Assembly (NCBI RefSeq): GCF_023278045.1
Contig: NZ_CP056783.1
Location: forward strand, 434,001 to 498,000
Length of the DNA: 64,000 bases
Direction of reading: 5' to 3'
Source: Flavobacterium sp. K5-23
GTDB taxonomy: Bacteria; Bacteroidota; Bacteroidia; Flavobacteriales; Flavobacteriaceae
The position numbers and the translations under genes were made by a program. Positions within the stretch are counted from its first letter, which is position 1. Each line of letters begins with the position of its first letter. Shown here piece after piece: positions 1 to 64,000 of the stretch. Under the pieces are notes generated by a model. That model was not told the DNA's origin. It ran no database searches and was given only the letters and a program-made list of their open reading frames with translations.

Positions 1-521
1 CGTTAAACTTTGATTCTAAAGAAGCATTTTTAGCTTCTGATTTTAACGGTATTACTGTTGCTGATAAATTAATCGAGCAAACAGGAGTTATTGGTGAAAA
101 ATTAGAAATCAGAACTTTCGAAAAATTAGAAGGTGAATTCGTAGGATCATACATCCACTCTGGAAACAAAATCGCTACTTTAGTTTCTTTATCTGCAAAT
201 GTTGCTGGAGCTGAAGAAGCTTCAAGAAACATCGCTATGCAAGCTGCTGCAATGTCACCTATCGCTTTAAACGAAGCTGGTGTTGATGCTGTAACAATTG
301 AAAAAGAAATCGAAATTGCAAAAGATTTACTTCGTCAAGAAGGAAAACCAGAAGCAATGTTAGACAATATCGCTAAAGGTAAATTAGCTCGTTTCTTTAA
401 AGACAATACTTTAGTAAACCAAGATTACATCAAAGACAACAAACTAAGCGTTGCTGCTTATGCTAAATCTGTTGATGCTAACTTAATCGTTACTGGTTTC
501 AAAAGAGCTGCTTTAGGATAA
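1..521 (+). CDS. tsf: Elongation factor Ts, C-terminal part
   Basis: This is the C-terminal part of elongation factor Ts, the guanine nucleotide exchange factor that recycles EF-Tu-GDP to EF-Tu-GTP in the cytoplasm. The gene is cut by the window edge; the reading frame is open from base 3 to the TAA at 519-521. The visible protein contains the dimerisation-domain stretch reading SGNKIATLVSL, the NIAMQAAAMSP segment and the RFFKDNTLVNQ..IK segment, all typical of EF-Ts. The last 44 bases of the gene are repeated at 7154-7197, which marks the border of the block that follows. A strong hairpin terminator lies 20 bases downstream. The identification is secure; only the length is unknown. Confidence 0.96.
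   Translation, partial: LNFDSKEAFLASDFNGITVADKLIEQTGVIGEKLEIRTFEKLEGEFVGSYIHSGNKIATLVSLSANVAGAEEASRNIAMQAAAMSPIALNEAGVDAVTIEKEIEIAKDLLRQEGKPEAMLDNIAKGKLARFFKDNTLVNQDYIKDNKLSVAAYAKSVDANLIVTGFKRAALG
478..521 (+). repeat. Direct repeat, left copy (tsf 3' end)
   Basis: The last 44 bases of tsf, stop codon included, recur at 7154-7197 in the same orientation with two mismatches. Both copies are followed by similar terminator hairpins, so the 6.6 kb between them sits between duplicated gene ends, as at the borders of an inserted block. Confidence 0.9.
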
Positions 522-540
522 TTTATTCTAAAACCCATAC

Positions 541-579
541 AAAATCCCATTTCGAAGCAATTTGAAATGGGATTTTTTT
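541..579. terminator. Bidirectional terminator between tsf and receptor pseudogene
   Basis: A 12-13 bp stem (AAAATCCCATTTC paired with GAAATGGGATTTT) has a run of T on the plus side and a run of A at the other end. It lies between the converging tsf and receptor genes and can serve both. A close variant lies at 7254-7292. Confidence 0.85.
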
Positions 580-1610
580 GTCTAAACTACAATGAATAAT
601 TAAGTCCAAGCATAATATAACCCGGCATAATCGATACGATTGATTCCGTGAAAAAGCTTTGATCATAAGACGTTGATATAAGCTGGCTATTGTTTAGATT
701 TAGCATATTACTCCCATTAAAGATTAATTTTAAATCTTTAACTACTACGTACTGAATATTCGAATTAAGAAAAAACACATTATTAGTATTAAAATTGGAA
801 TCTTGATTATCAATAACAAAACCTAGATCCCATTTCAATTTATTCTTGTTTTTACCTCGCAAAGAAAAAGCAAGTTGATGATTTATAGTTGCGTTACTAA
901 AATTATACCAAACGAAAATATAATATATACCAATTTTGATAATTGGTTTTTTTATGTTATATTTGGACTATATTATAAAAGTAATCATGGCGCATGCAAA
1001 AATTTTGGTAATTAAGGAAACCGAAAAAGAAATAAAAAATCTGCTCAAACAATCTATTCCGTTTATTGGTCAACGTTTGAGAGTTCTGCTGATTTTGAAG
1101 CAAAACGAAAAAGTAGGGATTTCTAAACGTGAGGTTGCTAAATTAGCTGTGGTTGACCCTAATAGCGTTCAGAATTGGAGGACATTATACCTTAATTCTG
1201 GAATTGAGGGTTTGATGAAGCATCAAAAAACAGGTTTTAAGCCGTCGGCTTTTAATGCTATTGAACACAATATGTTGGAAACAAAACTCAACGACCCTCA
1301 AAATGGACTTCAAGGCTATGTTGAGCTTAAAGATTGGATTGAAAAAGAATCAGGGAAGACTTTCAATTACAATACGTTGCTTTATTATTGCATCAGGAAT
1401 TTTAAATCAAGTGTAAAAGTAGCCCGCAAAAGTCATGTCAAAAAAGACGAAGATCAGGGAATCTCTTTTAAAAAGACTTCGGACGAATCTGTCAAGAAAT
1501 AGCACTAAATACGGTGGGTGATTTTGACTCTGTAAACTTGTATTTTCAAGATGAATCGCGTTTTGGTTTGTTCACTCGAAACGGAAAATCAGTTACTGCT
1601 ATTAGTGTTA

Positions 1611-2766
1611 TACCAAACGAAAATATAATATATACCAATTTTGATAATTGGTTTTTTTATGTTATATTTGGACTATATTATAAAAGTAATCATGGCGCAT
1701 GCAAAAATTTTGGTAATTAAGGAAACCGAAAAAGAAATAAAAAATCTGCTCAAACAATCTATTCCGTTTATTGGTCAACGTTTGAGAGTTCTGCTGATTT
1801 TGAAGCAAAACGAAAAAGTAGGGATTTCTAAACGTGAGGTTGCTAAATTAGCTGTGGTTGACCCTAATAGCGTTCAGAATTGGAGGACATTATACCTTAA
1901 TTCTGGAATTGAGGGTTTGATGAAGCATCAAAAAACAGGTTTTAAGCCGTCGGCTTTTAATGCTATTGAACACAATATGTTGGAAACAAAACTCAACGAC
2001 CCTCAAAATGGACTTCAAGGCTATGTTGAGCTTAAAGATTGGATTGAAAAAGAATCAGGAAGACTTTCAATTACAATACGTTGCTTTATTATTGCATCAG
2101 GAATTTTAAATCAAGTGTAAAAGTAGCCCGCAAAAGTCATCAAAAAGACGAAGATCAGGGAATCTCTTTTAAAAGACTTCGGACGAATCTGTCAAGAAAT
2201 AGCACTAAATACGGTGGGTGATTTTGACTCTGTAAACTTGTATTTTCAAGATGAATCGCGTTTTGGTTTGTTCACTCGAAACGGAAAATCAGTTACTGCT
2301 ATTAGTGTTAAGCCGATTTGTGCTTTCCAACAAGTTTTTAAATCAACTTGGCTTTCTGGAGCTTTTTCGCCCATAACTGGAGACCATTTTCAATTAATAC
2401 TCCCACATTGCAACGCTGATAATTTTCAAGTTTTTTTAGATAATTTCTCAAAGGAAAATCCGAAAGAACTCAAAATAATGGTGCTGGATAATGGAAGGTT
2501 TCATAAGGCAAAAAAATTAATCATTCCTGAAAATATTGTTTTGGTTTTTCTACCACCATATAGTCCAGAACTTAATCCCGCTGAAAAAATGTGGGCAAAA
2601 TACAAACGAGAATTTTCTAATAAATTTTATAATTCATTGGAAGATGTAGAAGATTTCATTACTAATGTCGTAAAAGCTACAAGCAAAAAAGAGGTAATGA
2701 GTATCTGTGGATATAGCTATGTATTTTTAGATAAAATTTGGGCCATATAATACATGTGTTTGGTAT
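1611..2766 (+). mobile_element. IS630-family insertion sequence, inner copy nested in the outer copy
   Basis: This is a second copy of the same element, 1,156 bp, inserted in the same orientation into the transposase gene of the outer copy. The target TA is duplicated at 1609-1610 and 2767-2768. Both ends carry the same terminal repeat as the outer copy. Compared with the outer copy it has shorter G and A runs (near 2058, 2140 and 2170) and lacks two further bases near 2140. Confidence 0.9.
1692..2750 (+). pseudogene. IS630-family transposase, inner copy (frameshifted)
   Basis: This is the transposase of the inner element. The helix-turn-helix region is intact from 1692. A missing G in the GGG run near 2058 shifts the frame after KESG, and translation ends at 2120. 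The catalytic part is open from about 2177 to 2750 in another frame and contains YFQDES, MVLDNGRFHK and LNPAEKMW, the three acidic positions of a DDE_3-type transposase. The damage is in homopolymers and one short indel, so sequencing error is a real alternative to decay. Some IS630 relatives make their transposase by programmed frameshifting, but the two copies are broken at different places, which argues against a single programmed site. Confidence 0.82.
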
Positions 2767-5497
2767 TAAGCCGATTTGTGCTTTCCAACAAGTTTTTAAA
2801 TCAACTTGGCTTTCTGGAGCTTTTTCGCCCATAACTGGAGACCATTTTCAATTAATACTCCCACATTGCAACGCTGATAATTTTCAAGTTTTTTTAGATA
2901 ATTTCTCAAAGGAAAATCCGAAAGAACTCAAAATAATGGTGCTGGATAATGGAAGGTTTCATAAGGCAAAAAAATTAATCATTCCTGAAAATATTGTTTT
3001 GGTTTTTCTACCACCATATAGTCCAGAACTTAATCCCGCTGAAAAAATGTGGGCAAAATACAAACGAGAATTTTCTAATAAATTTTATAATTCATTGGAA
3101 GATGTAGAAGATTTCATTACTAATGTCGTAAAAGCTACAAGCAAAAAAGAGGTAATGAGTATCTGTGGATATAGCTATGTATTTTTAGATAAAATTTGGG
3201 CCATATAATACATGTGTTTGGTATTATTCCCTTTTTGTTCTATGCTTCTTTGAATATAATTATAATCTACGCCAAATTGCACATCTGATTTTTTAAAATT
3301 AGAAATCACCTTCGTTTTACTGGTAAAATTACTTGATGAAAAAACATTATCAATACCATTGAATTGAGAATTACCAGTTGCATTTAAGTAAAACAAAGTG
3401 GTTTTAACGGAAAAAGGCAGGCGTTTAAATTTCATATCATAGGCTACCAATGCTCTTAAAGACGTAGTCCCTTGGGAATTGATCATCTGGCTTTCAATAT
3501 AGTCAGACGCGTAACTAGTATTATTCGAAATTGAATTTAGTTCCTTAGTATACACAAGCGATGAGAAAAGAACGTTATTGTTTTTAGGATTAACGCTAAA
3601 GTATTGAAGTGAATAACTATTCTTAGGCACTATTCTAGAAAAATCCACTAAACTAGGCCTGAAAATAGTTTGAAAATCAAAGATCATACTAAAATCCTGG
3701 ATTTGCGATAGGGTTAGTAATTGATGATCTAAAACGTAATTAAAAGTCAATTTATTAAAACCCGAAAAACTATATATCAAACTCATATTTGGTTCGTATC
3801 GAGTAAACCTATTTTCTGATTCCTGAAAGGTATTGTTTGAATTCGTAATATTTAATCCAAAAAGCGATTGTAACTTAGGACTCCAGTTTTTTAACCAAGA
3901 AAGCTTAGATTCCAAGGATTGATTCTTTAATTCGAAGTTTGCATTATAAGCAGGATTCTGAAAGATATTATTGTTTATTGAAGTATTATGAGTCAATAAA
4001 TTTAATTTTAAAGTAAAAATGTTTGATTTTTTTGACAGCGAAAAAAAGTTGCAAAAACCAAAACTTCTGTCCTGATTTTTACTTTGTTGAAATAGCATAT
4101 CATAACCGGAATCAAACAGTATATTTTGTGAAAACAAATCTAAAGACTGCTCATTTAAATCTGAACTTTGCTTTACTAAAATCTTATAATTAATCGTTTT
4201 TAACAACAAGGTTTGCAACCGGAAAACTTGTGCGAAACTTAAATTAGTATTGCTTTTTACATAATTAATTTCATTTACATCCCGCAATAACTCTTGATTG
4301 TCGTCATCTGAATTTGGCGTAAGGCCAGCCACATAGGATAAAAAAGTGGTTTTGGATTTATTAAATTCCCATTTAATAGAAGAATTGTTTAAGACATAAG
4401 AACCGTTTTTGTTTTCCAAAAATGAAATTCGCTTATCACTATCGCCTATATTAGTTTGCGTTTTATTGTTCTCTTCCATTAAATTCGTTTTATTGAAGAT
4501 ATGAGAAAACGTGATTTTGGCACGTGGAGAAATTAAACTAGTATAAGTGACACCTATGAAGGCATTTTTCTTTTCTTTAATGAAACTATTTGGATTCAGG
4601 AAAGAAGGAATTTCAACTTCTTTAGACTGATTATCCTCACTATCAATATTTGAAGCAACTCTCATTTCCCTGTAATCCTCTCGCGATATTGGTGTCTTGG
4701 CAATTGTATTGTAATCCGTTAAAATAGCTAAATTTCCTTTTTTAAAAAATTTAAAAGAATTGGAATGAAAACGAAGAGCATTATTGACTCCATAACCAAG
4801 TTCAACATCAGAAACCCACTTGTTTTTATACGCATCTTTCGTTTTAAGATTCAAAGCAACGCCATTATTCCCTCCAGCTGCTAGTGAAAAACCAGAATAG
4901 TTAGTTAGTAAATCTACGCCTTCTATCATTTCGGCACTGATGTTTTGAGTTGCCATTTGGTGTTTATTACCAAAAAACTCATTCCCATCGATAAGCACAT
5001 TATTAATTTGTTGGCCTTTGTATAGCACTTTGCCGTCTTGGTCAACGTCAAGACCCGGAAGCTTTTTTATAACATCCTCAATTTTGTTTTCGGTACCATC
5101 AACAATCGCTTTTAAATTATACGAAATAGTATCTCCCTTAATTCGCATTGTTTTGGGTCTACTGGTGATCACTACATTCTGGAGCTGATTCGTTTCAGGA
5201 AGCAACACAAAACTTAGCGACACCTTTTCTTGAACTAATACAACTTCCATAACAGGAGTAAAACCAAGCTTCTTAATATTGAAAACATAGGATCCAGAAG
5301 GCAATACTTTATCAAAAACACCTTCGCTATTAGTTGTCCCAAAAGCAATTTGATTGTCCTCTTGACTTACAATTACAATCGCTCTGGAAACAGCTAGTTT
5401 GTTTTCATCGACAATTTTTATACTTACCGTATTTTGAGAAAAGAGTAAAACTGGGAAGAAAAGAAAAAATAAATATTTAAAACTCAAAATGGATATT

Positions 5498-6145
5498 TTA
5501 TAAGAAATTAGAAATCAAAGTCTGATTCGTTTCCACTTTTACTGCTGTTGCAATGTTATTCCCATAAGTATAAGCCAGCACAACACCATTTATAAAAGGC
5601 AAATAACTAGGGCTACCCACAACTTTCAAGTCTTCTGTAAAATAAACGGTCAACTGCTGCTTATTAAATAGAGCTACCGCTTCATAACAAGAATAACCTA
5701 GTATTACCTTTTTCTTGTTAGTGAATTTCCATTGTACTACCTGAAGTTTCTCTGTCACTAAGTCATTGTTAATTTTCTTTACATAGGTATTTGTTTCGTA
5801 ATCCTTAATCAATTTTACAGCTGAATAGGATTTTGACACAGACAAGTCCTTTGCAAATAAAACATCCCCTGCTGTTCCATTAGTATTGATCATTCCCTTA
5901 TTTGTCTTCTCTTTAACTTGGAGCTTTATTTCAAAATAAACTTTATTATCCTGAATGGACATATAGGATTCCTCTTTAATACTTTCGCTTTGTTTTATTG
6001 CATTTGCTCTAATATAAGCGGGAAGACTTTTCAATGACTCTTCTTTAATAGTGTATTGTGTTTCGAATAAAATGGTAATGCCTGTTTGAGCATCGCTTTC
6101 AAAACAGAAAAAACTAAATAACACAAATAATAATACCTTTTTCAT
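5498..6145 (-). CDS. GLPGLI-family exported protein, divergent
   Basis: This is a 215-residue exported protein that appears to be a divergent member of the GLPGLI family (TIGR01200), which has no known function. The start is set at 6145 because a signal peptide begins there (MKKVLLFVLFSFF..ESDAQ); a longer frame would place 23 polar residues in front. The family's middle segment is recognisable as VLGYSCYEAVALF. The name motif is degenerate (FINGVVLAY instead of GLPGLIL). It lies 13 bases after another GLPGLI gene and 10 bases before the receptor pseudogene on the same strand, so the three form an operon. The family call rests on shared layout and context as well as the weak motif. Confidence 0.7.
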   Translation of the reverse strand: MKKVLLFVLFSFFCFESDAQTGITILFETQYTIKEESLKSLPAYIRANAIKQSESIKEESYMSIQDNKVYFEIKLQVKEKTNKGMINTNGTAGDVLFAKDLSVSKSYSAVKLIKDYETNTYVKKINNDLVTEKLQVVQWKFTNKKKVILGYSCYEAVALFNKQQLTVYFTEDLKVVGSPSYLPFINGVVLAYTYGNNIATAVKVETNQTLISNFL

Positions 6146-6158
6146 CTCTCTTAATGTT

Positions 6159-6929
6159 TTAATTATCCGCTTTAATGTGTACTGAATAGGTCTCGTGTTT
6201 CGCTCCAGATTCATCCGTATAGGATTTAGGTTTTAGCGCTTCAATTTTCATCTTATTCAACTTTTCTTTCGTTATAAAAGAAGCTTTTGCCGGAACTGAT
6301 TCTAACTGTATCTTTTTATCAAAAAACTCGATTTTAGTTACATAGATCACTTTCTTTTTAGATTCGACACTCAAAACTAAACCCGGAATAGAGTTCATAG
6401 AAAAAGGACCATCGATAACAGGAATCTCCTGCGTGTACCAATATTGTATGGTGTCATTTGCAGCAGTCATAGCATAGGCTGATTTACAAGTATACCCATC
6501 AATCGCTTTGGTCTTTTTATCATAGTGCAATTCATCTTTTGCAAATGGTACTTCAATATAGTATTCATTATCGTCTACTTCAGCGCTTTCAACACTCAAT
6601 TGCTTTGTAAAATCTTTCAAAACCCATACTTTAAAAGGCTTAAAGAAAGTCCCCGCATTTGTATATGTTGGAGTATTCTTCTCTTTTGAAACAATTACTT
6701 CTTCTTTTAAATTTACACTTTTAAACAAGGAAAAATCTCCATTATTTATGAGTTCAAATTTATTAGGTTTACTTAAAACCGTCCTAAAACCTTCACGATC
6801 TTCCTCCGGAAGCTGATTAAAAAAAGAATCTGAATACACTATTTTTTGTTCGTAAGTGATTTTGATGCTTTTTTGAGCGAATACTGAAATAGAAAATAAA
6901 GTCAAAATAACCAATACATACTGCTTCAT
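6159..6929 (-). CDS. GLPGLI-family exported protein
   Basis: This is a 256-residue exported protein of the GLPGLI family (TIGR01200; function unknown, largely confined to Bacteroidota). It has a signal peptide (MKQYVLVILTLFSISVFAQ). The family core is visible: a KAIDGYTCKSAYAM segment, an aromatic W-Y-T-Q-E-IPV stretch around residue 165, and the name motif as GPFSMNSIPGLVLSVE near residue 180. It is the first gene of a three-gene minus-strand unit with another GLPGLI protein and an outer-membrane receptor, the same order as at 22392-25984. A periplasmic or outer-membrane-associated role is inferred from the signal peptide and its neighbours. Confidence 0.88.
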   Translation of the reverse strand: MKQYVLVILTLFSISVFAQKSIKITYEQKIVYSDSFFNQLPEEDREGFRTVLSKPNKFELINNGDFSLFKSVNLKEEVIVSKEKNTPTYTNAGTFFKPFKVWVLKDFTKQLSVESAEVDDNEYYIEVPFAKDELHYDKKTKAIDGYTCKSAYAMTAANDTIQYWYTQEIPVIDGPFSMNSIPGLVLSVESKKKVIYVTKIEFFDKKIQLESVPAKASFITKEKLNKMKIEALKPKSYTDESGAKHETYSVHIKADN

Positions 6930-7153
6930 AAAAGAGCTTTAAATTAGGATACCAAGTTATAAAAAAAACAATATAACCTAATATTTTTACTACAATAATT
7001 AAAAATATATTCAAGATTAATCTTACAATGCCTAAAACACTGGGTTGCTTAACTTTTATGATTCATAATTAGCAATTATGAAAAAAGCTAAAAAAATATT
7101 ATTGGATCAGGTTTTGAGTGACAAGAAACATCGCTTATCAAAGTAGAGTAATC

Positions 7154-7197
7154 CTAACTTAAACTTTACTGGTTTCAAAAGAGCTGCTTTAGGATAA
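7154..7197 (+). repeat. Direct repeat, right copy (duplicate of tsf 3' end)
   Basis: These 44 bases match the last 44 bases of tsf (478-521) with two mismatches, including the codons for TGFKRAALG and the stop. No gene body precedes them: upstream is AT-rich sequence with only a 22-codon reading frame at 7078-7146 that I do not regard as a gene. It marks the far end of the block that begins after tsf. Confidence 0.9.
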
Positions 7198-7198
7198 A

Positions 7199-7222
7199 GT
7201 CATTGCGAGGAACGAAGCAATC
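7199..7222 (+). repeat. 24-bp dispersed repeat GTCATTGCGAGGAACGAAGC...
   Basis: An identical 24-base sequence occurs at 40905-40928, four bases after the ahcY stop codon. Here it lies two bases after the copied tsf stop codon. Both copies are followed by a terminator hairpin. Confidence 0.85.
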
Positions 7223-7253
7223 ACACTAGTGAATTTCACAACCCACATTCATA

Positions 7254-7292
7254 AAAAATCCCATTTTGAAGCAATTCAAAATGGGATTTTTC
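7254..7292 (+). terminator. Rho-independent terminator, duplicate of the tsf terminator
   Basis: A 17-bp perfect stem with a GCAA loop is followed by T-rich sequence. Its sequence is a close variant of the hairpin at 541-579, so the terminator seems to have been duplicated together with the tsf 3' end. Confidence 0.85.
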
Positions 7293-7295
7293 TTT

Positions 7296-7303
7296 TATAT
7301 TTG
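7296..7303 (+). promoter_or_regulatory. Probable promoter -7 element for tag
   Basis: TATATTTG matches the Bacteroidota -7 consensus TAnnTTTG and lies 18 bases before the tag start codon, directly after the terminator. No clear TTG -33 element was seen at the usual distance. Confidence 0.5.
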
Positions 7304-7321
7304 GAATTCAAAACAAGAATT

Positions 7322-7885
7322 ATGGAAACTAAAACAAGATGTGGCTGGTGTTTATCAAGTGACTTATACAAAGAATACCACGATCAAGAGTGGGGTGTTC
7401 CTGTTTATGACGACACCACCTTATTTGAATTCCTTATTCTAGAAACATTCCAAGCCGGTCTGAGCTGGATAACCATCTTAAACAAAAGAGAAAATTTCCG
7501 CAAAGCATTTGACAATTTCGATTACAAAAAAATAGCACAATACCCCGAAGATAAAATCGAAGAGCTCTTACTGGATGCGGGTATCATTCGAAACAAACTA
7601 AAAGTCCGTTCAGCCGTTTCTAACGCGCAAGCCTTTATAAAAATTCAGGAAGAATTTGGCAGTTTTTCTACATACATCTGGAAATTCACCGACGGGAAAC
7701 CCATAATCAACCATCGAAAAACATTGAAAGACGTCCCTGCCACTACTCCACTTTCGGATGAAATCAGCAAAGATTTAAAAAAACGCGGATTCAAATTTGT
7801 CGGTTCTACCGTTATTTACGCCCACATGCAAGCCACCGGAATGGTCAATGACCACGTTGCAGATTGCTGGAAACGAAATTCATAA
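7322..7885 (+). CDS. tag: DNA-3-methyladenine glycosylase I
   Basis: This base-excision repair enzyme removes 3-methyladenine from alkylated DNA. The protein has 187 residues, the usual Tag size. The start at 7322 gives the family N-terminus (RCGWC...YHDQEWGVP); an upstream extension in frame reads through the terminator and is not credible. The zinc-binding set of the family is present: Cys near the N-terminus, the His in EYHDQEWG, and the late His and Cys in MVNDHVADCW. The ETFQAGLSWITIL segment is also typical. It stands alone between the block border and the thiamine operon. Confidence 0.95.
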   Translation: METKTRCGWCLSSDLYKEYHDQEWGVPVYDDTTLFEFLILETFQAGLSWITILNKRENFRKAFDNFDYKKIAQYPEDKIEELLLDAGIIRNKLKVRSAVSNAQAFIKIQEEFGSFSTYIWKFTDGKPIINHRKTLKDVPATTPLSDEISKDLKKRGFKFVGSTVIYAHMQATGMVNDHVADCWKRNS

Positions 7886-7913
7886 TTTATAACTCATAAT
7901 TCATAATTTTCAT

Positions 7914-7921
7914 TACATTTG
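7914..7921 (+). promoter_or_regulatory. Probable promoter -7 element of the thiamine operon
   Basis: TACATTTG matches TAnnTTTG and lies about 10 bases before the first base of the TPP aptamer, so the transcript would begin almost exactly at the riboswitch. No convincing -33 TTG was found in the AT-rich word-repeat sequence upstream. Confidence 0.6.
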
Positions 7922-7929
7922 CTTCACAC

Positions 7930-8008
7930 TTTAGGGGTGTCTACAATAAAGTAGGCTGAGAATTACCCTCTGAACCTGATCTAGTTCATACTAGCGTAGG
8001 GAAAAGTA
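7930..8008 (+). promoter_or_regulatory. TPP riboswitch (THI element) controlling the thiamine operon
   Basis: The conserved blocks are present in order: AGGGGTGTC, GGCTGAGAATTACCC, TGAACCTGATCTAGTT, ATACTAGCGTAGGGAA. Together they form the thiamine pyrophosphate aptamer. It lies 75 bases upstream of thiS and is expected to lower expression of the operon when TPP is plentiful. Whether it acts on transcription or translation is not evident: I see no clear T-run terminator before thiS. Confidence 0.95.
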
Positions 8009-8083
8009 AGATGACTTCCATGTACATTTATGTACCGTTGTAGCCATTCCTAAAGTATAACTATATACTAAATCTATTAAGGA

Positions 8084-8290
8084 ATGGAGCTAAAAATCAA
8101 CCAACAAATCAAACAATTTCCTGCAGATGCGCTAAGCATTCAAGCCATGCTGGATATTGAAATTCCCCAAAAACAAAACGGCATCGCCGTAGCCATTAAT
8201 AATACCGTAATTCCAAAACCTTCTTGGAAAACACATCTACTCAACAAGACTGACGACATTCTCATTATTTCCGCCACACAAGGAGGATAA
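8084..8290 (+). CDS. thiS: Sulfur carrier protein ThiS
   Basis: This is a 68-residue ubiquitin-like sulfur carrier. ThiF adenylates its C-terminus, which is then loaded with sulfur as a thiocarboxylate; this donates sulfur to the thiazole ring made by ThiG. The protein ends in the required Gly-Gly (ISATQGG) and has the internal VAINNTVIP strand typical of ThiS. It is the first gene after the TPP riboswitch and is separated from thiC by about 280 bases of repeat-rich sequence. Confidence 0.95.
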   Translation: MELKINQQIKQFPADALSIQAMLDIEIPQKQNGIAVAINNTVIPKPSWKTHLLNKTDDILIISATQGG

Positions 8291-8300
8291 TTAGGCTGCT

Positions 8301-8439
8301 CGAGCGGGCTATCCGTTGCAAGTCCGCAGTCGAAAAACCAGAAAAACACAGTCGCAGCAATAGCTTCCTTTGGTCGCTTTCCTGTTCCTTGTTTTCTAGG
8401 TTATCGCCTTTACGGGCTTTCCACTACTATCCCTAGCAG
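8301..8439 (+). repeat. Dispersed intergenic repeat, variable-centre family, copy 1
   Basis: Conserved arms (left CGAGCGGGCTATCCGTTGCAA; right GGGCTTTCCACTACTATCCC followed by TAGC) flank a variable centre. Related copies lie at 39361-39431, 53294-53378, 61488-61566 and 61739-61809. This copy has the longest centre and sits between thiS and thiC. Confidence 0.75.
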
Positions 8440-8461
8440 AAAAAAAGAACATAGAAAATAG

Positions 8462-10396
<1,935 letters not shown>

Positions 10397-10491
10397 CAAA
10401 GAGACAAGAACAAAGAATATAGAGGATAGGCTTGAATTTCAGTCTATTTTCTATGCTCTATTTTCTTTCTTCTAACGCACATTACTAGAAA

Positions 10492-11091
10492 ATGAAAGTA
10501 ATTTCAAATCCAACTCCAGTCGAAAACGAAATCAAACTAATCCATTCTCTATTCGAGGAAGGCTTGGAGTTGTTTCACATTCGGAAACCTGATTTTAAGG
10601 AATTGGATATGAGACAATATGTTATGGCAATCGGGTTAGAGTTTTGTGATAGATTGGTATTGCACAGCCATCATCAACTAGCAGCTGAATTAGGGATTAA
10701 CCGAATTCATTTTACAGAAAGCAAGCGCAAAGAAATGTCCTTAAGTGTTTTAAAACAATTCAAAGCCAATGGGTTTCATTTAACCACATCAACACATTGT
10801 ATCGAAGATTTCAATGCTTTAGACAAAGTTTTTGAATCCGCTTTCTTGAGTCCTGTTTATAAGAGTATTTCGAAAGAAAATTACATCTCAAAAATAGATC
10901 TATTCGAAGCTGTTAAAAAAAGAACAAACCATTCCACCCAGCTCATCGCTTTGGGCGGAATAGAATCCATAAATGTCGAAAAAACATTAAGCAATGGTTT
11001 TGATAACATAGCACTATTAGGAACCATTTGGAATTCAGAAAACCCAATAAAAAATTATATACGATGTCAGAAAATCGTCCTTTCGTTTTAA
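10492..11091 (+). CDS. ThiE/TenI-family protein, probably TenI-like thiazole tautomerase
   Basis: This 199-residue TIM-barrel protein belongs to the thiamine phosphate synthase/TenI family. It lacks several ThiE signatures seen in the true thiE downstream. The pyrophosphate-binding QLRYK is HIRKP here, the NDNVHLA segment is LHSHHQLAA, and [11 protein letters not shown] is LSPVYKSISKEN. The phosphate-binding IALGGI and FDNIALLGTIW segments are kept. Loss of these residues with retention of the fold is typical of TenI, which aromatises the thiazole carboxylate made by ThiG; that role is an inference. The gap after thiC holds short word repeats but no terminator. Its end overlaps thiD by 28 bases. 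Confidence 0.7.
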   Translation: MKVISNPTPVENEIKLIHSLFEEGLELFHIRKPDFKELDMRQYVMAIGLEFCDRLVLHSHHQLAAELGINRIHFTESKRKEMSLSVLKQFKANGFHLTTSTHCIEDFNALDKVFESAFLSPVYKSISKENYISKIDLFEAVKKRTNHSTQLIALGGIESINVEKTLSNGFDNIALLGTIWNSENPIKNYIRCQKIVLSF

Positions 11092-11819
11092 GCATAGCCG
11101 GTTTTGATCCCTTGGCTGGCGCAGGAGTATTAGCCGATGTGAAAACATTTGAGCAGCATTGTGTTTATGGTTTTGCCATCAACACAGCTAACACCTTACA
11201 GACGGAAAATGATTTCCATAAAATACAGTGGACTGATTTGGATTTTGTTTTACGGTCTATAGAAACACTTTTTACAAAATATAAAATCAAAGCTGTTAAA
11301 ATCGGGATTGTCCCATCATTGGATTACTTAAAAGCGGTTGTATTCGAAATAAAAAAACATTCTCCAAAAACCCTAATTGTCTGGGATACTGTTTTAAAAT
11401 CAACAACCGAGTTTAATTTTTTGGAAGTTAAAAATCAGACTGATTTAATTGAAATTTTGAAACAAATTGATTTAATCACGCCCAATTATGAAGAAATAGT
11501 AAAATTGGACACGTCCCAAACAAATATAGAATTTATTGTAAAAAAACTTTCTGATCACTGTGCTGTACTATTGAAGGGAGGGCATCATCCAACAGAAATT
11601 GGGGTCGATTATTTATATACTAAAGACCGCTTTTTTAGGCTTTCGCCAAATAACACATTAGTAAATGAAAAACATGGCTCAGGCTGTGTACTGTCTTCCG
11701 CTATTGTGGCTAATCTAGCATCAGGACAAGAACTCCTTCTTGCCTGTGCAAATGCAAAAAAATATACCGAAAACTATTTATTGTCTAACTCAACCAAATT
11801 AGGATATCATTATGTATAA
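11064..11819 (+). CDS. thiD: Hydroxymethylpyrimidine/phosphomethylpyrimidine kinase
   Basis: ThiD phosphorylates HMP and HMP-phosphate to HMP-PP, the pyrimidine substrate for thiamine phosphate synthase. The start is set at 11064, giving the family N-terminus VLSIAGFDPLAGAGVLADVK; 251 residues. The ribokinase-fold C-terminal motif is present as HGSGCVLSSAI, with the catalytic-base region at the GSGC loop, and LLKGGHHP is also typical. The gene overlaps the preceding tenI-like gene by 28 bases and thiE by 8 bases, so these genes are co-translated. Confidence 0.93.
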   Translation: MSENRPFVLSIAGFDPLAGAGVLADVKTFEQHCVYGFAINTANTLQTENDFHKIQWTDLDFVLRSIETLFTKYKIKAVKIGIVPSLDYLKAVVFEIKKHSPKTLIVWDTVLKSTTEFNFLEVKNQTDLIEILKQIDLITPNYEEIVKLDTSQTNIEFIVKKLSDHCAVLLKGGHHPTEIGVDYLYTKDRFFRLSPNNTLVNEKHGSGCVLSSAIVANLASGQELLLACANAKKYTENYLLSNSTKLGYHYV

Positions 11820-12450
11820 TAAATTACAATACATCTCTCAAGGAAATACCGTCGAAGAACAATTATTAAACATCCACAAGGCACTAGACAATGGATGTGA
11901 CTGGATTCAGCTACGATATAAAAACGGCTCACAACAAGAGCTACATACATTAGCCGAAAGGGTCAAGATAATTTGCGATGTATACCTGGCAAGTTATATC
12001 ATCAATGACAATGTGCATTTAGCAGAAGAATTGGATGCTGATGGTGTTCATTTGGGTCTTAATGATATGGATACAAAAGAAGCACGTGCAATTTTAGGAA
12101 AAACAAAAATCATCGGAGGAACTGCGAATACTTTTGAGGACGTTGTACTACAAGTGAAAAACGGGTGTGATTACATTGGTCTAGGCCCTTTTCAATTTAC
12201 GAAAACAAAAGAAAACTTAAGCCCCGTTTTAGGGCTGGCGGGCTACCATTCGATTATCGAAAGAATGAAAGCTCAAAATAACGAAATCCCAATCTTTGCT
12301 ATTGGGGGAATTGAATTAGAAAACATAGACAGTCTTATGGAGACTGGAATTTATGGAATTGCAGTATCGGGTTTAATTACTCAAAGTAAAAGCCCGTCCC
12401 AACTCATAACACAACTAAACAACAAATTATATGACGGCATCAATGTTTAA
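11812..12450 (+). CDS. thiE: Thiamine phosphate synthase
   Basis: ThiE joins HMP-PP with the thiazole phosphate to make thiamine monophosphate. The 212-residue protein has the full set of family motifs: WIQLRYK for pyrophosphate and Mg, [36 protein letters not shown] and IPIFAIGGI. It is the functional partner of the degenerate family member at 10492-11091. Its start overlaps thiD and its end overlaps thiG. Confidence 0.93.
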
Positions 12451-13207
12451 AATAGGGGATAAAACGCTAGAATCTCGTTTGTTTTTAGGAACGGGGAAAT
12501 TTGGTTCCAATCAACAAATGGAAGAGGCCATTCTGGCGTCTGGAAGCGAACTGGTAACGGTCGCGCTAAAACGAGTGGATCTGGAAACTGAAACTGATGC
12601 CATTTTATCTCATCTAAAACATCCACACCTCCATTTATTGCCCAATACTTCGGGCGCTAGAAATGCTAAAGAAGCCGTATTTGCGGCACAACTGGCAAGA
12701 GAGGCACTGGAAACAAATTGGCTCAAACTCGAAATCCATCCGGATCCAAAATACTTAATGCCGGACGCAATTGAAACCTTAAAGGCAACTGAAGAATTAG
12801 TAAAACTTGGTTTCATTGTACTCCCATATATCCATGCTGACCCCGTACTTTGCAAACGACTGGAAGATGTAGGAACCGCTGCAGTAATGCCCTTGGGTTC
12901 TCCAATAGGCAGTAATAAAGGGCTGAAAACAATCGATTTTCTTGAAATCATAATCGAACAAAGTAAAGTTCCAGTGATTATTGATGCCGGAATTGGCGCT
13001 CCATCTGATGCCGCCAAAGCAATGGAACTGGGTGCTGATGCCGTATTAGTAAACACTGCTATTGCCGTAGCTGGAAATCCAAAATTAATGGCAGAAGCGT
13101 TTAGGGAAGCGGTAATTGCTGGAAGAAAAGCCTATGAAGCTAAATTAGGACAACAATATAGACACGCAATAGCTTCGAGCCCATTAACAGCGTTTTTATA
13201 CGAATAA
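12431..13207 (+). CDS. thiG: Thiazole synthase
   Basis: ThiG condenses deoxyxylulose 5-phosphate, dehydroglycine and ThiS-thiocarboxylate sulfur into the thiazole phosphate. The protein has 258 residues, or 254 if translation begins at the second Met (12443), which would match many relatives better. The Schiff-base lysine is in VTVALKRVD. Other family segments are [29 protein letters not shown] and [13 protein letters not shown]. It overlaps the end of thiE by 20 bases. The downstream gap before thiH (about 90 bases) is rich in short repeats. Confidence 0.95.
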
Positions 13208-13299
13208 AAATTAACCACAAAGTTCACAAAGAGAAGCGCAAAGCCCGCAAAGCTTTGTGAACCTTGTGAAAATACCTTGCGCACTTTGCGTTTAAGCTT

Positions 13300-14421
13300 A
13301 TGAAGACATTTAAATCCGTTTTTGAACAATACGATTGGGATACTATTCAATCCAAGATATACCAAACCACCACAAAGGAAGTAGAGCAGGCTTTGGCTAA
13401 TAGCAAAAGGAGTCTTGATGATTTTCTAGCTTTAATTTCTCCTGCTGCTCAACCTTACTTAGAACAAATGGCACAGGAATGTCATGAACTAACTAAAAAA
13501 CGTTTTGGAAAAACCATCCAAATGTATGCACCTATGTATTTGAGTAATGAATGCCAAAACATATGTACCTACTGTGGTTTTAGTTTGGATAATAAAATCA
13601 AGCGAAAAACGCTTACGGATGCCGAAATAAAACTGGAAGTCGCGGTTTTGAAAAGCGCTGGATTTGACCACGTGCTTTTGGTTACCGGCGAAGCTAATTA
13701 TACGGTAAACATTAATTATTTTCTAAATGCTATTGAACAGATAAAACAGCATTTTTCTATTATTTCAGTAGAAGTCCAACCGCTTTCAAAAGAGGAATAC
13801 GAACGATTACACGAGGCAGGCGTTTTTTCGGTTTTGGTGTACCAAGAAACTTATCATCAGGAAGTGTATAAAAAATACCATACCAAGGGCAAGAAATCCA
13901 ATTTTGATTATCGGCTAGACACTCCAGACCGAATAGGAAAAGCAGGGATCCATAAAATAGGATTAGGTGTGTTGCTGGGTCTTGAAGATTGGCGCACCGA
14001 TAGTTTTTTCAACGCCTTGCATTTGGACTATCTGCAAAAAACGTATTGGCAAACGAAATATTCCGTTTCTTTTCCTCGATTGCGCCCGGCTGAAGGGACA
14101 GTTGAGCCTAATTTCATTATGGATGACAAGGATTTAACCCAACTCATTTGCGCGTATCGTTTGTGGAACGAAGATTTGGAGATTTCCATATCGACCCGGG
14201 AAAACGAGAAGTTTAGAAACAACATTATCCCTATTGGCACTACAAGTATGAGTGCAGGTTCCAAAACAAATCCTGGAGGTTATGCCGTTGATCCGCAATC
14301 ACTGGAGCAGTTTGAAATTAGCGACGAACGATCTGTTGATGAAATTACTAAAATCATTACTGAATCAGGGTACGAACCCGTTTGGAAAGATTGGGACAGG
14401 ACTTTTAGTCAAATGTCTTAA
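13300..14421 (+). CDS. thiH: 2-iminoacetate synthase ThiH
   Basis: ThiH is a radical SAM enzyme that cleaves tyrosine to dehydroglycine and p-cresol, supplying the glycine-derived part of the thiazole. The 373-residue protein has the cluster motif C-x3-C-x2-C at Cys85, Cys89 and Cys92 (NECQNICTYC). Family segments such as VLLVTGEANY, VEVQPL, YQETYH and TSMSAGSKTNPGGY are present. Use of ThiH rather than the oxidase ThiO means that thiazole formation depends on tyrosine rather than oxygen. Confidence 0.95.
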   Translation: MKTFKSVFEQYDWDTIQSKIYQTTTKEVEQALANSKRSLDDFLALISPAAQPYLEQMAQECHELTKKRFGKTIQMYAPMYLSNECQNICTYCGFSLDNKIKRKTLTDAEIKLEVAVLKSAGFDHVLLVTGEANYTVNINYFLNAIEQIKQHFSIISVEVQPLSKEEYERLHEAGVFSVLVYQETYHQEVYKKYHTKGKKSNFDYRLDTPDRIGKAGIHKIGLGVLLGLEDWRTDSFFNALHLDYLQKTYWQTKYSVSFPRLRPAEGTVEPNFIMDDKDLTQLICAYRLWNEDLEISISTRENEKFRNNIIPIGTTSMSAGSKTNPGGYAVDPQSLEQFEISDERSVDEITKIITESGYEPVWKDWDRTFSQMS

Positions 14422-14505
14422 AGTCGAAGGTAGAAAGCCTAAAAGCTATAAAACTGCAACTTTTGACATTTGACTTTCGACTTTTAAACTTTATGACTTA
14501 AAAAA

Positions 14506-15216
14506 ATGAGTGTTATTCAAGAATATTTACGTTATAACCGCCAAATAATGTTGCCTGAAATAGGCGATGCAGGGCAGGAAAAAATTAAAAAAGCTAAAGT
14601 ATTGGTAATTGGCGCAGGTGGATTGGGCTGTCCTGTTTTACAATATTTAGCCCCAGCAGGTGTTGGTACAATAGGTATTGTGGATTTTGACCATATTGAA
14701 ATGCATAATTTGCACCGACAAATTCTCTATACTGAAAACCAAGTAGGCCAAGCAAAAGCTTCAACTGCAAAAGAAGCGGTTCAAAAATTAAACCCGTTAA
14801 TTAGTGTTCTTTCATTCGAAGAAAAATTGACTGCAGAAAATGCCATTTCCATTATATCCGAATTTGATATTGTTGTCGATGGATCTGATAATTTCAGCAC
14901 CCGTTATTTAGTAAACGACACATGTGTCGCTTTAGGAAAACCATTAGTTTATGGAAGTATTCTAGGCTTTCAAGGCCAACTTGCGGTATTAAATCACCAA
15001 GGAAGCAAGAATTTAAGAGATCTATTTCCTGAAGCTCCGGATCCTAAAGATGTGCCTAACTGCAATATGAACGGAGTGCTGGGCACGCTTCCAGGAATTA
15101 TTGGCACTATGATGGCTCAGGAAACGCTAAAAATGATTGTGGATTTGTCAATACTAAAAAACGAATTAGTGCTTTTCAACACCTTGAACTGGGATTTCAC
15201 AAAGTTGAAGTTTTAG
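14506..15216 (+). CDS. thiF: ThiF/MoeB-family adenylyltransferase
   Basis: This E1-like enzyme adenylates the Gly-Gly end of ThiS. The 236-residue protein has the ATP-binding GAGGLGCP loop, the R-Q-I-L-Y segment and the catalytic Asp region VVDGSDNFSTRYLVND. E. coli-type ThiF binds zinc through two Cys pairs, but here only an isolated Cys in PNCNMNG remains and no C-x2-C pair is present, so the zinc site is lost or replaced. As last gene of the thiamine operon it very probably serves ThiS. A shared role in molybdopterin synthesis cannot be excluded from sequence alone. Confidence 0.88.
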   Translation: MSVIQEYLRYNRQIMLPEIGDAGQEKIKKAKVLVIGAGGLGCPVLQYLAPAGVGTIGIVDFDHIEMHNLHRQILYTENQVGQAKASTAKEAVQKLNPLISVLSFEEKLTAENAISIISEFDIVVDGSDNFSTRYLVNDTCVALGKPLVYGSILGFQGQLAVLNHQGSKNLRDLFPEAPDPKDVPNCNMNGVLGTLPGIIGTMMAQETLKMIVDLSILKNELVLFNTLNWDFTKLKF

Positions 15217-15221
15217 GAGAA

Positions 15222-15460
15222 GTATTCAGTTCCCAGTCGCAGTGTACAGTTACGATATGTGGTACAAAGAAGTAATTACACCAATTATGAGTATAAATAA
15301 GTCTAAACATTTAGACATTTTCTTTAAACATATAAGGAATGTAAGTTCATTTAAGTTGGACTATTTTGATTTCATAAATGGTATTCTTTTATCAATAAAA
15401 GAATATCTCACGCGAATCCTATCTTCTGCTATCTGAGAACTGCGACTGAAAACTGAACAC
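15222..15460. repeat. Inverted-repeat-bounded intergenic segment between thiF and aat
   Basis: Arms at 15222-15252 and 15431-15460 are imperfect inverted repeats sharing the core CAGTCGCAGT / ACTGCGACTG and flanking CTG-rich words. The roughly 180 bases between are AT-rich and contain a 64-codon open frame (15242-15436) with no recognisable family, which I do not call a gene. It lies between two converging genes. Confidence 0.6.
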
Positions 15461-16095
15461 TATTTACTCAGTATTTTCACAAACTCTTCTCTATCGATTT
15501 CCCTGCAACCCAAACTTTCCAAATGTGGATTATGCACTTGACAATCCAAAAGTTTATAATGATTGTCTTTTAAATGATTTACTAATGCTATAAAAGCCAC
15601 TTTTGAAGCATTAGAAACTGTTGAAAACATACTTTCACCACAAAAAACGTGACCCATGTCGATGCCGTATAATCCTCCAACCAATTCCTCGTTTTGCCAC
15701 ACTTCGACTGATTTTGCAATTCCCATTTCATGTAGTTTACAGTAGGCTTCAGTCATAGCATTGGTAATCCAAGTTCCGTTTTGACCATCGCGCTTTATTT
15801 TTTGGCAATTAGATATTACGTCCCTAAAATTTTGATTGAAAGTAACGGTGAAAGTGTTTCTATTTAGAATGTTTCTCATACTCTTGGAAACGATTAATTC
15901 ATCCAGAAACAGCACCATTCTAGGATTAGGTGACCACCAAATTATGGGGTCATCCTCTTCAAACCAAGGAAAGATTCCACTTTTATAAGCTAACTGTAAA
16001 CGCTCAGGGGATAAGTCTCCACCTACTGCAAGTATACCATCATAATCAGCTTTATAAACTGGAGGAAAAATTAAGTCGTCGGATAAATAATACAT
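15460..16095 (-). CDS. aat: Leucyl/phenylalanyl-tRNA--protein transferase
   Basis: Aat adds Leu or Phe from aminoacyl-tRNA to the N-terminus of proteins that begin with Lys or Arg, making them substrates of the ClpS-ClpAP N-end-rule pathway. The 211-residue protein has the family segments FPP near the start, GILAVGGDLSPERLQLAY, GIFPWF, IIWWSPNPRMV, GTWITNAMTEAY and the GGLYGIDMGHVFCGESMF stretch. It stands alone, converging on the thiamine operon. Confidence 0.96.
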   Translation of the reverse strand: MYYLSDDLIFPPVYKADYDGILAVGGDLSPERLQLAYKSGIFPWFEEDDPIIWWSPNPRMVLFLDELIVSKSMRNILNRNTFTVTFNQNFRDVISNCQKIKRDGQNGTWITNAMTEAYCKLHEMGIAKSVEVWQNEELVGGLYGIDMGHVFCGESMFSTVSNASKVAFIALVNHLKDNHYKLLDCQVHNPHLESLGCREIDREEFVKILSK

Positions 16096-16126
16096 GATTT
16101 TAAACTAAAATTTAAATCTTTACTTG

Positions 16127-16134
16127 TAAATTTG
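16127..16134 (+). promoter_or_regulatory. Probable promoter -7 element for the PAP2 gene
   Basis: TAAATTTG matches TAnnTTTG and lies 46 bases before the start codon of the phosphatase gene. No clear -33 element was assigned. Confidence 0.4.
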
Positions 16135-16180
16135 GAGTTACAAAATTACGTCTTATAAAACATTTGAAAAAAATATTCCA

Positions 16181-16909
16181 ATGAAAAGAACATCTCTATT
16201 ACTCTTCTTCACCTTTATTTTTTTTCAAATGTATGGACAAGGCCCTGATTCATTAGCAAAACCCCGTAAACTAAGTTACAAATCTTTTATTTTTCCAGCC
16301 CTTCTTACCACAAGTGGGATTGTAATGATAAATTCGGATTTCAGCAATAGACTTCAGGATCAATCCAATATTTTTTTTGGAGAAAATTTCAAAACAGGAA
16401 CTGATAATTTCCTGCCCTTTGTTCCAATTGCCCAAATATATATGGGACCCGTTTTTGGTTTTAAACCAAAAGATAACATCTATAATCGAACTGTAGATTT
16501 GGCTGTCGCAAACACATTAACACTGGCTGTAGTTCAAGTGACTAAAAATCTAGTGCGTTATGAAAGACCGGATCAATCTAATAATTTAAGTTTCCCTTCT
16601 GGACATTCGGCTATTGCTTTTACTACGGCAGCACTATTATATCATCAATATAGAGATTCTAATATGTGGTACGCCACAAGTGGTTTCCTTTTTGCAACCG
16701 CTACTGGCGTACTCCGAATTGCAAACAATAAACATTTTGCTCCAGATGTGATAACCGGTGCCGGAATAGGTTTAGCATCAGGACTTTTAGTCTCTTATTA
16801 CAATCCCATTCGAAACATCCGTTTTGGAAAAAACAAAAAAGCAACAGCATTACTGTATCCTCAAATTGGTAATCAAATTGGCCTGGGATTACTTGTCAGA
16901 TATCAATAA
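16181..16909 (+). CDS. PAP2-superfamily phosphatase, exported
   Basis: This is a lipid-phosphate-type phosphatase of the PAP2 superfamily, which acts on phosphatidic acid, undecaprenyl pyrophosphate or related substrates at the membrane. The 242-residue protein begins with a signal peptide (MKRTSLLLFFTFIFFQMYGQ). The three catalytic motifs are present: K-x6-RP (KNLVRYERP), PSGH (SFPSGHSA) and R-x5-H-x3-D (RIANNKHFAPD). The exported start and short hydrophobic segments point to a periplasmic active site. The substrate cannot be told from sequence. It is a single-gene unit followed by a strong terminator. Confidence 0.88.
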   Translation: MKRTSLLLFFTFIFFQMYGQGPDSLAKPRKLSYKSFIFPALLTTSGIVMINSDFSNRLQDQSNIFFGENFKTGTDNFLPFVPIAQIYMGPVFGFKPKDNIYNRTVDLAVANTLTLAVVQVTKNLVRYERPDQSNNLSFPSGHSAIAFTTAALLYHQYRDSNMWYATSGFLFATATGVLRIANNKHFAPDVITGAGIGLASGLLVSYYNPIRNIRFGKNKKATALLYPQIGNQIGLGLLVRYQ

Positions 16910-16932
16910 TCACAATTCAAAACGTTATAAAC

Positions 16933-16966
16933 AAAAAAAGCCTTGAGAATATCAAGGCTTTTTTTT
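16933..16966. terminator. Bidirectional terminator
   Basis: A long stem (AAAAAAAGCCTTGA paired with TCAAGGCTTTTTTT, loop GAATA) lies between the converging PAP2 and DUF3127 genes and can serve both strands. Confidence 0.9.
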
Positions 16967-16982
16967 AAACTTACTTTTTTAA

Positions 16983-17354
16983 TTAAAAAGGTAAATCGTC
17001 TGGCTCGTTTTCATTTAAACTAGTCGCTGGTTGAAAAGTCGCAGCAGCAGGCATTGGAGCAGATTGAGTAGGAGCATCAGCTGCCATTTTCTCAATTCTC
17101 CATCCTTGAATACTGTTGAAATATTTAGTTTCCCCTTGTGGGCTAACCCATTCTCTTCCTCTTAAATTGATTGAAACTTTTACAACATCACCTTCGCTAT
17201 AACTGTTCAATAAATCACATTTATCTTGAGTAAACTCAATCATAATATGCTGAGGATATTGTTCTTCTGTAGTAACAACTAATTCTCTCTTTTTAAATGA
17301 TGCACTAACTTGTTGTTCAGCGTTAACAACTTTTACTTTTCCTGTAACTTCCAT
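16983..17354 (-). CDS. DUF3127 protein
   Basis: This is a 123-residue protein of the DUF3127 family, common in Bacteroidota. Residues 1-90 look like a small beta-barrel reminiscent of an OB fold (MEVTGKVKVVNAEQQV, IMIEFTQDKCDLL, VSINLRGREW). They are followed by a flexible Pro/Ala tail ending in acidic DDLPF. An acidic C-terminal tip of that kind also occurs in single-stranded DNA-binding proteins; compare the ssb at 49316, which ends INDLPF. A nucleic-acid-binding role is therefore a reasonable guess only. It follows the flavin reductase gene by 27 bases on the same strand. Confidence 0.8.
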   Translation of the reverse strand: MEVTGKVKVVNAEQQVSASFKKRELVVTTEEQYPQHIMIEFTQDKCDLLNSYSEGDVVKVSINLRGREWVSPQGETKYFNSIQGWRIEKMAADAPTQSAPMPAAATFQPATSLNENEPDDLPF

Positions 17355-17381
17355 CTTCGTTATTTTAATTGTTATTTAAGA

Positions 17382-18257
17382 TTATTTTTTGGCAAGAAGC
17401 ACTTTCCATGCGGAAAGAACGTCATTATCATTCAGATACTTTTTAGCTTCCTTATACACATTTTCCTGATCATCAGAGCTTAAAACGGCCTTAATGGAAA
17501 AATTCTGTTTTACAAATATACTAACTTCTTCTGTAGTGGGCAAGGCTTCTATATTTCCTAATTTACCCAAGTCATTTCCGTTAAAAACACTGCTTTTTTT
17601 AATTGCATCGGGAATGGCGTCAACACCTATCCCTAGTGTCACTAAAGGCTTAGGGACTTCAAAAAGCCCTTGATTTGATCTGGAATACCAGTTACCACCC
17701 AGTCTGGAAACTAAATCAATTTTATATTGATCAATCACTCCATTTTCGTCTAAAATAGCTTCGTCGATATGAATTCTTACGACTTCACAAAGAATTAAAT
17801 TTCCCGCACCACCCTCAGTTCCCAGTGGAATAATTTGGCTTACTTTACACTCAAACTGCACTGGTGATTCTTTTACTCTAAACGGCTTCACAACATCAGA
17901 AGCAACAGGCGTTAAACCTGATTTGATAAACTCATCTACCCCATCAGCATATTCCGTACTTGCAAGCGATGTTTGTTGAACTATATCAAAATTAACCACA
18001 TTGATCACCACTTCTTTCGTCGCTTCGCAATTGATTAAAGTGTGTTTTATCGAATTGTCACGAACCCTTCTCGCAGGAGAAAAAACAAGAATGGGAGGAT
18101 TAGCACTGAATACGTTAAAGAAGCTAAACGGAGACAAATTTGGCGTTCCATTTTCATCTACTGTACTTGCAAAAGCAATAGGTCTAGGCCCTACAGAACC
18201 TTGTAAATATCCTTGTAATTTAGCCGTTTCAATACTTTTTGGATCAATACTAATCAT
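17382..18257 (-). CDS. Flavin reductase-like FMN-binding protein
   Basis: This 291-residue protein has a flavin reductase-like split-barrel domain in about residues 15-185 (VGPRPIAFASTVDENGTPNLSPFSFF, VFSPARRVRDN, KEVVINVV). Such domains bind FMN and reduce it or act as flavin-dependent oxidoreductases in the cytoplasm. About 100 further residues follow without a recognised motif. The partner enzyme and substrate are not apparent. It is upstream of the DUF3127 gene and may share its transcript. Confidence 0.82.
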   Translation of the reverse strand: MISIDPKSIETAKLQGYLQGSVGPRPIAFASTVDENGTPNLSPFSFFNVFSANPPILVFSPARRVRDNSIKHTLINCEATKEVVINVVNFDIVQQTSLASTEYADGVDEFIKSGLTPVASDVVKPFRVKESPVQFECKVSQIIPLGTEGGAGNLILCEVVRIHIDEAILDENGVIDQYKIDLVSRLGGNWYSRSNQGLFEVPKPLVTLGIGVDAIPDAIKKSSVFNGNDLGKLGNIEALPTTEEVSIFVKQNFSIKAVLSSDDQENVYKEAKKYLNDNDVLSAWKVLLAKK

Positions 18258-18443
18258 GCTTTTTTTGTTTATCCTTAATTAGGTTCGTTATTTTACAAAA
18301 GTAAGGAATCCGATTAAGGATTAAAAGGATGATTCCTGATTTAATCATAAAAATATAAATTGAAACAGTAAATCAATTCTTTATACTAAAATTGAAATAT
18401 TCCCATATATATTTCGTTATATTTATACCTCAAAATCTCATTT

Positions 18444-19598
18444 ATGCAGTTTTCTGAAAGAAGGAATACAAGTCGTTGGATTATCATATTCGCATCTTTT
18501 TTAATCATTTCGTTAATCCTTTGGAATACATATACTTTTTTTCAAATATTCAAAAACGAAGAACGATTAAAAATGAATCTTTGGGCAAAAGCTCAAAAGA
18601 CGCTTATTAATGCTGGGGAGAATACTGATGTTGAACTTCCGCTACAAATATTCAGTGACAATACTTCAATTCCAATTATATTGACGGAGAATGACAGTAT
18701 TATAAATACGGTAAACATCGATGAAGAAATCGTTAATAACCCTCAAAGAGCAACTACCTTTTTATTAAATTTAAAAGGCGAAAACAAACCAATCGTAATA
18801 GAATATGTCCCAGGAAAATTTCAAAATTTATATTATGGGAATTCGGCTTTACTCAATAAACTAAAATATTATCCCGTCGCTTTATTACTCATCATTGTAC
18901 TATTTGCCGCCTTAGTCTATAATTTTTACAGAAGCACTAAAATTGCTACTCAAAACAAACTTTGGGCAGGTATGGCAAAAGAAACGGCACATCAAATAGG
19001 CACGCCACTTTCCTCATTAATAGGCTGGGTCGAAATATTGAAGGCCGATAATGTGGAGGAATCGACTACCTTAGAAATAGAAAGAGACATTGCCCGATTG
19101 CAAACTATTACTGATCGTTTTTCAAAAATAGGTTCGGAGCCCATTTTAGAAAAAAAAGACATTGTACAAGAGACTTTTGATTCTTATAATTACTTGCTTT
19201 CCCGTTTTTCGAAACAAATTGAATTCAGCTTTGAAGGTCCAAAATCACCTATTTACATTATGCTGAATCCTGTTTTACATAGCTGGACGATTGAGAATTT
19301 AGTGAAAAACGCCATCGATGCCATGAAAGGAAGAGGCAAGCTGACTTTGAAAATAGAAAACGATAAAGACTCCGTTAAAATCAACGTAGAAGACTCCGGA
19401 AGCGGAATACACAAAAACCAGCATTCAGCTATCTTTGAACCTGGTTTTACCACTAAAAAAAGAGGCTGGGGACTTGGACTTTCGTTAACCAAAAGAATTG
19501 TAGAGGAATACCACAAAGGAAAAATAAAAGTATTGCATTCAGAAATGGGTAAAGGAACAACAATCCAAATCAGTTTTAAGAAAAGTGATTTAGTTTAA
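18444..19598 (+). CDS. Membrane sensor histidine kinase
   Basis: This 384-residue sensor kinase has transmembrane segments at about residues 12-33 and 142-161, enclosing a periplasmic domain of about 105 residues with no recognised fold. The cytoplasmic part has the phosphoacceptor His183 in ETAHQIGTPLSSLIGW. An HATPase domain follows with the N box (VKNAIDAM), G1 (VEDSGSGI) and G2 (RGWGLGLSL). No response regulator is adjacent, so the kinase is an orphan here. Its 3' end overlaps the converging transglutaminase-like gene by 9 bases. Confidence 0.9.
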   Translation: MQFSERRNTSRWIIIFASFLIISLILWNTYTFFQIFKNEERLKMNLWAKAQKTLINAGENTDVELPLQIFSDNTSIPIILTENDSIINTVNIDEEIVNNPQRATTFLLNLKGENKPIVIEYVPGKFQNLYYGNSALLNKLKYYPVALLLIIVLFAALVYNFYRSTKIATQNKLWAGMAKETAHQIGTPLSSLIGWVEILKADNVEESTTLEIERDIARLQTITDRFSKIGSEPILEKKDIVQETFDSYNYLLSRFSKQIEFSFEGPKSPIYIMLNPVLHSWTIENLVKNAIDAMKGRGKLTLKIENDKDSVKINVEDSGSGIHKNQHSAIFEPGFTTKKRGWGLGLSLTKRIVEEYHKGKIKVLHSEMGKGTTIQISFKKSDLV

Positions 19599-20762
19599 TG
19601 GAACTCCTGACAAAGACACTTTTGAGAACATTGTCTTTCTAACTAATTTAGATTTACTCAAATAGTTTTTTACAAACAAAGCGTGCTCTTCGGCTTGCGC
19701 CAAAGTAGTTTCAATCGTCTTTTTAACCGATGCTAAATTTGATGCGTTTTCTTTCCCTATCGAACCCACACTGTAAATTTCTTTTTGACATTTAGCTAGT
19801 TTCGCTCTTGGCACTTGAATCATCGTATTAATGTCATCATCCGGAAAAGTAGGTTTAAACATTTTGTTTCTATAATGAATAAAATCATTCAGTAAAACAA
19901 CGGCTTCATTCATTTCATTCACAATGGAATTCAATTTATCGATATTTGTGTTTTGTCTTAAATAAGTCAAACGCTCCTTTTTATTTTCGTGACGCTCTAG
20001 AATCATTGCGTTTTTTAGACCGTTTTTAGCTATTCGTTCTGCTGATTCAAACAATTGGTCGCTCTCTGACAAGGCGTTGTACTTCATAATTTCTTTCTCG
20101 AAGTCAAAATATTTCTTGGCTTTATTGATTTGGGTTTTACCCTCATAAAATTCCCCATTAGTAATGGGATAATTTAAAAATTGCCATAAATAATCAAATG
20201 GAATGTGAGAAGCAATTATTTTAGCAGGCTCAGACTTGAAATAAGCATTGTTCAGTTTTTTATAAAATGCATTATTATAAACATATCCAGAACCCCAAGT
20301 TGGGTCAAATAGAAACCAAGAGCCATCGACTTTTGCAGCGGTCCAAGCGTGAGCCAAGTTCCCCACTTTTCCGTCCTTTTTTGTGTATCCTTCAATTATA
20401 TAGGATTCTATTCCAACTTCCTTAGAAAGCGCATTGAAAACGACGGCATAATGGATACAAACCCCTTTTTTGGTTTGTAATGTTTCCGATATTTTTTCCT
20501 GTATTGAATTGTCAAAATTGACTGTAGCTAAATTTGCTAAATCGTATCTTATAGTAGAGGCAGTCCAATAAAAAGCGGCCCGGATTTTATCCGTTTCTGT
20601 TTTAAAATTTGCATTAATGTATTTAGCAATTGACGCTATAGATGTTGTGGATTTATCAGGAATAGCACTCATTTTAGCATCAACCAAAGCATAATTGGCA
20701 TTGGCCTGACCAAAACTTAGTAGCGAAAAAAAGAAAAAATATAGTATGCAGATGTTTTTCAT
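19590..20762 (-). CDS. Exported transglutaminase-like protein
   Basis: This 390-residue protein has a signal peptide (ILYFFFFSLLSFGQ) and a transglutaminase-like domain at about residues 60-155. The Cys-His-Asp triad is visible: Cys in KGVCIHYA, His in NLAHAWTAAKVDGSW and Asp in LFDPTWGSG. In bacteria this domain usually marks a protease or amidase rather than a cross-linking enzyme. The C-terminal 200 residues are charged and partly helical, with no recognised motif. It is probably periplasmic; the substrate is unknown. Confidence 0.85.
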   Translation of the reverse strand: MKNICILYFFFFSLLSFGQANANYALVDAKMSAIPDKSTTSIASIAKYINANFKTETDKIRAAFYWTASTIRYDLANLATVNFDNSIQEKISETLQTKKGVCIHYAVVFNALSKEVGIESYIIEGYTKKDGKVGNLAHAWTAAKVDGSWFLFDPTWGSGYVYNNAFYKKLNNAYFKSEPAKIIASHIPFDYLWQFLNYPITNGEFYEGKTQINKAKKYFDFEKEIMKYNALSESDQLFESAERIAKNGLKNAMILERHENKKERLTYLRQNTNIDKLNSIVNEMNEAVVLLNDFIHYRNKMFKPTFPDDDINTMIQVPRAKLAKCQKEIYSVGSIGKENASNLASVKKTIETTLAQAEEHALFVKNYLSKSKLVRKTMFSKVSLSGVPLN

Positions 20763-20791
20763 ATTATAGGAATGTAGGCTAATCCATAAAA

Positions 20792-20828
20792 TTAAAAAGG
20801 GAATAGATTTTCACCTATTCCCTTTTTA
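20792..20828. terminator. Hairpin terminator downstream of the HIT gene
   Basis: A 15-bp stem (TTAAAAAGGGAATAG with CTATTCCCTTTTTAA) surrounds a short ATTTTCAC loop. It lies between the HIT gene and the transglutaminase-like gene and separates the two minus-strand units. Confidence 0.85.
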
Positions 20829-20864
20829 ACGAAAACCATACCAATTTATTTTATTTCTAAAATA

Positions 20865-21254
20865 TTACAGGTTAGCTTTAATACTTTCAGCTATAGTTTC
20901 AAATTCTTCTTTTGACAAAGACACTTTATTTTGAAAACGCATTTCATCCATTTCATTCAATGGAATAAGATGAACGTGCGCGTGTGGAACTTCAAGCCCT
21001 ACAACAGCCATCCCAACACGTTTACAAGGAACCGCTTTCTCCAGAGCAATAGCTACTTTTCTGGAAAAATGCATCAATCCCAAATAATGCGCTTCATCCA
21101 TATCAAAAATCTTGTTTACCTCAAATTTAGGGATACAAAGCGTATGCCCTTTTGCATTTGGATTTACATCCAAAAAAGCCAGGTAATTATCATCTTCCGT
21201 AATCTTATAACAAGGGATTTCTCCGTTTACGATTTTGGTAAAAATAGTACTCAT
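20865..21254 (-). CDS. HIT-family hydrolase
   Basis: This 129-residue protein of the histidine triad family has the catalytic H-x-H-x-H motif as HAHVHLIPL and the N-terminal FTKIVNGEIPCYKI segment typical of Hint-type enzymes. These hydrolyse nucleoside phosphoramidates or dinucleotides in the cytoplasm. It lies downstream of greA on the same strand, about 75 bases away. The gap contains CTG-word repeats (21290-21330). Confidence 0.93.
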   Translation of the reverse strand: MSTIFTKIVNGEIPCYKITEDDNYLAFLDVNPNAKGHTLCIPKFEVNKIFDMDEAHYLGLMHFSRKVAIALEKAVPCKRVGMAVVGLEVPHAHVHLIPLNEMDEMRFQNKVSLSKEEFETIAESIKANL

Positions 21255-21331
21255 CTTTTTATTTTAAGGTTTTAGGTTTAGGATTTTAAAAATACAGACT
21301 GCAAACTGCGGCTGAATACTGATCACTGGAC

Positions 21332-21808
21332 TTAGTCGCGTGAAATTTCTAAAATCTCGAATTTAAGCACTCCGTTAGGAACCGTAATTTCGGCTACATC
21401 CCCTACTGATTTACCTAGCAATCCTCTACCTATAGGCGAAGTCACTGATATTTTTCCGGTTTTCAAGTCGGCTTCACTTTCAGCAACAAGAGTATATTTC
21501 ATTTCCATTCCATTGGACTGGTTCTTGATTTTAACATTCGACAAAACCAATACTTTAGAAAGATCAAGATGCGTTTCATCAATAAGCCTTGCGTTAGAAT
21601 GAACTTCTTCCAGCTTAGCGATTCTCATCTCTAACATTCCTTGCGCTTCTTTGGCCGCATCGTATTCTGCATTTTCAGATAAATCACCTTTATCTCTTGC
21701 TTCAGCAATATCTGCAGAAGCCTTTGGACGCATCACACTTTTTAAATAATCTAATTCTTCTCTTAATTTTTTTAATCCTTCTGCGGTATAATAAGATATT
21801 GCGCTCAT
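21332..21808 (-). CDS. greA: Transcription elongation factor GreA
   Basis: GreA enters the secondary channel of RNA polymerase and stimulates cleavage of backtracked RNA. The 158-residue protein has the N-terminal coiled coil with the acidic tip (ARDKGDLSENAEYDAAKE) and the C-terminal globular domain (SPIGRGLLGKSVGD). A hairpin with a T-run lies in its leader. Confidence 0.97.
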   Translation of the reverse strand: MSAISYYTAEGLKKLREELDYLKSVMRPKASADIAEARDKGDLSENAEYDAAKEAQGMLEMRIAKLEEVHSNARLIDETHLDLSKVLVLSNVKIKNQSNGMEMKYTLVAESEADLKTGKISVTSPIGRGLLGKSVGDVAEITVPNGVLKFEILEISRD

Positions 21809-21832
21809 AATTTGGGTCGTTTATATAAATAG

Positions 21833-21857
21833 AAAAAATCCCATCAGGACGGGATTT
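21833..21857 (-). promoter_or_regulatory. Terminator-like hairpin in the greA leader
   Basis: On the minus strand AAATCCC and GGGATTT enclose an 8-base loop, followed by a run of T, 25 bases before the greA start. No gene reading into it lies upstream on this strand. A -7-like TATCTTTG at 21872-21865 would start the transcript right at the hairpin. Confidence 0.5.
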
Positions 21858-21934
21858 CTTTCCACAAAGATACTATTAATTATTTTTAGTCTATAATTAT
21901 ATGTTAATCATATCTAAGTCAAAGTTAAATAATT

Positions 21935-21942
21935 TAAATTTG
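21935..21942 (+). promoter_or_regulatory. Probable promoter -7 element for the lipoprotein gene
   Basis: TAAATTTG matches TAnnTTTG and lies 31 bases before the start of the lipoprotein gene at 21974. Confidence 0.4.
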
Positions 21943-21973
21943 TTTCACTAATACTTTTTATTTATTTTGAATT

Positions 21974-22387
21974 ATGAAAAAACGTCTCCTTTTACTTCTT
22001 ATGCTCCCTTTATTATGGGCTTGTAGTAATAACAGTCCGAATACTAATAATCCGTATTTACCTAATTATACCTTCACGATAGACATCAACACTAACTTGC
22101 CTGCGTATTCCAGTCTTAAATTCCCTAGTAACGCTATTTATTATCCTGGCGAGGGCGTAAAGGGGATAATTGTTTTCAATACCGGTAGCGGATACAATGC
22201 ATTTGATGCCGCCTGCCCTAATCAAACACTCAGTAGCTGCTCGACAATGACCATAAAAGGGATTAATGTAATATGCGCCTGCGACTCGGCTGAATACAGT
22301 TTATTTACCGGACAGGGTGGCTTACAATATCCTTTGAAGCAATACCGTGTGGAGGTAAACGGAGCTGTTATTCGGGTTTATAATTAA
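21974..22387 (+). CDS. Lipoprotein with degenerate Rieske-like fold
   Basis: This 137-residue lipoprotein has a lipobox ending LLWACS, so Cys17 would be lipidated. The rest resembles a Rieske 2Fe-2S domain in layout. A first metal-loop-like segment FDAACPNQ stands where C-x-H is expected, a second CACDSAEYSLFTGQG where C-x2-H is expected, and the end YRVEVNGAVIRVYN is typical. Both cluster His are replaced (Asn and Asp), so a normal Rieske cluster could not form. Extra Cys residues (SSCSTM, VICACD) might bind another metal or make disulfides. The fold assignment is by eye. Confidence 0.6.
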   Translation: MKKRLLLLLMLPLLWACSNNSPNTNNPYLPNYTFTIDINTNLPAYSSLKFPSNAIYYPGEGVKGIIVFNTGSGYNAFDAACPNQTLSSCSTMTIKGINVICACDSAEYSLFTGQGGLQYPLKQYRVEVNGAVIRVYN

Positions 22388-22391
22388 TTAA

Positions 22392-25058
22392 TTACAACTT
22401 ATAACTCACTGAGAATAAAAACACTCTAGGCAACACATACGTTGTACGTTCGCTTATCATATAATCCGAAAAGGAATAATCATTTTTCAGTTTGTTATCC
22501 AATAAATTATTGACCGACAATTCAAAACCGAAAGGGCTGTTCTTTTTTTGATAGCGAAGCGCTGTATTGGCTATATCATAAAAATTACTCTGATTGTTAT
22601 TGTTCGTGTTTTTCAAGTTTTCATACGACAATTTAAGCGTCCAAAACTTAAAGAAAGTAGCTTCGAAGTCAGAATTAAAAGCATCTGTCTCGAAATTTGA
22701 TTTGGTTAAACCTGAAAACTGACTGTAGCCTTTATTGTATCCAACACTGAAATCTGGCCATTTCCTGTAGGCTGTTTTAAAAGTAATCCCAACATTTTGA
22801 CTTGTTCTATCATTTGCAGTTGTGATTGCATTAACTGTTTGCAGGTAATTAAACCAACTTAAACGTGTATTTAGCTTAACACTAAAACGGTAGATTTTTT
22901 TAGTAAAAGATCCGTTAGCACTGTAATTCGTTTCAGGATTATCACTTAAAATGGGGATGTTAAACTGGTTTATTCCATCCAGCTCAATTTCGTTTCTAAA
23001 GGCTTTTATTTTCTTGGTGTAATTCAGCATTCCGTTCCAAGTAACTCCTCGATACATATTCATTTTTGAATACCTTAAACTGGCAGTATGGAATTTTTCA
23101 TTTTGCAAAAGCGCATTCCCTTTGTAAACCAAATTATAATTTTGGAGCGTGAATTGATTCGCCAGTTGGCTTACTTCCGGAAAATCGTTATTAATTTTAT
23201 AATTGAAATGCAAAGACTCCGATTTATTAAACTCATATTCACTGTCCCATTGCGGTTGAAAAAGGGTTTTGGACAATGTATAATCCGTTGCAACTTGATT
23301 TGTCGTCAAATGATACCAATGTAAATACAATCCAGGCTTATTCGTCCATTTTCCTATTCTAAACTTGTACTCCAGACCTACATAAGCGTCGTTTAATTGA
23401 TACTTTACTTGATTCCCAAAACCGGCAAACGCAAAATCATTTACGGCATCATTTGTCAACAACTGTTTCTCAGCAGTATTAAAACGAGCCGTTGCAAAAT
23501 TATTACCCACATTAGTATACAAATGATTGAAATTATTAAGAATCCAATAATGCTTGAACAAAGCATCCACACTATTCGTTTTTACCTTCTTGACCTGAGT
23601 AACGGTGTAGGTCAAATCATCCTGTAGCGGAATTAACCCTCCCAAGAACGGCTGATTCGTAAACCAGTTATTTTGCGGCCTGTTGTCATCATAAGCCTGA
23701 TTGACCACAAAAGTGGTGGTGTGATGCAAGTTGTAGCTTTTATGCCACTCCATGTATTGTTTTATCGAAGTATTATCGGCTTTGGAAATACTTTCAAAGA
23801 GACTGGAATTGATGTTTGTAATAGAATTTATTGTTCGAGACAAGTCATTTGTGCTCGATTGGTATTGTGCGTTGTAATACCATTTTTCTTTTTTATTGGG
23901 CGAATAATCCAGTTTCACATTCCCTAATCCTAATACGGATTGATTGCTGCCGTTTTGTAATTTATTTTCGAAAGCAATACTGCTGTTATTCAAATACTCG
24001 TTATTGCTTTCCGTTTTTGATGCGGTAAACACTTTAGAAAATATACCAAAACCTGAAATAGATAACTTAGGCGAGGTATCGTGACTGAAATTTACGGCTC
24101 CAAATTGTGATTTATTCTCCACCACGTCCTTATTGTCATTAGCAAAAGAATACAAGTTAGTCAATGCTTTCCTGCCCGAAAGAAAAGAGCTCATTCCCCC
24201 GCCAAAACGCATTAAATCATCAAACGTAAAGGTTCTCTTCCCGATGTTGTTCCTATCACCTATGAAACTCAAATTGGTTTTGGGCGCATAATAAAACAAG
24301 GCGGTATGCCCCAGATAAAAACCGTTATCAGCGTTACCTACCTCAGCACCGGCCTCAACATCCCCAAAAACAAATTTCTTTTTCTCTTTTTTAAGTTTTA
24401 CGTTTATTGCCAAGTCATCACTATCAGAAACCTGCTTCATAAAACCCACTTCGTTAAAGTTGTCAATAACTTCAATTTTATCCAGTGCATTCGCCGGAAT
24501 GTTCTCGACCGCTAACTTCGTGCCTCCTCCAAAGAATGATTTACCCTCGACAAGCATTTTGGTCACTTTCTTTCCTTGTACCGTTACCCCACCGTTTTTA
24601 TCGACCTCAACACCAGGCAGTTTTTCCAGGATTTCTTTCATCTTGCGTTCGTTTCCGTTGGCAAAACTTTTCACATCAAAAATCAGGGTGTCTTTTTTTA
24701 TGATAATGGGTTTGAACTCGTGCTTAATGACAATTTCCTTGAGCTGCTCGCCTGAGGGTTTAAGTTTAAAATCGTGAGTTGCCACAGTAGTATTAGCCTC
24801 TAACATTACCATTTCCTCCACAAAACCAATATAGGAAACCGTGATTTCGTATTTTACCTCTTTGTCGAGTTCTAGTCTATAACGGCCCCTATTATCAGCA
24901 ATGGCAAATTTCAGGCTTGCTTTTTCCTGCAATGGTTTGGCAATTACGTTGGCGGATTCCAGCGGCTTATTGACATCATCAGAAACCACACCGGTTATGG
25001 TATGGGTTTGGGAGTAAGAAATATTGGCAAAAAATAAAAATAGTAGGATTCTGAACAT
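22392..25058 (-). CDS. Outer-membrane receptor, CarboxypepD_reg plus beta-barrel
   Basis: This 888-residue TonB-receptor-like outer-membrane protein has a signal peptide ending NISYSQ. A carboxypeptidase-regulatory-like domain follows (residues about 20-105: ITGVVSDDVNKPLESANVIA, ITVSYIGFVEE). Next comes a plug-like region with EILEKLPGVEVDKNGGVTVQGK and a long barrel ending in an aromatic VFLFSVSYKL. It is homologous to the broken receptor at 587-5487. It is the last gene of a unit whose upstream members are GLPGLI proteins. The 5' end of the gene is duplicated at 27278-27442. The transported substrate, if any, is unknown and no TonB box was assigned. Confidence 0.9.
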   Translation of the reverse strand: MFRILLFLFFANISYSQTHTITGVVSDDVNKPLESANVIAKPLQEKASLKFAIADNRGRYRLELDKEVKYEITVSYIGFVEEMVMLEANTTVATHDFKLKPSGEQLKEIVIKHEFKPIIIKKDTLIFDVKSFANGNERKMKEILEKLPGVEVDKNGGVTVQGKKVTKMLVEGKSFFGGGTKLAVENIPANALDKIEVIDNFNEVGFMKQVSDSDDLAINVKLKKEKKKFVFGDVEAGAEVGNADNGFYLGHTALFYYAPKTNLSFIGDRNNIGKRTFTFDDLMRFGGGMSSFLSGRKALTNLYSFANDNKDVVENKSQFGAVNFSHDTSPKLSISGFGIFSKVFTASKTESNNEYLNNSSIAFENKLQNGSNQSVLGLGNVKLDYSPNKKEKWYYNAQYQSSTNDLSRTINSITNINSSLFESISKADNTSIKQYMEWHKSYNLHHTTTFVVNQAYDDNRPQNNWFTNQPFLGGLIPLQDDLTYTVTQVKKVKTNSVDALFKHYWILNNFNHLYTNVGNNFATARFNTAEKQLLTNDAVNDFAFAGFGNQVKYQLNDAYVGLEYKFRIGKWTNKPGLYLHWYHLTTNQVATDYTLSKTLFQPQWDSEYEFNKSESLHFNYKINNDFPEVSQLANQFTLQNYNLVYKGNALLQNEKFHTASLRYSKMNMYRGVTWNGMLNYTKKIKAFRNEIELDGINQFNIPILSDNPETNYSANGSFTKKIYRFSVKLNTRLSWFNYLQTVNAITTANDRTSQNVGITFKTAYRKWPDFSVGYNKGYSQFSGLTKSNFETDAFNSDFEATFFKFWTLKLSYENLKNTNNNNQSNFYDIANTALRYQKKNSPFGFELSVNNLLDNKLKNDYSFSDYMISERTTYVLPRVFLFSVSYKL

Positions 25059-25184
25059 AAGGGTTAAGAGATGAATTTATTTGGAATTTGGTTGACAAGA
25101 CTACATTGATGGTTTACATTCCCATTTGTACTTTCATCTTTTTATCATACTCTTCTTTTGGTATGGTTTTACCTTTTGGAAAAT
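24931..25184 (-). repeat. 254-bp direct repeat, copy 1 (receptor 5' end plus GLPGLI 3' end)
   Basis: This segment holds the first 128 bases of the receptor gene, the spacer and the last codons of a GLPGLI gene. It matches 27315-27568 without gaps and with few substitutions. The fixed offset of 2,384 bases shows a tandem duplication of the locus. Confidence 0.92.
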
Positions 25185-25242
25185 CTATAAAAACCTCCTT
25201 GCTGCATAGAACTATATTAGTGGCTAAATAATTATAATTGTC
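25114..25242 (-). pseudogene. Remnant 3' end of a GLPGLI gene
   Basis: In the frame that ends at 25114 the sequence encodes a tail ending IDFPKGKTIPKEEYDK and then KMKVQMGM, the same C-terminus as the intact GLPGLI gene at 27498. A few more residues upstream (NYLATNIVLCSKEV) align in style with TFYATSIHISQDKEL of that gene, after which a stop appears. It is a 5'-truncated relic left by the duplication, between the GLPGLI gene at 25289 and the receptor. Confidence 0.85.
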
Positions 25243-25288
25243 TTAGAGGGATACATTGAACTAATAAATATTTTGAAATTCATTCCGG

Positions 25289-25984
25289 TTAATTACTGTT
25301 TTTCTTTTCTATTAAATCATTCAATTCCTCTTCTTCAATTACTCTATATTTTTTTAATTCTTCAATGACAGTATCGTTTACATTCAATTGTATAGTTTTG
25401 GCTCCATAAACGGCATCTTTAGTTTGTAGTTCTAGAATCAATCCTGGCAAGTTTCCATAATTAAGCGGTCCATAAGGAAATGGAATTTGAGGACAATACC
25501 AAGCCGTAATAGGGTGTCTAAATGTTTTTTCTTTATGTACTACAATATTTTCCGTGGTGGCTTTGTAGCAAAGATAATTGTCAATTAATTTGGTTTCATT
25601 TAATAAAATCCAGTTATCAACTACTCCTTTTTTTTCTATATAATCACCAATTCCTATAGAACTTCCTTCTCTATATATCGAGTCTTTTTTAGTTAAAACT
25701 CTCCCTGAATAATTAATCTTTACATCCCCTAATTCTGCAGCTTTATCATCTGAATACATTTTCTTTTCTTTGACAAATAATGATTTTTCTTTATTGAATT
25801 TTAGTTTGAAATCAAATTCTTTAATTACAGAATAAAAATTTACATTCATTGACAGCATCATTTTTTCTAATTGGCTATCTTTATTTTCGGTAACGGTAAC
25901 ACTATAATTAACAACACCTCCTTTTAGCTGTGCATTACTGCTAACCACAACCATAAACAACAGTAATAATGTATATATTTTCAT
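25289..25984 (-). CDS. GLPGLI-family exported protein
   Basis: This 231-residue exported GLPGLI-family protein has a signal peptide (MKIYTLLLLFMVVVSSNAQ). The family core is clear: LNETKLIDNYLCYKAT, then TAWYCPQIPFPYGPLNYG and NLPGLILELQTKDAVYGA. It is closer to the gene at 28322 than to its direct neighbour (shared NETKLIDNYLCYKAT and TAWYCP), which fits duplication of a multi-gene unit. The tail is charged (EEEELNDLIEKKNSN). It lies 74 bases after the GLPGLI gene at 26059 and upstream of the receptor. Function is unknown. Confidence 0.9.
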   Translation of the reverse strand: MKIYTLLLLFMVVVSSNAQLKGGVVNYSVTVTENKDSQLEKMMLSMNVNFYSVIKEFDFKLKFNKEKSLFVKEKKMYSDDKAAELGDVKINYSGRVLTKKDSIYREGSSIGIGDYIEKKGVVDNWILLNETKLIDNYLCYKATTENIVVHKEKTFRHPITAWYCPQIPFPYGPLNYGNLPGLILELQTKDAVYGAKTIQLNVNDTVIEELKKYRVIEEEELNDLIEKKNSN

Positions 25985-26058
25985 ATTTTAAAGATTAAAA
26001 TAAGCAAGTGGATATTAATAATAAATGACATCAAAAATTTAAATTTATTAGCAACAAA

Positions 26059-26808
26059 CTATTTGAAATTTTCAAAACTTTTTATTGTAAAATCAGCGTA
26101 TTCTTTCTCAGTAACAAACTTTCCTTGAACTGGTTTGTTCAAATTAATATTAGCCTTTTTAATATCAAATGTTACGCTTGTTGCATAAAAATAGCTGATT
26201 CCATTTAAACTTCCCTCAAGAACAAGTCCGGGCAAGCCATCTAAACCCAAAGGCCCAAAAGGGGCTGCAATCTCAGGAGCAAACCAAACGGTTGAGTTAA
26301 AAACCAGCTTTTTATTACGAATAACATCAAATTCTTCCCATTGACAATTTGCTTTATAACATTTGTAACCACTTATAGTTTTAGTTTCAGTTGAAATTTG
26401 CCACTTATACTGCTCAAAGGGCATAATGATATTTAGTATTTCACCAAACTCCTCAGTATGTTTAATCTTAGTACCCGCAATGATATCTTTATAATATTGG
26501 CCTTCTGCAAAAACTGCCGCTAATTGATAAGAAATATCATTATTCAGCTCTAATTTATCAATCATTTTAAAAACACTTTTACTTTTAGTGTAATACAATC
26601 CACATTCAATTTTATCAAATGCACTAATCATTTCTTCATATTGTAAATTTTTTGGAGAATTATTTACATTAACTTGTTGCATTTCTGCCATTTTATAAAC
26701 AACATAATTTACAACATCGCTTACACCTTTATTATCATTCTTATCTTGACTACATACAACACTAATGTTAAAGACCAAGAGTATAAATACCAATGCTTTT
26801 AATTTCAT
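26059..26808 (-). CDS. GLPGLI-family exported protein
   Basis: This is a 249-residue exported GLPGLI-family protein. The start at 26808 puts a signal peptide first (MKLKALVFILLVFNISVVCSQ); an in-frame upstream extension is unlikely. The motif region reads WFAPEIAAPFGPLGLDG then LPGLVLEGSL, preceded by KTISGYKCYKANC. It follows the small exported protein gene at 26888 by 79 bases and is the first GLPGLI gene of unit 2. Codon use and AT content resemble its neighbours. Confidence 0.9.
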   Translation of the reverse strand: MKLKALVFILLVFNISVVCSQDKNDNKGVSDVVNYVVYKMAEMQQVNVNNSPKNLQYEEMISAFDKIECGLYYTKSKSVFKMIDKLELNNDISYQLAAVFAEGQYYKDIIAGTKIKHTEEFGEILNIIMPFEQYKWQISTETKTISGYKCYKANCQWEEFDVIRNKKLVFNSTVWFAPEIAAPFGPLGLDGLPGLVLEGSLNGISYFYATSVTFDIKKANINLNKPVQGKFVTEKEYADFTIKSFENFK

Positions 26809-26887
26809 AATAAATTTATAAAAAATAAACAAATTTGACAAAAATCAAATTTGTTTATATATTAATAATATAGAACTAGACTTTCAT

Positions 26888-27127
26888 CTATGCTTCAGTG
26901 ATTTTATTCTCTTGCATACATTTATCATAATTTATCTTATAAATCATTTGCCATTGAGCTGGGCTATAGCATCTGCCACTAGATGCTTCCGTTTCACTTG
27001 TTTTCTGCGCAGCAGTTGTAACGCAATCAGTAAACAAAATCTTTTTCTCACTAACTTCTTTAGTTCCCGCAAAACTTGTTGCACTAAACGCCACCACTGC
27101 AAGAGCGGTAAATACTAATTTTTTCAT
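26888..27127 (-). CDS. Small exported cysteine-containing protein, copy in unit 2
   Basis: This 79-residue precursor has a signal peptide (MKKLVFTALAVVAFSATSFA) nearly identical to that of the gene at 29099. The mature part of about 58 residues has Cys35, Cys53 and Cys70 and a TDC motif shared with the other copy; the rest has diverged. No known family was recognised. It heads a unit followed by two GLPGLI genes and the receptor, and shares a 161-bp promoter/leader/signal repeat with 29099. It may be the secreted substrate or ligand of the system, which is an inference. Confidence 0.8.
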   Translation of the reverse strand: MKKLVFTALAVVAFSATSFAGTKEVSEKKILFTDCVTTAAQKTSETEASSGRCYSPAQWQMIYKINYDKCMQENKITEA

Positions 27128-27243
27128 TTTTAATTCTGGTTTAAATTTATACTATTTTTCTTGGTTAACCATCACAAATATGAAAAAAAAAAAAAACTAA
27201 ATTAAAGAATACGCTTACTATTTTAACGTTTATTTAACAAGTG
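27083..27243 (-). repeat. 161-bp promoter/leader/signal-peptide repeat, copy 1
   Basis: This segment spans the upstream region, leader and first 15 codons of the small protein gene and matches 29297-29457 without gaps, with few substitutions. Identity stops within the signal peptide, while the mature protein has diverged. Confidence 0.92.
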
Positions 27244-27277
27244 AATATTTATACCTAAATTAAGGGAATTGCCGCAA

Positions 27278-27442
27278 TTAACATAAACCACAACTGAGTC
27301 GTACATTTTCTTGAAGTGGCTTAGCAATTACGTTGGCGGATTCCAGCGGTTTATTAATATCGTCAGAAACCACAGCGGTTAGGGTATGGGTTTGGGAAAA
27401 AGAAATGTTGGCAAAAAATAAAAATAGTAGGATTCTGAACAT
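27278..27442 (-). pseudogene. Truncated 5' end of the receptor gene
   Basis: From 27442 the sequence encodes the same start as the receptor at 25058 (MFRILLFLFFANISFSQ, then a VVSDDINKPLESANVIAKPL segment) and then diverges to a stop at 27278, giving 54 residues. It follows the GLPGLI gene at 27498, exactly where the full receptor stands in the original order. It is the receptor remnant of unit 1 after the tandem duplication. Confidence 0.88.
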
Positions 27443-27568
27443 AAGGGTAAAGAGATGATTTTATTTGGAATTTGGTTGACAAGACTACATTGATGGTTTA
27501 CATTCCCATTTGTACTTTCATCTTTTTATCATACTCTTCTTTTGGTATGGTTTTACCTTTTGGAAAAT
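27315..27568 (-). repeat. 254-bp direct repeat, copy 2
   Basis: This is the partner of 24931-25184. Here the GLPGLI part belongs to an intact gene and the receptor part is truncated, while in copy 1 the reverse is true. That is the pattern left by an unequal tandem duplication. Confidence 0.92.
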
Positions 27569-28220
27569 CAATTTGGAGTTCTTTATCTTGCGAGATATGT
27601 ATAGATGTCGCATAAAAAGTGGTCTCTAAATCTTGCACTTCTAATATAAGACCTGGCAAGCCATTAAAATATTTTGGGCCGTAGCTGTAAGGCAAACTTG
27701 GAGCAAACCAGGTTGTAATAGGTCTGTTCCTGTTTTCACCAGCTCTATTGACAAATTTGAATAGATAGATCGCTTTGTAACATAGATAATCCCCAATCAT
27801 CTTACTCTCTGTTGTGATTTCCCATTCTAACTTTTTATGTGGTTTGTTAATTAATTGTCCGTTCTCTATACGCTCTATGGCCGTATTGGTGCTTTTATCA
27901 TAAAAATAATCACTCCCGTTAGTCACTATAAAGGCCATCGATCTGGCAAATTTTCTTAAACTTCTATCTCCATCCTCAGTAATTAAATAACTGTCCAAAA
28001 CAGAACTTGATTTTTCATTATTAAAACTCAACGTAACAGTTTGTTTGTTGGCAATTTCAATTGTAGCTGCATTTAATTCGTTGAATTCTGATTTTTTGTT
28101 ATCTTCCCCATATCCTACTAATTGAATTTTATAAATCACTTTACCGGAAAGAGCTTGGCTGTAACAGCCCAACATTGTTGTTAAGGCGATATAAAAGAAT
28201 AATATTTTTAATTTTTTCAA
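27498..28220 (-). CDS. GLPGLI-family exported protein
   Basis: This 240-residue protein is a typical GLPGLI-family member: MIGDYLCYKAIYLF, then PITTWFAPSLPYSYGPKYFN and GLPGLILEVQDLETTFYAT. The signal sequence ends in MLGCYSQ and could be read either as a signal peptidase I site or as a lipobox around LGC, so a lipoprotein is possible. The C-terminus, ending in KMKVQMGM, is copied in the remnant at 25114. It is the second GLPGLI gene of unit 1 and is followed by the truncated receptor. Confidence 0.92.
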   Translation of the reverse strand: MKKLKILFFYIALTTMLGCYSQALSGKVIYKIQLVGYGEDNKKSEFNELNAATIEIANKQTVTLSFNNEKSSSVLDSYLITEDGDRSLRKFARSMAFIVTNGSDYFYDKSTNTAIERIENGQLINKPHKKLEWEITTESKMIGDYLCYKAIYLFKFVNRAGENRNRPITTWFAPSLPYSYGPKYFNGLPGLILEVQDLETTFYATSIHISQDKELQIDFPKGKTIPKEEYDKKMKVQMGM

Positions 28221-28321
28221 TGTTATAAATTTTAATAAGTATTAATTAATTTTTGGAAAGATTTGATGTTTAAAGATAAACTGTATATCCGCTTTGCTTA
28301 ATATTTGAATTTTTAAGCAAT

Positions 28322-29026
28322 CTAAAACTCATTGAATTTGTCAAGAGCTTCGTCTATTTCTCTATCATTTAATATTTTTATTTTCTCTAACGATTTAATG
28401 TCAAAATCTAATTCGCTGTCAAGCTTTATACTTTTTGCGCCAAATACAACATTTCTTACTTGGAGTTCTAAAACTAAACCGGGTAAATTCCCATAGCCAT
28501 TCGGACCATAGGGATAAGGTAATTCAGGGCAATACCAAGCTGTCACTGGATGGTTAAAAGTTTTTACGTCATTAATAACTTTTTTTACATTAGTAGCTTT
28601 ATAGCACAAATAATTATCTATTAATTTTGTCTCATTACTTAAAACCCAATTGTTTTTTAAATTACCCTCTGTATAAATATTTTTACCCAATAAAACATTT
28701 TGAGATACTATTTTATCTTTTAAAGTGTAAACAATCCCCGAATAACTTGATGTTGCCAAAATAAAATTAGCAGAACCAGCATTACTATCAATTTCTAAAT
28801 TTTCTTTAATTAAAAATTTAGAACCGTTTTTTGTTATAATTAATTGAAATGATACTTTTCCACAATCAACAATAGCGTTTTCAAAATAGCTCCTCAGCGT
28901 TGAATTATTTTTAAATAAATCTGGCTCGTTTTGAATTATCAACCCATATTCTACATAAATATTTTTCTCTTGTCCATAGCCAAGAGTTGATAATAAAATT
29001 GTTAAAAATAGAATTTTTATTTTCAT
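28322..29026 (-). CDS. GLPGLI-family exported protein
   Basis: This 234-residue exported GLPGLI-family protein begins at 29026, where a signal peptide begins (MKIKILFLTILLSTLGYGQ). The core reads NETKLIDNYLCYKAT, TAWYCPELPYPYGPNGYG and NLPGLVLELQVRNVVFGA, very close to the gene at 25289. It is the first GLPGLI gene of unit 1, downstream of the small protein at 29099. The tail (DREIDEALDKFNEF) is acidic and may be helical. Function is unknown. Confidence 0.9.
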   Translation of the reverse strand: MKIKILFLTILLSTLGYGQEKNIYVEYGLIIQNEPDLFKNNSTLRSYFENAIVDCGKVSFQLIITKNGSKFLIKENLEIDSNAGSANFILATSSYSGIVYTLKDKIVSQNVLLGKNIYTEGNLKNNWVLSNETKLIDNYLCYKATNVKKVINDVKTFNHPVTAWYCPELPYPYGPNGYGNLPGLVLELQVRNVVFGAKSIKLDSELDFDIKSLEKIKILNDREIDEALDKFNEF

Positions 29027-29098
29027 ATTCCGTATATTAAAACACACCTAAATCAATGAAATTGACGTGTTTATAAATTGCATTAATTTTAGTTATTA

Positions 29099-29341
29099 TT
29101 ATTCTTTTGTCAACCCCATACACATAAAATATACTGAATATGACATCCTAGACGCATCTTCTTTGCTGAATCCAGCAGCTCTAGCATCAACATATGCAAC
29201 AAACTTTGCCGCATTACAATCTGTTATAACAAAAACTTTTTTCATAATTATTTTTTTTGCATTATCTGTGGCTCGCACACTCGCCATTGTAACTCCACTA
29301 AACGCTACCACTGCAACAGCGGTAAATACTAATTTTTTCAT
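29099..29341 (-). CDS. Small exported cysteine-containing protein, copy in unit 1
   Basis: This 80-residue precursor begins MKKLVFTAVAVVAFS, like the gene at 26888, with probable cleavage after about residue 20. The mature part has Cys42 in the shared TDC motif and Cys74 near the end, enough for one disulfide or for modification. No known family was recognised. It is the first gene of unit 1 and is preceded by the 161-bp repeat with its own promoter. A conserved signal with a diverged mature part recalls families of secreted peptides under diversifying selection. Confidence 0.8.
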   Translation of the reverse strand: MKKLVFTAVAVVAFSGVTMASVRATDNAKKIIMKKVFVITDCNAAKFVAYVDARAAGFSKEDASRMSYSVYFMCMGLTKE

Positions 29342-29457
29342 TTTTAATTCTGGTTTAAATTTATACTATTTTTCTTGGTTAACCATCACAAACATAAAAA
29401 AAAATAAAAACTAAATTAAAGAATAAGCTTACTATTTTAACGTTTATTTAACGAGTA
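29297..29457 (-). repeat. 161-bp promoter/leader/signal-peptide repeat, copy 2
   Basis: This is the partner of 27083-27243 at a constant offset of 2,214 bases. On the minus strand it contains a TATGTTTG element (29396-29389) that fits TAnnTTTG; the other copy has CATATTTG at that place. Confidence 0.92.
29389..29396 (-). promoter_or_regulatory. Probable promoter -7 element of GLPGLI unit 1
   Basis: TATGTTTG on the minus strand lies about 47 bases before the start codon of the small exported protein, inside the conserved repeat. An A/T-rich tract precedes it; no TTG -33 was found. Confidence 0.5.
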
Positions 29458-29480
29458 TATTCTATTTGCTTGTGTTTAGA

Positions 29481-29518
29481 CAAAAAAAAATCCTGACAGC
29501 ATAACCGTCAGGATTTTT
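29481..29518. terminator. Bidirectional terminator downstream of the thiamine receptor
   Basis: The stem AAAATCCTGAC / GTCAGGATTTT with an AGCATAACC-type loop and T/A runs on both sides lies just after the receptor stop codon (29540) and before the GLPGLI promoter. It separates the two minus-strand units. Confidence 0.88.
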
Positions 29519-29539
29519 ACAATAAAAAAAGTTTCAACT

Positions 29540-31789
29540 TTAGAACTTTAACGTCAAGCCCAGAAGGAAATTAATTCCAGCCTGAGGATAATATCCTGCT
29601 CCTTCAATAGTTGTAATTTGGTTTGCATTGCTCCAGTTGTCATCATAGGTGTAGAAAAAACCATTAGACTCATATTTGTAATCAAAAACATTGTTTACCA
29701 ATCCTGATAATAGTATTGATTTAAAAACAGACTTAGGTATAAACTCATAAGAAACATTCAAGTCGTTTACAAAGTAAGACTTTAGTTTAGAACCCTCTGA
29801 GTCGATATTCCCCATGTATTGCTCTCCAACAATTTTCGACAAAAATGACATTTGTAAATTAGCCATAGGCATATACGTAATGATGTTTCCAGCAATAAAA
29901 TTAGGCGAGTACGCTATATTTGTGTTACCTAACGCTGTTAACATACCATCACGTTCAAAATGGAAATCTTTATTCTTATTAGTACTAATAGTAACATTAG
30001 GGCGAATGATTAAATTATCCAAAACCGCAACGGTAGCGTCAATCTCTAATCCTAAACGGTAACTGTCTCCACTGTTTTTGCGTATAGGTGCACCTACATC
30101 ATCCAGTTCTCCAGTAAGAATCAGTTGGTCTTTGTATGCCATATAATACACGTTAGCATTCAATTTCACTTTTGAAGTGCTATGACGCAATCCCAGTTCA
30201 AAATCATTTAGTTTTTCCGGTTTTGGTGTTCCGTTTTTGTAATCAGTTCTATTAGGTTCGCGATTCGCTCTTGCATAAGAAGCATACAGTTGGTTTTTTG
30301 AATCAATATCAAAATTCACTCCTGCTTTTGGGTTAAAGAAATTAAAATTATCGTTTACCCTACCCGTTTCAACAGCATTAGCTTTGTAATGCACGTTTCT
30401 AACTTGTAAATCCCCAAAAAGACTCCATTGACCTGTCACTTGGTAATTTGCTTTCGCAAAAATGTTTCCGTCCGTTTTAGTTGCGAAATCATCATAATAA
30501 CGATCTCCTAATTCGCTTTTTGAAGCATTACGAGCCCAAATCACTTTTCCAAAATGACTTCCTTCATATTTATTATATCCTCCTCCAAAAATCACATCCA
30601 GCTTTTCATCCTTGTAATTAGCCGAAAAAGTAGTTCCGTAGAAATCATTGTCCAACCATTTTTGACGAATTAAATCGGTTTTATTGATTGTTGTTCCGCC
30701 TATAACTATTGGAGTTAATCCATAAGCCGAGAATTTGGCGTTCTCTTTGTAGTTTTCATAATATCCTTTCCCTTTAGTGTAAAAAACCGCTAGGTTAGTA
30801 CTCCAATTATTCGAAAATTTCTCATTCCAATGCAATTGCGAATGATCTTGTTGGTAATTATCGGTTTCATTATCGTAGAATCTGATTTTCCCAAACTCAT
30901 CTGTAAACATTCCCGCAGTATTGAAGGTACGGTCATTTTCCAGTTTATCTAAATCCTCTAAACCATTCCATGACTGGTAGGTTTTTTCTTTTCCACCAAA
31001 AACCAATGCTTTGATTAAAGTGGTATTTCCTATGTAAGTCCCTTGCAAGAAATACGATTTTAAATCAGAACTGGCGCGATCAATAAATCCATCAGACTTT
31101 AAAGCTGACAAACGTCCAGCCAATTCAAAATGATTGTTTATTAAACCGGTACTGAATTTTACGGTATGTTTTCGAGTATTGAAACTCCCTATAGAATTAG
31201 AAATCTCCCCATTACTTTCTTTAGCATAACTATCCGTAAGCATGTTCAGGCTTGCGCCAAATGCTCCCGACCCATTTGTAGATGTTCCTACACCGCGTTG
31301 CAACTGTAAACTTTCAACAGAAGAAGCGAAATCAGGCATATTTACCCAATAAGTACCATGACTTTCGGAGTCATTGTATGGAATTCCGTTTATGGTAACG
31401 TTAACCCTTGTTGCATCGCTACCACGAACACGAATGCCAGTGTATCCCACACCATTTCCAGCATCAGAGGTAGTAACTACTGATGGAAGGTAATTCATTA
31501 AAATAGGGATGTCTTGGCCTAGATTTCTAAACTTGATGTCCTTTTTGTTTAGATTACTGAAACTTACAGGCGTTTTCTCAGTAACACGAACAGCCGAAAC
31601 CAAAACCTCATCGAGTTTATTGATTTTAGTGGTGTCTTTTACTTGAGAAAAAGAAGATAGAGAACAGAAAATAGAAAATAGAAATAAGAAAAATGTCCTG
31701 TGATTTACACTTTTTTGCAACTTTGAGACTTTGCTCCCGAAATTTCGAGATTGAGACTTTGCAACTTTGAGACTAATAATAGTATTCAT
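29540..31789 (-). CDS. TonB-dependent outer-membrane receptor, predicted thiamine receptor
   Basis: This 749-residue TonB-dependent receptor has a signal peptide ending LSSFSQ, the plug domain (VRGSDATRVNVTINGIPYN, YWVNMPDFASSVESLQLQRG) and a beta-barrel ending in FLLGLTLKF. A TPP riboswitch lies 110 bases upstream, so the gene should be switched off when thiamine pyrophosphate is high. TPP-controlled outer-membrane receptors in Bacteroidota have been predicted to import thiamine. The inner-membrane partner is not in this window. The N-terminal 25 residues before the hydrophobic core are encoded by repeated intergenic words (around 31720-31789), so the true start may lie further inside. Confidence 0.88.
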   Translation of the reverse strand: MNTIISLKVAKSQSRNFGSKVSKLQKSVNHRTFFLFLFSIFCSLSSFSQVKDTTKINKLDEVLVSAVRVTEKTPVSFSNLNKKDIKFRNLGQDIPILMNYLPSVVTTSDAGNGVGYTGIRVRGSDATRVNVTINGIPYNDSESHGTYWVNMPDFASSVESLQLQRGVGTSTNGSGAFGASLNMLTDSYAKESNGEISNSIGSFNTRKHTVKFSTGLINNHFELAGRLSALKSDGFIDRASSDLKSYFLQGTYIGNTTLIKALVFGGKEKTYQSWNGLEDLDKLENDRTFNTAGMFTDEFGKIRFYDNETDNYQQDHSQLHWNEKFSNNWSTNLAVFYTKGKGYYENYKENAKFSAYGLTPIVIGGTTINKTDLIRQKWLDNDFYGTTFSANYKDEKLDVIFGGGYNKYEGSHFGKVIWARNASKSELGDRYYDDFATKTDGNIFAKANYQVTGQWSLFGDLQVRNVHYKANAVETGRVNDNFNFFNPKAGVNFDIDSKNQLYASYARANREPNRTDYKNGTPKPEKLNDFELGLRHSTSKVKLNANVYYMAYKDQLILTGELDDVGAPIRKNSGDSYRLGLEIDATVAVLDNLIIRPNVTISTNKNKDFHFERDGMLTALGNTNIAYSPNFIAGNIITYMPMANLQMSFLSKIVGEQYMGNIDSEGSKLKSYFVNDLNVSYEFIPKSVFKSILLSGLVNNVFDYKYESNGFFYTYDDNWSNANQITTIEGAGYYPQAGINFLLGLTLKF

Positions 31790-31897
31790 CCGTAAAAGAT
31801 AATTACGAATAAAAGGGGCAATTATTCTTTTTGTTAATTGAATATTGATTGTTTCCTAGGACAAACAAATCGCATGAATGCAATAAATTTATCATTT

Positions 31898-31977
31898 TTT
31901 CCCTTGACAACATTACTCGTCCAGGTTCGTTGGGTATAATCTCAGCTCGTTATTTAGAGCACCCCTTTGAGACGGGG
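31898..31977 (-). promoter_or_regulatory. TPP riboswitch upstream of the receptor gene
   Basis: On the minus strand the aptamer blocks appear in order: AAAGGGGTGC, GCTGAGATTATACCC, GAACCTG, GTAATG and AAGGGAAA. These are the conserved THI-element parts, with a shortened 3' helix. It lies about 110 bases before the start of the receptor. No terminator hairpin was seen between them. Confidence 0.92.
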
Positions 31978-32064
31978 CAAATTTATAAAAGATTTTAAAT
32001 AAAACACCTAATATAAAATTTAATATTAAACTTATTTAAAAGCTCGTTTTCTATTGAAATAAAA

Positions 32065-32442
32065 CTAGGCTTTTGAAAGAATCGTTTTTAAATCTAAACC
32101 TTTAATGGGTTTATTCATATAGCCCTGAACAAATGGATAAACCATAGCCTTTTCCCTGTCACCATCAGAAATTGAACTTGTAACAATAACGACTTTTAAA
32201 TTATGTGAAAATGAATTTAACCTTTCCAGCAGTTGGAAACCATCCATAACTGGCATATTTAAATCTAATAAAATTACAGTGTTCTCTAGTCTGCCACAAT
32301 TCTCATTAATAAAATTTAAAGCAACATCCGATTTAACATAACTTGCTATTGAACTACTGTTGAAATGTTTTTTAATTTCGAATTCAATTAAAAACAACAT
32401 TATTTTATCGTCATCTATCAATATAAAATTTGGATTTCCCAT
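32065..32442 (-). CDS. Single-domain response regulator
   Basis: This 125-residue CheY-like receiver has no output domain. It has the acidic pair near residues 10-12 (IDDDK), the phosphoacceptor Asp60 in ILLDLNMPVMDG, the Thr/Ser in VVIVTSS and the Lys in YMNKPI. It starts 2 bases after the histidine kinase gene on the same strand, so the pair is co-translated and the kinase is the likely partner. Output is probably by protein interaction. Confidence 0.93.
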   Translation of the reverse strand: MGNPNFILIDDDKIMLFLIEFEIKKHFNSSSIASYVKSDVALNFINENCGRLENTVILLDLNMPVMDGFQLLERLNSFSHNLKVVIVTSSISDGDREKAMVYPFVQGYMNKPIKGLDLKTILSKA

Positions 32443-32444
32443 AC

Positions 32445-34211
32445 TTAAAATTCTATTTTCACTGTGGTACCTTTACCTATATTACTTTCGATTTTAATTG
32501 TGCCATTGTGATTTTCAACAATCAATTTAGTCAAGTACAGTCCAATTCCTGTACCTGCATTCTCATGATGGTAGCGTTTAAACGGTTTGAAAAGGTTCTC
32601 TTTTTGAAAACCAGAGTCAAACCCAATACCATTATCCTTTATTAAGATAGACCTAATTCCTTTATCTAAATGAGTACTAATTTCAATATGCTTTATTATG
32701 TCAGGATTATCCGAAGCATATTTAACAGCGTTGCTTAAAATATTTTGCAAAATACTTTTTAAATGTATGACTGAAATTAAAAAAGTAGGACATTCAGAGA
32801 AATCAGCTTTAACCTCTATGTCCTTTTTATCAATAAGATAGTTAAGTTGTAAAATTACATCGTTAAAAACAGGCTCGATATTTTGTTCAATTTTGGCCTC
32901 TTTTGTTAAACTTTCTTTTTGTTTAATAACTGTAGTCAAACTATCTATCGTTGTTTTCATCAAATCTACACTGGCACAAGCGTAACCAATCATCTCAGAA
33001 TTTAAATCCGGGTCAATATTCTCCTCTTTCATATGACACAGTAATCCTTCAAGATTTGTCAAAGGGCTTCTAAGATCATGGGAAGCTATTAAAGTCAATT
33101 GTGTTAATTCATTATTGTTTTCAACCAATTTTTTATCAACTATGATTCTTTTTTTTAATTCTAAAACTAATTTTTGGTTTTTATCAAATAAATTCTTCCC
33201 AACCTTGTTTAAAATGTTATTAAAAATAAAAGACAGAATCGATATCATCAAAACGGAAATTAATATTAAATAGAATATAGTTCTCTTCAAGTCATCCAAA
33301 TGAATTGAATTATCATGTAACACGAAAACACGACCATATTCTTTTTTATCAAAATTAAGCAAAGACAATGATTTTGAAAAATAGTCAATGCCATTCAGTT
33401 TTAAAGTAGTTATTGAGTCTAATTTTATTTTTTCTTCAATTAAACCTTTATCAAATTTAGTTTTACTAGGAAGAGTTGACCAATCTAAAAGTAGGGTGTC
33501 TTTCCCTTTTATAAACAAACCAAACTTTTCAGTCTTATCTTTATCAAAATTTATATTAAAACCATTTTTCTTAGAAAAAAAAAGAAAATCCATATGGGTT
33601 TGCTTTGAAGTTTCTTCTAATATTTTATTAAAATTCTTCCCAACAACTACGTATCCCACAACTTTTTGAGCAGCATCCCGCACTGGTATAACTACTTTTA
33701 AAGTTACATTAGAATATGTTCCTGAACCAATATGAAAAAAGCTTGTTCCAGAATTAGAAGCTTTTTTAAATACATCTAGTTGAGATATGTTTTCGCCAAA
33801 TTGATTTGGGAGGTGGTTTCTATATATTAGAATCCCTTTATCTGAAATAAAATTTAACAAATCGGGTTTTAAATCTAAATGCGTTTTTTTATAGGATTCT
33901 GAAATTTCCTGTAATTGCAATCGATTATTTGATTTTAAGGCCTCAATGACAGATTCGTTTCTACTCAATCTATCAAGATATAACTTTAGATTTAAAGCTT
34001 CTGATTGAATTTTATCTTCGAGCATCTTGTCAATATTTTGATACTCAAACGAAACCTCTTTTTCAATTGCAGTCTTTTGTAAAAAATAAATACTAATCAG
34101 CGATACCGATATAAAAGTAATCGCAAACAAAAAAAAGGGAATAAAAATAGACTTTTTAAGACCTCTAATGGCGACTAATTTTTTTAATATTTGCTTCAGG
34201 CTTCTCTCCAT
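32445..34211 (-). CDS. Membrane sensor histidine kinase
   Basis: This is a sensor kinase of 588 residues when started at 34211, where a good ATG follows AAAAAAAGAA. The longer frame adds 42 residues of AT-rich origin. A transmembrane segment at about residues 20-42 precedes a large extracytoplasmic sensor region of about 240 residues with the sequence GYVVVGKNFNKIL, reminiscent of double-Cache-type domains. A second membrane segment follows. The cytoplasmic part has the His motif ASHDLRSPLTNLEG and an HATPase domain (NILSNAVKYA, IKDNGIGFD, GTGIGLYLTK). Signal and targets are unknown. It forms an operon with the response regulator at 32065. Confidence 0.9.
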   Translation of the reverse strand: MERSLKQILKKLVAIRGLKKSIFIPFFLFAITFISVSLISIYFLQKTAIEKEVSFEYQNIDKMLEDKIQSEALNLKLYLDRLSRNESVIEALKSNNRLQLQEISESYKKTHLDLKPDLLNFISDKGILIYRNHLPNQFGENISQLDVFKKASNSGTSFFHIGSGTYSNVTLKVVIPVRDAAQKVVGYVVVGKNFNKILEETSKQTHMDFLFFSKKNGFNINFDKDKTEKFGLFIKGKDTLLLDWSTLPSKTKFDKGLIEEKIKLDSITTLKLNGIDYFSKSLSLLNFDKKEYGRVFVLHDNSIHLDDLKRTIFYLILISVLMISILSFIFNNILNKVGKNLFDKNQKLVLELKKRIIVDKKLVENNNELTQLTLIASHDLRSPLTNLEGLLCHMKEENIDPDLNSEMIGYACASVDLMKTTIDSLTTVIKQKESLTKEAKIEQNIEPVFNDVILQLNYLIDKKDIEVKADFSECPTFLISVIHLKSILQNILSNAVKYASDNPDIIKHIEISTHLDKGIRSILIKDNGIGFDSGFQKENLFKPFKRYHHENAGTGIGLYLTKLIVENHNGTIKIESNIGKGTTVKIEF

Positions 34212-34585
34212 TTCTTTTTTTAACTCAAAAAGTATATTATTAATTGAACTACAAAAAACATTAATTATGATGCTTTTGATATTGATAAATAAATTACGTT
34301 TTTCAAATGTAAAACATATTTGAAACATATTATCCAAGAGAGCAATTTAACATATTTAGCGTTGAATATTCAAAAAAAAAAAAATACAGCGTAACTCTTA
34401 TTTCACAATTAACAAACCAAATTAAGTAAAATAATCACATACTCCTAATTTTAATTGTTGTAATATCAATAAATTCATGTCATTATAGGCAATAAACATA
34501 CGGGATTTTAAATAATAATTACAATCAAAAACACCTTAAATAATAAATTTATAATTCAACACTTTATATAAATTTCAAGTTACAG
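34212..34585. other. Intergenic region, AT-rich
   Basis: About 370 very AT-rich bases lie upstream of the kinase gene and downstream of arfB. An A-run occurs at 34372-34384. I see no gene, RNA or clear hairpin; the kinase promoter should be here. Confidence 0.5.
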
Positions 34586-34990
34586 TTAATCCAAATCAGG
34601 TTTTTTTCTGTTTTGCTTAACCTGAGACACGTTTTTTTTATTTTTAATTCGCTTTCTAATGGCGGATTTTGGTATTTTAGTAGCCTTTCTTTCCTTGGGA
34701 ATTATCAGTCCTTTTTTGATAAGTTCCAAAAACCGTTTGGTAACTATTTCTTTATTTTTAAGTTGGCTTCTGTCTTCATCACAATTTAAAATCAGGACTA
34801 AATCAGTGGTTAATCTAGTGGAAAGATTTATTTCAAGTAATGCCTTTTGATCTTCAGACAGTGTTTGCGAATTTTTCAAATCAAATGTCAAAACGACTTT
34901 CGACGAAACCTTATTTACGTTTTGCCCTCCGGCACCACTGCTACGAACGGCTTTATACTGTAATTCGGATATGAGTTTATGAATTTCCAT
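34586..34990 (-). CDS. arfB: Alternative ribosome-rescue factor ArfB
   Basis: This 134-residue class I release-factor-like protein has the catalytic GGQ in SSGAGGQNVNKVSSKV and no codon-recognition domain. ArfB-type proteins bind stalled ribosomes and hydrolyse the peptidyl-tRNA, with a basic C-terminal tail entering the empty mRNA channel. The tail here is suitably rich in Lys/Arg (RKRIKNKKN, KQNRKKPDLD). It lies 21 bases after the NadR/DUF4301 gene and probably shares its transcript. Confidence 0.92.
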   Translation of the reverse strand: MEIHKLISELQYKAVRSSGAGGQNVNKVSSKVVLTFDLKNSQTLSEDQKALLEINLSTRLTTDLVLILNCDEDRSQLKNKEIVTKRFLELIKKGLIIPKERKATKIPKSAIRKRIKNKKNVSQVKQNRKKPDLD

Positions 34991-35011
34991 TAGACTAACA
35001 AGTGCAATTAA

Positions 35012-37126
35012 TTATTTTGGCTGATGTGTTGACTTTAATAAGTCATTGACATTTTTAACAGGATTAAAAGTTATCAAAGGCACTTGAACAAAAACTGTCA
35101 ACCAGTTTGCCATAGCACCATTCCATAAACCCGGTAATTCGTACCCTTTTATTTTTTTTCCATTCATCTCTTTATAAACCACAAAGCCACTGTTATGATC
35201 TATATATTTATCTAAATCAAAAACTTCATTCTTATAATTCTTAATTCCGCAGACCAAATCCACCGGATTAAAATGTGTCGCGCTTGAAAGAATTTTTGCT
35301 TGATCTTCATTAGTCAAATCAACTTGGGTAGCCTCAACAATTTGGAGGGAAATTTTATCATTTTCATTTCGAACCCAAAACGGTCCGCCCCCAGGTTCTC
35401 CTTCATTTTTAACCATACCGCAAATTCGAATAGGTCGATTTAATACCGATTTAATCTTTGCAATTCTATTTTCAAAAGGCAAAGAATCAAATTCATCAGG
35501 CAAATCGATATTCAATTTGCCTTTTATAAAAAAAACAAGTTCGATACTGTTTTCGTGGTCAAACTCATTTGCATCTATTGCATCTAAATAAGCAAATATT
35601 TGTTGTTGTAATTCTATCAAAATTCCTGCTAATGCTTTTTTATAAAGTGCAATTTCTTCAATATTACTTTGTATAACATTATCAATGTTTTTAATAAAAA
35701 CAACATCAGCATCTAACTTATTTAAATTTGCTATTAAAGCCCCGTGTCCTCCTGGTCTAAAAACCAATTTACCATTTTCGCCCCTAAAAGGCTCATTGTC
35801 TATACCCACAGCTATAGTATCAGTAGACCTACTTTGATACGAAAAATCAACTTCAATGGCATTACCAGATTGAATTTCAATCCCTTCTTTTACATCATTT
35901 ATAATTGCTTCAAACTGATTTTGATGTTCTTCGCTAACTGTAAAATGCAAATGGGATTGATTATTTACACTAGAATAAAATGCTGTTTCATACAGCTGTT
36001 CTTCAACTGCTGTTGCAATATGTGAGCTGTATTTATGAAACGGGAGTACTCCTTTTGGTTTATTAGCATAATCAAAATAATCAGGAGCCAATAATAATTT
36101 TATAAAATAGTAGTTTTTATAATCCCTTTCAATGGAATCAAAATCAGGAAACTCTTCTTTTAATTTTTCATAAACGAAATCAAAAAAAGGCAATTTATCC
36201 ATACCCACAATAAAAACAGGTAATTCACTGTCTTTTTTTCTATTTATATACGCATTGATGCTTTCGTTTAAAAAATCGAACTCATTTAAAAATGTTGTCA
36301 AAAAACTAAACATTCTACTGGCAGCTCCTGAAGCAGGAACAAATTTCATTAGTTTTAATTTTGAATTATTGGCATCAAAAAAAGCGGCTTTATTTTCAAT
36401 CTCTAAAGTTGAAAACTTTTGTATTCCATCAAATAAAGTAGCAGGGTTAACTAATTCCGTTTTTGGGATTCCATTTTTAAAAATATCGAGTTGTTTTTGA
36501 ATGTTTTCAACAGCAATTTCTTGATCGTATATTTGAACATACTCATTTGAAGAAAACCCCATTTCTTTGGCTTTGGCCAAGGAATCTATAATTGTAATTG
36601 CTTGTTGCAATCGAAATTCTTTATCTCCTGAAAGTGTGATAAATGGCTTTTTGCCGTCAATTAATGATTGTTTGAATACTGAAAACACAGAAGCTCTTCC
36701 TTCAGGTTTATCTCTTAAATCATCTTTTTCCCAGGGCACATCTATGTCCGTAAGAAAAAATAAATCGTATTGATGCTCTTTAGCTGCTTTTTCTAATACT
36801 GGATCACAATAGTTATAGTACAACTCTGAGAACACTTTGGTTACCATTAAATTAGTATCACAAAAAAGATACTTATTAGCCTGCGTTACTTTCTTGTTTT
36901 CTAGTTGGGTTTGACCATACGCAATAGGTAGCATATCATTAACATCACATATTTGCTGTTTATCATCCCATTTATTTTGTAGATATTCGCGCGCAAATTC
37001 AGGAACCCAGTCCGTTTTATAATATTCGGCGAGTTGAATAGCCAAGGTTGTTTTTCCTGTACTCTCAGGACCAAACATAGCTATTTTTATTATTTCAGAC
37101 TGTTGCTGTTTAAGATTCTCTTCCAT
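35012..37126 (-). CDS. NadR-like nicotinamide riboside kinase fused to DUF4301
   Basis: This is a two-domain protein of 704 residues. Residues about 12-185 form a P-loop kinase-like domain with GPESTGKTTLA and VPEFAREYL, like the ribosylnicotinamide kinase domain of NadR. Residues about 210-704 are a DUF4301 domain. That domain carries FVPASGAASRMF and FRPGGHGALIANL, which recall the nucleotide-binding loops of sugar nucleotidyltransferases. The gene overlaps the end of pnuC by 37 bases, so the kinase domain fits phosphorylation of imported nicotinamide riboside to NMN. The DUF4301 reaction is unknown; a nucleotidyl transfer is speculation. Confidence 0.82.
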   Translation of the reverse strand: MEENLKQQQSEIIKIAMFGPESTGKTTLAIQLAEYYKTDWVPEFAREYLQNKWDDKQQICDVNDMLPIAYGQTQLENKKVTQANKYLFCDTNLMVTKVFSELYYNYCDPVLEKAAKEHQYDLFFLTDIDVPWEKDDLRDKPEGRASVFSVFKQSLIDGKKPFITLSGDKEFRLQQAITIIDSLAKAKEMGFSSNEYVQIYDQEIAVENIQKQLDIFKNGIPKTELVNPATLFDGIQKFSTLEIENKAAFFDANNSKLKLMKFVPASGAASRMFSFLTTFLNEFDFLNESINAYINRKKDSELPVFIVGMDKLPFFDFVYEKLKEEFPDFDSIERDYKNYYFIKLLLAPDYFDYANKPKGVLPFHKYSSHIATAVEEQLYETAFYSSVNNQSHLHFTVSEEHQNQFEAIINDVKEGIEIQSGNAIEVDFSYQSRSTDTIAVGIDNEPFRGENGKLVFRPGGHGALIANLNKLDADVVFIKNIDNVIQSNIEEIALYKKALAGILIELQQQIFAYLDAIDANEFDHENSIELVFFIKGKLNIDLPDEFDSLPFENRIAKIKSVLNRPIRICGMVKNEGEPGGGPFWVRNENDKISLQIVEATQVDLTNEDQAKILSSATHFNPVDLVCGIKNYKNEVFDLDKYIDHNSGFVVYKEMNGKKIKGYELPGLWNGAMANWLTVFVQVPLITFNPVKNVNDLLKSTHQPK

Positions 37127-37710
37127 TCTATATAAGCTGAAATAGCTAAAATTGTAAATATTAAATACTGTAACGCTAACATCCCAAGTCCTCTATAGGC
37201 ATATAATGGCGTCACAATTACATCTCCGATTATCCAAAGGATCCAGTTCTCGATTTTCTTGTTGGCCATATACCACATTCCTGTAAAAAAGATACCTGAT
37301 GCCAGAATGTCAAAATAATTATCGATATGAATTTCATAATCGAAAATTCTATAAATCGCGAAAACTACAACAATTGTAATTAAAAACAAGACCACGCCTA
37401 TTATTTTTTCTTTAGCATTTGTTCTTGTAATGGGCAATTCTTCAGTGTCATTTTCTTTTTTGTTCCATTTATACCAACCGTAAATGCTCATAATCGAAAA
37501 ATAACCATTGATCATCATATCTCCTAGATAACCCGCTGTAAAAAGCAAATACACCGAAATAATTGTGGCAATTAACCCCGTAGGATAAACTAATATATTT
37601 TCTTTTTTAGCAAACAAAACGCTCAGGATTCCAAATACAAAAACTATAAATTCCAACACAATTTGGGTTGTACTGGCTTCTTTATATGCATTTAAAAAAA
37701 ATTCAATCAT
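37090..37710 (-). CDS. pnuC: Nicotinamide riboside transporter PnuC
   Basis: PnuC is a 206-residue integral membrane protein that moves nicotinamide riboside by facilitated diffusion; phosphorylation inside traps it. Several hydrophobic segments are visible (IVLEFIVFVFGILSVLF, VYPTGLIATIISVYLLF, IIGVVLFLITIVVVFAIY and others), as is the family stretch MSIYGWYKWNKK. The next gene, overlapping by 37 bases, carries a NadR-like kinase domain, which supports the substrate. It begins 3 bases after the GGGP synthase gene. Confidence 0.9.
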   Translation of the reverse strand: MIEFFLNAYKEASTTQIVLEFIVFVFGILSVLFAKKENILVYPTGLIATIISVYLLFTAGYLGDMMINGYFSIMSIYGWYKWNKKENDTEELPITRTNAKEKIIGVVLFLITIVVVFAIYRIFDYEIHIDNYFDILASGIFFTGMWYMANKKIENWILWIIGDVIVTPLYAYRGLGMLALQYLIFTILAISAYIEWKRILNSNSLK

Positions 37711-37713
37711 TAT

Positions 37714-38430
37714 TTATTCATTAAAAAAATTGATATTGTTTTCAAATGCCGTTCCTATGACAACTAAATCAGCTCCCGCAACATAAGCATTTTGAATTCC
37801 CTGCAAATCTACAATTCCCCCGCCAACAATTAATGGAATTCTGATGTTTTGAGCTACTAATTCAATCATTTCTAATGGAACCGCTTGTTTTGCCCCGGAA
37901 CCCGCTTCTAGATACACTAATTTATTTCCCATCATTTCACCAGCCATCGCTGTCGCGAGCGCTAGATCAAGACTCGTTCTATCCATAGGTTTTGTTCCAC
38001 TCACTCGCGCCACGGCCGTTTCGCTTCCGCTTTCAATAAGTAAGTAGGCTGTTGGGATTATTTCGAGTTGAGTTTGTCTTAAAACAGGCGCCGCTTTCAC
38101 TTGATGTTCTATTAGATATTCCGGATTTCTTCCTGATAGCAACGAAAGGAACAATATCGCATCAGCTTCATTTGAAATCTGGGATGGGTTCCCAGGAAAA
38201 AGAACCATTGGCAAATTGATTTTTCGTTTTAATCGAATAATTAACTCGTCAATTCTATGGGATTCTACCAAGCTTCCGCCAATAAAAATATGAGTGGCGG
38301 GAGACTGGTTGATTTTAAGAATCAGATTGTCTAAATTCTCCCAAGCAATTTTATCCGGATCAAGAAGAATGGCAAGAAGCTTTTTGGACTCGGTTTTTGA
38401 CTGGACTATTTCGTTATAAATGTTTGTCAT
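37714..38430 (-). CDS. Geranylgeranylglyceryl phosphate synthase-like protein (PcrB/GGGPS family)
   Basis: This is a TIM-barrel prenyltransferase of the GGGP/heptaprenylglyceryl phosphate synthase family, which joins glycerol 1-phosphate to a polyprenyl diphosphate. It has 238 residues from the ATG at 38430; the frame can be extended only with a non-ATG start. Family motifs are LAILLDPDK, FIGGSL, LFPGNPSQIS, YLEAGSGA and IVGGGI with VVIGTAFE. Family members occur in archaea and Bacteroidota. The chain length and the use of the ether lipid product cannot be read from sequence. It is upstream of pnuC and may share a transcript. Confidence 0.92.
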   Translation of the reverse strand: MTNIYNEIVQSKTESKKLLAILLDPDKIAWENLDNLILKINQSPATHIFIGGSLVESHRIDELIIRLKRKINLPMVLFPGNPSQISNEADAILFLSLLSGRNPEYLIEHQVKAAPVLRQTQLEIIPTAYLLIESGSETAVARVSGTKPMDRTSLDLALATAMAGEMMGNKLVYLEAGSGAKQAVPLEMIELVAQNIRIPLIVGGGIVDLQGIQNAYVAGADLVVIGTAFENNINFFNE

Positions 38431-38451
38431 TATTTGGTTCGTGGACAACAC

Positions 38452-38665
38452 GGTTTTTTTACTGAATACTGTTTTTATTATTAATACTAGCTTGTAATGG
38501 AACGGTGCTTTTTACTGCTTTTTTTACTTAAAACTGAACACTGATTACTGTTTTCATTATAAATACAAGCTTATTATTTCACGCAGATAACATGGATTTA
38601 AGCGGATTAACACTAAAAACTGACCACCGATTACTGACAACTGATTACTGATCACTGAATATCGA
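38452..38665. repeat. Intergenic stretch of degenerate CTG words
   Basis: This stretch contains repeated words of the form CTGAA(C/T)ACTG(A/T)TTACTG, ACTGATTACTGATCACTGA and similar. The same vocabulary occurs at 15222-15460 and 21290-21330. No gene is seen. Confidence 0.65.
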
Positions 38666-39301
38666 TCACTTTTCCTCAAAAGCATAAACAAGACCAAATC
38701 CTTCTATTTCTTCGTGAAATATATTAAAACCCTTGATTAAATCATCAAAATGAAGTTCTGCTTTAGTTTCTATATCTTCTAGTTCGAATGCTTTTACATT
38801 TATATGATCTTTGAAGCTGATGCCTTTCTCATTCCGAATTTTAAAAATGGCTTCTTTGGCTCCCCAAATTACCGTGAGTTTCTTTATGTATTCTTCACTA
38901 TTATTTAGGTCCAAATAATCGAATTCTTGATCTACAAATTTATCAGCTATCTTGATGATTTTCTCCCTTTGCAATTCGATATCGATTCCTGCGGTTTCAT
39001 CGCTTATAATAATAGCCGAAAAATGATGGGAGTGCGTAATCGAAATGTACTTGTCATCTGCGAGATGCGGCTTACCGAATTCGTCATAATACAAATCCAA
39101 ATCAGTGTAGCCAGCTTCTTGCAAGAGTTTGCGAACGCTAAGGAAACCTCTTTGATGCATTTCGGATTTCATACCGTCAAGCCTGATTTGGTTTTTGTCG
39201 TTTAACTTCACTGTTTTAAATAAATCATCATAAGACTCGGTGATTTTCCAAATAAAAATTTGTGTAGAGGAATTAAAATGTATGGTTTTATGTAAAGGCA
39301 T
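38666..39301 (-). CDS. 4'-phosphopantetheinyl transferase
   Basis: This 211-residue Sfp/AcpS-superfamily enzyme attaches the phosphopantetheine arm of CoA to carrier proteins. The Mg-binding motif AGIDIELQ and the WGAKEAIFKI motif are present, with ISITHS at the usual place for substrate contact. Its size fits the Sfp type rather than AcpS. No carrier-protein or synthase gene is nearby, so the target may be the fatty acid carrier protein or one encoded elsewhere. Confidence 0.88.
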   Translation of the reverse strand: MPLHKTIHFNSSTQIFIWKITESYDDLFKTVKLNDKNQIRLDGMKSEMHQRGFLSVRKLLQEAGYTDLDLYYDEFGKPHLADDKYISITHSHHFSAIIISDETAGIDIELQREKIIKIADKFVDQEFDYLDLNNSEEYIKKLTVIWGAKEAIFKIRNEKGISFKDHINVKAFELEDIETKAELHFDDLIKGFNIFHEEIEGFGLVYAFEEK

Positions 39302-39360
39302 TTATTTATATTGAGTTATAAATTATGAATTATAAGTTCATAAAAGCGCTGATTTTGTTT

Positions 39361-39431
39361 TAGCCCCGATGGAAACGGCATCCCACGCTTTTTTTTGGCG
39401 TGGATATAGTGTACAGCGGGAAATTGCTCCT
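39361..39431 (-). repeat. Dispersed intergenic repeat, variable-centre family, copy 2
   Basis: Read on the minus strand, GGAGCAATTTCCCGCTG and GTTTCCATCGGGGCTA form the arms. The centre is a CCACGC / GCGTGG hairpin around a run of T. See copies at 8301, 53294, 61488 and 61739. Confidence 0.8.
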
Positions 39432-39545
39432 AACTATTACAAAGTCGTGGGTAAAAATAAAATTATTACGCTAATATTCAAAAGATTAAGACCTTAAACA
39501 TTTCATAAATATTATAGAAATTGGTGTTTTTCTAAAGATATTGCG

Positions 39546-39553
39546 TAATTTTG
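39546..39553 (+). promoter_or_regulatory. Probable promoter -7 element for ahcY
   Basis: TAATTTTG matches TAnnTTTG, 31 bases before the ahcY start. A TTG lies 22 bases upstream (in AATTGGTG), within the accepted -33 spacing range. Confidence 0.6.
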
Positions 39554-39584
39554 CAAAAAATTTATAATTACAAATATACTATAA

Positions 39585-40901
39585 ATGAGTACTACAACTA
39601 TGCCTTTTGTGGCTTTCAAAGTAAAAGACATCTCTCTAGCGGCCTGGGGAAGAAAAGAAATTGAACTAGCTGAAGCAGAAATGCCAGGTTTAATGGCACT
39701 TCGTGCTGAATATAAAGACGAACAACCACTTGCTGGTTCTCGTATTGCTGGATGTTTACACATGACAATCCAAACTGCAGTTTTAATCGAGACTTTAATC
39801 GCTCTTGGTGCTGAAGTTACTTGGTCTTCTTGTAACATTTTCTCTACTCAAGATCAAGCTGCTGCTGCCATGGCTGCTGCAGGAATCCAAGTTTACGCTT
39901 GGAAAGGTTTGAACGAAGTGGATTTTGACTGGTGTATCGAGCAAACACTTTTCTTTGGTGAAGATAGAAAACCATTAAATATGATTCTTGATGACGGTGG
40001 AGATTTGACTAATATGGTTATTGACCGTTACCCAGAATTAGTTGCTGGAATTAAAGGTTTATCTGAAGAGACTACAACTGGAGTTCACAGATTATACGAA
40101 AGAGTAAAAGCTGGAACCTTACCAATGCCTGCTATCAATGTTAACGACTCGGTTACTAAATCAAAATTTGACAACAAATACGGTTGTAAAGAATCAGCAG
40201 TTGATGCTGTTCGTCGTGCAACTGATATTATGCTTGCTGGTAAAAGAGTGGTTGTATGTGGATACGGTGACGTAGGAAAAGGAACTGCTGCTTCTTTTAG
40301 AGGTGCTGGATCTATTGTTACAGTTACTGAAATCGACCCAATTTGTGCTTTACAAGCTGCAATGGACGGTTTTGAAGTTAAGAAATTAAACACTGTTGTT
40401 GGAAATGCTGATATCATCATCACAACTACTGGAAATAAAGATATCGTTCTTGGTTCTCACTTTGAGCAAATGAAAGATAAAACTATCGTTTGTAACATCG
40501 GACATTTTGATAACGAAATCGCTGTTGCTTGGTTAAACACTAATCACGGAGCTTCTAAAGTAGAAATCAAACCTCAGGTTGACAAATATACCATTAACGG
40601 TAAAGATATCATCCTATTGGCTGAAGGTCGCTTAGTGAACCTTGGTTGTGCTACAGGTCACCCAAGTTTTGTAATGAGTAACTCATTTACAAACCAAACT
40701 TTGGCTCAAATCGAATTATGGAAAAACAGTGCATCTTACGAAAATGACGTATACATGTTGCCAAAACACCTTGACGAGAAAGTAGCAATGCTTCACTTGG
40801 CTAAACTAGGAGTTGAATTGGAAACTTTACGTGACGATCAAGCTGCTTACATTGGTGTTCCAGTTGACGGTCCATTCAAACCAGAATACTACAGATACTA
40901 G
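39585..40901 (+). CDS. ahcY: Adenosylhomocysteinase
   Basis: AhcY splits S-adenosylhomocysteine into adenosine and homocysteine, relieving product inhibition of methyltransferases and feeding the methionine cycle. The 438-residue protein has the NAD-binding [10 protein letters not shown] loop and the substrate segments [10 protein letters not shown] and [10 protein letters not shown]. The C-terminus carries the NAD-contacting Lys/Tyr end ([13 protein letters not shown]). It is a single-gene unit with its own promoter and terminator. Codon use is GCT/GTT-rich, as in highly expressed genes such as tsf. Confidence 0.98.
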
Positions 40902-40904
40902 GGA

Positions 40905-40928
40905 GTCATTGCGAGGAACGAAGCAATC
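40905..40928 (+). repeat. 24-bp dispersed repeat GTCATTGCGAGGAACGAAGC...
   Basis: Identical to 7199-7222. It begins four bases after the ahcY stop codon and precedes the terminator. Confidence 0.85.
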
Positions 40929-40942
40929 TCACTATAATTTTC

Positions 40943-40973
40943 AAAACCCTTGCAGCGATGCGAGGGTTTTTTG
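40943..40973 (+). terminator. ahcY terminator
   Basis: AAAACCCT and AGGGTTTT with inner GC pairs form the stem, followed by TTTTTTG. It directly follows the 24-bp repeat. Confidence 0.88.
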
Positions 40974-40983
40974 TTTTAGTAAT

Positions 40984-40999
40984 CCCGATAGCTATCGGG
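40984..40999. repeat. 16-bp perfect palindrome CCCGATAGCTATCGGG
   Basis: This self-complementary sequence lies just after the ahcY terminator. It is probably part of a dispersed repeat; no second full copy was seen in the window. Confidence 0.7.
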
Positions 41000-41178
41000 A
41001 CAAAATAAAAGTGTTTTCACGGCTATCCCTCGCACAAACGACTACACTTTAAACACACAATCCACTTCTATACAGCTTGTCCAATAAAGAAGTACTTCTC
41101 TTTTTAATTACATAAAACAGATTCTAAATTATAGTATATTTGATAGGATTTCAATCGTAAAAACCAGTTTCGCATCTA

Positions 41179-41778
41179 ATGAAAAACTACACACTCCTTT
41201 TATTCTTATTATTAACCACGGCACTTTTTGCCCAAGATAATCTTCGAAACGAATATCAGAAAAACCTGTTTGACGAGGCACAAAAACAACTTGAAGTTCG
41301 CGATTACGTAGCATCAGCAAGATTATTCACATTTGTTTATAATATGGATCAAAAATCTGAAATCTCTCAAATCGCCATACAAAAAGCAGATTCTTTAAAA
41401 TCTATTTTTAGAAATAGCAAGGTTAATAGTTTAAAAGGGAATTGGAAATGGATTTATAAAGACGCGAATTGGGCTATCCGAGAAGATGGCTTAGTTGGAA
41501 AAATGATTACTATTAATACAGATGAGATCCTGTTTTACGAATTGTATCGTAAATCAAAAAAATGGCAGCTAGTAAAAACCGAAAAGATTGTTTTTTCCGA
41601 AAATCCAGAGTCACATTCTTTTACAGATTTTTTATATTCAAACAGCCAAGTTTGGGATTACAACATTAATGAAAATTCTGGGGAGTTAACAGCTTTTTAT
41701 ATTGGAGACAAAACAAAAGAAGGCTTTTCTGAAATGGTTTGCGGAAATCCAGTAATTTATTATTTTAAATTGCAATAA
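41179..41778 (+). CDS. Hypothetical exported protein
   Basis: This 199-residue protein has a signal peptide (MKNYTLLLFLLLTTALFAQ). Residues 25-75 look helical and repeat-like (EAQKQLEVRDYVASARLFTF), as in a short tetratricopeptide-type hairpin. From about residue 80 the sequence is beta-rich with a lipocalin-like beginning (LKGNWKWIYKDANW). I recognise no family. It is probably periplasmic and stands alone between ahcY and the ribosomal protein genes. Confidence 0.75.
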   Translation: MKNYTLLLFLLLTTALFAQDNLRNEYQKNLFDEAQKQLEVRDYVASARLFTFVYNMDQKSEISQIAIQKADSLKSIFRNSKVNSLKGNWKWIYKDANWAIREDGLVGKMITINTDEILFYELYRKSKKWQLVKTEKIVFSENPESHSFTDFLYSNSQVWDYNINENSGELTAFYIGDKTKEGFSEMVCGNPVIYYFKLQ

Positions 41779-41917
41779 GCATTTAGTTAAACAATATAGA
41801 AGACAAGATCTACAATCATTTGTCATTTCAATATATACACTACAACAAAGAAGAATCAACCCAATCCATTTCCCGTCCAATCACCCTCTCATTTAGATAG
41901 AACTGAGGAAAGCGCAC

Positions 41918-41950
41918 AAAAAAACCCGCTTCTTTCGAAACGGGTTTTAT
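41918..41950 (-). terminator. Terminator of the rplU-rpmA unit
   Basis: AAAACCCG and CGGGTTTT enclose a short CTTCTTTCGAAA loop. The A-run on the plus side is a T-run on the minus strand, directly after the rpmA stop codon. Confidence 0.88.
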
Positions 41951-41968
41951 ATTAAATTGAGAAATCAA

Positions 41969-42235
41969 TTATGCTTCAACTTCGAATGGAAGTATAGAAA
42001 CGTATGATTTGTTATCTCTTTTCTTTTGGAAGTGTACAACTCCATCTACTCTTGCGTGTAGTGTGTGATCTTTACTGATGTAAACATTTGCACCTGGATT
42101 GTGTTTTGAACCTCTTTGTCTTACGATGATGTTCCCTGCGATGGCAGCTTGTCCTCCAAAAATCTTAACACCTAAACGTTTTGATTCTGATTCTCTACCA
42201 TTCTTGGAACTACCGACACCTTTCTTGTGAGCCAT
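41969..42235 (-). CDS. rpmA: Ribosomal protein bL27
   Basis: bL27 is a protein of the 50S subunit near the peptidyl transferase centre. The 88-residue sequence starts [19 protein letters not shown] and has [15 protein letters not shown], both diagnostic. No N-terminal propeptide is present. It is co-transcribed with rplU, 23 bases downstream of it. Confidence 0.98.
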
Positions 42236-42258
42236 GACGTATTAGTTTTATATTGTTA

Positions 42259-42678
42259 TTATTCTTTAGTATCTTCTTTCTTAGCTTTAGGAGCTTTTTT
42301 CACTTTTGGAGCTACTTCTTCAGTTACTTCAACTGCTGCTTTTTTAGGAGCTGCTTTTTTAGCTGATGTAGAAGATATACCTTCAATTACGATTTGAGTA
42401 AGAAACTGTCTGTGACCGTTTCTCTTTTTGTATCCTTTTCTTCTTTTCTTTTTGAAAATGATAACTTTATCTCCTTTTAAGTGTTGTAACACTTTAGCTT
42501 CTACAGAAGCACCTTCTATAGCTGGGGCGCCTAAAGTAATGTTTCCATTGTCATCCAATAAAAGAACTTTGTCAAAAGAAACTTTTGAACCTTCTTCATT
42601 AGATAAACGGTTAACATAAACCTTTAAGTCTTTGCTTACTTTGAATTGTTGCCCTGCTATCTCTACGATTGCGTACAT
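42259..42678 (-). CDS. rplU: Ribosomal protein bL21 with basic C-terminal extension
   Basis: bL21 is a 50S protein that binds 23S rRNA. The first 103 residues are the usual bL21 (MYAIVEIAGQQFKVSKDLKV, FKKKRRKGYKKRNGHRQ). A 36-residue Lys/Ala/Glu-rich tail (residues about 104-139) follows that is not part of the core; such tails are common in relatives. It is the first gene of the rplU-rpmA unit. Confidence 0.97.
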   Translation of the reverse strand: MYAIVEIAGQQFKVSKDLKVYVNRLSNEEGSKVSFDKVLLLDDNGNITLGAPAIEGASVEAKVLQHLKGDKVIIFKKKRRKGYKKRNGHRQFLTQIVIEGISSTSAKKAAPKKAAVEVTEEVAPKVKKAPKAKKEDTKE

Positions 42679-42708
42679 AACAAATTGTTTTATTAATTTT
42701 TAAGGTTG

Positions 42709-42738
42709 CAAATATACAATTAAATATTTACTATCCAA
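42709..42738 (-). promoter_or_regulatory. Promoter of rplU-rpmA
   Basis: On the minus strand TTG (42738-42736), 19 bases, then TATATTTG (42716-42709) match the Bacteroidota consensus TTG-N17-23-TAnnTTTG. The start codon is 31 bases downstream of the -7 element. Confidence 0.72.
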
Positions 42739-42939
42739 TCAGTTGTTGCAAAAAATATCAAAACTCTTTATTCCTTGATTTTAATGGGGTAAAATAATTA
42801 GATATCTAACATCCTATTCCTTTTTCATTTAACTACAATATTAGCAAATCCCGTCTTAATCCATTTAAAAATAACTATTTTTGACGTAACAATAGCGTTC
42901 ATTTCACTACCTATTGACAATATAATTTTATTAATCCTC

Positions 42940-44265
42940 ATGAAAAAATCGATAATGATATTAAGTTCTGCTCTTATGCTTGGCGGAGTATCTTCGGCTC
43001 AAAAAGTAGTTTTCGAAGAATACAATTTAGACAACGGACTGCATGTTATTCTACATAATGACAACAGCGCTCCTGTAGTTTCAACTTCAGTGATGTACCA
43101 CGTAGGCTCCAAAGACGAAAACCCGGAACGAACAGGTTTTGCTCATTTTTTCGAACATTTATTATTCGAAGGAACAGAAAACATCAAACGTGGAGAATGG
43201 TTTAAAATCGTTTCTGCTAACGGAGGGACAAACAACGCCAACACCTCAGACGACAGAACGTATTACTATGAAGTTTTCCCTTCCAATAATCTAGAATTGG
43301 GTCTATGGATGGAATCAGAAAGGTTAATGCATCCCGTGATCAACCAGATTGGAGTAGACACTCAAAACGAAGTGATAAAAGAGGAAAAAAGATCCCGTTA
43401 CGACAATCAGCCTTACGGAAACATTTTGTCAGTAGTTAAAGAAAATATGTTTAAAACTCATCCGTACCGTTGGACGACTATTGGCTCAATGGAACATTTG
43501 GACGCGGCTACTTTAGAAGAATTTAAAACTTTCAACAACAAATTCTACACGCCAAATAACGCTGTTTTAGTTGTTGCAGGTGATTTTGACAAAGCGAAAG
43601 CGAAAGAATGGATTCAAAAATATTTTGGCTCAATAAAAAAAGGGGAACCTTTAAAGAAACAAACTTTTATCGAGAAACCAATTACACAAACCATAAAAGC
43701 AACATACGAGGATCCAAACATCCAAATCCCAATGATTGTGGCCTCATACAGAACGCCCTCAATGAAAACTAGAGACTCCAGAGTGCTAGACTATATTTCA
43801 GCTTATTTAAGTGACGGAAAAAGCTCTAAACTATACAAGAAAATTGTAGACGAGAAAAAAATCGCATTACAAATAGGCGCTGTGGGCTTCAGCCAAGAAG
43901 ATTATGGTATGTACATTTTATATGGCTTACCAATGGGAGGAAATACATCAGAAGATGTTTTAAAAGAAATCGATGAGGAGATTGTAAAAATACAAACGGA
44001 ATTAATCACTGAAAAAGATTATCAAAAACTACAAAATAAATTTGACAATCAGTATGTGAATAACAATACAAGCATAGAAGGAATTGCTGAAAATTTAGCA
44101 AAATACCATATGCTTTACGGAGACATCAATTTAATAAATACTGAAATTGACCTTTACCACTCCATTACACGCGAAGAGATCAGAGAAGTTGCAAAAAAAT
44201 ACCTGAATCCAAATCAAAGATTACTATTAGACTACATTCCGTCAAAAGATCAGGCTCACAACTAA
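42940..44265 (+). CDS. M16-family zinc peptidase, catalytic subunit
   Basis: This 441-residue exported M16 (insulinase/pitrilysin-like) peptidase has a signal peptide (MKKSIMILSSALMLGG). The inverted zinc motif H-x2-E-H is present as FAHFFEHLLFEG, with the distal Glu region in NEVIKEEKR. The DRTYYYEVFP segment is also typical. It is followed after 14 bases by a second M16 gene without the zinc site, so the two probably form a heterodimeric protease as in other bacteria. The substrate is unknown. Confidence 0.93.
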   Translation: MKKSIMILSSALMLGGVSSAQKVVFEEYNLDNGLHVILHNDNSAPVVSTSVMYHVGSKDENPERTGFAHFFEHLLFEGTENIKRGEWFKIVSANGGTNNANTSDDRTYYYEVFPSNNLELGLWMESERLMHPVINQIGVDTQNEVIKEEKRSRYDNQPYGNILSVVKENMFKTHPYRWTTIGSMEHLDAATLEEFKTFNNKFYTPNNAVLVVAGDFDKAKAKEWIQKYFGSIKKGEPLKKQTFIEKPITQTIKATYEDPNIQIPMIVASYRTPSMKTRDSRVLDYISAYLSDGKSSKLYKKIVDEKKIALQIGAVGFSQEDYGMYILYGLPMGGNTSEDVLKEIDEEIVKIQTELITEKDYQKLQNKFDNQYVNNNTSIEGIAENLAKYHMLYGDINLINTEIDLYHSITREEIREVAKKYLNPNQRLLLDYIPSKDQAHN

Positions 44266-44279
44266 TACATCTCTAAATC

Positions 44280-45695
44280 ATGCAAAAAACAAGTATATTT
44301 ATATTCATATTGTTCTTAACAGGAATTATGCAAGCACAAGACAGAACACAACCGAAACCAGGAAAATCTCCAATTGTAAACCTCAAAAAACCTCAAACTT
44401 TTTTCCTTGCAAACGGGCTTAAAGTTATGGTTGTTGAAAACCACAAATTACCTACAGCTACTTTCAACCTAACCCTAGACAACGATCCTTTTACTGAGGG
44501 AAGCAAAAAAGGGGTAGACGAGTTAACAAGTAGCATGATAGGAAACGGAAACCTGAAAATATCAAAAGACGACTTTAACGAAGAAGTAGATTTCCTAGGG
44601 GCAAATGTCAGCTTTAGTTCGCATGGCGCATACGCAAATTCACTTTCTAAATACTCTGGAAGAATCTTAGAACTTCTTTCTTACGGCGCATTAGAGCCCA
44701 AGTTCACTCAAGAAGAATTCGAAAAAGAGAAAGAAAAATTAATTGAAGGTATTAAATCCCAAGAAAAAAGTGTACCCGCAATTGCAAACCGCGTTATTGA
44801 CGTATTAGCTTTTGGGAAAGACCATCCATCTGGAGAATTTACCACCGTAGAAAGTTTAAAAAACATCACCCTTGCAGATGTAGAAGTAAATTACGCAACT
44901 TATTTTGTTCCTGAAAATGCGTATCTCGTTATCATAGGAGATGTGAAATTAAAAGAATTGAAACCTGCGGTTGAAAAACTTTTTGGTTCTTGGAAAAAAA
45001 GAAGCACTCCGAAACAAATTTATTCTGCCCAGGAAAATGTAGCTTTCACACAAATCAATTTTGTTGATGTTCCAAATGCAGTACAGTCAGAAATCTCGTT
45101 GGTAAACACCTTGAATTTAAAAATGGGTGACAAGGATTTTTTTCCGGCTGTAATCGCTACCGCCATCCTTGGAGGCGGATACAACAGTTACCTAAACATG
45201 AACCTTAGAGAAACTAACGGCTGGACTTATGGTGCCAATTCGCTTATAGGAGCTGGAAAACACACTTCGAAAATGAAATCAAATTCCGCAGTACGTAATG
45301 CAGTTACAGATAGCGCCGTAGTCGAATTTGTAAAAGAAATAAAAAGAATCAGAACAGAAAAGGTATCTGAAGATATGCTGCAAACGGTAAAAGCGGGATA
45401 CATTGGCCGTTTTGTAATGCAGGTACAAAAACCACAGTCGGTTGCCAGATATGCCCTAAACATAGAAACCGAAAACTTGCCTAAAGATTTTTATGAAAAT
45501 TACATCAAAACCATCAATGCAGTTACCGCTGATGATGTGATGAAAGCAGCCAACAAGTATTTTCTAATTGAAAACACCCGAATCATAATTGCCGGAAAAG
45601 GACAGGAAGTGATTTCTGGATTGGAAAAACTTGAAATTCCCATGTTTTATTTTGATAAATATGGTACTTCAGTAGAAAAACCGGTTTACAATTAA
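44280..45695 (+). CDS. M16-family peptidase-like protein, non-catalytic subunit
   Basis: This 471-residue exported M16-family protein has a signal peptide (IFIFILFLTGIMQAQ). The segment that should carry H-x2-E-H reads KGVDELTSSMIGNG, so it cannot bind the catalytic zinc. It keeps the substrate-binding C-terminal features (LNMNLRETNGWTYGA). Together with the upstream catalytic gene it fits the known alpha/beta pairing of M16B peptidases. It is followed by a strong terminator. Confidence 0.92.
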   Translation: MQKTSIFIFILFLTGIMQAQDRTQPKPGKSPIVNLKKPQTFFLANGLKVMVVENHKLPTATFNLTLDNDPFTEGSKKGVDELTSSMIGNGNLKISKDDFNEEVDFLGANVSFSSHGAYANSLSKYSGRILELLSYGALEPKFTQEEFEKEKEKLIEGIKSQEKSVPAIANRVIDVLAFGKDHPSGEFTTVESLKNITLADVEVNYATYFVPENAYLVIIGDVKLKELKPAVEKLFGSWKKRSTPKQIYSAQENVAFTQINFVDVPNAVQSEISLVNTLNLKMGDKDFFPAVIATAILGGGYNSYLNMNLRETNGWTYGANSLIGAGKHTSKMKSNSAVRNAVTDSAVVEFVKEIKRIRTEKVSEDMLQTVKAGYIGRFVMQVQKPQSVARYALNIETENLPKDFYENYIKTINAVTADDVMKAANKYFLIENTRIIIAGKGQEVISGLEKLEIPMFYFDKYGTSVEKPVYN

Positions 45696-45717
45696 ATTGC
45701 TTTTTCATTATAACAAA

Positions 45718-45753
45718 CAAGAGGCTGTCCGATAAAGACAGCCTCTTGTTTTA
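45718..45753. terminator. Bidirectional terminator
   Basis: AAGAGGCTGTC and GACAGCCTCTT form an 11-bp stem with loop CGATAAA, followed by GTTTTAT. It lies between the converging M16 operon and the EamA transporter gene. Confidence 0.9.
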
Positions 45754-45774
45754 TATAAACATCTTTTTAGACAG

Positions 45775-46641
45775 CTATTTCCTGGCCGACAAATAAACAC
45801 CTATCAAGATGATAAACGCTCCTAAAAACTGAATTGGCGTAAGCATCTCATTATCCAATAATCCCCAGAAAAAAGCCACTACAGGAATCAAATAAGTCAC
45901 CGAAGTTGCAAAAACAGGTGATGATATTTGGATTAGTTTAAAGAAAAGAATATTGGCGATTCCAGTCCCAACGACTCCTAAAATCATAATAAACCAAATA
46001 GAATGCTGCACTTTTTCAATATGTATTATCGAGGCAATATCCGAAAAATATAGAATGATTGAAGTGGGAAAAAGCAAAAACAAAAAGTTCCCTGTTGTTA
46101 TACTTAACGGACTTAAATCAGACAAAAACCGTTTAATTAAATTTACATTGATCGCATAACATATCGACGCTATGATAACCAAAATTGCATAATAATAGTT
46201 TTGATCCGGATGGTTTATTGCTCCATTAAAAACAAGAAGTAAACTCCCCACAAGACCAATAATAACACCCCAGACTTGCCTTCTTTGGAAACTTACACCA
46301 AATACCAAGGCACCCAAAATCAATGTGTTTAATGGCGTCAGGGAATTCAGAATCGAACTCACGGAACTATCGATTTCTGTTTGCGCTATTGCAAAAAGAA
46401 ATGCAGGCACAAAAGTCCCAAACATAGATGTCAATGCAATAAACTTCCATTTTTCTTTTAGAATCTTGGACAAACTTTTAAAACCTATCAGTAATAAAAA
46501 GAGAGCTGCAAACACGATTCTTAACGAACCTACCTGCAAAGCCGTCAAACCCACAAGTCCTTTCTTGATTAAAATAAAAGAGCTTCCCCATACTAAAGAG
46601 AGCACTAGTAGATATCCCCATTTTAATTGTTTCGATTCCAT
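45775..46641 (-). CDS. EamA-family (DMT) transporter
   Basis: This 288-residue inner-membrane protein has about ten transmembrane segments in two repeats. The EamA features are WGSSFILIKKGL near the N-terminus, ALVFGVSFQRRQVWGVIIGLVGSLLL at the repeat border and LGAFIILIGVYLS at the end. Members export small metabolites such as amino acids or nucleosides; the substrate here cannot be told. Confidence 0.93.
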   Translation of the reverse strand: MESKQLKWGYLLVLSLVWGSSFILIKKGLVGLTALQVGSLRIVFAALFLLLIGFKSLSKILKEKWKFIALTSMFGTFVPAFLFAIAQTEIDSSVSSILNSLTPLNTLILGALVFGVSFQRRQVWGVIIGLVGSLLLVFNGAINHPDQNYYYAILVIIASICYAINVNLIKRFLSDLSPLSITTGNFLFLLFPTSIILYFSDIASIIHIEKVQHSIWFIMILGVVGTGIANILFFKLIQISSPVFATSVTYLIPVVAFFWGLLDNEMLTPIQFLGAFIILIGVYLSARK

Positions 46642-46749
46642 AAAAATAATTTTGCCAAAATTCTAATAATTTTATGGAATAGACCTCCTTTTTTCATTAA
46701 TTTTGTATTCAAATTTAAAAAAGGATAAAACACTTAAAATCAAATCATA

Positions 46750-47130
46750 ATGAATTTAATTAAATCTATTGCAACGATTACTATTGCTTGCCTTTTATTC
46801 GTAAGCTGTAAAAAAAATACTGAAGAAGCAACAAAAGAAACTGCTACTACAGAAACGGAAGCGCCAAAAGCAAAAAAAGAAATTGCTACCGAAAACTTAC
46901 AAACTGCCAGTTTCTCTGTAGAAGGAATGACTTGCGCCGTGGGATGTGCTAAAACAATCCAAGAAGAATTGACTGAACTTGAAGGAGTGCAAACTGCAAC
47001 AGTGGATTTTGACACAAAACTAGCCACAGTAACGTTTGACAAAACAACACAAACTCCTGAGACTTTAACTAAAGTAGTTCAAGCAACAGGAGACGGGAAA
47101 ACATACACAGTTTCGAATGTAAAATCGTAA
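46750..47130 (+). CDS. Lipoprotein with heavy-metal-associated (HMA) domain
   Basis: This 126-residue lipoprotein has a lipobox (CLLFVSCKK), a charged Thr/Glu/Lys linker (residues about 22-50) and an HMA domain (residues about 52-120). The metal loop reads GMTCAVGCAKTI, so the two Cys are separated by three residues rather than the usual two. HMA domains carry Cu(I) or similar ions. Lipidation would place this one on a membrane outside the cytoplasm. No copper ATPase is adjacent. Confidence 0.85.
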   Translation: MNLIKSIATITIACLLFVSCKKNTEEATKETATTETEAPKAKKEIATENLQTASFSVEGMTCAVGCAKTIQEELTELEGVQTATVDFDTKLATVTFDKTTQTPETLTKVVQATGDGKTYTVSNVKS

Positions 47131-47150
47131 ACTTCCCGATTAACTTTATA

Positions 47151-47191
47151 AAAAAAGCATCCGTCATTTTCATTTGACGGATGCTTTTTTT
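47151..47191. terminator. Terminator after the HMA lipoprotein
   Basis: AAAAAAGCATCCGTCA pairs with TGACGGATGCTTTTTT around a TTTTCATT loop. It is strong on both strands. Confidence 0.9.
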
Positions 47192-47341
47192 ATATTTCTT
47201 GCTTATGTTTAAAAATCTTTCAAGCCAAAGCTTACAGATCAATTTAAACTTGAGAGTAGAAACTTATATGACCTTAAATTTCTTATATGTTTCAAATAAA
47301 ATTTAATCAATTATTGCATTAAATCCTTTGCTGAATTTACA

Positions 47342-47905
47342 TTACTTCCACTTCAGGGTTTCCATCAGTCTTTGCATATCGTTTTTAATGTAGCTAGCTG
47401 CCGGCATAATGGAATCAAAGTTGGGTTTTGCATAAAAATAAACCGAACCCGTAACAAAGTGTTTTGTGCTATCGGTTACATAAAATTGAGAATTTGTTGC
47501 CGCATTCCCTTCCACCTGATAAAACATACCGTACACTTTTTTGTTTGGATTCAAAAAAGGCTGTTCGAGAATATCATCTGCTTTTATGACATGCTCGTAA
47601 GTCAGCTTTTGGGCATCTCGCAATAATGTGTTGATGTCCTGATTTACGGGTTTGTAAGTCAAGTAAATTGTCGCTTTCATCTTTGGGTATGTGATAGTAA
47701 AACCGCAATCCTTCTCCCCTTTTATCACGGCATCAGCATTCATTTCGAATGTAAACGGACATTGATTTTCAAAAGCCATATATTTCGCCTCATGATAATC
47801 CAGACGTAAATAACCTGAAGGCTTAGGCAACACATCCTCTTTGCATCCAAAAGTCATAAACACAATGGACAATACTGCAGCAAAAGCGATAGTTTTTTTT
47901 AACAT
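47342..47905 (-). CDS. gldD: Gliding motility lipoprotein GldD
   Basis: GldD is one of the lipoproteins required for gliding in Flavobacterium. The 187-residue protein starts best at 47905, which gives a signal with lipobox FMTFGC. Recognisable segments are PKPSGYLRLDYHEAKY, CPFTFEMN, YFYAKPNFDSIMPA and the end MQRLMETLKW. It is downstream of gldE on the same strand, the known order. Confidence 0.92.
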   Translation of the reverse strand: MLKKTIAFAAVLSIVFMTFGCKEDVLPKPSGYLRLDYHEAKYMAFENQCPFTFEMNADAVIKGEKDCGFTITYPKMKATIYLTYKPVNQDINTLLRDAQKLTYEHVIKADDILEQPFLNPNKKVYGMFYQVEGNAATNSQFYVTDSTKHFVTGSVYFYAKPNFDSIMPAASYIKNDMQRLMETLKWK

Positions 47906-47963
47906 TTCTATTCTAAATTTATTTAATCTTTTATTTTTCAAAAGAAACATATTCCGCAATGAT

Positions 47964-47994
47964 TCCCCTTCCTTCGGAGGGGGCTAGGGGGAGG
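47964..47994. repeat. C-rich/G-rich hairpin repeat, second copy
   Basis: CCCCTTCCTTCGGAGGGGG followed by CTAGGGGGAGG is nearly identical to 8521-8550. It fills the gap between gldE and gldD. Confidence 0.75.
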
Positions 47995-47996
47995 AA

Positions 47997-49292
47997 TTAA
48001 TCTATGGTAACTTTTATTTGTTTTATACGTTTATTATCTACCGTCTCAATGACAAACATACAGTTTCCGAAAGTTATTTTTTGTCCCTTTTTCGGGAAGT
48101 TCCCTACTATTTCAAGGAGAAATCCGGCTAAGGTTTCAGCCTCTCCTTTTTTCATTTCGAATAAATTCTCATCAACATCTATAATCCTGTAGAAATCTTT
48201 AAGGTTTATTTTCCCTTCGAAAAGATAATTTTTGTCATCAATTTGAGAAAAATTGATGTGCTCGTCATCAAACTCATCGCTGATGTCCCCCACAATTTCT
48301 TCGATAACATCCTCTAAAGAAACTAATCCGGAAGTTCCACCATATTCATCAACAACAATTGCAAGGTGACTTTTCATATTTTGAAAATCCTTTAGCAAAT
48401 TGTCTAGTTTTTTATTTTCAGGAACAAAAAAGGGCTTTCTAATTAAGGTTTCCCATTTGAAATCGGCTTTATTTATGTATGGAAGTAAATCCTTAACAAA
48501 CAAAACACCTTCTATCTGGTCAATATTATCACGGTATACTGGAATTCTTGAATATCCCTTTTCTACAATTTTATCATAAATATCCGCAAAAGCTTCTCCT
48601 ATTTCAATGGCAAAAATATCTATCCTCGGGCTCATTACCTGCTTTGTATCAGTGTTACCAAAAGACACAATTCCTTCTAATATTTTCTGCTCTTCAGATG
48701 ACGTTTCATCAGCCGAAGTAAGCTCTAATGCCTGCGACAACTGATCTATTGAAAAACTGGTTTTTTGTTTCCCTAATTTGTTATGCAAATAAACAGTCGC
48801 TCCACGCATAGGAACACTTATTGGGGAAAGCAATCTTTCGAGCGTTGCAATAGGAAAAGCTATCATCTTGGCGAATTTGATATTGTTTCTACTCGCGTAA
48901 ACTTTTGGTAAAACCTCTCCAAAAAGTAAAAGCAAAAACGAAACCACAATCACTTCCAGAACAAACTTCAAAACAGCTGAGTTTATTGCCGAAAACAAAT
49001 TCTTGCCAACAAATGAAAATAAGATAACAACTCCAATATTGATAAAATTGTTTGCTACAAGAAGCGTAGCTAAAAGTTTTTTAGGTCTTTGCAAAAGATC
49101 TGCTAAGACTCTACCTTTTGAAACATCTTCAATTAAAGTTTCATCTAAGTCTTTTTGAGAAAGGGAAAACAAGGCCACTTCGGCACCGGAAACAAGTGCT
49201 GAACAAAGAAGTAAAGCAAATATTCCAATAAAACCATACACAAGATTTGTATCAATGGTTTGTAAAAAAATCAAACTGGGGTCTGGGTCCAA
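47997..49292 (-). CDS. gldE: Gliding motility-associated protein GldE (CBS/transporter-associated domain)
   Basis: This 431-residue membrane protein of the HlyC/CorC type has an N-terminal DUF21 region with about four membrane segments (FIGIFALLLCSALVSGAEVALFSLSQ and others). A CBS pair follows (MSPRIDIFAIE, IVVDEYGGTSGLVSLEDVIEE, with EIVGDISDEFDDE), and then a C-terminal transporter-associated domain. GldE was described next to gldD in Flavobacterium; its exact role in gliding is unclear. The order mutY-ssb-gldE-gldD supports the call. Confidence 0.92.
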   Translation of the reverse strand: MDPDPSLIFLQTIDTNLVYGFIGIFALLLCSALVSGAEVALFSLSQKDLDETLIEDVSKGRVLADLLQRPKKLLATLLVANNFINIGVVILFSFVGKNLFSAINSAVLKFVLEVIVVSFLLLLFGEVLPKVYASRNNIKFAKMIAFPIATLERLLSPISVPMRGATVYLHNKLGKQKTSFSIDQLSQALELTSADETSSEEQKILEGIVSFGNTDTKQVMSPRIDIFAIEIGEAFADIYDKIVEKGYSRIPVYRDNIDQIEGVLFVKDLLPYINKADFKWETLIRKPFFVPENKKLDNLLKDFQNMKSHLAIVVDEYGGTSGLVSLEDVIEEIVGDISDEFDDEHINFSQIDDKNYLFEGKINLKDFYRIIDVDENLFEMKKGEAETLAGFLLEIVGNFPKKGQKITFGNCMFVIETVDNKRIKQIKVTID

Positions 49293-49315
49293 ATTACATA
49301 AGATTAGTTAAACAA

Positions 49316-49756
49316 TCAAAACGGCAAGTCGTTAATAGGCAAGTCGTTATTTTGTGGGTCAAAGTTAGTGTTTTTTGGCGATTCTAATTCGCGATTTTGT
49401 TTACTGTTTTCGCTATCCTTTTTAGTGGATAAAAAAGTAAATTCAGTTACTTGGATTTCTGAGGTATGTTTTGTCGTTCCGTCTTCTGCCTGCCATTGTC
49501 TTGACTTAATACGTCCCTCAACATAAATCTTATCTCCCTTGGACAAGTATTTTTCGCAAATTTCAGCTGCTTTATTACGTACAACTAGGTTGTGCCACTC
49601 CGTAGAAACGATCTTTTCATTGGTTGTTTTATTGATATACACTTCATTTGTTGCCAATTGAAATCTACCAATACAATTTCCTCCTTCAAAATAATGCATT
49701 TTTACCGCATCCCCTAAATGACCTATCAGCATTACTTTATTTAATGTCCCGCCCAT
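49316..49756 (-). CDS. ssb: Single-stranded DNA-binding protein
   Basis: SSB coats single-stranded DNA in replication, recombination and repair. The start at 49756 gives MGGTLNKVMLIGHLGDAVKM, the usual N-terminus; 146 residues. The OB-fold segments (GRFQLATNEVY, TEWHNLVVRNKAAEICEKYL, KGDKIYVEGRIKSRQW) are followed by a short disordered tail ending in the partner-binding tip INDLPF. It lies 16 bases after mutY on the same strand. Confidence 0.95.
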   Translation of the reverse strand: MGGTLNKVMLIGHLGDAVKMHYFEGGNCIGRFQLATNEVYINKTTNEKIVSTEWHNLVVRNKAAEICEKYLSKGDKIYVEGRIKSRQWQAEDGTTKHTSEIQVTEFTFLSTKKDSENSKQNRELESPKNTNFDPQNNDLPINDLPF

Positions 49757-49772
49757 AAAAAAATTATAATAT

Positions 49773-50840
49773 TCATACCAAAGGTACATTTTTTTGGAAT
49801 CCGATATATTCCTTTTCAATAAAATTATGAATCACAATTGGGAATGGAAATGTTTTTAAAACCGTACTATTTATCCCGTTGTCAATAACTCCTTTCAAGG
49901 TCACCTTCCAGAATTTAATATACAAATGCTGGTGCGACAATTTATGAATGATGCTTTTATCATTGTATTCCATCATACTAATGATTTCACATTCCTTAAA
50001 AAACTCATTTTGAATTTTATCAGAAATAAAATCAAAATCCTCTTCCTTCTCCGTTTCAATCAGTGGAAACTCATATAGATTGTGCCAAATCCCTTTAGCC
50101 GTTCGTTTTTGAATCACGGTATTATCAAAATCATCTTCAACAACAAGGTAATTAAAATAGCGATTCCTGACTTTTATCTTCTTGGACTTTACAGGCAAGC
50201 TGGCTACTTTGTTCTTTTGCAGTGCGGCACAACTATCATTAAAAACACAAACGCCGCAATCAGGACTTTTAGGAACACATTGCAGGGCTCCAAATTCCAT
50301 TATGGCCTGGTTGAAAATGGCTGGATTGTCTTTTGGCATTAATTGGAAAGCTAGGGCAGCAAATTCTTTTTTGGCAGAAGCCGCAGCAATATCAGTTTCC
50401 ACATCAAAATAACGCGACAAAACACGGAAAACATTACCATCAACCACAGGAACAACTTCATTGTAAGAAAAAGAAGCAATTGCTGCTGCGGTATATTCGC
50501 CAACACCTTTAAGTTTTAACAACTCATTATAGGAATTAGGGAAATTTCCTTGCAAATCAGTAGCGACATATTGTGCGGTTTTATGTAAATTGCGGGCTCT
50601 GGAATAATACCCTAGTCCTTGCCATAATTTTAACACCTGTTCTTCATCGGCTTTAGCCAAATCAAAAACAGTAGGAAAAGCATCTACGAAAGATAAAAAA
50701 TACGGCGTTCCTTGAGCAACTCGAGTCTGCTGAAGCATAATTTCCGAGAGCCAAATTAAGTATGGATTTGTTGTGTTTCGCCAGGGCAAATCACGTTTAT
50801 TTTGTAAATACCATTGTATTAGCGAATTAGAAAATTTCAT
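49773..50840 (-). CDS. mutY: A/G-specific adenine glycosylase MutY
   Basis: MutY removes adenine mispaired with 8-oxoguanine. The 355-residue protein has the catalytic Glu in SEIMLQQTRV, the helix-hairpin-helix LKGVGEYTAAA with the catalytic Asp in VVDGNV, and the 4Fe-4S motif C-x6-C-x2-C-x5-C in CVPKSPDCGVCVFNDSC. The C-terminal NUDIX-like recognition domain is present (GIWHNLYEFPL). It heads the mutY-ssb-gldE-gldD cluster. A TACTTTTG element at 50865-50858 is a likely -7 box. Confidence 0.96.
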   Translation of the reverse strand: MKFSNSLIQWYLQNKRDLPWRNTTNPYLIWLSEIMLQQTRVAQGTPYFLSFVDAFPTVFDLAKADEEQVLKLWQGLGYYSRARNLHKTAQYVATDLQGNFPNSYNELLKLKGVGEYTAAAIASFSYNEVVPVVDGNVFRVLSRYFDVETDIAAASAKKEFAALAFQLMPKDNPAIFNQAIMEFGALQCVPKSPDCGVCVFNDSCAALQKNKVASLPVKSKKIKVRNRYFNYLVVEDDFDNTVIQKRTAKGIWHNLYEFPLIETEKEEDFDFISDKIQNEFFKECEIISMMEYNDKSIIHKLSHQHLYIKFWKVTLKGVIDNGINSTVLKTFPFPIVIHNFIEKEYIGFQKNVPLV

Positions 50841-50898
50841 TGTAAAATATTTGTTGACAAAAGTAAAAGTTTATGTGATTAAAATTTAATGAATTAGC

Positions 50899-50930
50899 TT
50901 GAATAATTGTTTTTTAAATTCATATATTTG
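50899..50930 (+). promoter_or_regulatory. Promoter of the HU gene
   Basis: TTG (50899-50901), 21 bases, then TATATTTG (50923-50930) fit TTG-N17-23-TAnnTTTG. The start codon follows 44 bases after the -7 element. Confidence 0.72.
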
Positions 50931-50974
50931 CAAACTCAAAAAAATTATTACAAAATAATAAACAAGGAAAGAAA

Positions 50975-51265
50975 ATGACGAAAGCAGATATCGTAGCGAA
51001 AATTTCAGAAAAATTAGGTCTTGAAAAAGGTGATGTACAAGCAACAGTAGAGACTTTTATGAATGAAGTTAAAAATTCATTAGAAACTGGAGATAATGTT
51101 TATTTAAGAGGTTTTGGAAGTTTCATAGTGAAAACTAGAGCTGAAAAAACAGGTAGAAATATTTCTAAGAATACAACAATTAAAATTCCTGCACACAACA
51201 TTCCTGCTTTCAAACCAGCAAAAGTTTTTGTTGAAGGAGTAAAAATAAATAACGAAGCAAAATAA
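50975..51265 (+). CDS. HU-family DNA-binding protein
   Basis: This 96-residue histone-like HU/IHF-family protein bends and compacts DNA. It begins MTKADIVAKISEKLGLEKGD and has the signature GFGSFIVKTRAEKTGRN followed by the DNA-intercalating arm (IKIPAHNIPAFKPAK, with Pro at the tip). It lies 31 bases before a tiny basic gene, with which it shares a terminator. Confidence 0.96.
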   Translation: MTKADIVAKISEKLGLEKGDVQATVETFMNEVKNSLETGDNVYLRGFGSFIVKTRAEKTGRNISKNTTIKIPAHNIPAFKPAKVFVEGVKINNEAK

Positions 51266-51296
51266 TAATATTAATTAATCATAAAATCTACAAGAT

Positions 51297-51389
51297 ATGC
51301 CAAGTGGTAAAAAAAGAAAGAGACATAAGGTAGCGACTCACAAACGTAAGAAAAGAGCGAGAGCTAACCGTCACAAGAAGAAAAAGTAG
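51297..51389 (+). CDS. 30-residue, extremely basic protein, probably ribosome-associated
   Basis: This small gene encodes 30 residues starting MPSGKKRKRHKVATHKRKK and ending NRHKKKK. About two thirds of the residues are Lys, Arg or His and there are no acidic residues. Very short proteins of such composition are usually ribosomal (as bTHX) or nucleic-acid-binding. It starts 31 bases after the HU stop and ends inside a terminator stem, so it belongs to the HU transcript. I cannot name the family with certainty; a ribosomal component is an inference. Confidence 0.75.
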   Translation: MPSGKKRKRHKVATHKRKKRARANRHKKKK

Positions 51390-51408
51390 TTTTAAACTAC
51401 TTTTTTCT
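51381..51408 (+). terminator. Terminator overlapping the stop codon of the 30-residue gene
   Basis: AAAAAGTAGTTT and AAACTACTTTTTT form a stem whose left arm contains the TAG stop codon, followed by a T-run. It ends the HU/basic-protein transcript. Confidence 0.88.
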
Positions 51409-51589
51409 TTTTAAAAGTTCATTGAAATTTGGAAAATTCCAACTATTCCAAAAAGAGAAATTAAAATTCCAATATAAGCTACAAAATGTAAGTTGTATTG
51501 GAATTTGATTTTTTAAAATTGGAATTCGAGTTTTCCTCCCGGGTACAATACCTGTTAAAATTATTGTTTAATCCATCCTTACAATTCAG

Positions 51590-51660
51590 TTATGAGTTAT
51601 AAGTCAAGAGTTATAAGTTTTTAAACTTTAAACCTGAAACTTTAAACCTGAAACTAAAAG
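51590..51660. repeat. Short tandem words upstream of the RNase E/G gene
   Basis: GAGTTATAAG and AAACTTTAAACCTG words each occur two or more times in a row. Similar words (TTATAACTCATAATTCATAATT) lie at 7885-7915 and 39309-39335. Confidence 0.65.
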
Positions 51661-51679
51661 TTCGGATAAAAATTTACAA

Positions 51680-53224
51680 ATGAATAAAGAATTAATCATT
51701 AGATCAAGTTCTGATTTCGTAGATTTTGCCTTATTAAAAGATGGAAAACTAATTGAATTACACAAGGAAGAAGAAAAAAGCAACTTTCAAGTAGGTGACA
51801 TTTTTGTCGCTAAAATAAGAAAACCTGTTGCTGGACTTAATGCTGCTTTTGTGAATGTAGGCTTCGAAAAAGACGCCTTTTTACATTATCACGATTTAGG
51901 ACCAAATTTAGTTTCCCAACTGAAATTCATAAAACTTGTAAGCGCAGGTAAAATAAAAGATTTCTCCCTAAAAAACTTTCAGTTTGAAAAAGAGATAGAT
52001 AAAGATGGTACTATTACTGATGTAATAAGCGCAAATCAATCTATACTAGTACAAGTTGTAAAAGAACCAATATCTACAAAAGGACCAAGAATTAGCGCTG
52101 AGCTTTCTCTTGCCGGACGTTTTATTGTTTTAGTTCCTTTTTCTGACCGTGTTTCGATTTCTCAAAAAATTGAAGACAAAAAAGAAAAAGACAGACTTAA
52201 AAAACTTGTTCAATCTATCAAACCAAAAGGATTTGGTGTTATTGTTCGCACAGTAGCCGAAGGCAAAAATACAGCCGAATTAGAAAAAGATTTGCAGAAC
52301 CTGCTAAGCAGATGGACTGCAATGTGTAAAAAATTACCAACTGCTCATCATCCGTCAAAAATATTAGGTGAACTCAATAGAGCATCATCGATATTAAGAG
52401 ACGTATTTAACGATACCTTTAGTGGTATTCAAATAGATGATGAAGAGTTGTACAACCAAACCAAGGATTATTTGCAAGAAATTGCACCGTCCAAACAATC
52501 AATTGTTAAGTTTTATCAGTCAAATGATACGCCTATTTTTGAGAAATACAACATAGAGAGACAAATCAAGACTTCATTTGGGAAAACAGTTTCCATGAGT
52601 AAAGGGGCTTATCTTATTATCGAACATACTGAAGCGTTACACGTCATTGACGTAAACAGCGGAAACCGTTCTAATAAAGCTACCAACCAGGAAGACACCG
52701 CTATGGAAGTCAATATGATTGCCGCTGCTGAAATCGCTAGACAATTGCGTCTTCGAGATATGGGTGGTATTATTGTAATTGATTTTATCGATATGTCTAA
52801 TCCTGAAAATCGTAAAGTTTTGTTCGACTTCTTGAGAGAAGAAATGAACGATGATAAAGCGAAACATAAAATCTTACCTCCTAGTAAATTTGGATTAGTC
52901 CAAATTACAAGACAAAGAGTAAGACCAGAAGTTAACATAAAAACTAGAGAAGAAGATCCAAACGATGTTAAAGGCGAAATTGAAGCGCCAATATTAATTA
53001 TCGACAGAATCAATTCTGATTTAGAAAGTATATTAAAAACCCACAAAGACGTTGTACTTAATGTACACCCATTTGTGGCAGCATACCTTACCAAAGGTTT
53101 TCCATCATTACGTTCAAAATGGTTTTTTGAACATAAGAAATGGGTGAAAATCATACCTCGTGACGCTTACACGTACCTTGAATATCATTTTAATGATAAA
53201 CAAGGAAAAGAAATTAAAGAATAG
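51680..53224 (+). CDS. Ribonuclease E/G family endoribonuclease
   Basis: This 514-residue RNase E/G-family enzyme processes rRNA and degrades mRNA. It has the S1-like domain near the start (VGDIFVAKIRKPVAGLNAAFVNVG) and the catalytic Mg-binding Asp residues in HVIDVNSGNRSNK and MGGIIVIDFIDM. The segment that in E. coli RNase E and G carries the zinc-link C-P-x-C reads RQRVRPEVNIKTREEDP here and has no Cys, so dimer formation must rely on other contacts. No long C-terminal scaffold is present. It is preceded by word repeats and followed by a strong terminator. Confidence 0.93.
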   Translation: MNKELIIRSSSDFVDFALLKDGKLIELHKEEEKSNFQVGDIFVAKIRKPVAGLNAAFVNVGFEKDAFLHYHDLGPNLVSQLKFIKLVSAGKIKDFSLKNFQFEKEIDKDGTITDVISANQSILVQVVKEPISTKGPRISAELSLAGRFIVLVPFSDRVSISQKIEDKKEKDRLKKLVQSIKPKGFGVIVRTVAEGKNTAELEKDLQNLLSRWTAMCKKLPTAHHPSKILGELNRASSILRDVFNDTFSGIQIDDEELYNQTKDYLQEIAPSKQSIVKFYQSNDTPIFEKYNIERQIKTSFGKTVSMSKGAYLIIEHTEALHVIDVNSGNRSNKATNQEDTAMEVNMIAAAEIARQLRLRDMGGIIVIDFIDMSNPENRKVLFDFLREEMNDDKAKHKILPPSKFGLVQITRQRVRPEVNIKTREEDPNDVKGEIEAPILIIDRINSDLESILKTHKDVVLNVHPFVAAYLTKGFPSLRSKWFFEHKKWVKIIPRDAYTYLEYHFNDKQGKEIKE

Positions 53225-53246
53225 ATTCTGAAATAAATTCAGAATA

Positions 53247-53280
53247 AAAAACCGCCTTTCGTGAGATTGGCGGTTTTTTT
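53247..53280 (+). terminator. Terminator of the RNase E/G gene
   Basis: AAAAACCGCC and GGCGGTTTTTTT form the stem around TTTCGTGAGATT. Confidence 0.9.
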
Positions 53281-53293
53281 GTGTCTTTTTTTC

Positions 53294-53378
53294 AGGAGCT
53301 ATTTCCTGCTATTCGTTGCAACCTTTATTGTTTTAAAGAAAAACAATAAAGGGTTTCCACTACTATCAGGGCTAGGGA
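53294..53378 (+). repeat. Dispersed intergenic repeat, variable-centre family, copy 3
   Basis: Arms are AGGAGCTATTTCCTGCTATT and GGGTTTCCACTACTATCAGG followed by GCTAGG. The centre is a CCTTTATTGTTTT / AAACAATAAAGG hairpin. It lies in the 320-base gap between the RNase E/G terminator and the channel gene; the remainder of the gap is AT-rich without visible features. Confidence 0.8.
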
Positions 53379-53545
53379 ATTGGGCAAACAAAAACAACTA
53401 TATTACTATTTGATCAAAACACACAATCATCTTTATCGAGAGAACTAACATTAATATTTATAATAAATGTTTATTGCTTACATTAGTAGCCTGACTGCGT
53501 AACAATACTAAATATGGTTTATTGTAACCGATTAAAATCAATACT

Positions 53546-54586
53546 ATGAACTATTATTTGTTTTTTCTAGGACTCATCCTTCTACTAATTACTGCCTCCG
53601 ATTTAATAAACACTTCTTTATCTGGGCGTGGGGCAGGTTTTATTTCAAAAAGATTATCCAAATCTATCTGGAGTACATTATTAATTATCAATAAAAAAAC
53701 AGGACGGAAAAAAATTTTAGAACTTGGCGGAGCTGTCATTTTAGTTTCCATTCTTATTAATTGGTTGTTACTAATATGGATTTCTGCAAGCTTATTGTTT
53801 ATTAGTAATCCTGACTCACTTATGAATGTCGAGACTAATACACCTACAACAGTGGTAAACAAGATATTTTACACCGGCTATACCTTATCAACATTGGGAT
53901 TAGGCGATATGGAACCTGAAGGAAATTTTTGGGAATTACTTACTGCAATACTTTCATTTACTGGACTTATACTTATTTCAATTGCCATTACTTACTTAAT
54001 TCCGGTCGTATCTGCTGAAATAACGAAAAGAAAAATAAGTGTTTATATAAATACTCTTGGTAGTACAGTGGAAGAAATCCTATTGAATTATTGGAATGGA
54101 AAAGATTTTAAAGACTTAGAACAACCTTTCATCAGCCTTGTTGATTCCATCATTTTACACGCCCAAAATCATAAAGCGTATTCTGTCTTGCATTTTTTTC
54201 ATTCATCGGACAGAAAAGAAGCCTTTGTCCTCAATCTCACGAACTTAGATGAGACGCTTACAGTACTACTTTATAACATTTCTGAAGAACAACGACCTGC
54301 AAAAAACATCATAATTAGACTAAGAAAAGCCATTTCAAGCTATCTCATAACCTTACCGGCAACTTTCATTACTCCGGGTAAAGACACTCCTCCTATATTA
54401 ATTCTTACAGCACTTGAAAATAAAGGAATAAAAATAATAACTGGTGAAACGGTAGATTTGAAATATGAAAAACTAAGAACCAGACGCAGATTACTATTGT
54501 CCCTCATTAAAGATGATGGATGGAAATGGAGCGACCTTAATTCTGGTGGCTACAATCATGAAATAAATATGAGCGATACTTATTAA
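53546..54586 (+). CDS. Potassium-channel-like (Ion_trans_2) membrane protein
   Basis: This 346-residue membrane protein starts with a hydrophobic segment (YLFFLGLILLLITASDL). A two-helix pore module lies at about residues 68-150: helix VILVSILINWLLLIWISASLLF, pore loop GYTLSTLGLGDMEP, helix LLTAILSFTGLILISIAITYLIPV. The filter reads TLGLGD instead of the classic TVGYGD. The rest is a cytoplasmic domain of about 195 residues (two runs of helices) of no recognised family. A cation channel is likely; K+ selectivity is uncertain because of the filter. Confidence 0.8.
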   Translation: MNYYLFFLGLILLLITASDLINTSLSGRGAGFISKRLSKSIWSTLLIINKKTGRKKILELGGAVILVSILINWLLLIWISASLLFISNPDSLMNVETNTPTTVVNKIFYTGYTLSTLGLGDMEPEGNFWELLTAILSFTGLILISIAITYLIPVVSAEITKRKISVYINTLGSTVEEILLNYWNGKDFKDLEQPFISLVDSIILHAQNHKAYSVLHFFHSSDRKEAFVLNLTNLDETLTVLLYNISEEQRPAKNIIIRLRKAISSYLITLPATFITPGKDTPPILILTALENKGIKIITGETVDLKYEKLRTRRRLLLSLIKDDGWKWSDLNSGGYNHEINMSDTY

Positions 54587-54636
54587 TCGGTTTTTTCAAG
54601 TATAAAAAAGAGAATGATTTTGAGTTTGTTAAAAGA

Positions 54637-55080
54637 TTACTTCCTTTTATTTACAAAAAACCGCTTCATCAAGTCAGAAGCTTCTTCAGCTAAAACACCT
54701 CGAACTACAGTAGTTTTTGGGTGCAACTGCGTTCCCATTTTCTCGTAACCTCGATGTGTATCACTTGCACCAAAAACTATTTTCGAAATCTGACTCCAGT
54801 ACAAAGCGCCCGCGCACATTTGGCAAGGCTCCAGCGTGACATAAAGCGTACAATCCTTAAGGTATTTACCCCCAAGATAATTAGCGGCAGCAGTAATGGT
54901 TTGCATTTCGGCATGGGCAGTCACATCGTTTAGTAATTCAGTTAAATTATGGCTACGAGCAATTACTTTATTATCAATAACAATTACTGCACCCACGGGA
55001 ATTTCTCCTTTTTCAAAAGCCATTTCGGCTTCGTTCAAAGCTTTTTTCATGAAGTATTCGTCGGTGAAAGGATTTATCAT
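54637..55080 (-). CDS. tadA: tRNA-specific adenosine deaminase TadA
   Basis: TadA converts the wobble adenosine of tRNA-Arg(ACG) to inosine. The 147-residue protein has the zinc/proton-shuttle motif HAEMQTI and the second zinc motif PCQMCAGAL, with IPVGAVIV and NLTELLNDVTAHAE typical of TadA rather than of guanine deaminases. It stands between two divergent or convergent neighbours with no operon partner. Confidence 0.9.
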   Translation of the reverse strand: MINPFTDEYFMKKALNEAEMAFEKGEIPVGAVIVIDNKVIARSHNLTELLNDVTAHAEMQTITAAANYLGGKYLKDCTLYVTLEPCQMCAGALYWSQISKIVFGASDTHRGYEKMGTQLHPKTTVVRGVLAEEASDLMKRFFVNKRK

Positions 55081-55190
55081 AGTATAGACCGCGAATTCGC
55101 AAATTTTAATTCTTTGTGATTCTTCGCTTTTTTTGTAATTCTTTGTGAAACAACTTTTTTTATCGACTGTAAAAATACAATTTCAAATCG

Positions 55191-55198
55191 TACATTTG
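55191..55198 (+). promoter_or_regulatory. Possible promoter -7 element very close to the dxs start
   Basis: TACATTTG fits TAnnTTTG but ends only four bases before the dxs ATG. If it is used, the mRNA would be essentially leaderless. Confidence 0.35.
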
Positions 55199-55202
55199 CT
55201 TT

Positions 55203-56975
55203 ATGCCAAACAATTTACTTTTAAACATAAACAACCCAACTGATTTACGCCTACTTGATGAAGCTCAGCTTCCACAAGTAGCACAGGAATTACGCAACTT
55301 CATAATCGATATTGTATCTGTAAAAGAAGGTCATTTGGGTGCCAGTTTAGGAGTGATCGAATTGACAATCGCCTTGCACTATGTCTTTAACACCCCAGAA
55401 GATTTATTGGTTTGGGATGTGGGACATCAGGCATACGGACATAAAATCCTAACAGAAAGAAGAGAAAACTTTCACACTAATCGGCAACTTAACGGTATTT
55501 CTGGTTTCCCAAAAAGAAGTGAAAGCATTTACGATACTTTTGGCGTAGGCCACTCCTCCACTTCGATCTCTGCCGCATTGGGAATGGCAATCGCCTCCAA
55601 TCTAAAAGGAGATTTCGAAAAACAACACATCGCGGTGATTGGAGACGCCTCCATAGCCTCAGGAATGGCTTTTGAAGGACTAAACCACGCTGGGGTCACT
55701 GATGCCAACTTACTGGTAATACTTAACGATAACGCTATCGGGATTGATCCAAGTGTGGGTGCTTTGAAAAAATACCTTACCGCAGTAAAAAACGGCAAGA
55801 ACCCAAGACAGAACAATATGATGAAATCATTGAATTTTGACTATTCGGGTCCTATCGACGGGAATGATATTTTTGCAGTTATCAAAGAATTGAAACGGTT
55901 ACAAAAAATAAAAGGGCCTAAATTCCTCCATGTCATAACCACTAAAGGTAAAGGATTAAAACAAGCCGAAGAAGACCAGGTGAAATACCATGCTCCCGGA
56001 AAATTTGACGCTAGCACGGGAGAAATTCATTTGAAATCAGAAGAAAATTTACCTCCAAAATACCAGGATGTTTTTGGCTTGACCATTTTAGATTTGGCTC
56101 TAAAGAATGAAAAGATAATAGGCATCACTCCTGCTATGCCTTCAGGAAGTTCGTTGAAATTTATGATGGACGCACTCCCTAAACGTGCTTTTGACGTAGG
56201 AATTGCTGAGCAGCACGCAGTTACTTTATCTGCAGGAATGGCGACTCAAGGAATGGTGGTTTTTTGCAATATCTATTCTACTTTTTTACAAAGAGCCTAC
56301 GACCAAGTCATTCACGATGTGGCGTTACAAAACTTACCAGTTATTTTTTGTTTAGACAGAGCGGGCTTAGTGGGAGAAGACGGGGCAACCCATCATGGTG
56401 TATTTGACATCGCTTATTTGAGATGCATTCCTAATATGATTGTTTATTCTCCATTGAATGAAATTGCCTTGAGAAATATATTATACACCGCACAGTTAGG
56501 TTTAAATCATCCAATAGCTATACGTTATCCTCGAGGCCGTGGCCTAACAACCGACTGGCAAAAAGAATATAAAACAATAGAAATAGGAAAAGCGGAATGC
56601 CTTAAAGAAGGAACTAAAATTGCAGTATTATCTAATGGTGCAATCGGGAAAAATGTTTCTTTGGCTTTAGCCAATATGAATAACCCGGAAACCATTGCGC
56701 ATTTTGATTTTGCATTCGTAAAACCACTGGACGAAAAGGAATTACATCTTATAATGAAAAATTTCAATTCCATAATAACACTTGAAGACGGTGCAATTAC
56801 CGGAGGTTTTGGAAGTGCCATTCTTGAATTTGCTTCACAAAACAGTTACACAATCGAAATAAAAACATTAGGAATACCAGATGAATTTATAGAACATGGA
56901 ACTGTAGCCGAATTACAACAATATTGTAAAATTGACGTTAAAAGTCTTGAAAACATTTTTTCGAAATATAAATAA
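55203..56975 (+). CDS. dxs: 1-deoxy-D-xylulose-5-phosphate synthase
   Basis: DXS condenses pyruvate and glyceraldehyde 3-phosphate, using thiamine diphosphate. Its product feeds both the MEP isoprenoid pathway and the thiazole made by ThiG in the operon at 8084-15216. The 590-residue protein has the ThDP motif (GDASIASGMAFEGLNHAG...NDN), HQAYGHKILT, EQHAVTLSAGMA and the C-terminal transketolase fold (EDGAITGGFGSA). The length is slightly shorter than E. coli DXS, as is usual in this phylum. Confidence 0.96.
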   Translation: MPNNLLLNINNPTDLRLLDEAQLPQVAQELRNFIIDIVSVKEGHLGASLGVIELTIALHYVFNTPEDLLVWDVGHQAYGHKILTERRENFHTNRQLNGISGFPKRSESIYDTFGVGHSSTSISAALGMAIASNLKGDFEKQHIAVIGDASIASGMAFEGLNHAGVTDANLLVILNDNAIGIDPSVGALKKYLTAVKNGKNPRQNNMMKSLNFDYSGPIDGNDIFAVIKELKRLQKIKGPKFLHVITTKGKGLKQAEEDQVKYHAPGKFDASTGEIHLKSEENLPPKYQDVFGLTILDLALKNEKIIGITPAMPSGSSLKFMMDALPKRAFDVGIAEQHAVTLSAGMATQGMVVFCNIYSTFLQRAYDQVIHDVALQNLPVIFCLDRAGLVGEDGATHHGVFDIAYLRCIPNMIVYSPLNEIALRNILYTAQLGLNHPIAIRYPRGRGLTTDWQKEYKTIEIGKAECLKEGTKIAVLSNGAIGKNVSLALANMNNPETIAHFDFAFVKPLDEKELHLIMKNFNSIITLEDGAITGGFGSAILEFASQNSYTIEIKTLGIPDEFIEHGTVAELQQYCKIDVKSLENIFSKYK

Positions 56976-57008
56976 CAATATATTAGCACCCTTTTTAACA
57001 GCCTTGCA

Positions 57009-57971
57009 ATGAAATTACTGTCCTTTACAATACTTCTTACATTAATCTTAATTTCAACAAATAGTTTCTCCCAGAAAATAATCACGACAATTGCAGTTCC
57101 TTCTACAAAGGACACTATCTCACATTGGACTAAAAAGAATCAATTAGGATTTGACATTTCTGAAATAGCTTTTCTAAACTGGAATGCAGGAGGAACAAGT
57201 TCTATATCCGGTTTATTCAAAGGAAAATTCACCCGTGTATATACTGAGGACAAATACAATTGGAAAAACGAACTTATAATTCGTTACGGCTTGAACAAAC
57301 AAGATGGAATCGAAGTTAGAAAAACTGAAGATGCTTTTCAATTTAATTCTGCTTTTGGTTTTCGTAATGATACAGTTACTAATTGGTATCACACAGCCAA
57401 ATTTAATTTCAATACTCAATTCACAAATGGATATTCGTATCCTAATACTGAAATAGCCGTTTCTAAACCTTTTGCACCAGCCTATATCTTCCTGGGAATT
57501 GGGGCTGAGTATGCAAACAAAGAGAAAAACAAATTGTTATACATTTCGCCTTTTACATTAAAAACCACATTAGTTCTTGACCAACGATTAGCTGATTTAG
57601 GCGCATTTGGAGTTAAGAAAGCCAGTTATGACGTTAATGGCAATTTAATTGTTATGGGAGAAAGATCAAGAAAAGAGCTTGGTTTTTTAGTGACGAGTTA
57701 CTACAAAAAAGAAATCGCCAAAAATATCACTATTGAAAATCGCTTGAGTTTATATTCTGATTATATCAACAAATTCGGGAACATTGATGTTGATTACGAC
57801 TTGTTATTAGAACTAGTTGTAAATGCTCACGTTAAAACTAATATTGGCGCTCATATTATATATGATGACGACATAAAAGCCAAAGAGAATATTGAGGGCA
57901 AACAGGTAACTGTTGGCCCAAAATTACAACTTAAACAAGTATTAGGAGTTGGATTAGTCTATGCCTTTTAG
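57009..57971 (+). CDS. DUF3078 outer-membrane-type protein
   Basis: This 320-residue protein has a signal peptide (MKLLSFTILLTLILISTNSFSQ) and a beta-rich body with repeated amphipathic aromatic strands (FLNWNAGGTSSISGLFKGKF, WKNELIIRYGLNKQDG, KFNFNTQFTNGYSYP). It ends in Phe (GVGLVYAF), as outer-membrane barrels do. The layout matches DUF3078, a Bacteroidota family of unknown function. It starts 33 bases after dxs and may share its transcript. Confidence 0.83.
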   Translation: MKLLSFTILLTLILISTNSFSQKIITTIAVPSTKDTISHWTKKNQLGFDISEIAFLNWNAGGTSSISGLFKGKFTRVYTEDKYNWKNELIIRYGLNKQDGIEVRKTEDAFQFNSAFGFRNDTVTNWYHTAKFNFNTQFTNGYSYPNTEIAVSKPFAPAYIFLGIGAEYANKEKNKLLYISPFTLKTTLVLDQRLADLGAFGVKKASYDVNGNLIVMGERSRKELGFLVTSYYKKEIAKNITIENRLSLYSDYINKFGNIDVDYDLLLELVVNAHVKTNIGAHIIYDDDIKAKENIEGKQVTVGPKLQLKQVLGVGLVYAF

Positions 57972-57974
57972 AAA

Positions 57975-59321
57975 TTAATCCTTTTTTCGGCCATTAATTG
58001 TTTCAAACAATTTCAAAGCATTCCCATCAGTAAGCAACGAAATAAAATGACAAATATGTAGTAACCTCTTGTATAAATTTTCTTTTTCTTCGTGGTGCTT
58101 TTCAGGCAGCATTTTCAAAATTAACTTATCGTAATTAGAAGCGTTCCCATTGTATTTATTATTGTAAGCAGTAATAAATTTGTCTAGTAAGGTTTGAATT
58201 ATCTGATAACCCACAATCTCTTTTTCAATTACCTCCCTACTTTGATAGATGTTATTCACACTAATATTGATAATATCATCCATTTGCGCTTTGTACTTAC
58301 TTTTATCAGTTAAAGCATAAGGGAATTTTCCATTTAATATGGCTTCTTCATTTTCGACAAAAACTTTTACAGCATCATTTATCAAACTCCCTATTGCCAA
58401 AGCGCGTAAATAACTGATGCGATCTTCCTTAGTGGTCAAGGTTTTGTATTTTGAAGTATCAATACTGTCTTTTACTAATTTAATCAGGTATTCCAATGCA
58501 AAATCCTCCGAAACGAGTCCTAGATTTATCCCGTCTTCAAAATCAATAATTGTATAGCAAATATCATCGGCAGCCTCAACTAAATAAGCCAAGGGATGTC
58601 TTTCAAATCCAATATCTTTCCCTGATTTATTTGGGATCATCCCCATATCAGCAGCCACTTCCTGAAAAAACGTTTTGTCTGTCTGAAAAAAACCATACTT
58701 TTTATCAGCAATATTTGATGTTGGTTTTTTGGGCAAGCTCTCTTTTGGGTATTTCATAAATGCACCTAAGGTTGCATACGAAATACGAAGTCCGCCTTCA
58801 ATCCCAGGACGACTCGCTGTAAGCACAGAAAAACCATTGGCATTTCCTTCAAAATCAATTAAATCTTGCCATTCTTTTTCGGTCATTTCATCTTCATACT
58901 TTCTCCCTTTACCAATAGAAAAATATTCTCCTATCGCCTTTTCACCGGAATGTCCAAAAGGAGGATTCCCAATATCATGAGCCAATGACGCTGCGGCAAC
59001 TATAGCCCCAAAATCATTCATGTGAAAACCGTGAATTTCTTTTAAGTGTGGGTATTTTTCTATGATTATTTTTCCAACCAAACGTCCCAAAGAACGCCCA
59101 ACAACCGAAACCTCCAAACTGTGTGTCAAACGTGTATGCACGAAATCAGTTTTTGACAAAGGAATTACTTGGGTTTTATCTTGTAAACTTCTAAAAGCAG
59201 CCGAGAAAATAATACGATCATAATCGACTTCAAAGCCTAATCGGGTGTCGTCTTGTTCAATACGTAATCGCTTGCTTGTGTCTCCTTGTCGTTTTAATGA
59301 TAAAAGTTGTTCCCAGTTCAT
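57975..59321 (-). CDS. dgt: Deoxyguanosinetriphosphate triphosphohydrolase-like protein
   Basis: This 448-residue HD-domain dNTP triphosphohydrolase cleaves dGTP (or other dNTPs) to the nucleoside and triphosphate. The HD motif set is present: THSLEVSVVGRSLG, SLAHDIGNPPFGHSGE with the metal-binding His-Asp pair, and EAADDICYTIIDFED. The N-terminal RSLQDKTQVIPLS segment is typical. It converges with the DUF3078 gene with only three bases between them. Confidence 0.93.
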   Translation of the reverse strand: MNWEQLLSLKRQGDTSKRLRIEQDDTRLGFEVDYDRIIFSAAFRSLQDKTQVIPLSKTDFVHTRLTHSLEVSVVGRSLGRLVGKIIIEKYPHLKEIHGFHMNDFGAIVAAASLAHDIGNPPFGHSGEKAIGEYFSIGKGRKYEDEMTEKEWQDLIDFEGNANGFSVLTASRPGIEGGLRISYATLGAFMKYPKESLPKKPTSNIADKKYGFFQTDKTFFQEVAADMGMIPNKSGKDIGFERHPLAYLVEAADDICYTIIDFEDGINLGLVSEDFALEYLIKLVKDSIDTSKYKTLTTKEDRISYLRALAIGSLINDAVKVFVENEEAILNGKFPYALTDKSKYKAQMDDIINISVNNIYQSREVIEKEIVGYQIIQTLLDKFITAYNNKYNGNASNYDKLILKMLPEKHHEEKENLYKRLLHICHFISLLTDGNALKLFETINGRKKD

Positions 59322-59574
59322 ACTGTGTTTTTCGAAAGTGAATAATTGGATTATTTTTCAAAGATAGAGAAATAGCGATTACTAAAAATAGCTTTATTCT
59401 GATTTATAAAAGTATCATTAAAACAAAACAATTTATACTTAAAGCATAGTTTTATATCGAGTCGCTTTTGTAATAATGATTTAAACCAATATAATACTAT
59501 TTGATAAATTGATACTCTACAAGTCCGTTTTTATCAAACACATTGTATTTTTACAAACGATAACTAGTAATAAA

Positions 59575-60627
59575 ATGAATAAAAAAATAACCATATTAGG
59601 AGCAGGATTAAGTGGATTACTAACCGCCTACCGTTTGCAAAACAAAGGTTTTGATATCGAAATTATCGAAGCAAGAAATCGCATTGGCGGACGAATTCAC
59701 ACAATACATTCTGATACGGCCCAGGTAGAAATGGGCGCAACTTGGTTTAATGACATTCATATTAACTTCAGAAATATTTTAACGGAATTAGGAATCGAGT
59801 ACTTTGAACAATTTATGCAAGGCACTTCGTATTATGAATCGTTATCAGATACAGCAGCACAAGAAATCCAGATTCCACAAAACAGTCCAAGTTACAGAGT
59901 TGCAGGTGGCACTAGCCTACTTATCGAAACTTTGAAAAACAAATTAAAAGCTGTTCCTATCCACTTAAACGAAACAGTTACCAGTCTAAACTTTGAGAAC
60001 GAAAAAATCCAAATCACGACACAAAATCAATCTTTCGTGGCTGATTATGTGATATCGACATTGCCCCAAGCATTGTTTATAAATGACATTATAGTTTCTC
60101 CTACACTCCCAGAAAAACTGACTGACATAGCCCAAAACACCCATACTTGGATGCAAGATTCAATTAAAGTCGCATTTGTTTATGCAGCACCTTTCTGGAG
60201 AAACAAGAATTATTCAGGCACTTTATTTAGCAATGTGGGGCCTATTACGGAGTTTTACGACCAGTCTAATAATGTCTTAGATAAATTTGCGCTATGCGGT
60301 TTCATCAGCGCTGGAATGGAAATGTATTCCCAAACAGATCGTTTAGAAAAATTAAAAACACAATTAGTCAAGGTTTTTGGTCAGGAAGCTCTCAGTTATA
60401 CGTCTTATCACGAAACGATTTGGGCGAAAGAAAAACAAACTAAAAGCACCAACCAAATTGGGTTTATGTATCCGCATCAAAACAATGGACACCCTTTATT
60501 CAGGGAATCCTACTGTGACAACCGCTTGTTTTTTGCAGGAACAGAAACCGCAAATCAATATCCCGGCTATATGGAAGGCGCTGTAATTGCAGCCGAAAAT
60601 ACCGTTAAAGCCATTTTGAAATTATAA
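59575..60627 (+). CDS. FAD-dependent amine oxidase
   Basis: This 350-residue flavin amine oxidase-family protein starts at 59575 so that the FAD-binding GxGxxG fold begins right away (KKITILGAGLSGLLTAYRL, then IIEARNRIGGRIHT). The C-terminal FAD motif is present as FFAGTETANQYPGYMEGAV. The family deaminates amines or acts on related substrates. No export signal is visible, so it is probably cytoplasmic. It precedes an AraC-type regulator gene by 14 bases. Confidence 0.88.
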   Translation: MNKKITILGAGLSGLLTAYRLQNKGFDIEIIEARNRIGGRIHTIHSDTAQVEMGATWFNDIHINFRNILTELGIEYFEQFMQGTSYYESLSDTAAQEIQIPQNSPSYRVAGGTSLLIETLKNKLKAVPIHLNETVTSLNFENEKIQITTQNQSFVADYVISTLPQALFINDIIVSPTLPEKLTDIAQNTHTWMQDSIKVAFVYAAPFWRNKNYSGTLFSNVGPITEFYDQSNNVLDKFALCGFISAGMEMYSQTDRLEKLKTQLVKVFGQEALSYTSYHETIWAKEKQTKSTNQIGFMYPHQNNGHPLFRESYCDNRLFFAGTETANQYPGYMEGAVIAAENTVKAILKL

Positions 60628-60641
60628 ATTCGTTATAAACA

Positions 60642-61472
60642 ATGTCACTTATGCTTTACACTGGTCAACTTAATGAATTCATCCGATTAGCCGAAATTGA
60701 CGCTACCAATTGTGATTTACTGAAAGAAAAAATCACTGAAGGATTAAGCGTGATTTGGACCACAGATGAATTAAAGATTAATGTTGACGGAAGCGAGCAT
60801 TTGTTTCCGGCAAATTCGGTTTTATTTTTAACCGAATACCATAAAGTCGAAGTTTTAAAAGTCAACAAAGCCAGATTGATTCGGTTTAACAGGGCTTTTT
60901 ATTGCATCGCTGATCACGATAGCGAAGTGGGCTGCAAAGGAATTTTGTTTTTTGGTGCGTCCCAGTTTCCAAAGATTTCAATTCCAGATGAAGAACTGGA
61001 GAAATTTGAGATTCTTTGGAAAATGTTTGCTATCGAAATGGAATCCAAAGACGACCTGCAAAACGATATGTTACAAATGATGTTGAAGCGCTTGCTTATT
61101 CTATGCACTCGCGTTTATAAAGAGCAAACAGAATTGACCACATTTGACAAAAAGCAATTGGACCTTGTGAGAGAATACAATTACTTAGTCGAGAGCAATT
61201 TTAAGACCAAACACCAAGTCGCTGATTACGCCGAAATGCTGAACAAAAGTCCCAAGACACTTTCTAATTTATTCAAGAAATACAACGAAAAATCCCCTTT
61301 ACAGATTATTCAAAACCGAACCATCCTTGAAGCCCGCCGACTCTTGCGCTATTCTGACAAGAGCATCAAAGAGATTGCTTACGAAATAGGTTATGAAGAC
61401 ATTCAGTCTTTCAGCAGGTTTTTTAAAAAAGCGGAAGGAATCTCCCCTTCCGATTTCAAAAAGGCATTATAA
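60642..61472 (+). CDS. AraC-family transcriptional regulator
   Basis: This 276-residue regulator has a cupin-like N-terminal region (residues about 1-95; YHKVEVLKVNKARLIRFNRAFYCI) and a C-terminal two-helix-turn-helix AraC domain (residues about 180-275: HQVADYAEMLNKSPKTLSNLF, SIKEIAYEIGYEDIQSFSRFF). It lies 14 bases after the amine oxidase and may regulate it or the redox genes downstream; the target is an inference. The 3' gap starts with a dispersed repeat. Confidence 0.9.
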   Translation: MSLMLYTGQLNEFIRLAEIDATNCDLLKEKITEGLSVIWTTDELKINVDGSEHLFPANSVLFLTEYHKVEVLKVNKARLIRFNRAFYCIADHDSEVGCKGILFFGASQFPKISIPDEELEKFEILWKMFAIEMESKDDLQNDMLQMMLKRLLILCTRVYKEQTELTTFDKKQLDLVREYNYLVESNFKTKHQVADYAEMLNKSPKTLSNLFKKYNEKSPLQIIQNRTILEARRLLRYSDKSIKEIAYEIGYEDIQSFSRFFKKAEGISPSDFKKAL

Positions 61473-61487
61473 AGAAGATCTTTTTTT

Positions 61488-61566
61488 AGGAGCTAATACG
61501 GCTATCCGCTTTATCTTTTATACTGAAATCCAGTATAAAAGGATGCCGCTTCTATCCGGGCTAGTA
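61488..61566 (+). repeat. Dispersed intergenic repeat, variable-centre family, copy 4
   Basis: Arms are AGGAGCTAATACGGCTATCC and CCGCTTCTATCCGGGCTAG. The centre is a CTTTTATACTG / CAGTATAAAAG hairpin. Confidence 0.8.
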
Positions 61567-61738
61567 CGATTGTGGGGCTAATTAAATTCTTTTTTAATCA
61601 TTCTTCTAAAAAGATAATAAGGTAGAACTGGACCAAAACAATTACTTAGTGTTTTATTCACTTAGCGTTCTATTCTTTTCACTTCTATTGAATCTTTCTT
61701 CTCAAACTCTTTCCTTATATATACTAAACGTCATCCCG

Positions 61739-61809
61739 TAGCCCCGATTGAAGTGGAAATCCTTTTTATTTTTCCTTTATAAATAAAAAGATTAAAACGG
61801 AAAGTGGGA
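61739..61809 (-). repeat. Dispersed intergenic repeat, variable-centre family, copy 5
   Basis: This copy is in reverse orientation: TAGCCCCGATTGAAGTGGAAA on one side and a GGAAAGTGGGAA-type arm on the other. The centre is a CTTTTTATTT / AAATAAAAAG hairpin. Copies 4 and 5 lie within 250 bases in opposite orientations and fill most of the 410-base gap before the redox genes. Confidence 0.75.
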
Positions 61810-61981
61810 ACAATGTAAATGAAACCACACCTGCTCTTGCTCCCAATTTAAAAAAAAGCACGCTTTTTTGACTAAAAAAAGACGTCAAGGGAATAATGAA
61901 CAACTCTACGGGAAATGCGACCTAACTTCAAGCTTGGCTTTCATCACACCTTTGTACCATCAAATTGAAACAACAGGAATT

Positions 61982-62140
61982 ATGAAAACAATACACACCA
62001 TTATCGAAGGCTTTAAAACTGTTTTAGGCTTGAATGTTCCAAAAAAAACACCGCAATTAATTGCAATAACACAGGATAGTTTTTGTCAAAATTTGGCAAT
62101 CACGGATTACTACTGTGACGAAAACAACTTATTCATATAA
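61982..62140 (+). CDS. Small protein upstream of thioredoxin
   Basis: This 52-residue protein starts at the ATG of MKTIHTIIEGFKTVLGLN; a longer open frame upstream is not credible. It has two Cys near the end (SFCQNLAITDYYC) and is acidic at the C-terminus. I recognise no family. It ends 17 bases before the thioredoxin gene and is probably co-transcribed with it. A redox role suggested by the neighbourhood is only a guess. Confidence 0.6.
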   Translation: MKTIHTIIEGFKTVLGLNVPKKTPQLIAITQDSFCQNLAITDYYCDENNLFI

Positions 62141-62157
62141 TTATTAATTCAAAAAAA

Positions 62158-62478
62158 ATGATACAACATTTAGACAAAACTAATTTTGACGCGACCATAA
62201 ATACAAATGATGTAGTGCTAGTGGATTTCTTCGCTGACTGGTGTGGGCCTTGTAAAGCGTTACATCCTGCACTGGAAGAATTAGCTAAAGACTTTGATGG
62301 CAGAGCGGTAATTTCAAAAATAAACGTGGATACTAATCCAGAGTTAGCAGCGCAATTTAAAGTGAGAAGCATACCTGCTTTATTCTATTTTAAGAACGGA
62401 GAAATTGTGGGAACTCAAAACGGAGTACAAAGCAAATCAGTGATGACAAGTCATTTAACAAGTTTGATAAAAAGTTAA
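62158..62478 (+). CDS. Thioredoxin
   Basis: This 106-residue cytoplasmic thioredoxin has the active site FFADWCGPCKAL, the cis-Pro in RSIPALFYF and the typical strand VVLVDFFADW. The usual length and lack of a signal peptide fit a disulfide reductase. It is followed after only four bases by an OsmC-family gene, which suggests that it serves that peroxidase. Confidence 0.93.
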   Translation: MIQHLDKTNFDATINTNDVVLVDFFADWCGPCKALHPALEELAKDFDGRAVISKINVDTNPELAAQFKVRSIPALFYFKNGEIVGTQNGVQSKSVMTSHLTSLIKS

Positions 62479-62482
62479 TACT

Positions 62483-62911
62483 ATGGGAAAGAAAATAAAC
62501 ATTAAAAATCTACCTACGGGATACCAATCCTTGATTTCAAACGGTAGACATGCAATTGTGGGCGACGAACCTATATCAAGCACAGGAACCGACTTAGGGT
62601 TCTCGCCAGAGGATTTAATTCTCTCTAGTATTGCAATGTGTAAAGTAGCTACTGTACGCTACATTGCCAGAAAAAACAACTGGAAAATAGGTCATGTTGA
62701 TGGTGAATTTGAATTAAACGTTAAACGCGGAGAAGGTGGGAAACTATCCTCTCATGTTACTGCCAAAATTCAAATTGAAGGCGACTTAACCGCAGAACAA
62801 AAAACAGAACTACTTAAACAAGCTGATGCCTGTTACGTTCACCGTATGATTGAAGGGGAATGGAATATAGAAAGTGCCCAGGAATTAACAACCGAAGTGC
62901 TTACAGCATAA
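62483..62911 (+). CDS. OsmC-family peroxiredoxin-like protein
   Basis: This 142-residue OsmC/Ohr-family protein reduces organic hydroperoxides with two Cys. The two Cys are visible in SSIAMCKVATVRY and QADACYVHRMIEGEW. The length and the DLGFSPEDLILSS stretch are typical. The gene is the third of a probable small-protein/thioredoxin/OsmC unit, so the upstream thioredoxin is a plausible electron donor. Confidence 0.88.
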   Translation: MGKKINIKNLPTGYQSLISNGRHAIVGDEPISSTGTDLGFSPEDLILSSIAMCKVATVRYIARKNNWKIGHVDGEFELNVKRGEGGKLSSHVTAKIQIEGDLTAEQKTELLKQADACYVHRMIEGEWNIESAQELTTEVLTA

Positions 62912-62974
62912 TAAAGGCGGTTTTATAGTAAAACTGACTGATTTACAATTATTCAAATATAAAAAACAAACAAA

Positions 62975-63436
62975 ATGAAAAATTTAAAATTAACATTAGT
63001 AGTAGCATTTATTGCTTTATTTTCAAACGGAATTTTTGCACAAGTAGATGCAATTGATAAAACAGGTTTAGCCATTGGAGGATACGACGTAGTGTCTTAT
63101 CATAAAAACAATAAAGCCGTAAAAGGGAATGCTGCCGACTCAGTAAAAGTGGAAAAAACCACTTATTATTTTGCTTCTAAAGCTAATGCAAATGCTTTTA
63201 AAGCAAATCCTAAAAAATACTTACCACAAGTTAACGGATACTGCGCATGGGGTGTAGCCGAAAAAGATTCGAAATTCTCCATCAACCCTGAAACTTTTAA
63301 AATTGTAGATAATAAATTGTACTTATTCTTCAATGGTGATTTTAACGGGACTCAAGTAAATACATTAGAAATCTGGAATAAAGATGAGGCTAAATATGTA
63401 AAAATCATTGACAAAAAATGGGCAATGATTAAATAA
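62975..63436 (+). CDS. Exported YHS-domain protein
   Basis: This 153-residue protein has a signal peptide (LTLVVAFIALFSNGIFAQ) and a YHS-type domain. The domain starts TGLAIGGYDVVSYHK, includes YYFASKANANAFKANPKKYLP and has a single Cys in NGYCAWGVAEK. YHS domains are small metal-binding modules often found near copper or redox functions. It is probably periplasmic and lies 63 bases after the OsmC gene. Confidence 0.85.
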   Translation: MKNLKLTLVVAFIALFSNGIFAQVDAIDKTGLAIGGYDVVSYHKNNKAVKGNAADSVKVEKTTYYFASKANANAFKANPKKYLPQVNGYCAWGVAEKDSKFSINPETFKIVDNKLYLFFNGDFNGTQVNTLEIWNKDEAKYVKIIDKKWAMIK

Positions 63437-63473
63437 TAAATACCACCTCTATATACCACCACAGATTTGGACT

Positions 63474-63508
63474 CAAAGGGTTTTTCTTTTTAAAAGTGAA
63501 ACCCTTTG
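63474..63508. terminator. Probable terminator after the YHS gene
   Basis: CAAAGGGTTT and AAACCCTTTG form a 10-bp stem around a TTCTTTTTAAAAGTG loop that can itself pair. The T-run that follows is weak. Confidence 0.55.
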
Positions 63509-63599
63509 TTGTGTATTAACAAATTAAGAAACATCCCGTACAAAAGGGCTTATTTCATTACATTTGAGCAGTTTTTCAAAACAATACAATTTTAAAACA

Positions 63600-64000
63600 A
63601 TGAAAAAAATTCTCAAAATATCAGCTTCTATTATTCTTATCCTTATTCTCACAGTCTTAGCATTCTCGTATTTCACAAGCAAACCATTGCCTGTAGGACA
63701 ACAAGGAATAAAAGCCGAAGAACTTACTAATAAAATTCAAGAAGCAATTAATCAAAAAGCTTGGGACACTACCGCTGCTGTTTCTTTTACTTTTAGAGGA
63801 AGTCATCATTATCTCTGGGATAAAAAACGCAATCTAGTGCAAGTGAAATGGGATAATAAAAAAGCACTTTACCATACTCAAACCCTAGAAGGTGTAGCTT
63901 ATGAAAACGATAATAAACTGACCGACACACAAAAAACAGAAGCTATAAAAAAAGCGAATGACTACTTTAACAATGATTCTTTCTGGCTTATTGCTCCTTT
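63600..64000 (+). CDS. Hypothetical membrane-anchored or exported protein, 5' part
   Basis: The window ends in this gene after 133 codons. It begins with a hydrophobic anchor or signal (ISASIILILILTVLAFSYF), then TSKPLPVGQQGIKAEEL. A conserved-looking core rich in aromatic residues follows (VSFTFRGSHHYLWDKKRNLV, EWD-type VKWDNKKALYHT). No family is recognised from this part. No operon partner can be judged because the 3' end is missing. Confidence 0.75.
   Translation, partial: MKKILKISASIILILILTVLAFSYFTSKPLPVGQQGIKAEELTNKIQEAINQKAWDTTAAVSFTFRGSHHYLWDKKRNLVQVKWDNKKALYHTQTLEGVAYENDNKLTDTQKTEAIKKANDYFNNDSFWLIAP

Follow-up and report, generated by a model that had tools for sequence, protein, structure and literature searches.

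A locus of Flavobacterium sp. K5-23, found in a window of 64,000 nt (the whole stretch of DNA analysed, contig NZ_CP056783.1, positions 434,001-498,000), is very probably a polymorphic cassette system, both in its anatomy and in its cassette nature. The sequence shows the unit to be a cassette comprising a promoter region, a gene for a mini-protein with a signal peptide and a gene for a GLPGLI protein, with arrays of such cassettes ending in one receptor gene, whose product has the modelled fold of a TonB-dependent transporter, and whole cassettes coming and going between close relatives. The locus may represent an undescribed polymorphic recognition or weapon system of the Flavobacteriaceae, combining exported two-cysteine mini-proteins, their own GLPGLI partners with the PNGase-bowl (LolA-like) fold and one TonB-dependent receptor, with signal-peptide-coding DNA as the site of cassette exchange, a reading given a little under an even chance.

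The main locus (22392-29457) lies on the minus strand throughout, and the gene order read in the first-pass annotation (small protein, GLPGLI, GLPGLI, receptor, with one unit truncated and one complete) was confirmed from the ORF coordinates. A terminator-like hairpin (29486-29518) separates the first cassette from the TonB-dependent receptor gene upstream of it; such hairpins matched four sites against 3.5 expected by shuffling, so that the match by itself proves little. The first cassette opens with copy 1 of repeat D2 (29296-29456), which covers the promoter region and first 15 codons of small gene 1, followed by mini-protein 1 (29099-29341), a small exported protein of 80 aa with two cysteines in its mature part. 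Adjoining this are GLPGLI 1a (28322-29026; 102.8 bits to TIGR01200), whose ORF opens with GTG at 29047 and has its first ATG at 29026, and GLPGLI 1b (27498-28220; 127.5 bits), for which a whole signal peptide is obtained from a TTG start. Copy 1 of repeat D1 (27297-27572) spans the 3′ end of GLPGLI 1b, an intergenic stretch and a receptor head, with the truncated receptor present as a remnant of 54 codons (27278-27442) showing 93.6% DNA identity over 267 nt to the head of the full receptor. The second unit repeats the arrangement with D2 copy 2 (27082-27242), again promoter region and first 15 codons but of small gene 2, mini-protein 2 (26888-27127; small, exported, 79 aa, three cysteines), GLPGLI 2a (26059-26808; 108.7 bits; ORF opening with TTG at 26841, first ATG at 26808) and GLPGLI 2b (25289-25984; 127.4 bits), the latter 25-40% identical to the other three GLPGLI proteins of its locus. 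D1 copy 2 (24913-25188) then joins the remnant of a GLPGLI 3′ end to the head of the intact receptor (22392-25058), a protein of 888 aa with a SusC-type N-terminal extension, plug region and beta-barrel. The two D2 copies are 96% identical over 161 nt, sharing an identical 37-base stretch (mean of 0 in shuffles), and the two D1 copies 92% identical over 276 nt. Neither repeat featured in the earlier reading of the sequence.

A first locus, also on the minus strand, follows the order GLPGLI, GLPGLI, receptor without the small protein, as had been proposed. Its GLPGLI genes lie at 6159-6929 (87.4 bits) and 5498-6214 (61.9 bits; the likely start being inside the ORF, at MKKVLL), and no small exported ORF was found ahead of them. 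The receptor (3175-5487) consists of the N-terminal 770 codons broken by an insertion sequence, with transposase reading frames sitting between it and its C-terminal piece (587-862) and with profile matches at genome positions 437193-439484 and 434590-434904. Two loci of the same order had been recorded; the genome in fact holds five, each with GLPGLI genes and then a receptor, together with one receptor of related lineage without GLPGLI (L168). All six GLPGLI ORFs named at the outset, four in the main and two in the first locus, score 61.9-127.5 bits against the curated TIGR01200 cut-off of 50 bits, and all ten GLPGLI genes of the genome exceed that cut-off. The ORFs are 213-296 aa long and, together with the modelled bowl described below, these lengths indicate that the catalytic PNGase domain is absent.

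A survey of other genomes bore out the idea that GLPGLI genes and this receptor subfamily belong together, the two co-occurring far above background; the refuting outcome named beforehand, a lack of enrichment, did not come about. The receptor adjoins the GLPGLI cluster in 68 of 78 cases in the genus set and 26 of 40 in a second set, the latter hand-picked from phylum matches with some loci chosen for their many GLPGLI genes and three (L165-L167) from the same genus. Genus clusters numbered 83, of which three, all from G054, were left out, and eight long PNGase-like GLPGLI genes were held apart from the cluster counts. Among the 10/78 genus clusters without an adjoining receptor, one, in the window, is a weak match outside TIGR01200 and some stand at contig ends. 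In the second set, 13 of the 14/40 belong to two genomes of a single genus; these have 12 and 22 GLPGLI matches, most of which stand alone in the 12 stretches retrieved. These exceptions contradict the stricter rule that every GLPGLI cluster has an adjoining receptor. At L156 a receptor is present, but further off. A third set was retrieved by similarity to the GLPGLI proteins of the window, so that the variable kind is over-represented in it, and the sets overlap in that L182 is the same place as L074, L174 as L092 and L187 as L164. Chance co-location of unrelated genes, for which the small size of the genes speaks and nothing more, is refuted by these adjacency counts and by the positional enrichment described below, and its probability is put close to nil. 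We infer that GLPGLI, receptor and mini-protein act jointly.

The intact receptor matches PF13620/PF13715 over cut-off, while Pfam Plug stays below cut-off by sequence (E 0.24 for 22392-25058, 1.9e-4 for 3175-5487). Its structure model (pLDDT 84.9) places a plug domain within a large beta-barrel with Cir, FecA, FhuA and BtuB as the best structural matches, so by modelled fold the receptor appears to be a TonB-dependent transporter, its energising by TonB being putative. Receptor profile A1 was built from five GLPGLI-linked receptors, with a later profile grown from the same seeds, and the high A1 scores of those five are therefore circular; the fold and Pfam results are independent of A1 and its descendants. 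Fold and domain order are shared with SusC-type TonB-dependent transporters, but no SusD-like gene was recognised beside the receptor in the window, the partner here being GLPGLI. The eleven nearest receptors, all from Flavobacterium, are 59-79% identical to it.

Pfam lists the GLPGLI family (TIGR01200/Porph_ging, PF09697) as protein of unknown function, and the literature covered, which takes in few subscription journals, names its members within lists of regulated genes. GLPGLI genes were present in 36 of 41 sampled genus genomes and over cut-off in 28 of 118 sampled phylum genomes; GLPGLI 28322-29026 gave no match in phage and plasmid collections at E 1e-3. The model of GLPGLI 1a (pLDDT 94.3) corresponds to the N-terminal bowl-like (NBL) domain of PNGase F-II type enzymes (4R4Z, 7ZGN) alone, differing from these enzymes in having no glycosidase part and in standing alone beside a receptor. 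A bowl fold is also known from LolA, LolB, RseB and MucB, and modelled GLPGLI appears to resemble the carriers and sensors (LolA, RseB). A rather improbable alternative makes GLPGLI a LolA/RseB-like periplasmic carrier that escorts its matched mini-protein to the receptor; the receptor would then deliver the mini-protein onto or across the outer membrane, where it would be a variable part of the surface, for instance against phages or for surface variation.

Genes for small exported Cys proteins proved strongly enriched directly before GLPGLI genes when positional enrichment was computed, with signal peptides judged by a simple hydrophobicity rule. In a search independent of GLPGLI, all 15 mini-protein matches (two being the window's own), from 11 genomes with a match among 101, adjoined a GLPGLI ORF. 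This enrichment upholds the view that small exported Cys proteins go with GLPGLI genes. Many GLPGLI-receptor loci, however, carry no small gene, and receptor lineages differ in this respect, which places the small protein outside the basic GLPGLI-receptor pair. Under a strict rule, 17 of 113 GLPGLI genes in the genus set are preceded by a mini-protein gene, while in the variable clade (loci of 41 receptors) 41 of 104 GLPGLI genes of at least 150 aa are so preceded under the strict rule and 51 under a loose one. On a receptor tree made with FastTree only and having long branches, the core clade shows a small gene at 0/53 loci and the clade of the window at 25/36, by a strict labelling rule that misses some, such as L065.

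Within loci the leader is conserved and the mature part divergent (median identity 0.83 against 0.24), as had been noted. The TDC motif is indeed common to both small ORFs of the window but is not invariant in an alignment of 18 relatives, where it is the first and last cysteine that are invariant. Between cysteines the spacing is 31 in 23 of 71 mini-proteins and 25-34 in 59, the set being 73 mini-proteins minus two without a cysteine after residue 20. For relatives of mini-protein 1 in two other species the mature part gave dN/dS of 0.21 and 0.27 at dS of 1.3 and 1.7, which suggests that in one mini-protein type the mature part is under purifying selection across three species, with dS near saturation. 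It could be argued that GLPGLI and receptor cooperate while the small ORFs are incidental or decaying, hitch-hiking on a recombining promoter-leader repeat, as the low strict count in the genus set and the presence of some broken mini-protein genes would allow, but the dN/dS of about 0.2-0.3, the retained cysteine spacing and the co-variation with GLPGLI make this highly improbable.

No family exceeded its cut-off in a Pfam/NCBIfam scan of 12 mini-proteins, DUF6520 falling below its own. A plasmid search with mini-protein 2 gave three matches, all weak and all to the first 35 residues of the query, which were taken as chance. A profile of 18 mini-proteins run against 199 genomes of the family hit 27 places spread over 24 genomes. 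The window accounts for two of these; most of the other 25 match the signal peptide only or are unrelated exported proteins, two (L253 and L274, both genome G379) adjoin clear GLPGLI ORFs, and at L259 and L266 the GLPGLI profile scores no more than 14 and 17 bits. The leader was rejected as a mark of the family, since beyond the genus most of what the profile picked up was unrelated exported proteins; taken alone, the leader is a generic flavobacterial signal peptide. Outside the genus, mini-proteins are accordingly recognised by place and cysteine pattern rather than by this search. The idea of a modified peptide gained no support from the neighbours in the window, among whose annotated genes no modification enzyme was found; mapping of the other loci relied solely on ORF length and two profiles.

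Mini-protein similarity follows GLPGLI similarity with a Pearson correlation of 0.562 over 2592 between-locus pairs, a value reached by none of 2000 within-locus re-pairings (mean 0.383, largest 0.554). The set of 78 pairs had been reduced to 75 by removal of L221, L230 and L241, core-type loci in which the upstream ORF is another protein, and to 73 for redundancy. Each exported gene is paired with its own partner gene, with cassette linkage giving part of the signal. GLPGLI 28322 is 60% (L092) and 62% (L172) identical to the GLPGLI beside a matching mini-protein, against 32% and 24% to the other two GLPGLI proteins in L092. Mean identity is only 17% in the N-terminal half of GLPGLI, which thus varies much more than the GLPGLI stretch, at 43%. 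Mini-protein similarity tracks the one half as well as the other, with partial correlations of 0.37 and 0.26, so that neither can be named as the contact; placing the contact in one half was dropped for this reason. In L172 a single array carries five unrelated mature mini-protein sequences.

Under the proposed mechanism the mini-protein would be exported and adopt the shape of a helical hairpin that a disulphide closes, the bowl-shaped GLPGLI would reside in the periplasm and bind its own mini-protein, and the constant receptor would serve all of them as the shared entrance in the outer membrane. That mini-protein and GLPGLI bind each other directly is considered moderately probable. The mini-protein might instead be a secreted carrier or signal (metal- or cofactor-binding, or a kin signal) re-imported or sensed via the receptor, with GLPGLI as the periplasmic binder of each ligand. 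The receptor model, matching siderophore, haemophore and colicin receptors, is in keeping with this, GLPGLI-receptor pairs without a mini-protein fit a general uptake system, and each paired cassette would provide a ligand together with the binder that matches it. Such a reading is nevertheless rather unlikely, as one receptor must take several unrelated mature sequences (five in L172), no metal-binding pattern beyond the cysteines was seen by eye, and the frequent absence of the ligand gene where the binder is kept goes unexplained.

The likeliest use of the cassettes, tentatively held as a candidate function and clearly short of an even chance, is antagonism or self-recognition between close relatives, in which the mini-protein would act on neighbours having the receptor type without the matching GLPGLI, and GLPGLI would shield its carrier by holding the cognate mini-protein. 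Speaking for antagonism are the excess of GLPGLI over mini-protein genes, the position of all 15 independently found mini-protein matches beside a GLPGLI ORF, the loss of leader and start from a mini-protein gene whose GLPGLI gene stays intact in F. erciyesense and F. turcicum, the co-variation, the cassette turnover, the constant receptor and the purifying selection; against it, the GLPGLI fold is unlike a known immunity protein and no route out of the periplasm was seen. GLPGLI-receptor pairs lacking any mini-protein are frequent and broadly retained, as in the core clade, which means that shielding from mini-proteins cannot be the basic role of GLPGLI. A rule that mini-protein genes never occur without a working GLPGLI was weakened by four intact ones preceding a GLPGLI frame of under 200 aa (one in L198, three in L226), which slightly lowers confidence in antagonism. 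In L226 the receptor, too, is broken up into a pair of frames, and sequencing error is possible for the broken frames there.

Among known systems, a precedent for antagonism is offered by the Bacteroidales secreted antimicrobial proteins (BSAP), for which a secreted antagonist (toxin) gene is reported next to a gene for a replacement surface target (PMC4999547). BSAPs have a MACPF domain, whereas the 12 mini-proteins scanned had no Pfam match over cut-off and, unlike BSAPs, mini-proteins are arrayed together with partner genes. Toxin-immunity cassettes form arrays in CDI and T6SS orphan modules. These are alike on paper in their paired variable genes, their orphan partners and the cut-short heads of the constant gene that lie between modules, but here neither a toxin domain nor a known delivery machine was seen, and the signal peptides of the mini-proteins are Sec-type. 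The survey gives GLPGLI a receptor lineage, a fold and, in some lineages, a matched exported mini-protein, turning its function into a directly testable question. If the recognition or weapon reading is true it would provide the first function for the GLPGLI family, and antagonism would add to the Bacteroidota a novel class of weapon, small and secreted; should antagonism prove false, the locus would remain a clear example of cassettes being exchanged via signal-peptide-coding DNA.

Cassette turnover can be followed among three relatives. F. glaciei carries a 1,570-bp cassette missing in F. erciyesense, where the flanks are 98.7% and 93.5% identical, and missing also in F. turcicum, which carries another. 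The first mini-protein gene has lost leader and start in both F. erciyesense and F. turcicum while its GLPGLI gene is intact, the block holding the two being 98.7-98.9% identical to F. glaciei. Cassettes have a promoter element in common, for which the control comprised 254 GLPGLI genes without a small gene, with genera unmatched. One cassette junction falls within the leader-coding repeat, which would explain alike leaders beside differing mature parts.

The gene order that the first-pass annotation had described for the GLPGLI-receptor loci is correct for the sequence of the window, and all six of its GLPGLI proteins exceed the TIGR01200 cut-off in profile searches. On the minus strand the cassette locus (22392..29457) runs from a terminator-like hairpin through small gene 1 (29099..29341), encoding a small exported cysteine-containing protein (mini-protein), GLPGLI 1a (28322..29026), GLPGLI 1b (27498..28220) and a 54-codon receptor head into a second unit of small gene 2 (26888..27127), GLPGLI 2a (26059..26808), GLPGLI 2b (25289..25984) and an intact 888-aa receptor (22392..25058) with carboxypeptidase-regulatory-like N-terminal domains that exceed the Pfam cut-off. 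The 3.49-Mb genome of Flavobacterium sp. K5-23 holds five loci with ten TIGR01200 genes, each locus having one to four GLPGLI genes followed by a receptor of one and the same subfamily. Searches of this genome with each small protein gave, at low E-values, only the two window copies. An insertion sequence that carries HTH and DDE_3 transposase parts splits the first-locus receptor (587-5487). It is itself present in overlapping near-identical copies, seen as direct repeats of 300 nt at 903/1608 and 2302/2760, a layout that would fit insertion of one element into a second or recombination between them. Elsewhere in the window (41179-41778) lies a gene for a 199-aa exported-looking protein with a weak match (E 3e-4) to the GLPGLI profile built here and no Pfam match.

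The first-pass annotation had proposed a genome survey of this association, and both receptors and mini-protein genes proved to be enriched beside GLPGLI genes. TIGR01200 was present in 36/41 Flavobacterium genomes, K5-23 included. In the genus set, comprising 80 of the 83 clusters outside K5-23 with gene order mapped together with its own loci, a receptor directly adjoined 68/78 GLPGLI clusters. Under a strict rule (a signal peptide followed by two or more cysteines, in a slot ≤350 bp upstream), a small gene preceded 17/113 GLPGLI genes versus 0/492 other genes of ≥150 aa in these loci (71 receptors, 135 exported, 286 others). A second set comprised 40 selected loci that were mostly more distant, with three of the same genus and, besides these, one K5-23 receptor locus; here the counts were 5/53 versus 3/310, and a receptor adjoined GLPGLI in 26/40, with 13 of the 14 misses coming from two genomes of one genus. 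Of all small exported ORFs whose cysteines span 24-40, 17/19, 6/7 and 51/56 occupied the slot upstream of a GLPGLI gene, and this slot amounts to 2.2, 1.9 and 3.5% of the sequence in the genus set, the second set and a third set that over-represents the variable kind; three of the eight outside it were further members, adjoining either a second small gene or a broken GLPGLI gene. With small protein 2 as query, a search independent of GLPGLI, 15 places were matched in 11/101 genus genomes (two being the window's own), and a GLPGLI ORF adjoined 15/15. Genomes G112 and G193 (one genus, same order; L150-L161) have 12 and 22 GLPGLI matches, most of those in the 12 fetched stretches lacking a neighbouring receptor. 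GLPGLI-matching proteins of 549-564 aa, a length as in PNGase F-II type enzymes, occur without an adjoining receptor at L061, L066, L070, L072, L080, L094, L102 and L112.

Arrays of small-GLPGLI pairs ending in a single receptor are clear in many of the 80 named loci, with five pairs in F. xanthum (L172), two in an uncultured Tenacibaculum (L180) and four in an uncultured Polaribacter (L202). Receptor-head remnants lie between cassettes in the window (93.6% DNA identity to the intact head over 267 nt), twice in F. aquatile (86-87% over 101-107 nt) and, by ORF profile, in L172, L008 and L010. On a FastTree phylogeny of 145 receptors, which has long branches, strict-rule small genes accompanied 25/36 receptors of the window's clade, 4/5 of a related clade and 7/13 of a third, with none in the core clade (53 receptors) or in a 24-member clade of mainly receptor-then-GLPGLI order. 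Given these counts and the 19 changes of the small-gene label on the tree versus a shuffled mean of 33.8 (0/500 shuffles as low), small genes are mostly tied to particular receptor lineages, with frequent gain and loss. GLPGLI genes lacking a small gene are common, only 41/104 in the loci of 41 variable-clade receptors having one by the strict rule and 51/104 by a loose rule. The GLPGLI-receptor pair without a mini-protein is the commoner form and points to a more general binding or transport role; it leaves room for ligand uptake or signalling, a function only slightly less likely than the one preferred below, and for cargo display, which we consider unlikely. In another receptor lineage (L065, L095, L127, L126, L067, L123) the slot ahead of GLPGLI is taken by small exported proteins of a different kind, most of which have adjacent cysteine pairs.

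Across 73 non-redundant mini-protein/GLPGLI pairs, within-locus median identity was 83% for the leader, 24% for the mature part and 19% for the cysteine core (36, 36 and 35 comparisons). The mature part is 39-108 residues long (median 63), with two cysteines after residue 20 in 45 mini-proteins, three in 13, four in 13 and none in 2; first-to-last cysteine spacing is 31 in 23/71 and 25-34 in 59/71, suggesting a two-helix hairpin closed by a disulphide. Twelve mini-proteins scanned against Pfam and NCBIfam gave no match over cut-off. The mature part of one type in three species is under purifying selection (dN/dS 0.20-0.27, dS 1.3-1.7). Mature mini-protein similarity tracks that of the next GLPGLI across loci (Pearson 0.562; 0/2000 within-locus re-pairings as high). 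The mini-protein 1 type occurs in three species, each time beside a GLPGLI that shares about 60% identity with GLPGLI 1a; in one such array the remaining GLPGLI proteins share 24-32%. Since the two genes sit on one cassette, linkage accounts for part of this co-variation, which therefore shows that mini-protein and GLPGLI are a unit of inheritance and only suggests that the one binds the other. Contrary to the pairing, four intact mini-protein genes precede a GLPGLI frame of <200 aa (one in L198, three in L226).

Cassettes turn over before a constant receptor. In the window, promoter-leader (96%) and GLPGLI-tail/receptor-head (92%) repeats flank diverged contents. A 1,570-bp cassette of F. glaciei (L174) is absent from F. 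erciyesense (L173), with flanks 98.7% and 93.5% identical, and is bounded by copies, 85% identical, of a roughly 95-bp repeat that covers the start region and leader codons. The single F. erciyesense copy begins like the first repeat and continues like the second, which is the signature of recombination inside the signal-peptide-coding stretch; by sequence comparison, which gives no direction, the difference would fit cassette loss or gain alike. The same cassette is missing from F. turcicum (L169), where another extra cassette, about 1.3 kb long, precedes the receptor. Both F. erciyesense and F. turcicum have lost the leader start of the first mini-protein gene and keep its GLPGLI gene intact.

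In published work, as far as accessible, GLPGLI genes appear in lists of regulated genes from Riemerella and Porphyromonas; the literature within reach of our searches yielded no account that pairs GLPGLI with either a receptor or small exported proteins. The mini-protein is probably exported and disulphide-bonded, and GLPGLI probably periplasmic. We tentatively prefer a role in antagonism or self-recognition among relatives in which GLPGLI would be the protective partner, since partner genes often occur with no mini-protein gene, mini-proteins without an intact partner were seen only beside broken GLPGLI frames, and cassette content differs between close relatives. Such a use would have arisen from a more general GLPGLI-receptor binding or transport role, the pair alone being commoner.

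Both small genes of the window are preceded by an identical 37-base element (27142-27178 and 29356-29392) that contains a GGTTAACC palindrome. A like element lies 40-43 bp before the start codon of 13/73 small genes, all from Flavobacterium, and, across the three sets, before 1/254 GLPGLI genes that lack a small gene, a control not matched by genus; it may be a common control site. The cassette locus (within 21332-31789) seems to share one genomic position across several Flavobacterium genomes. An exported protein of 137 or 138 aa without a Pfam family follows the receptor in opposite orientation in L049, L092, L110, L191 and L223, and is itself followed by a greA-length ORF in L049, L092 and L110; an ORF of 725-731 aa lies upstream in L049, L110 and L191, the annotation of both ORFs coming from the window and their recognition elsewhere from length.
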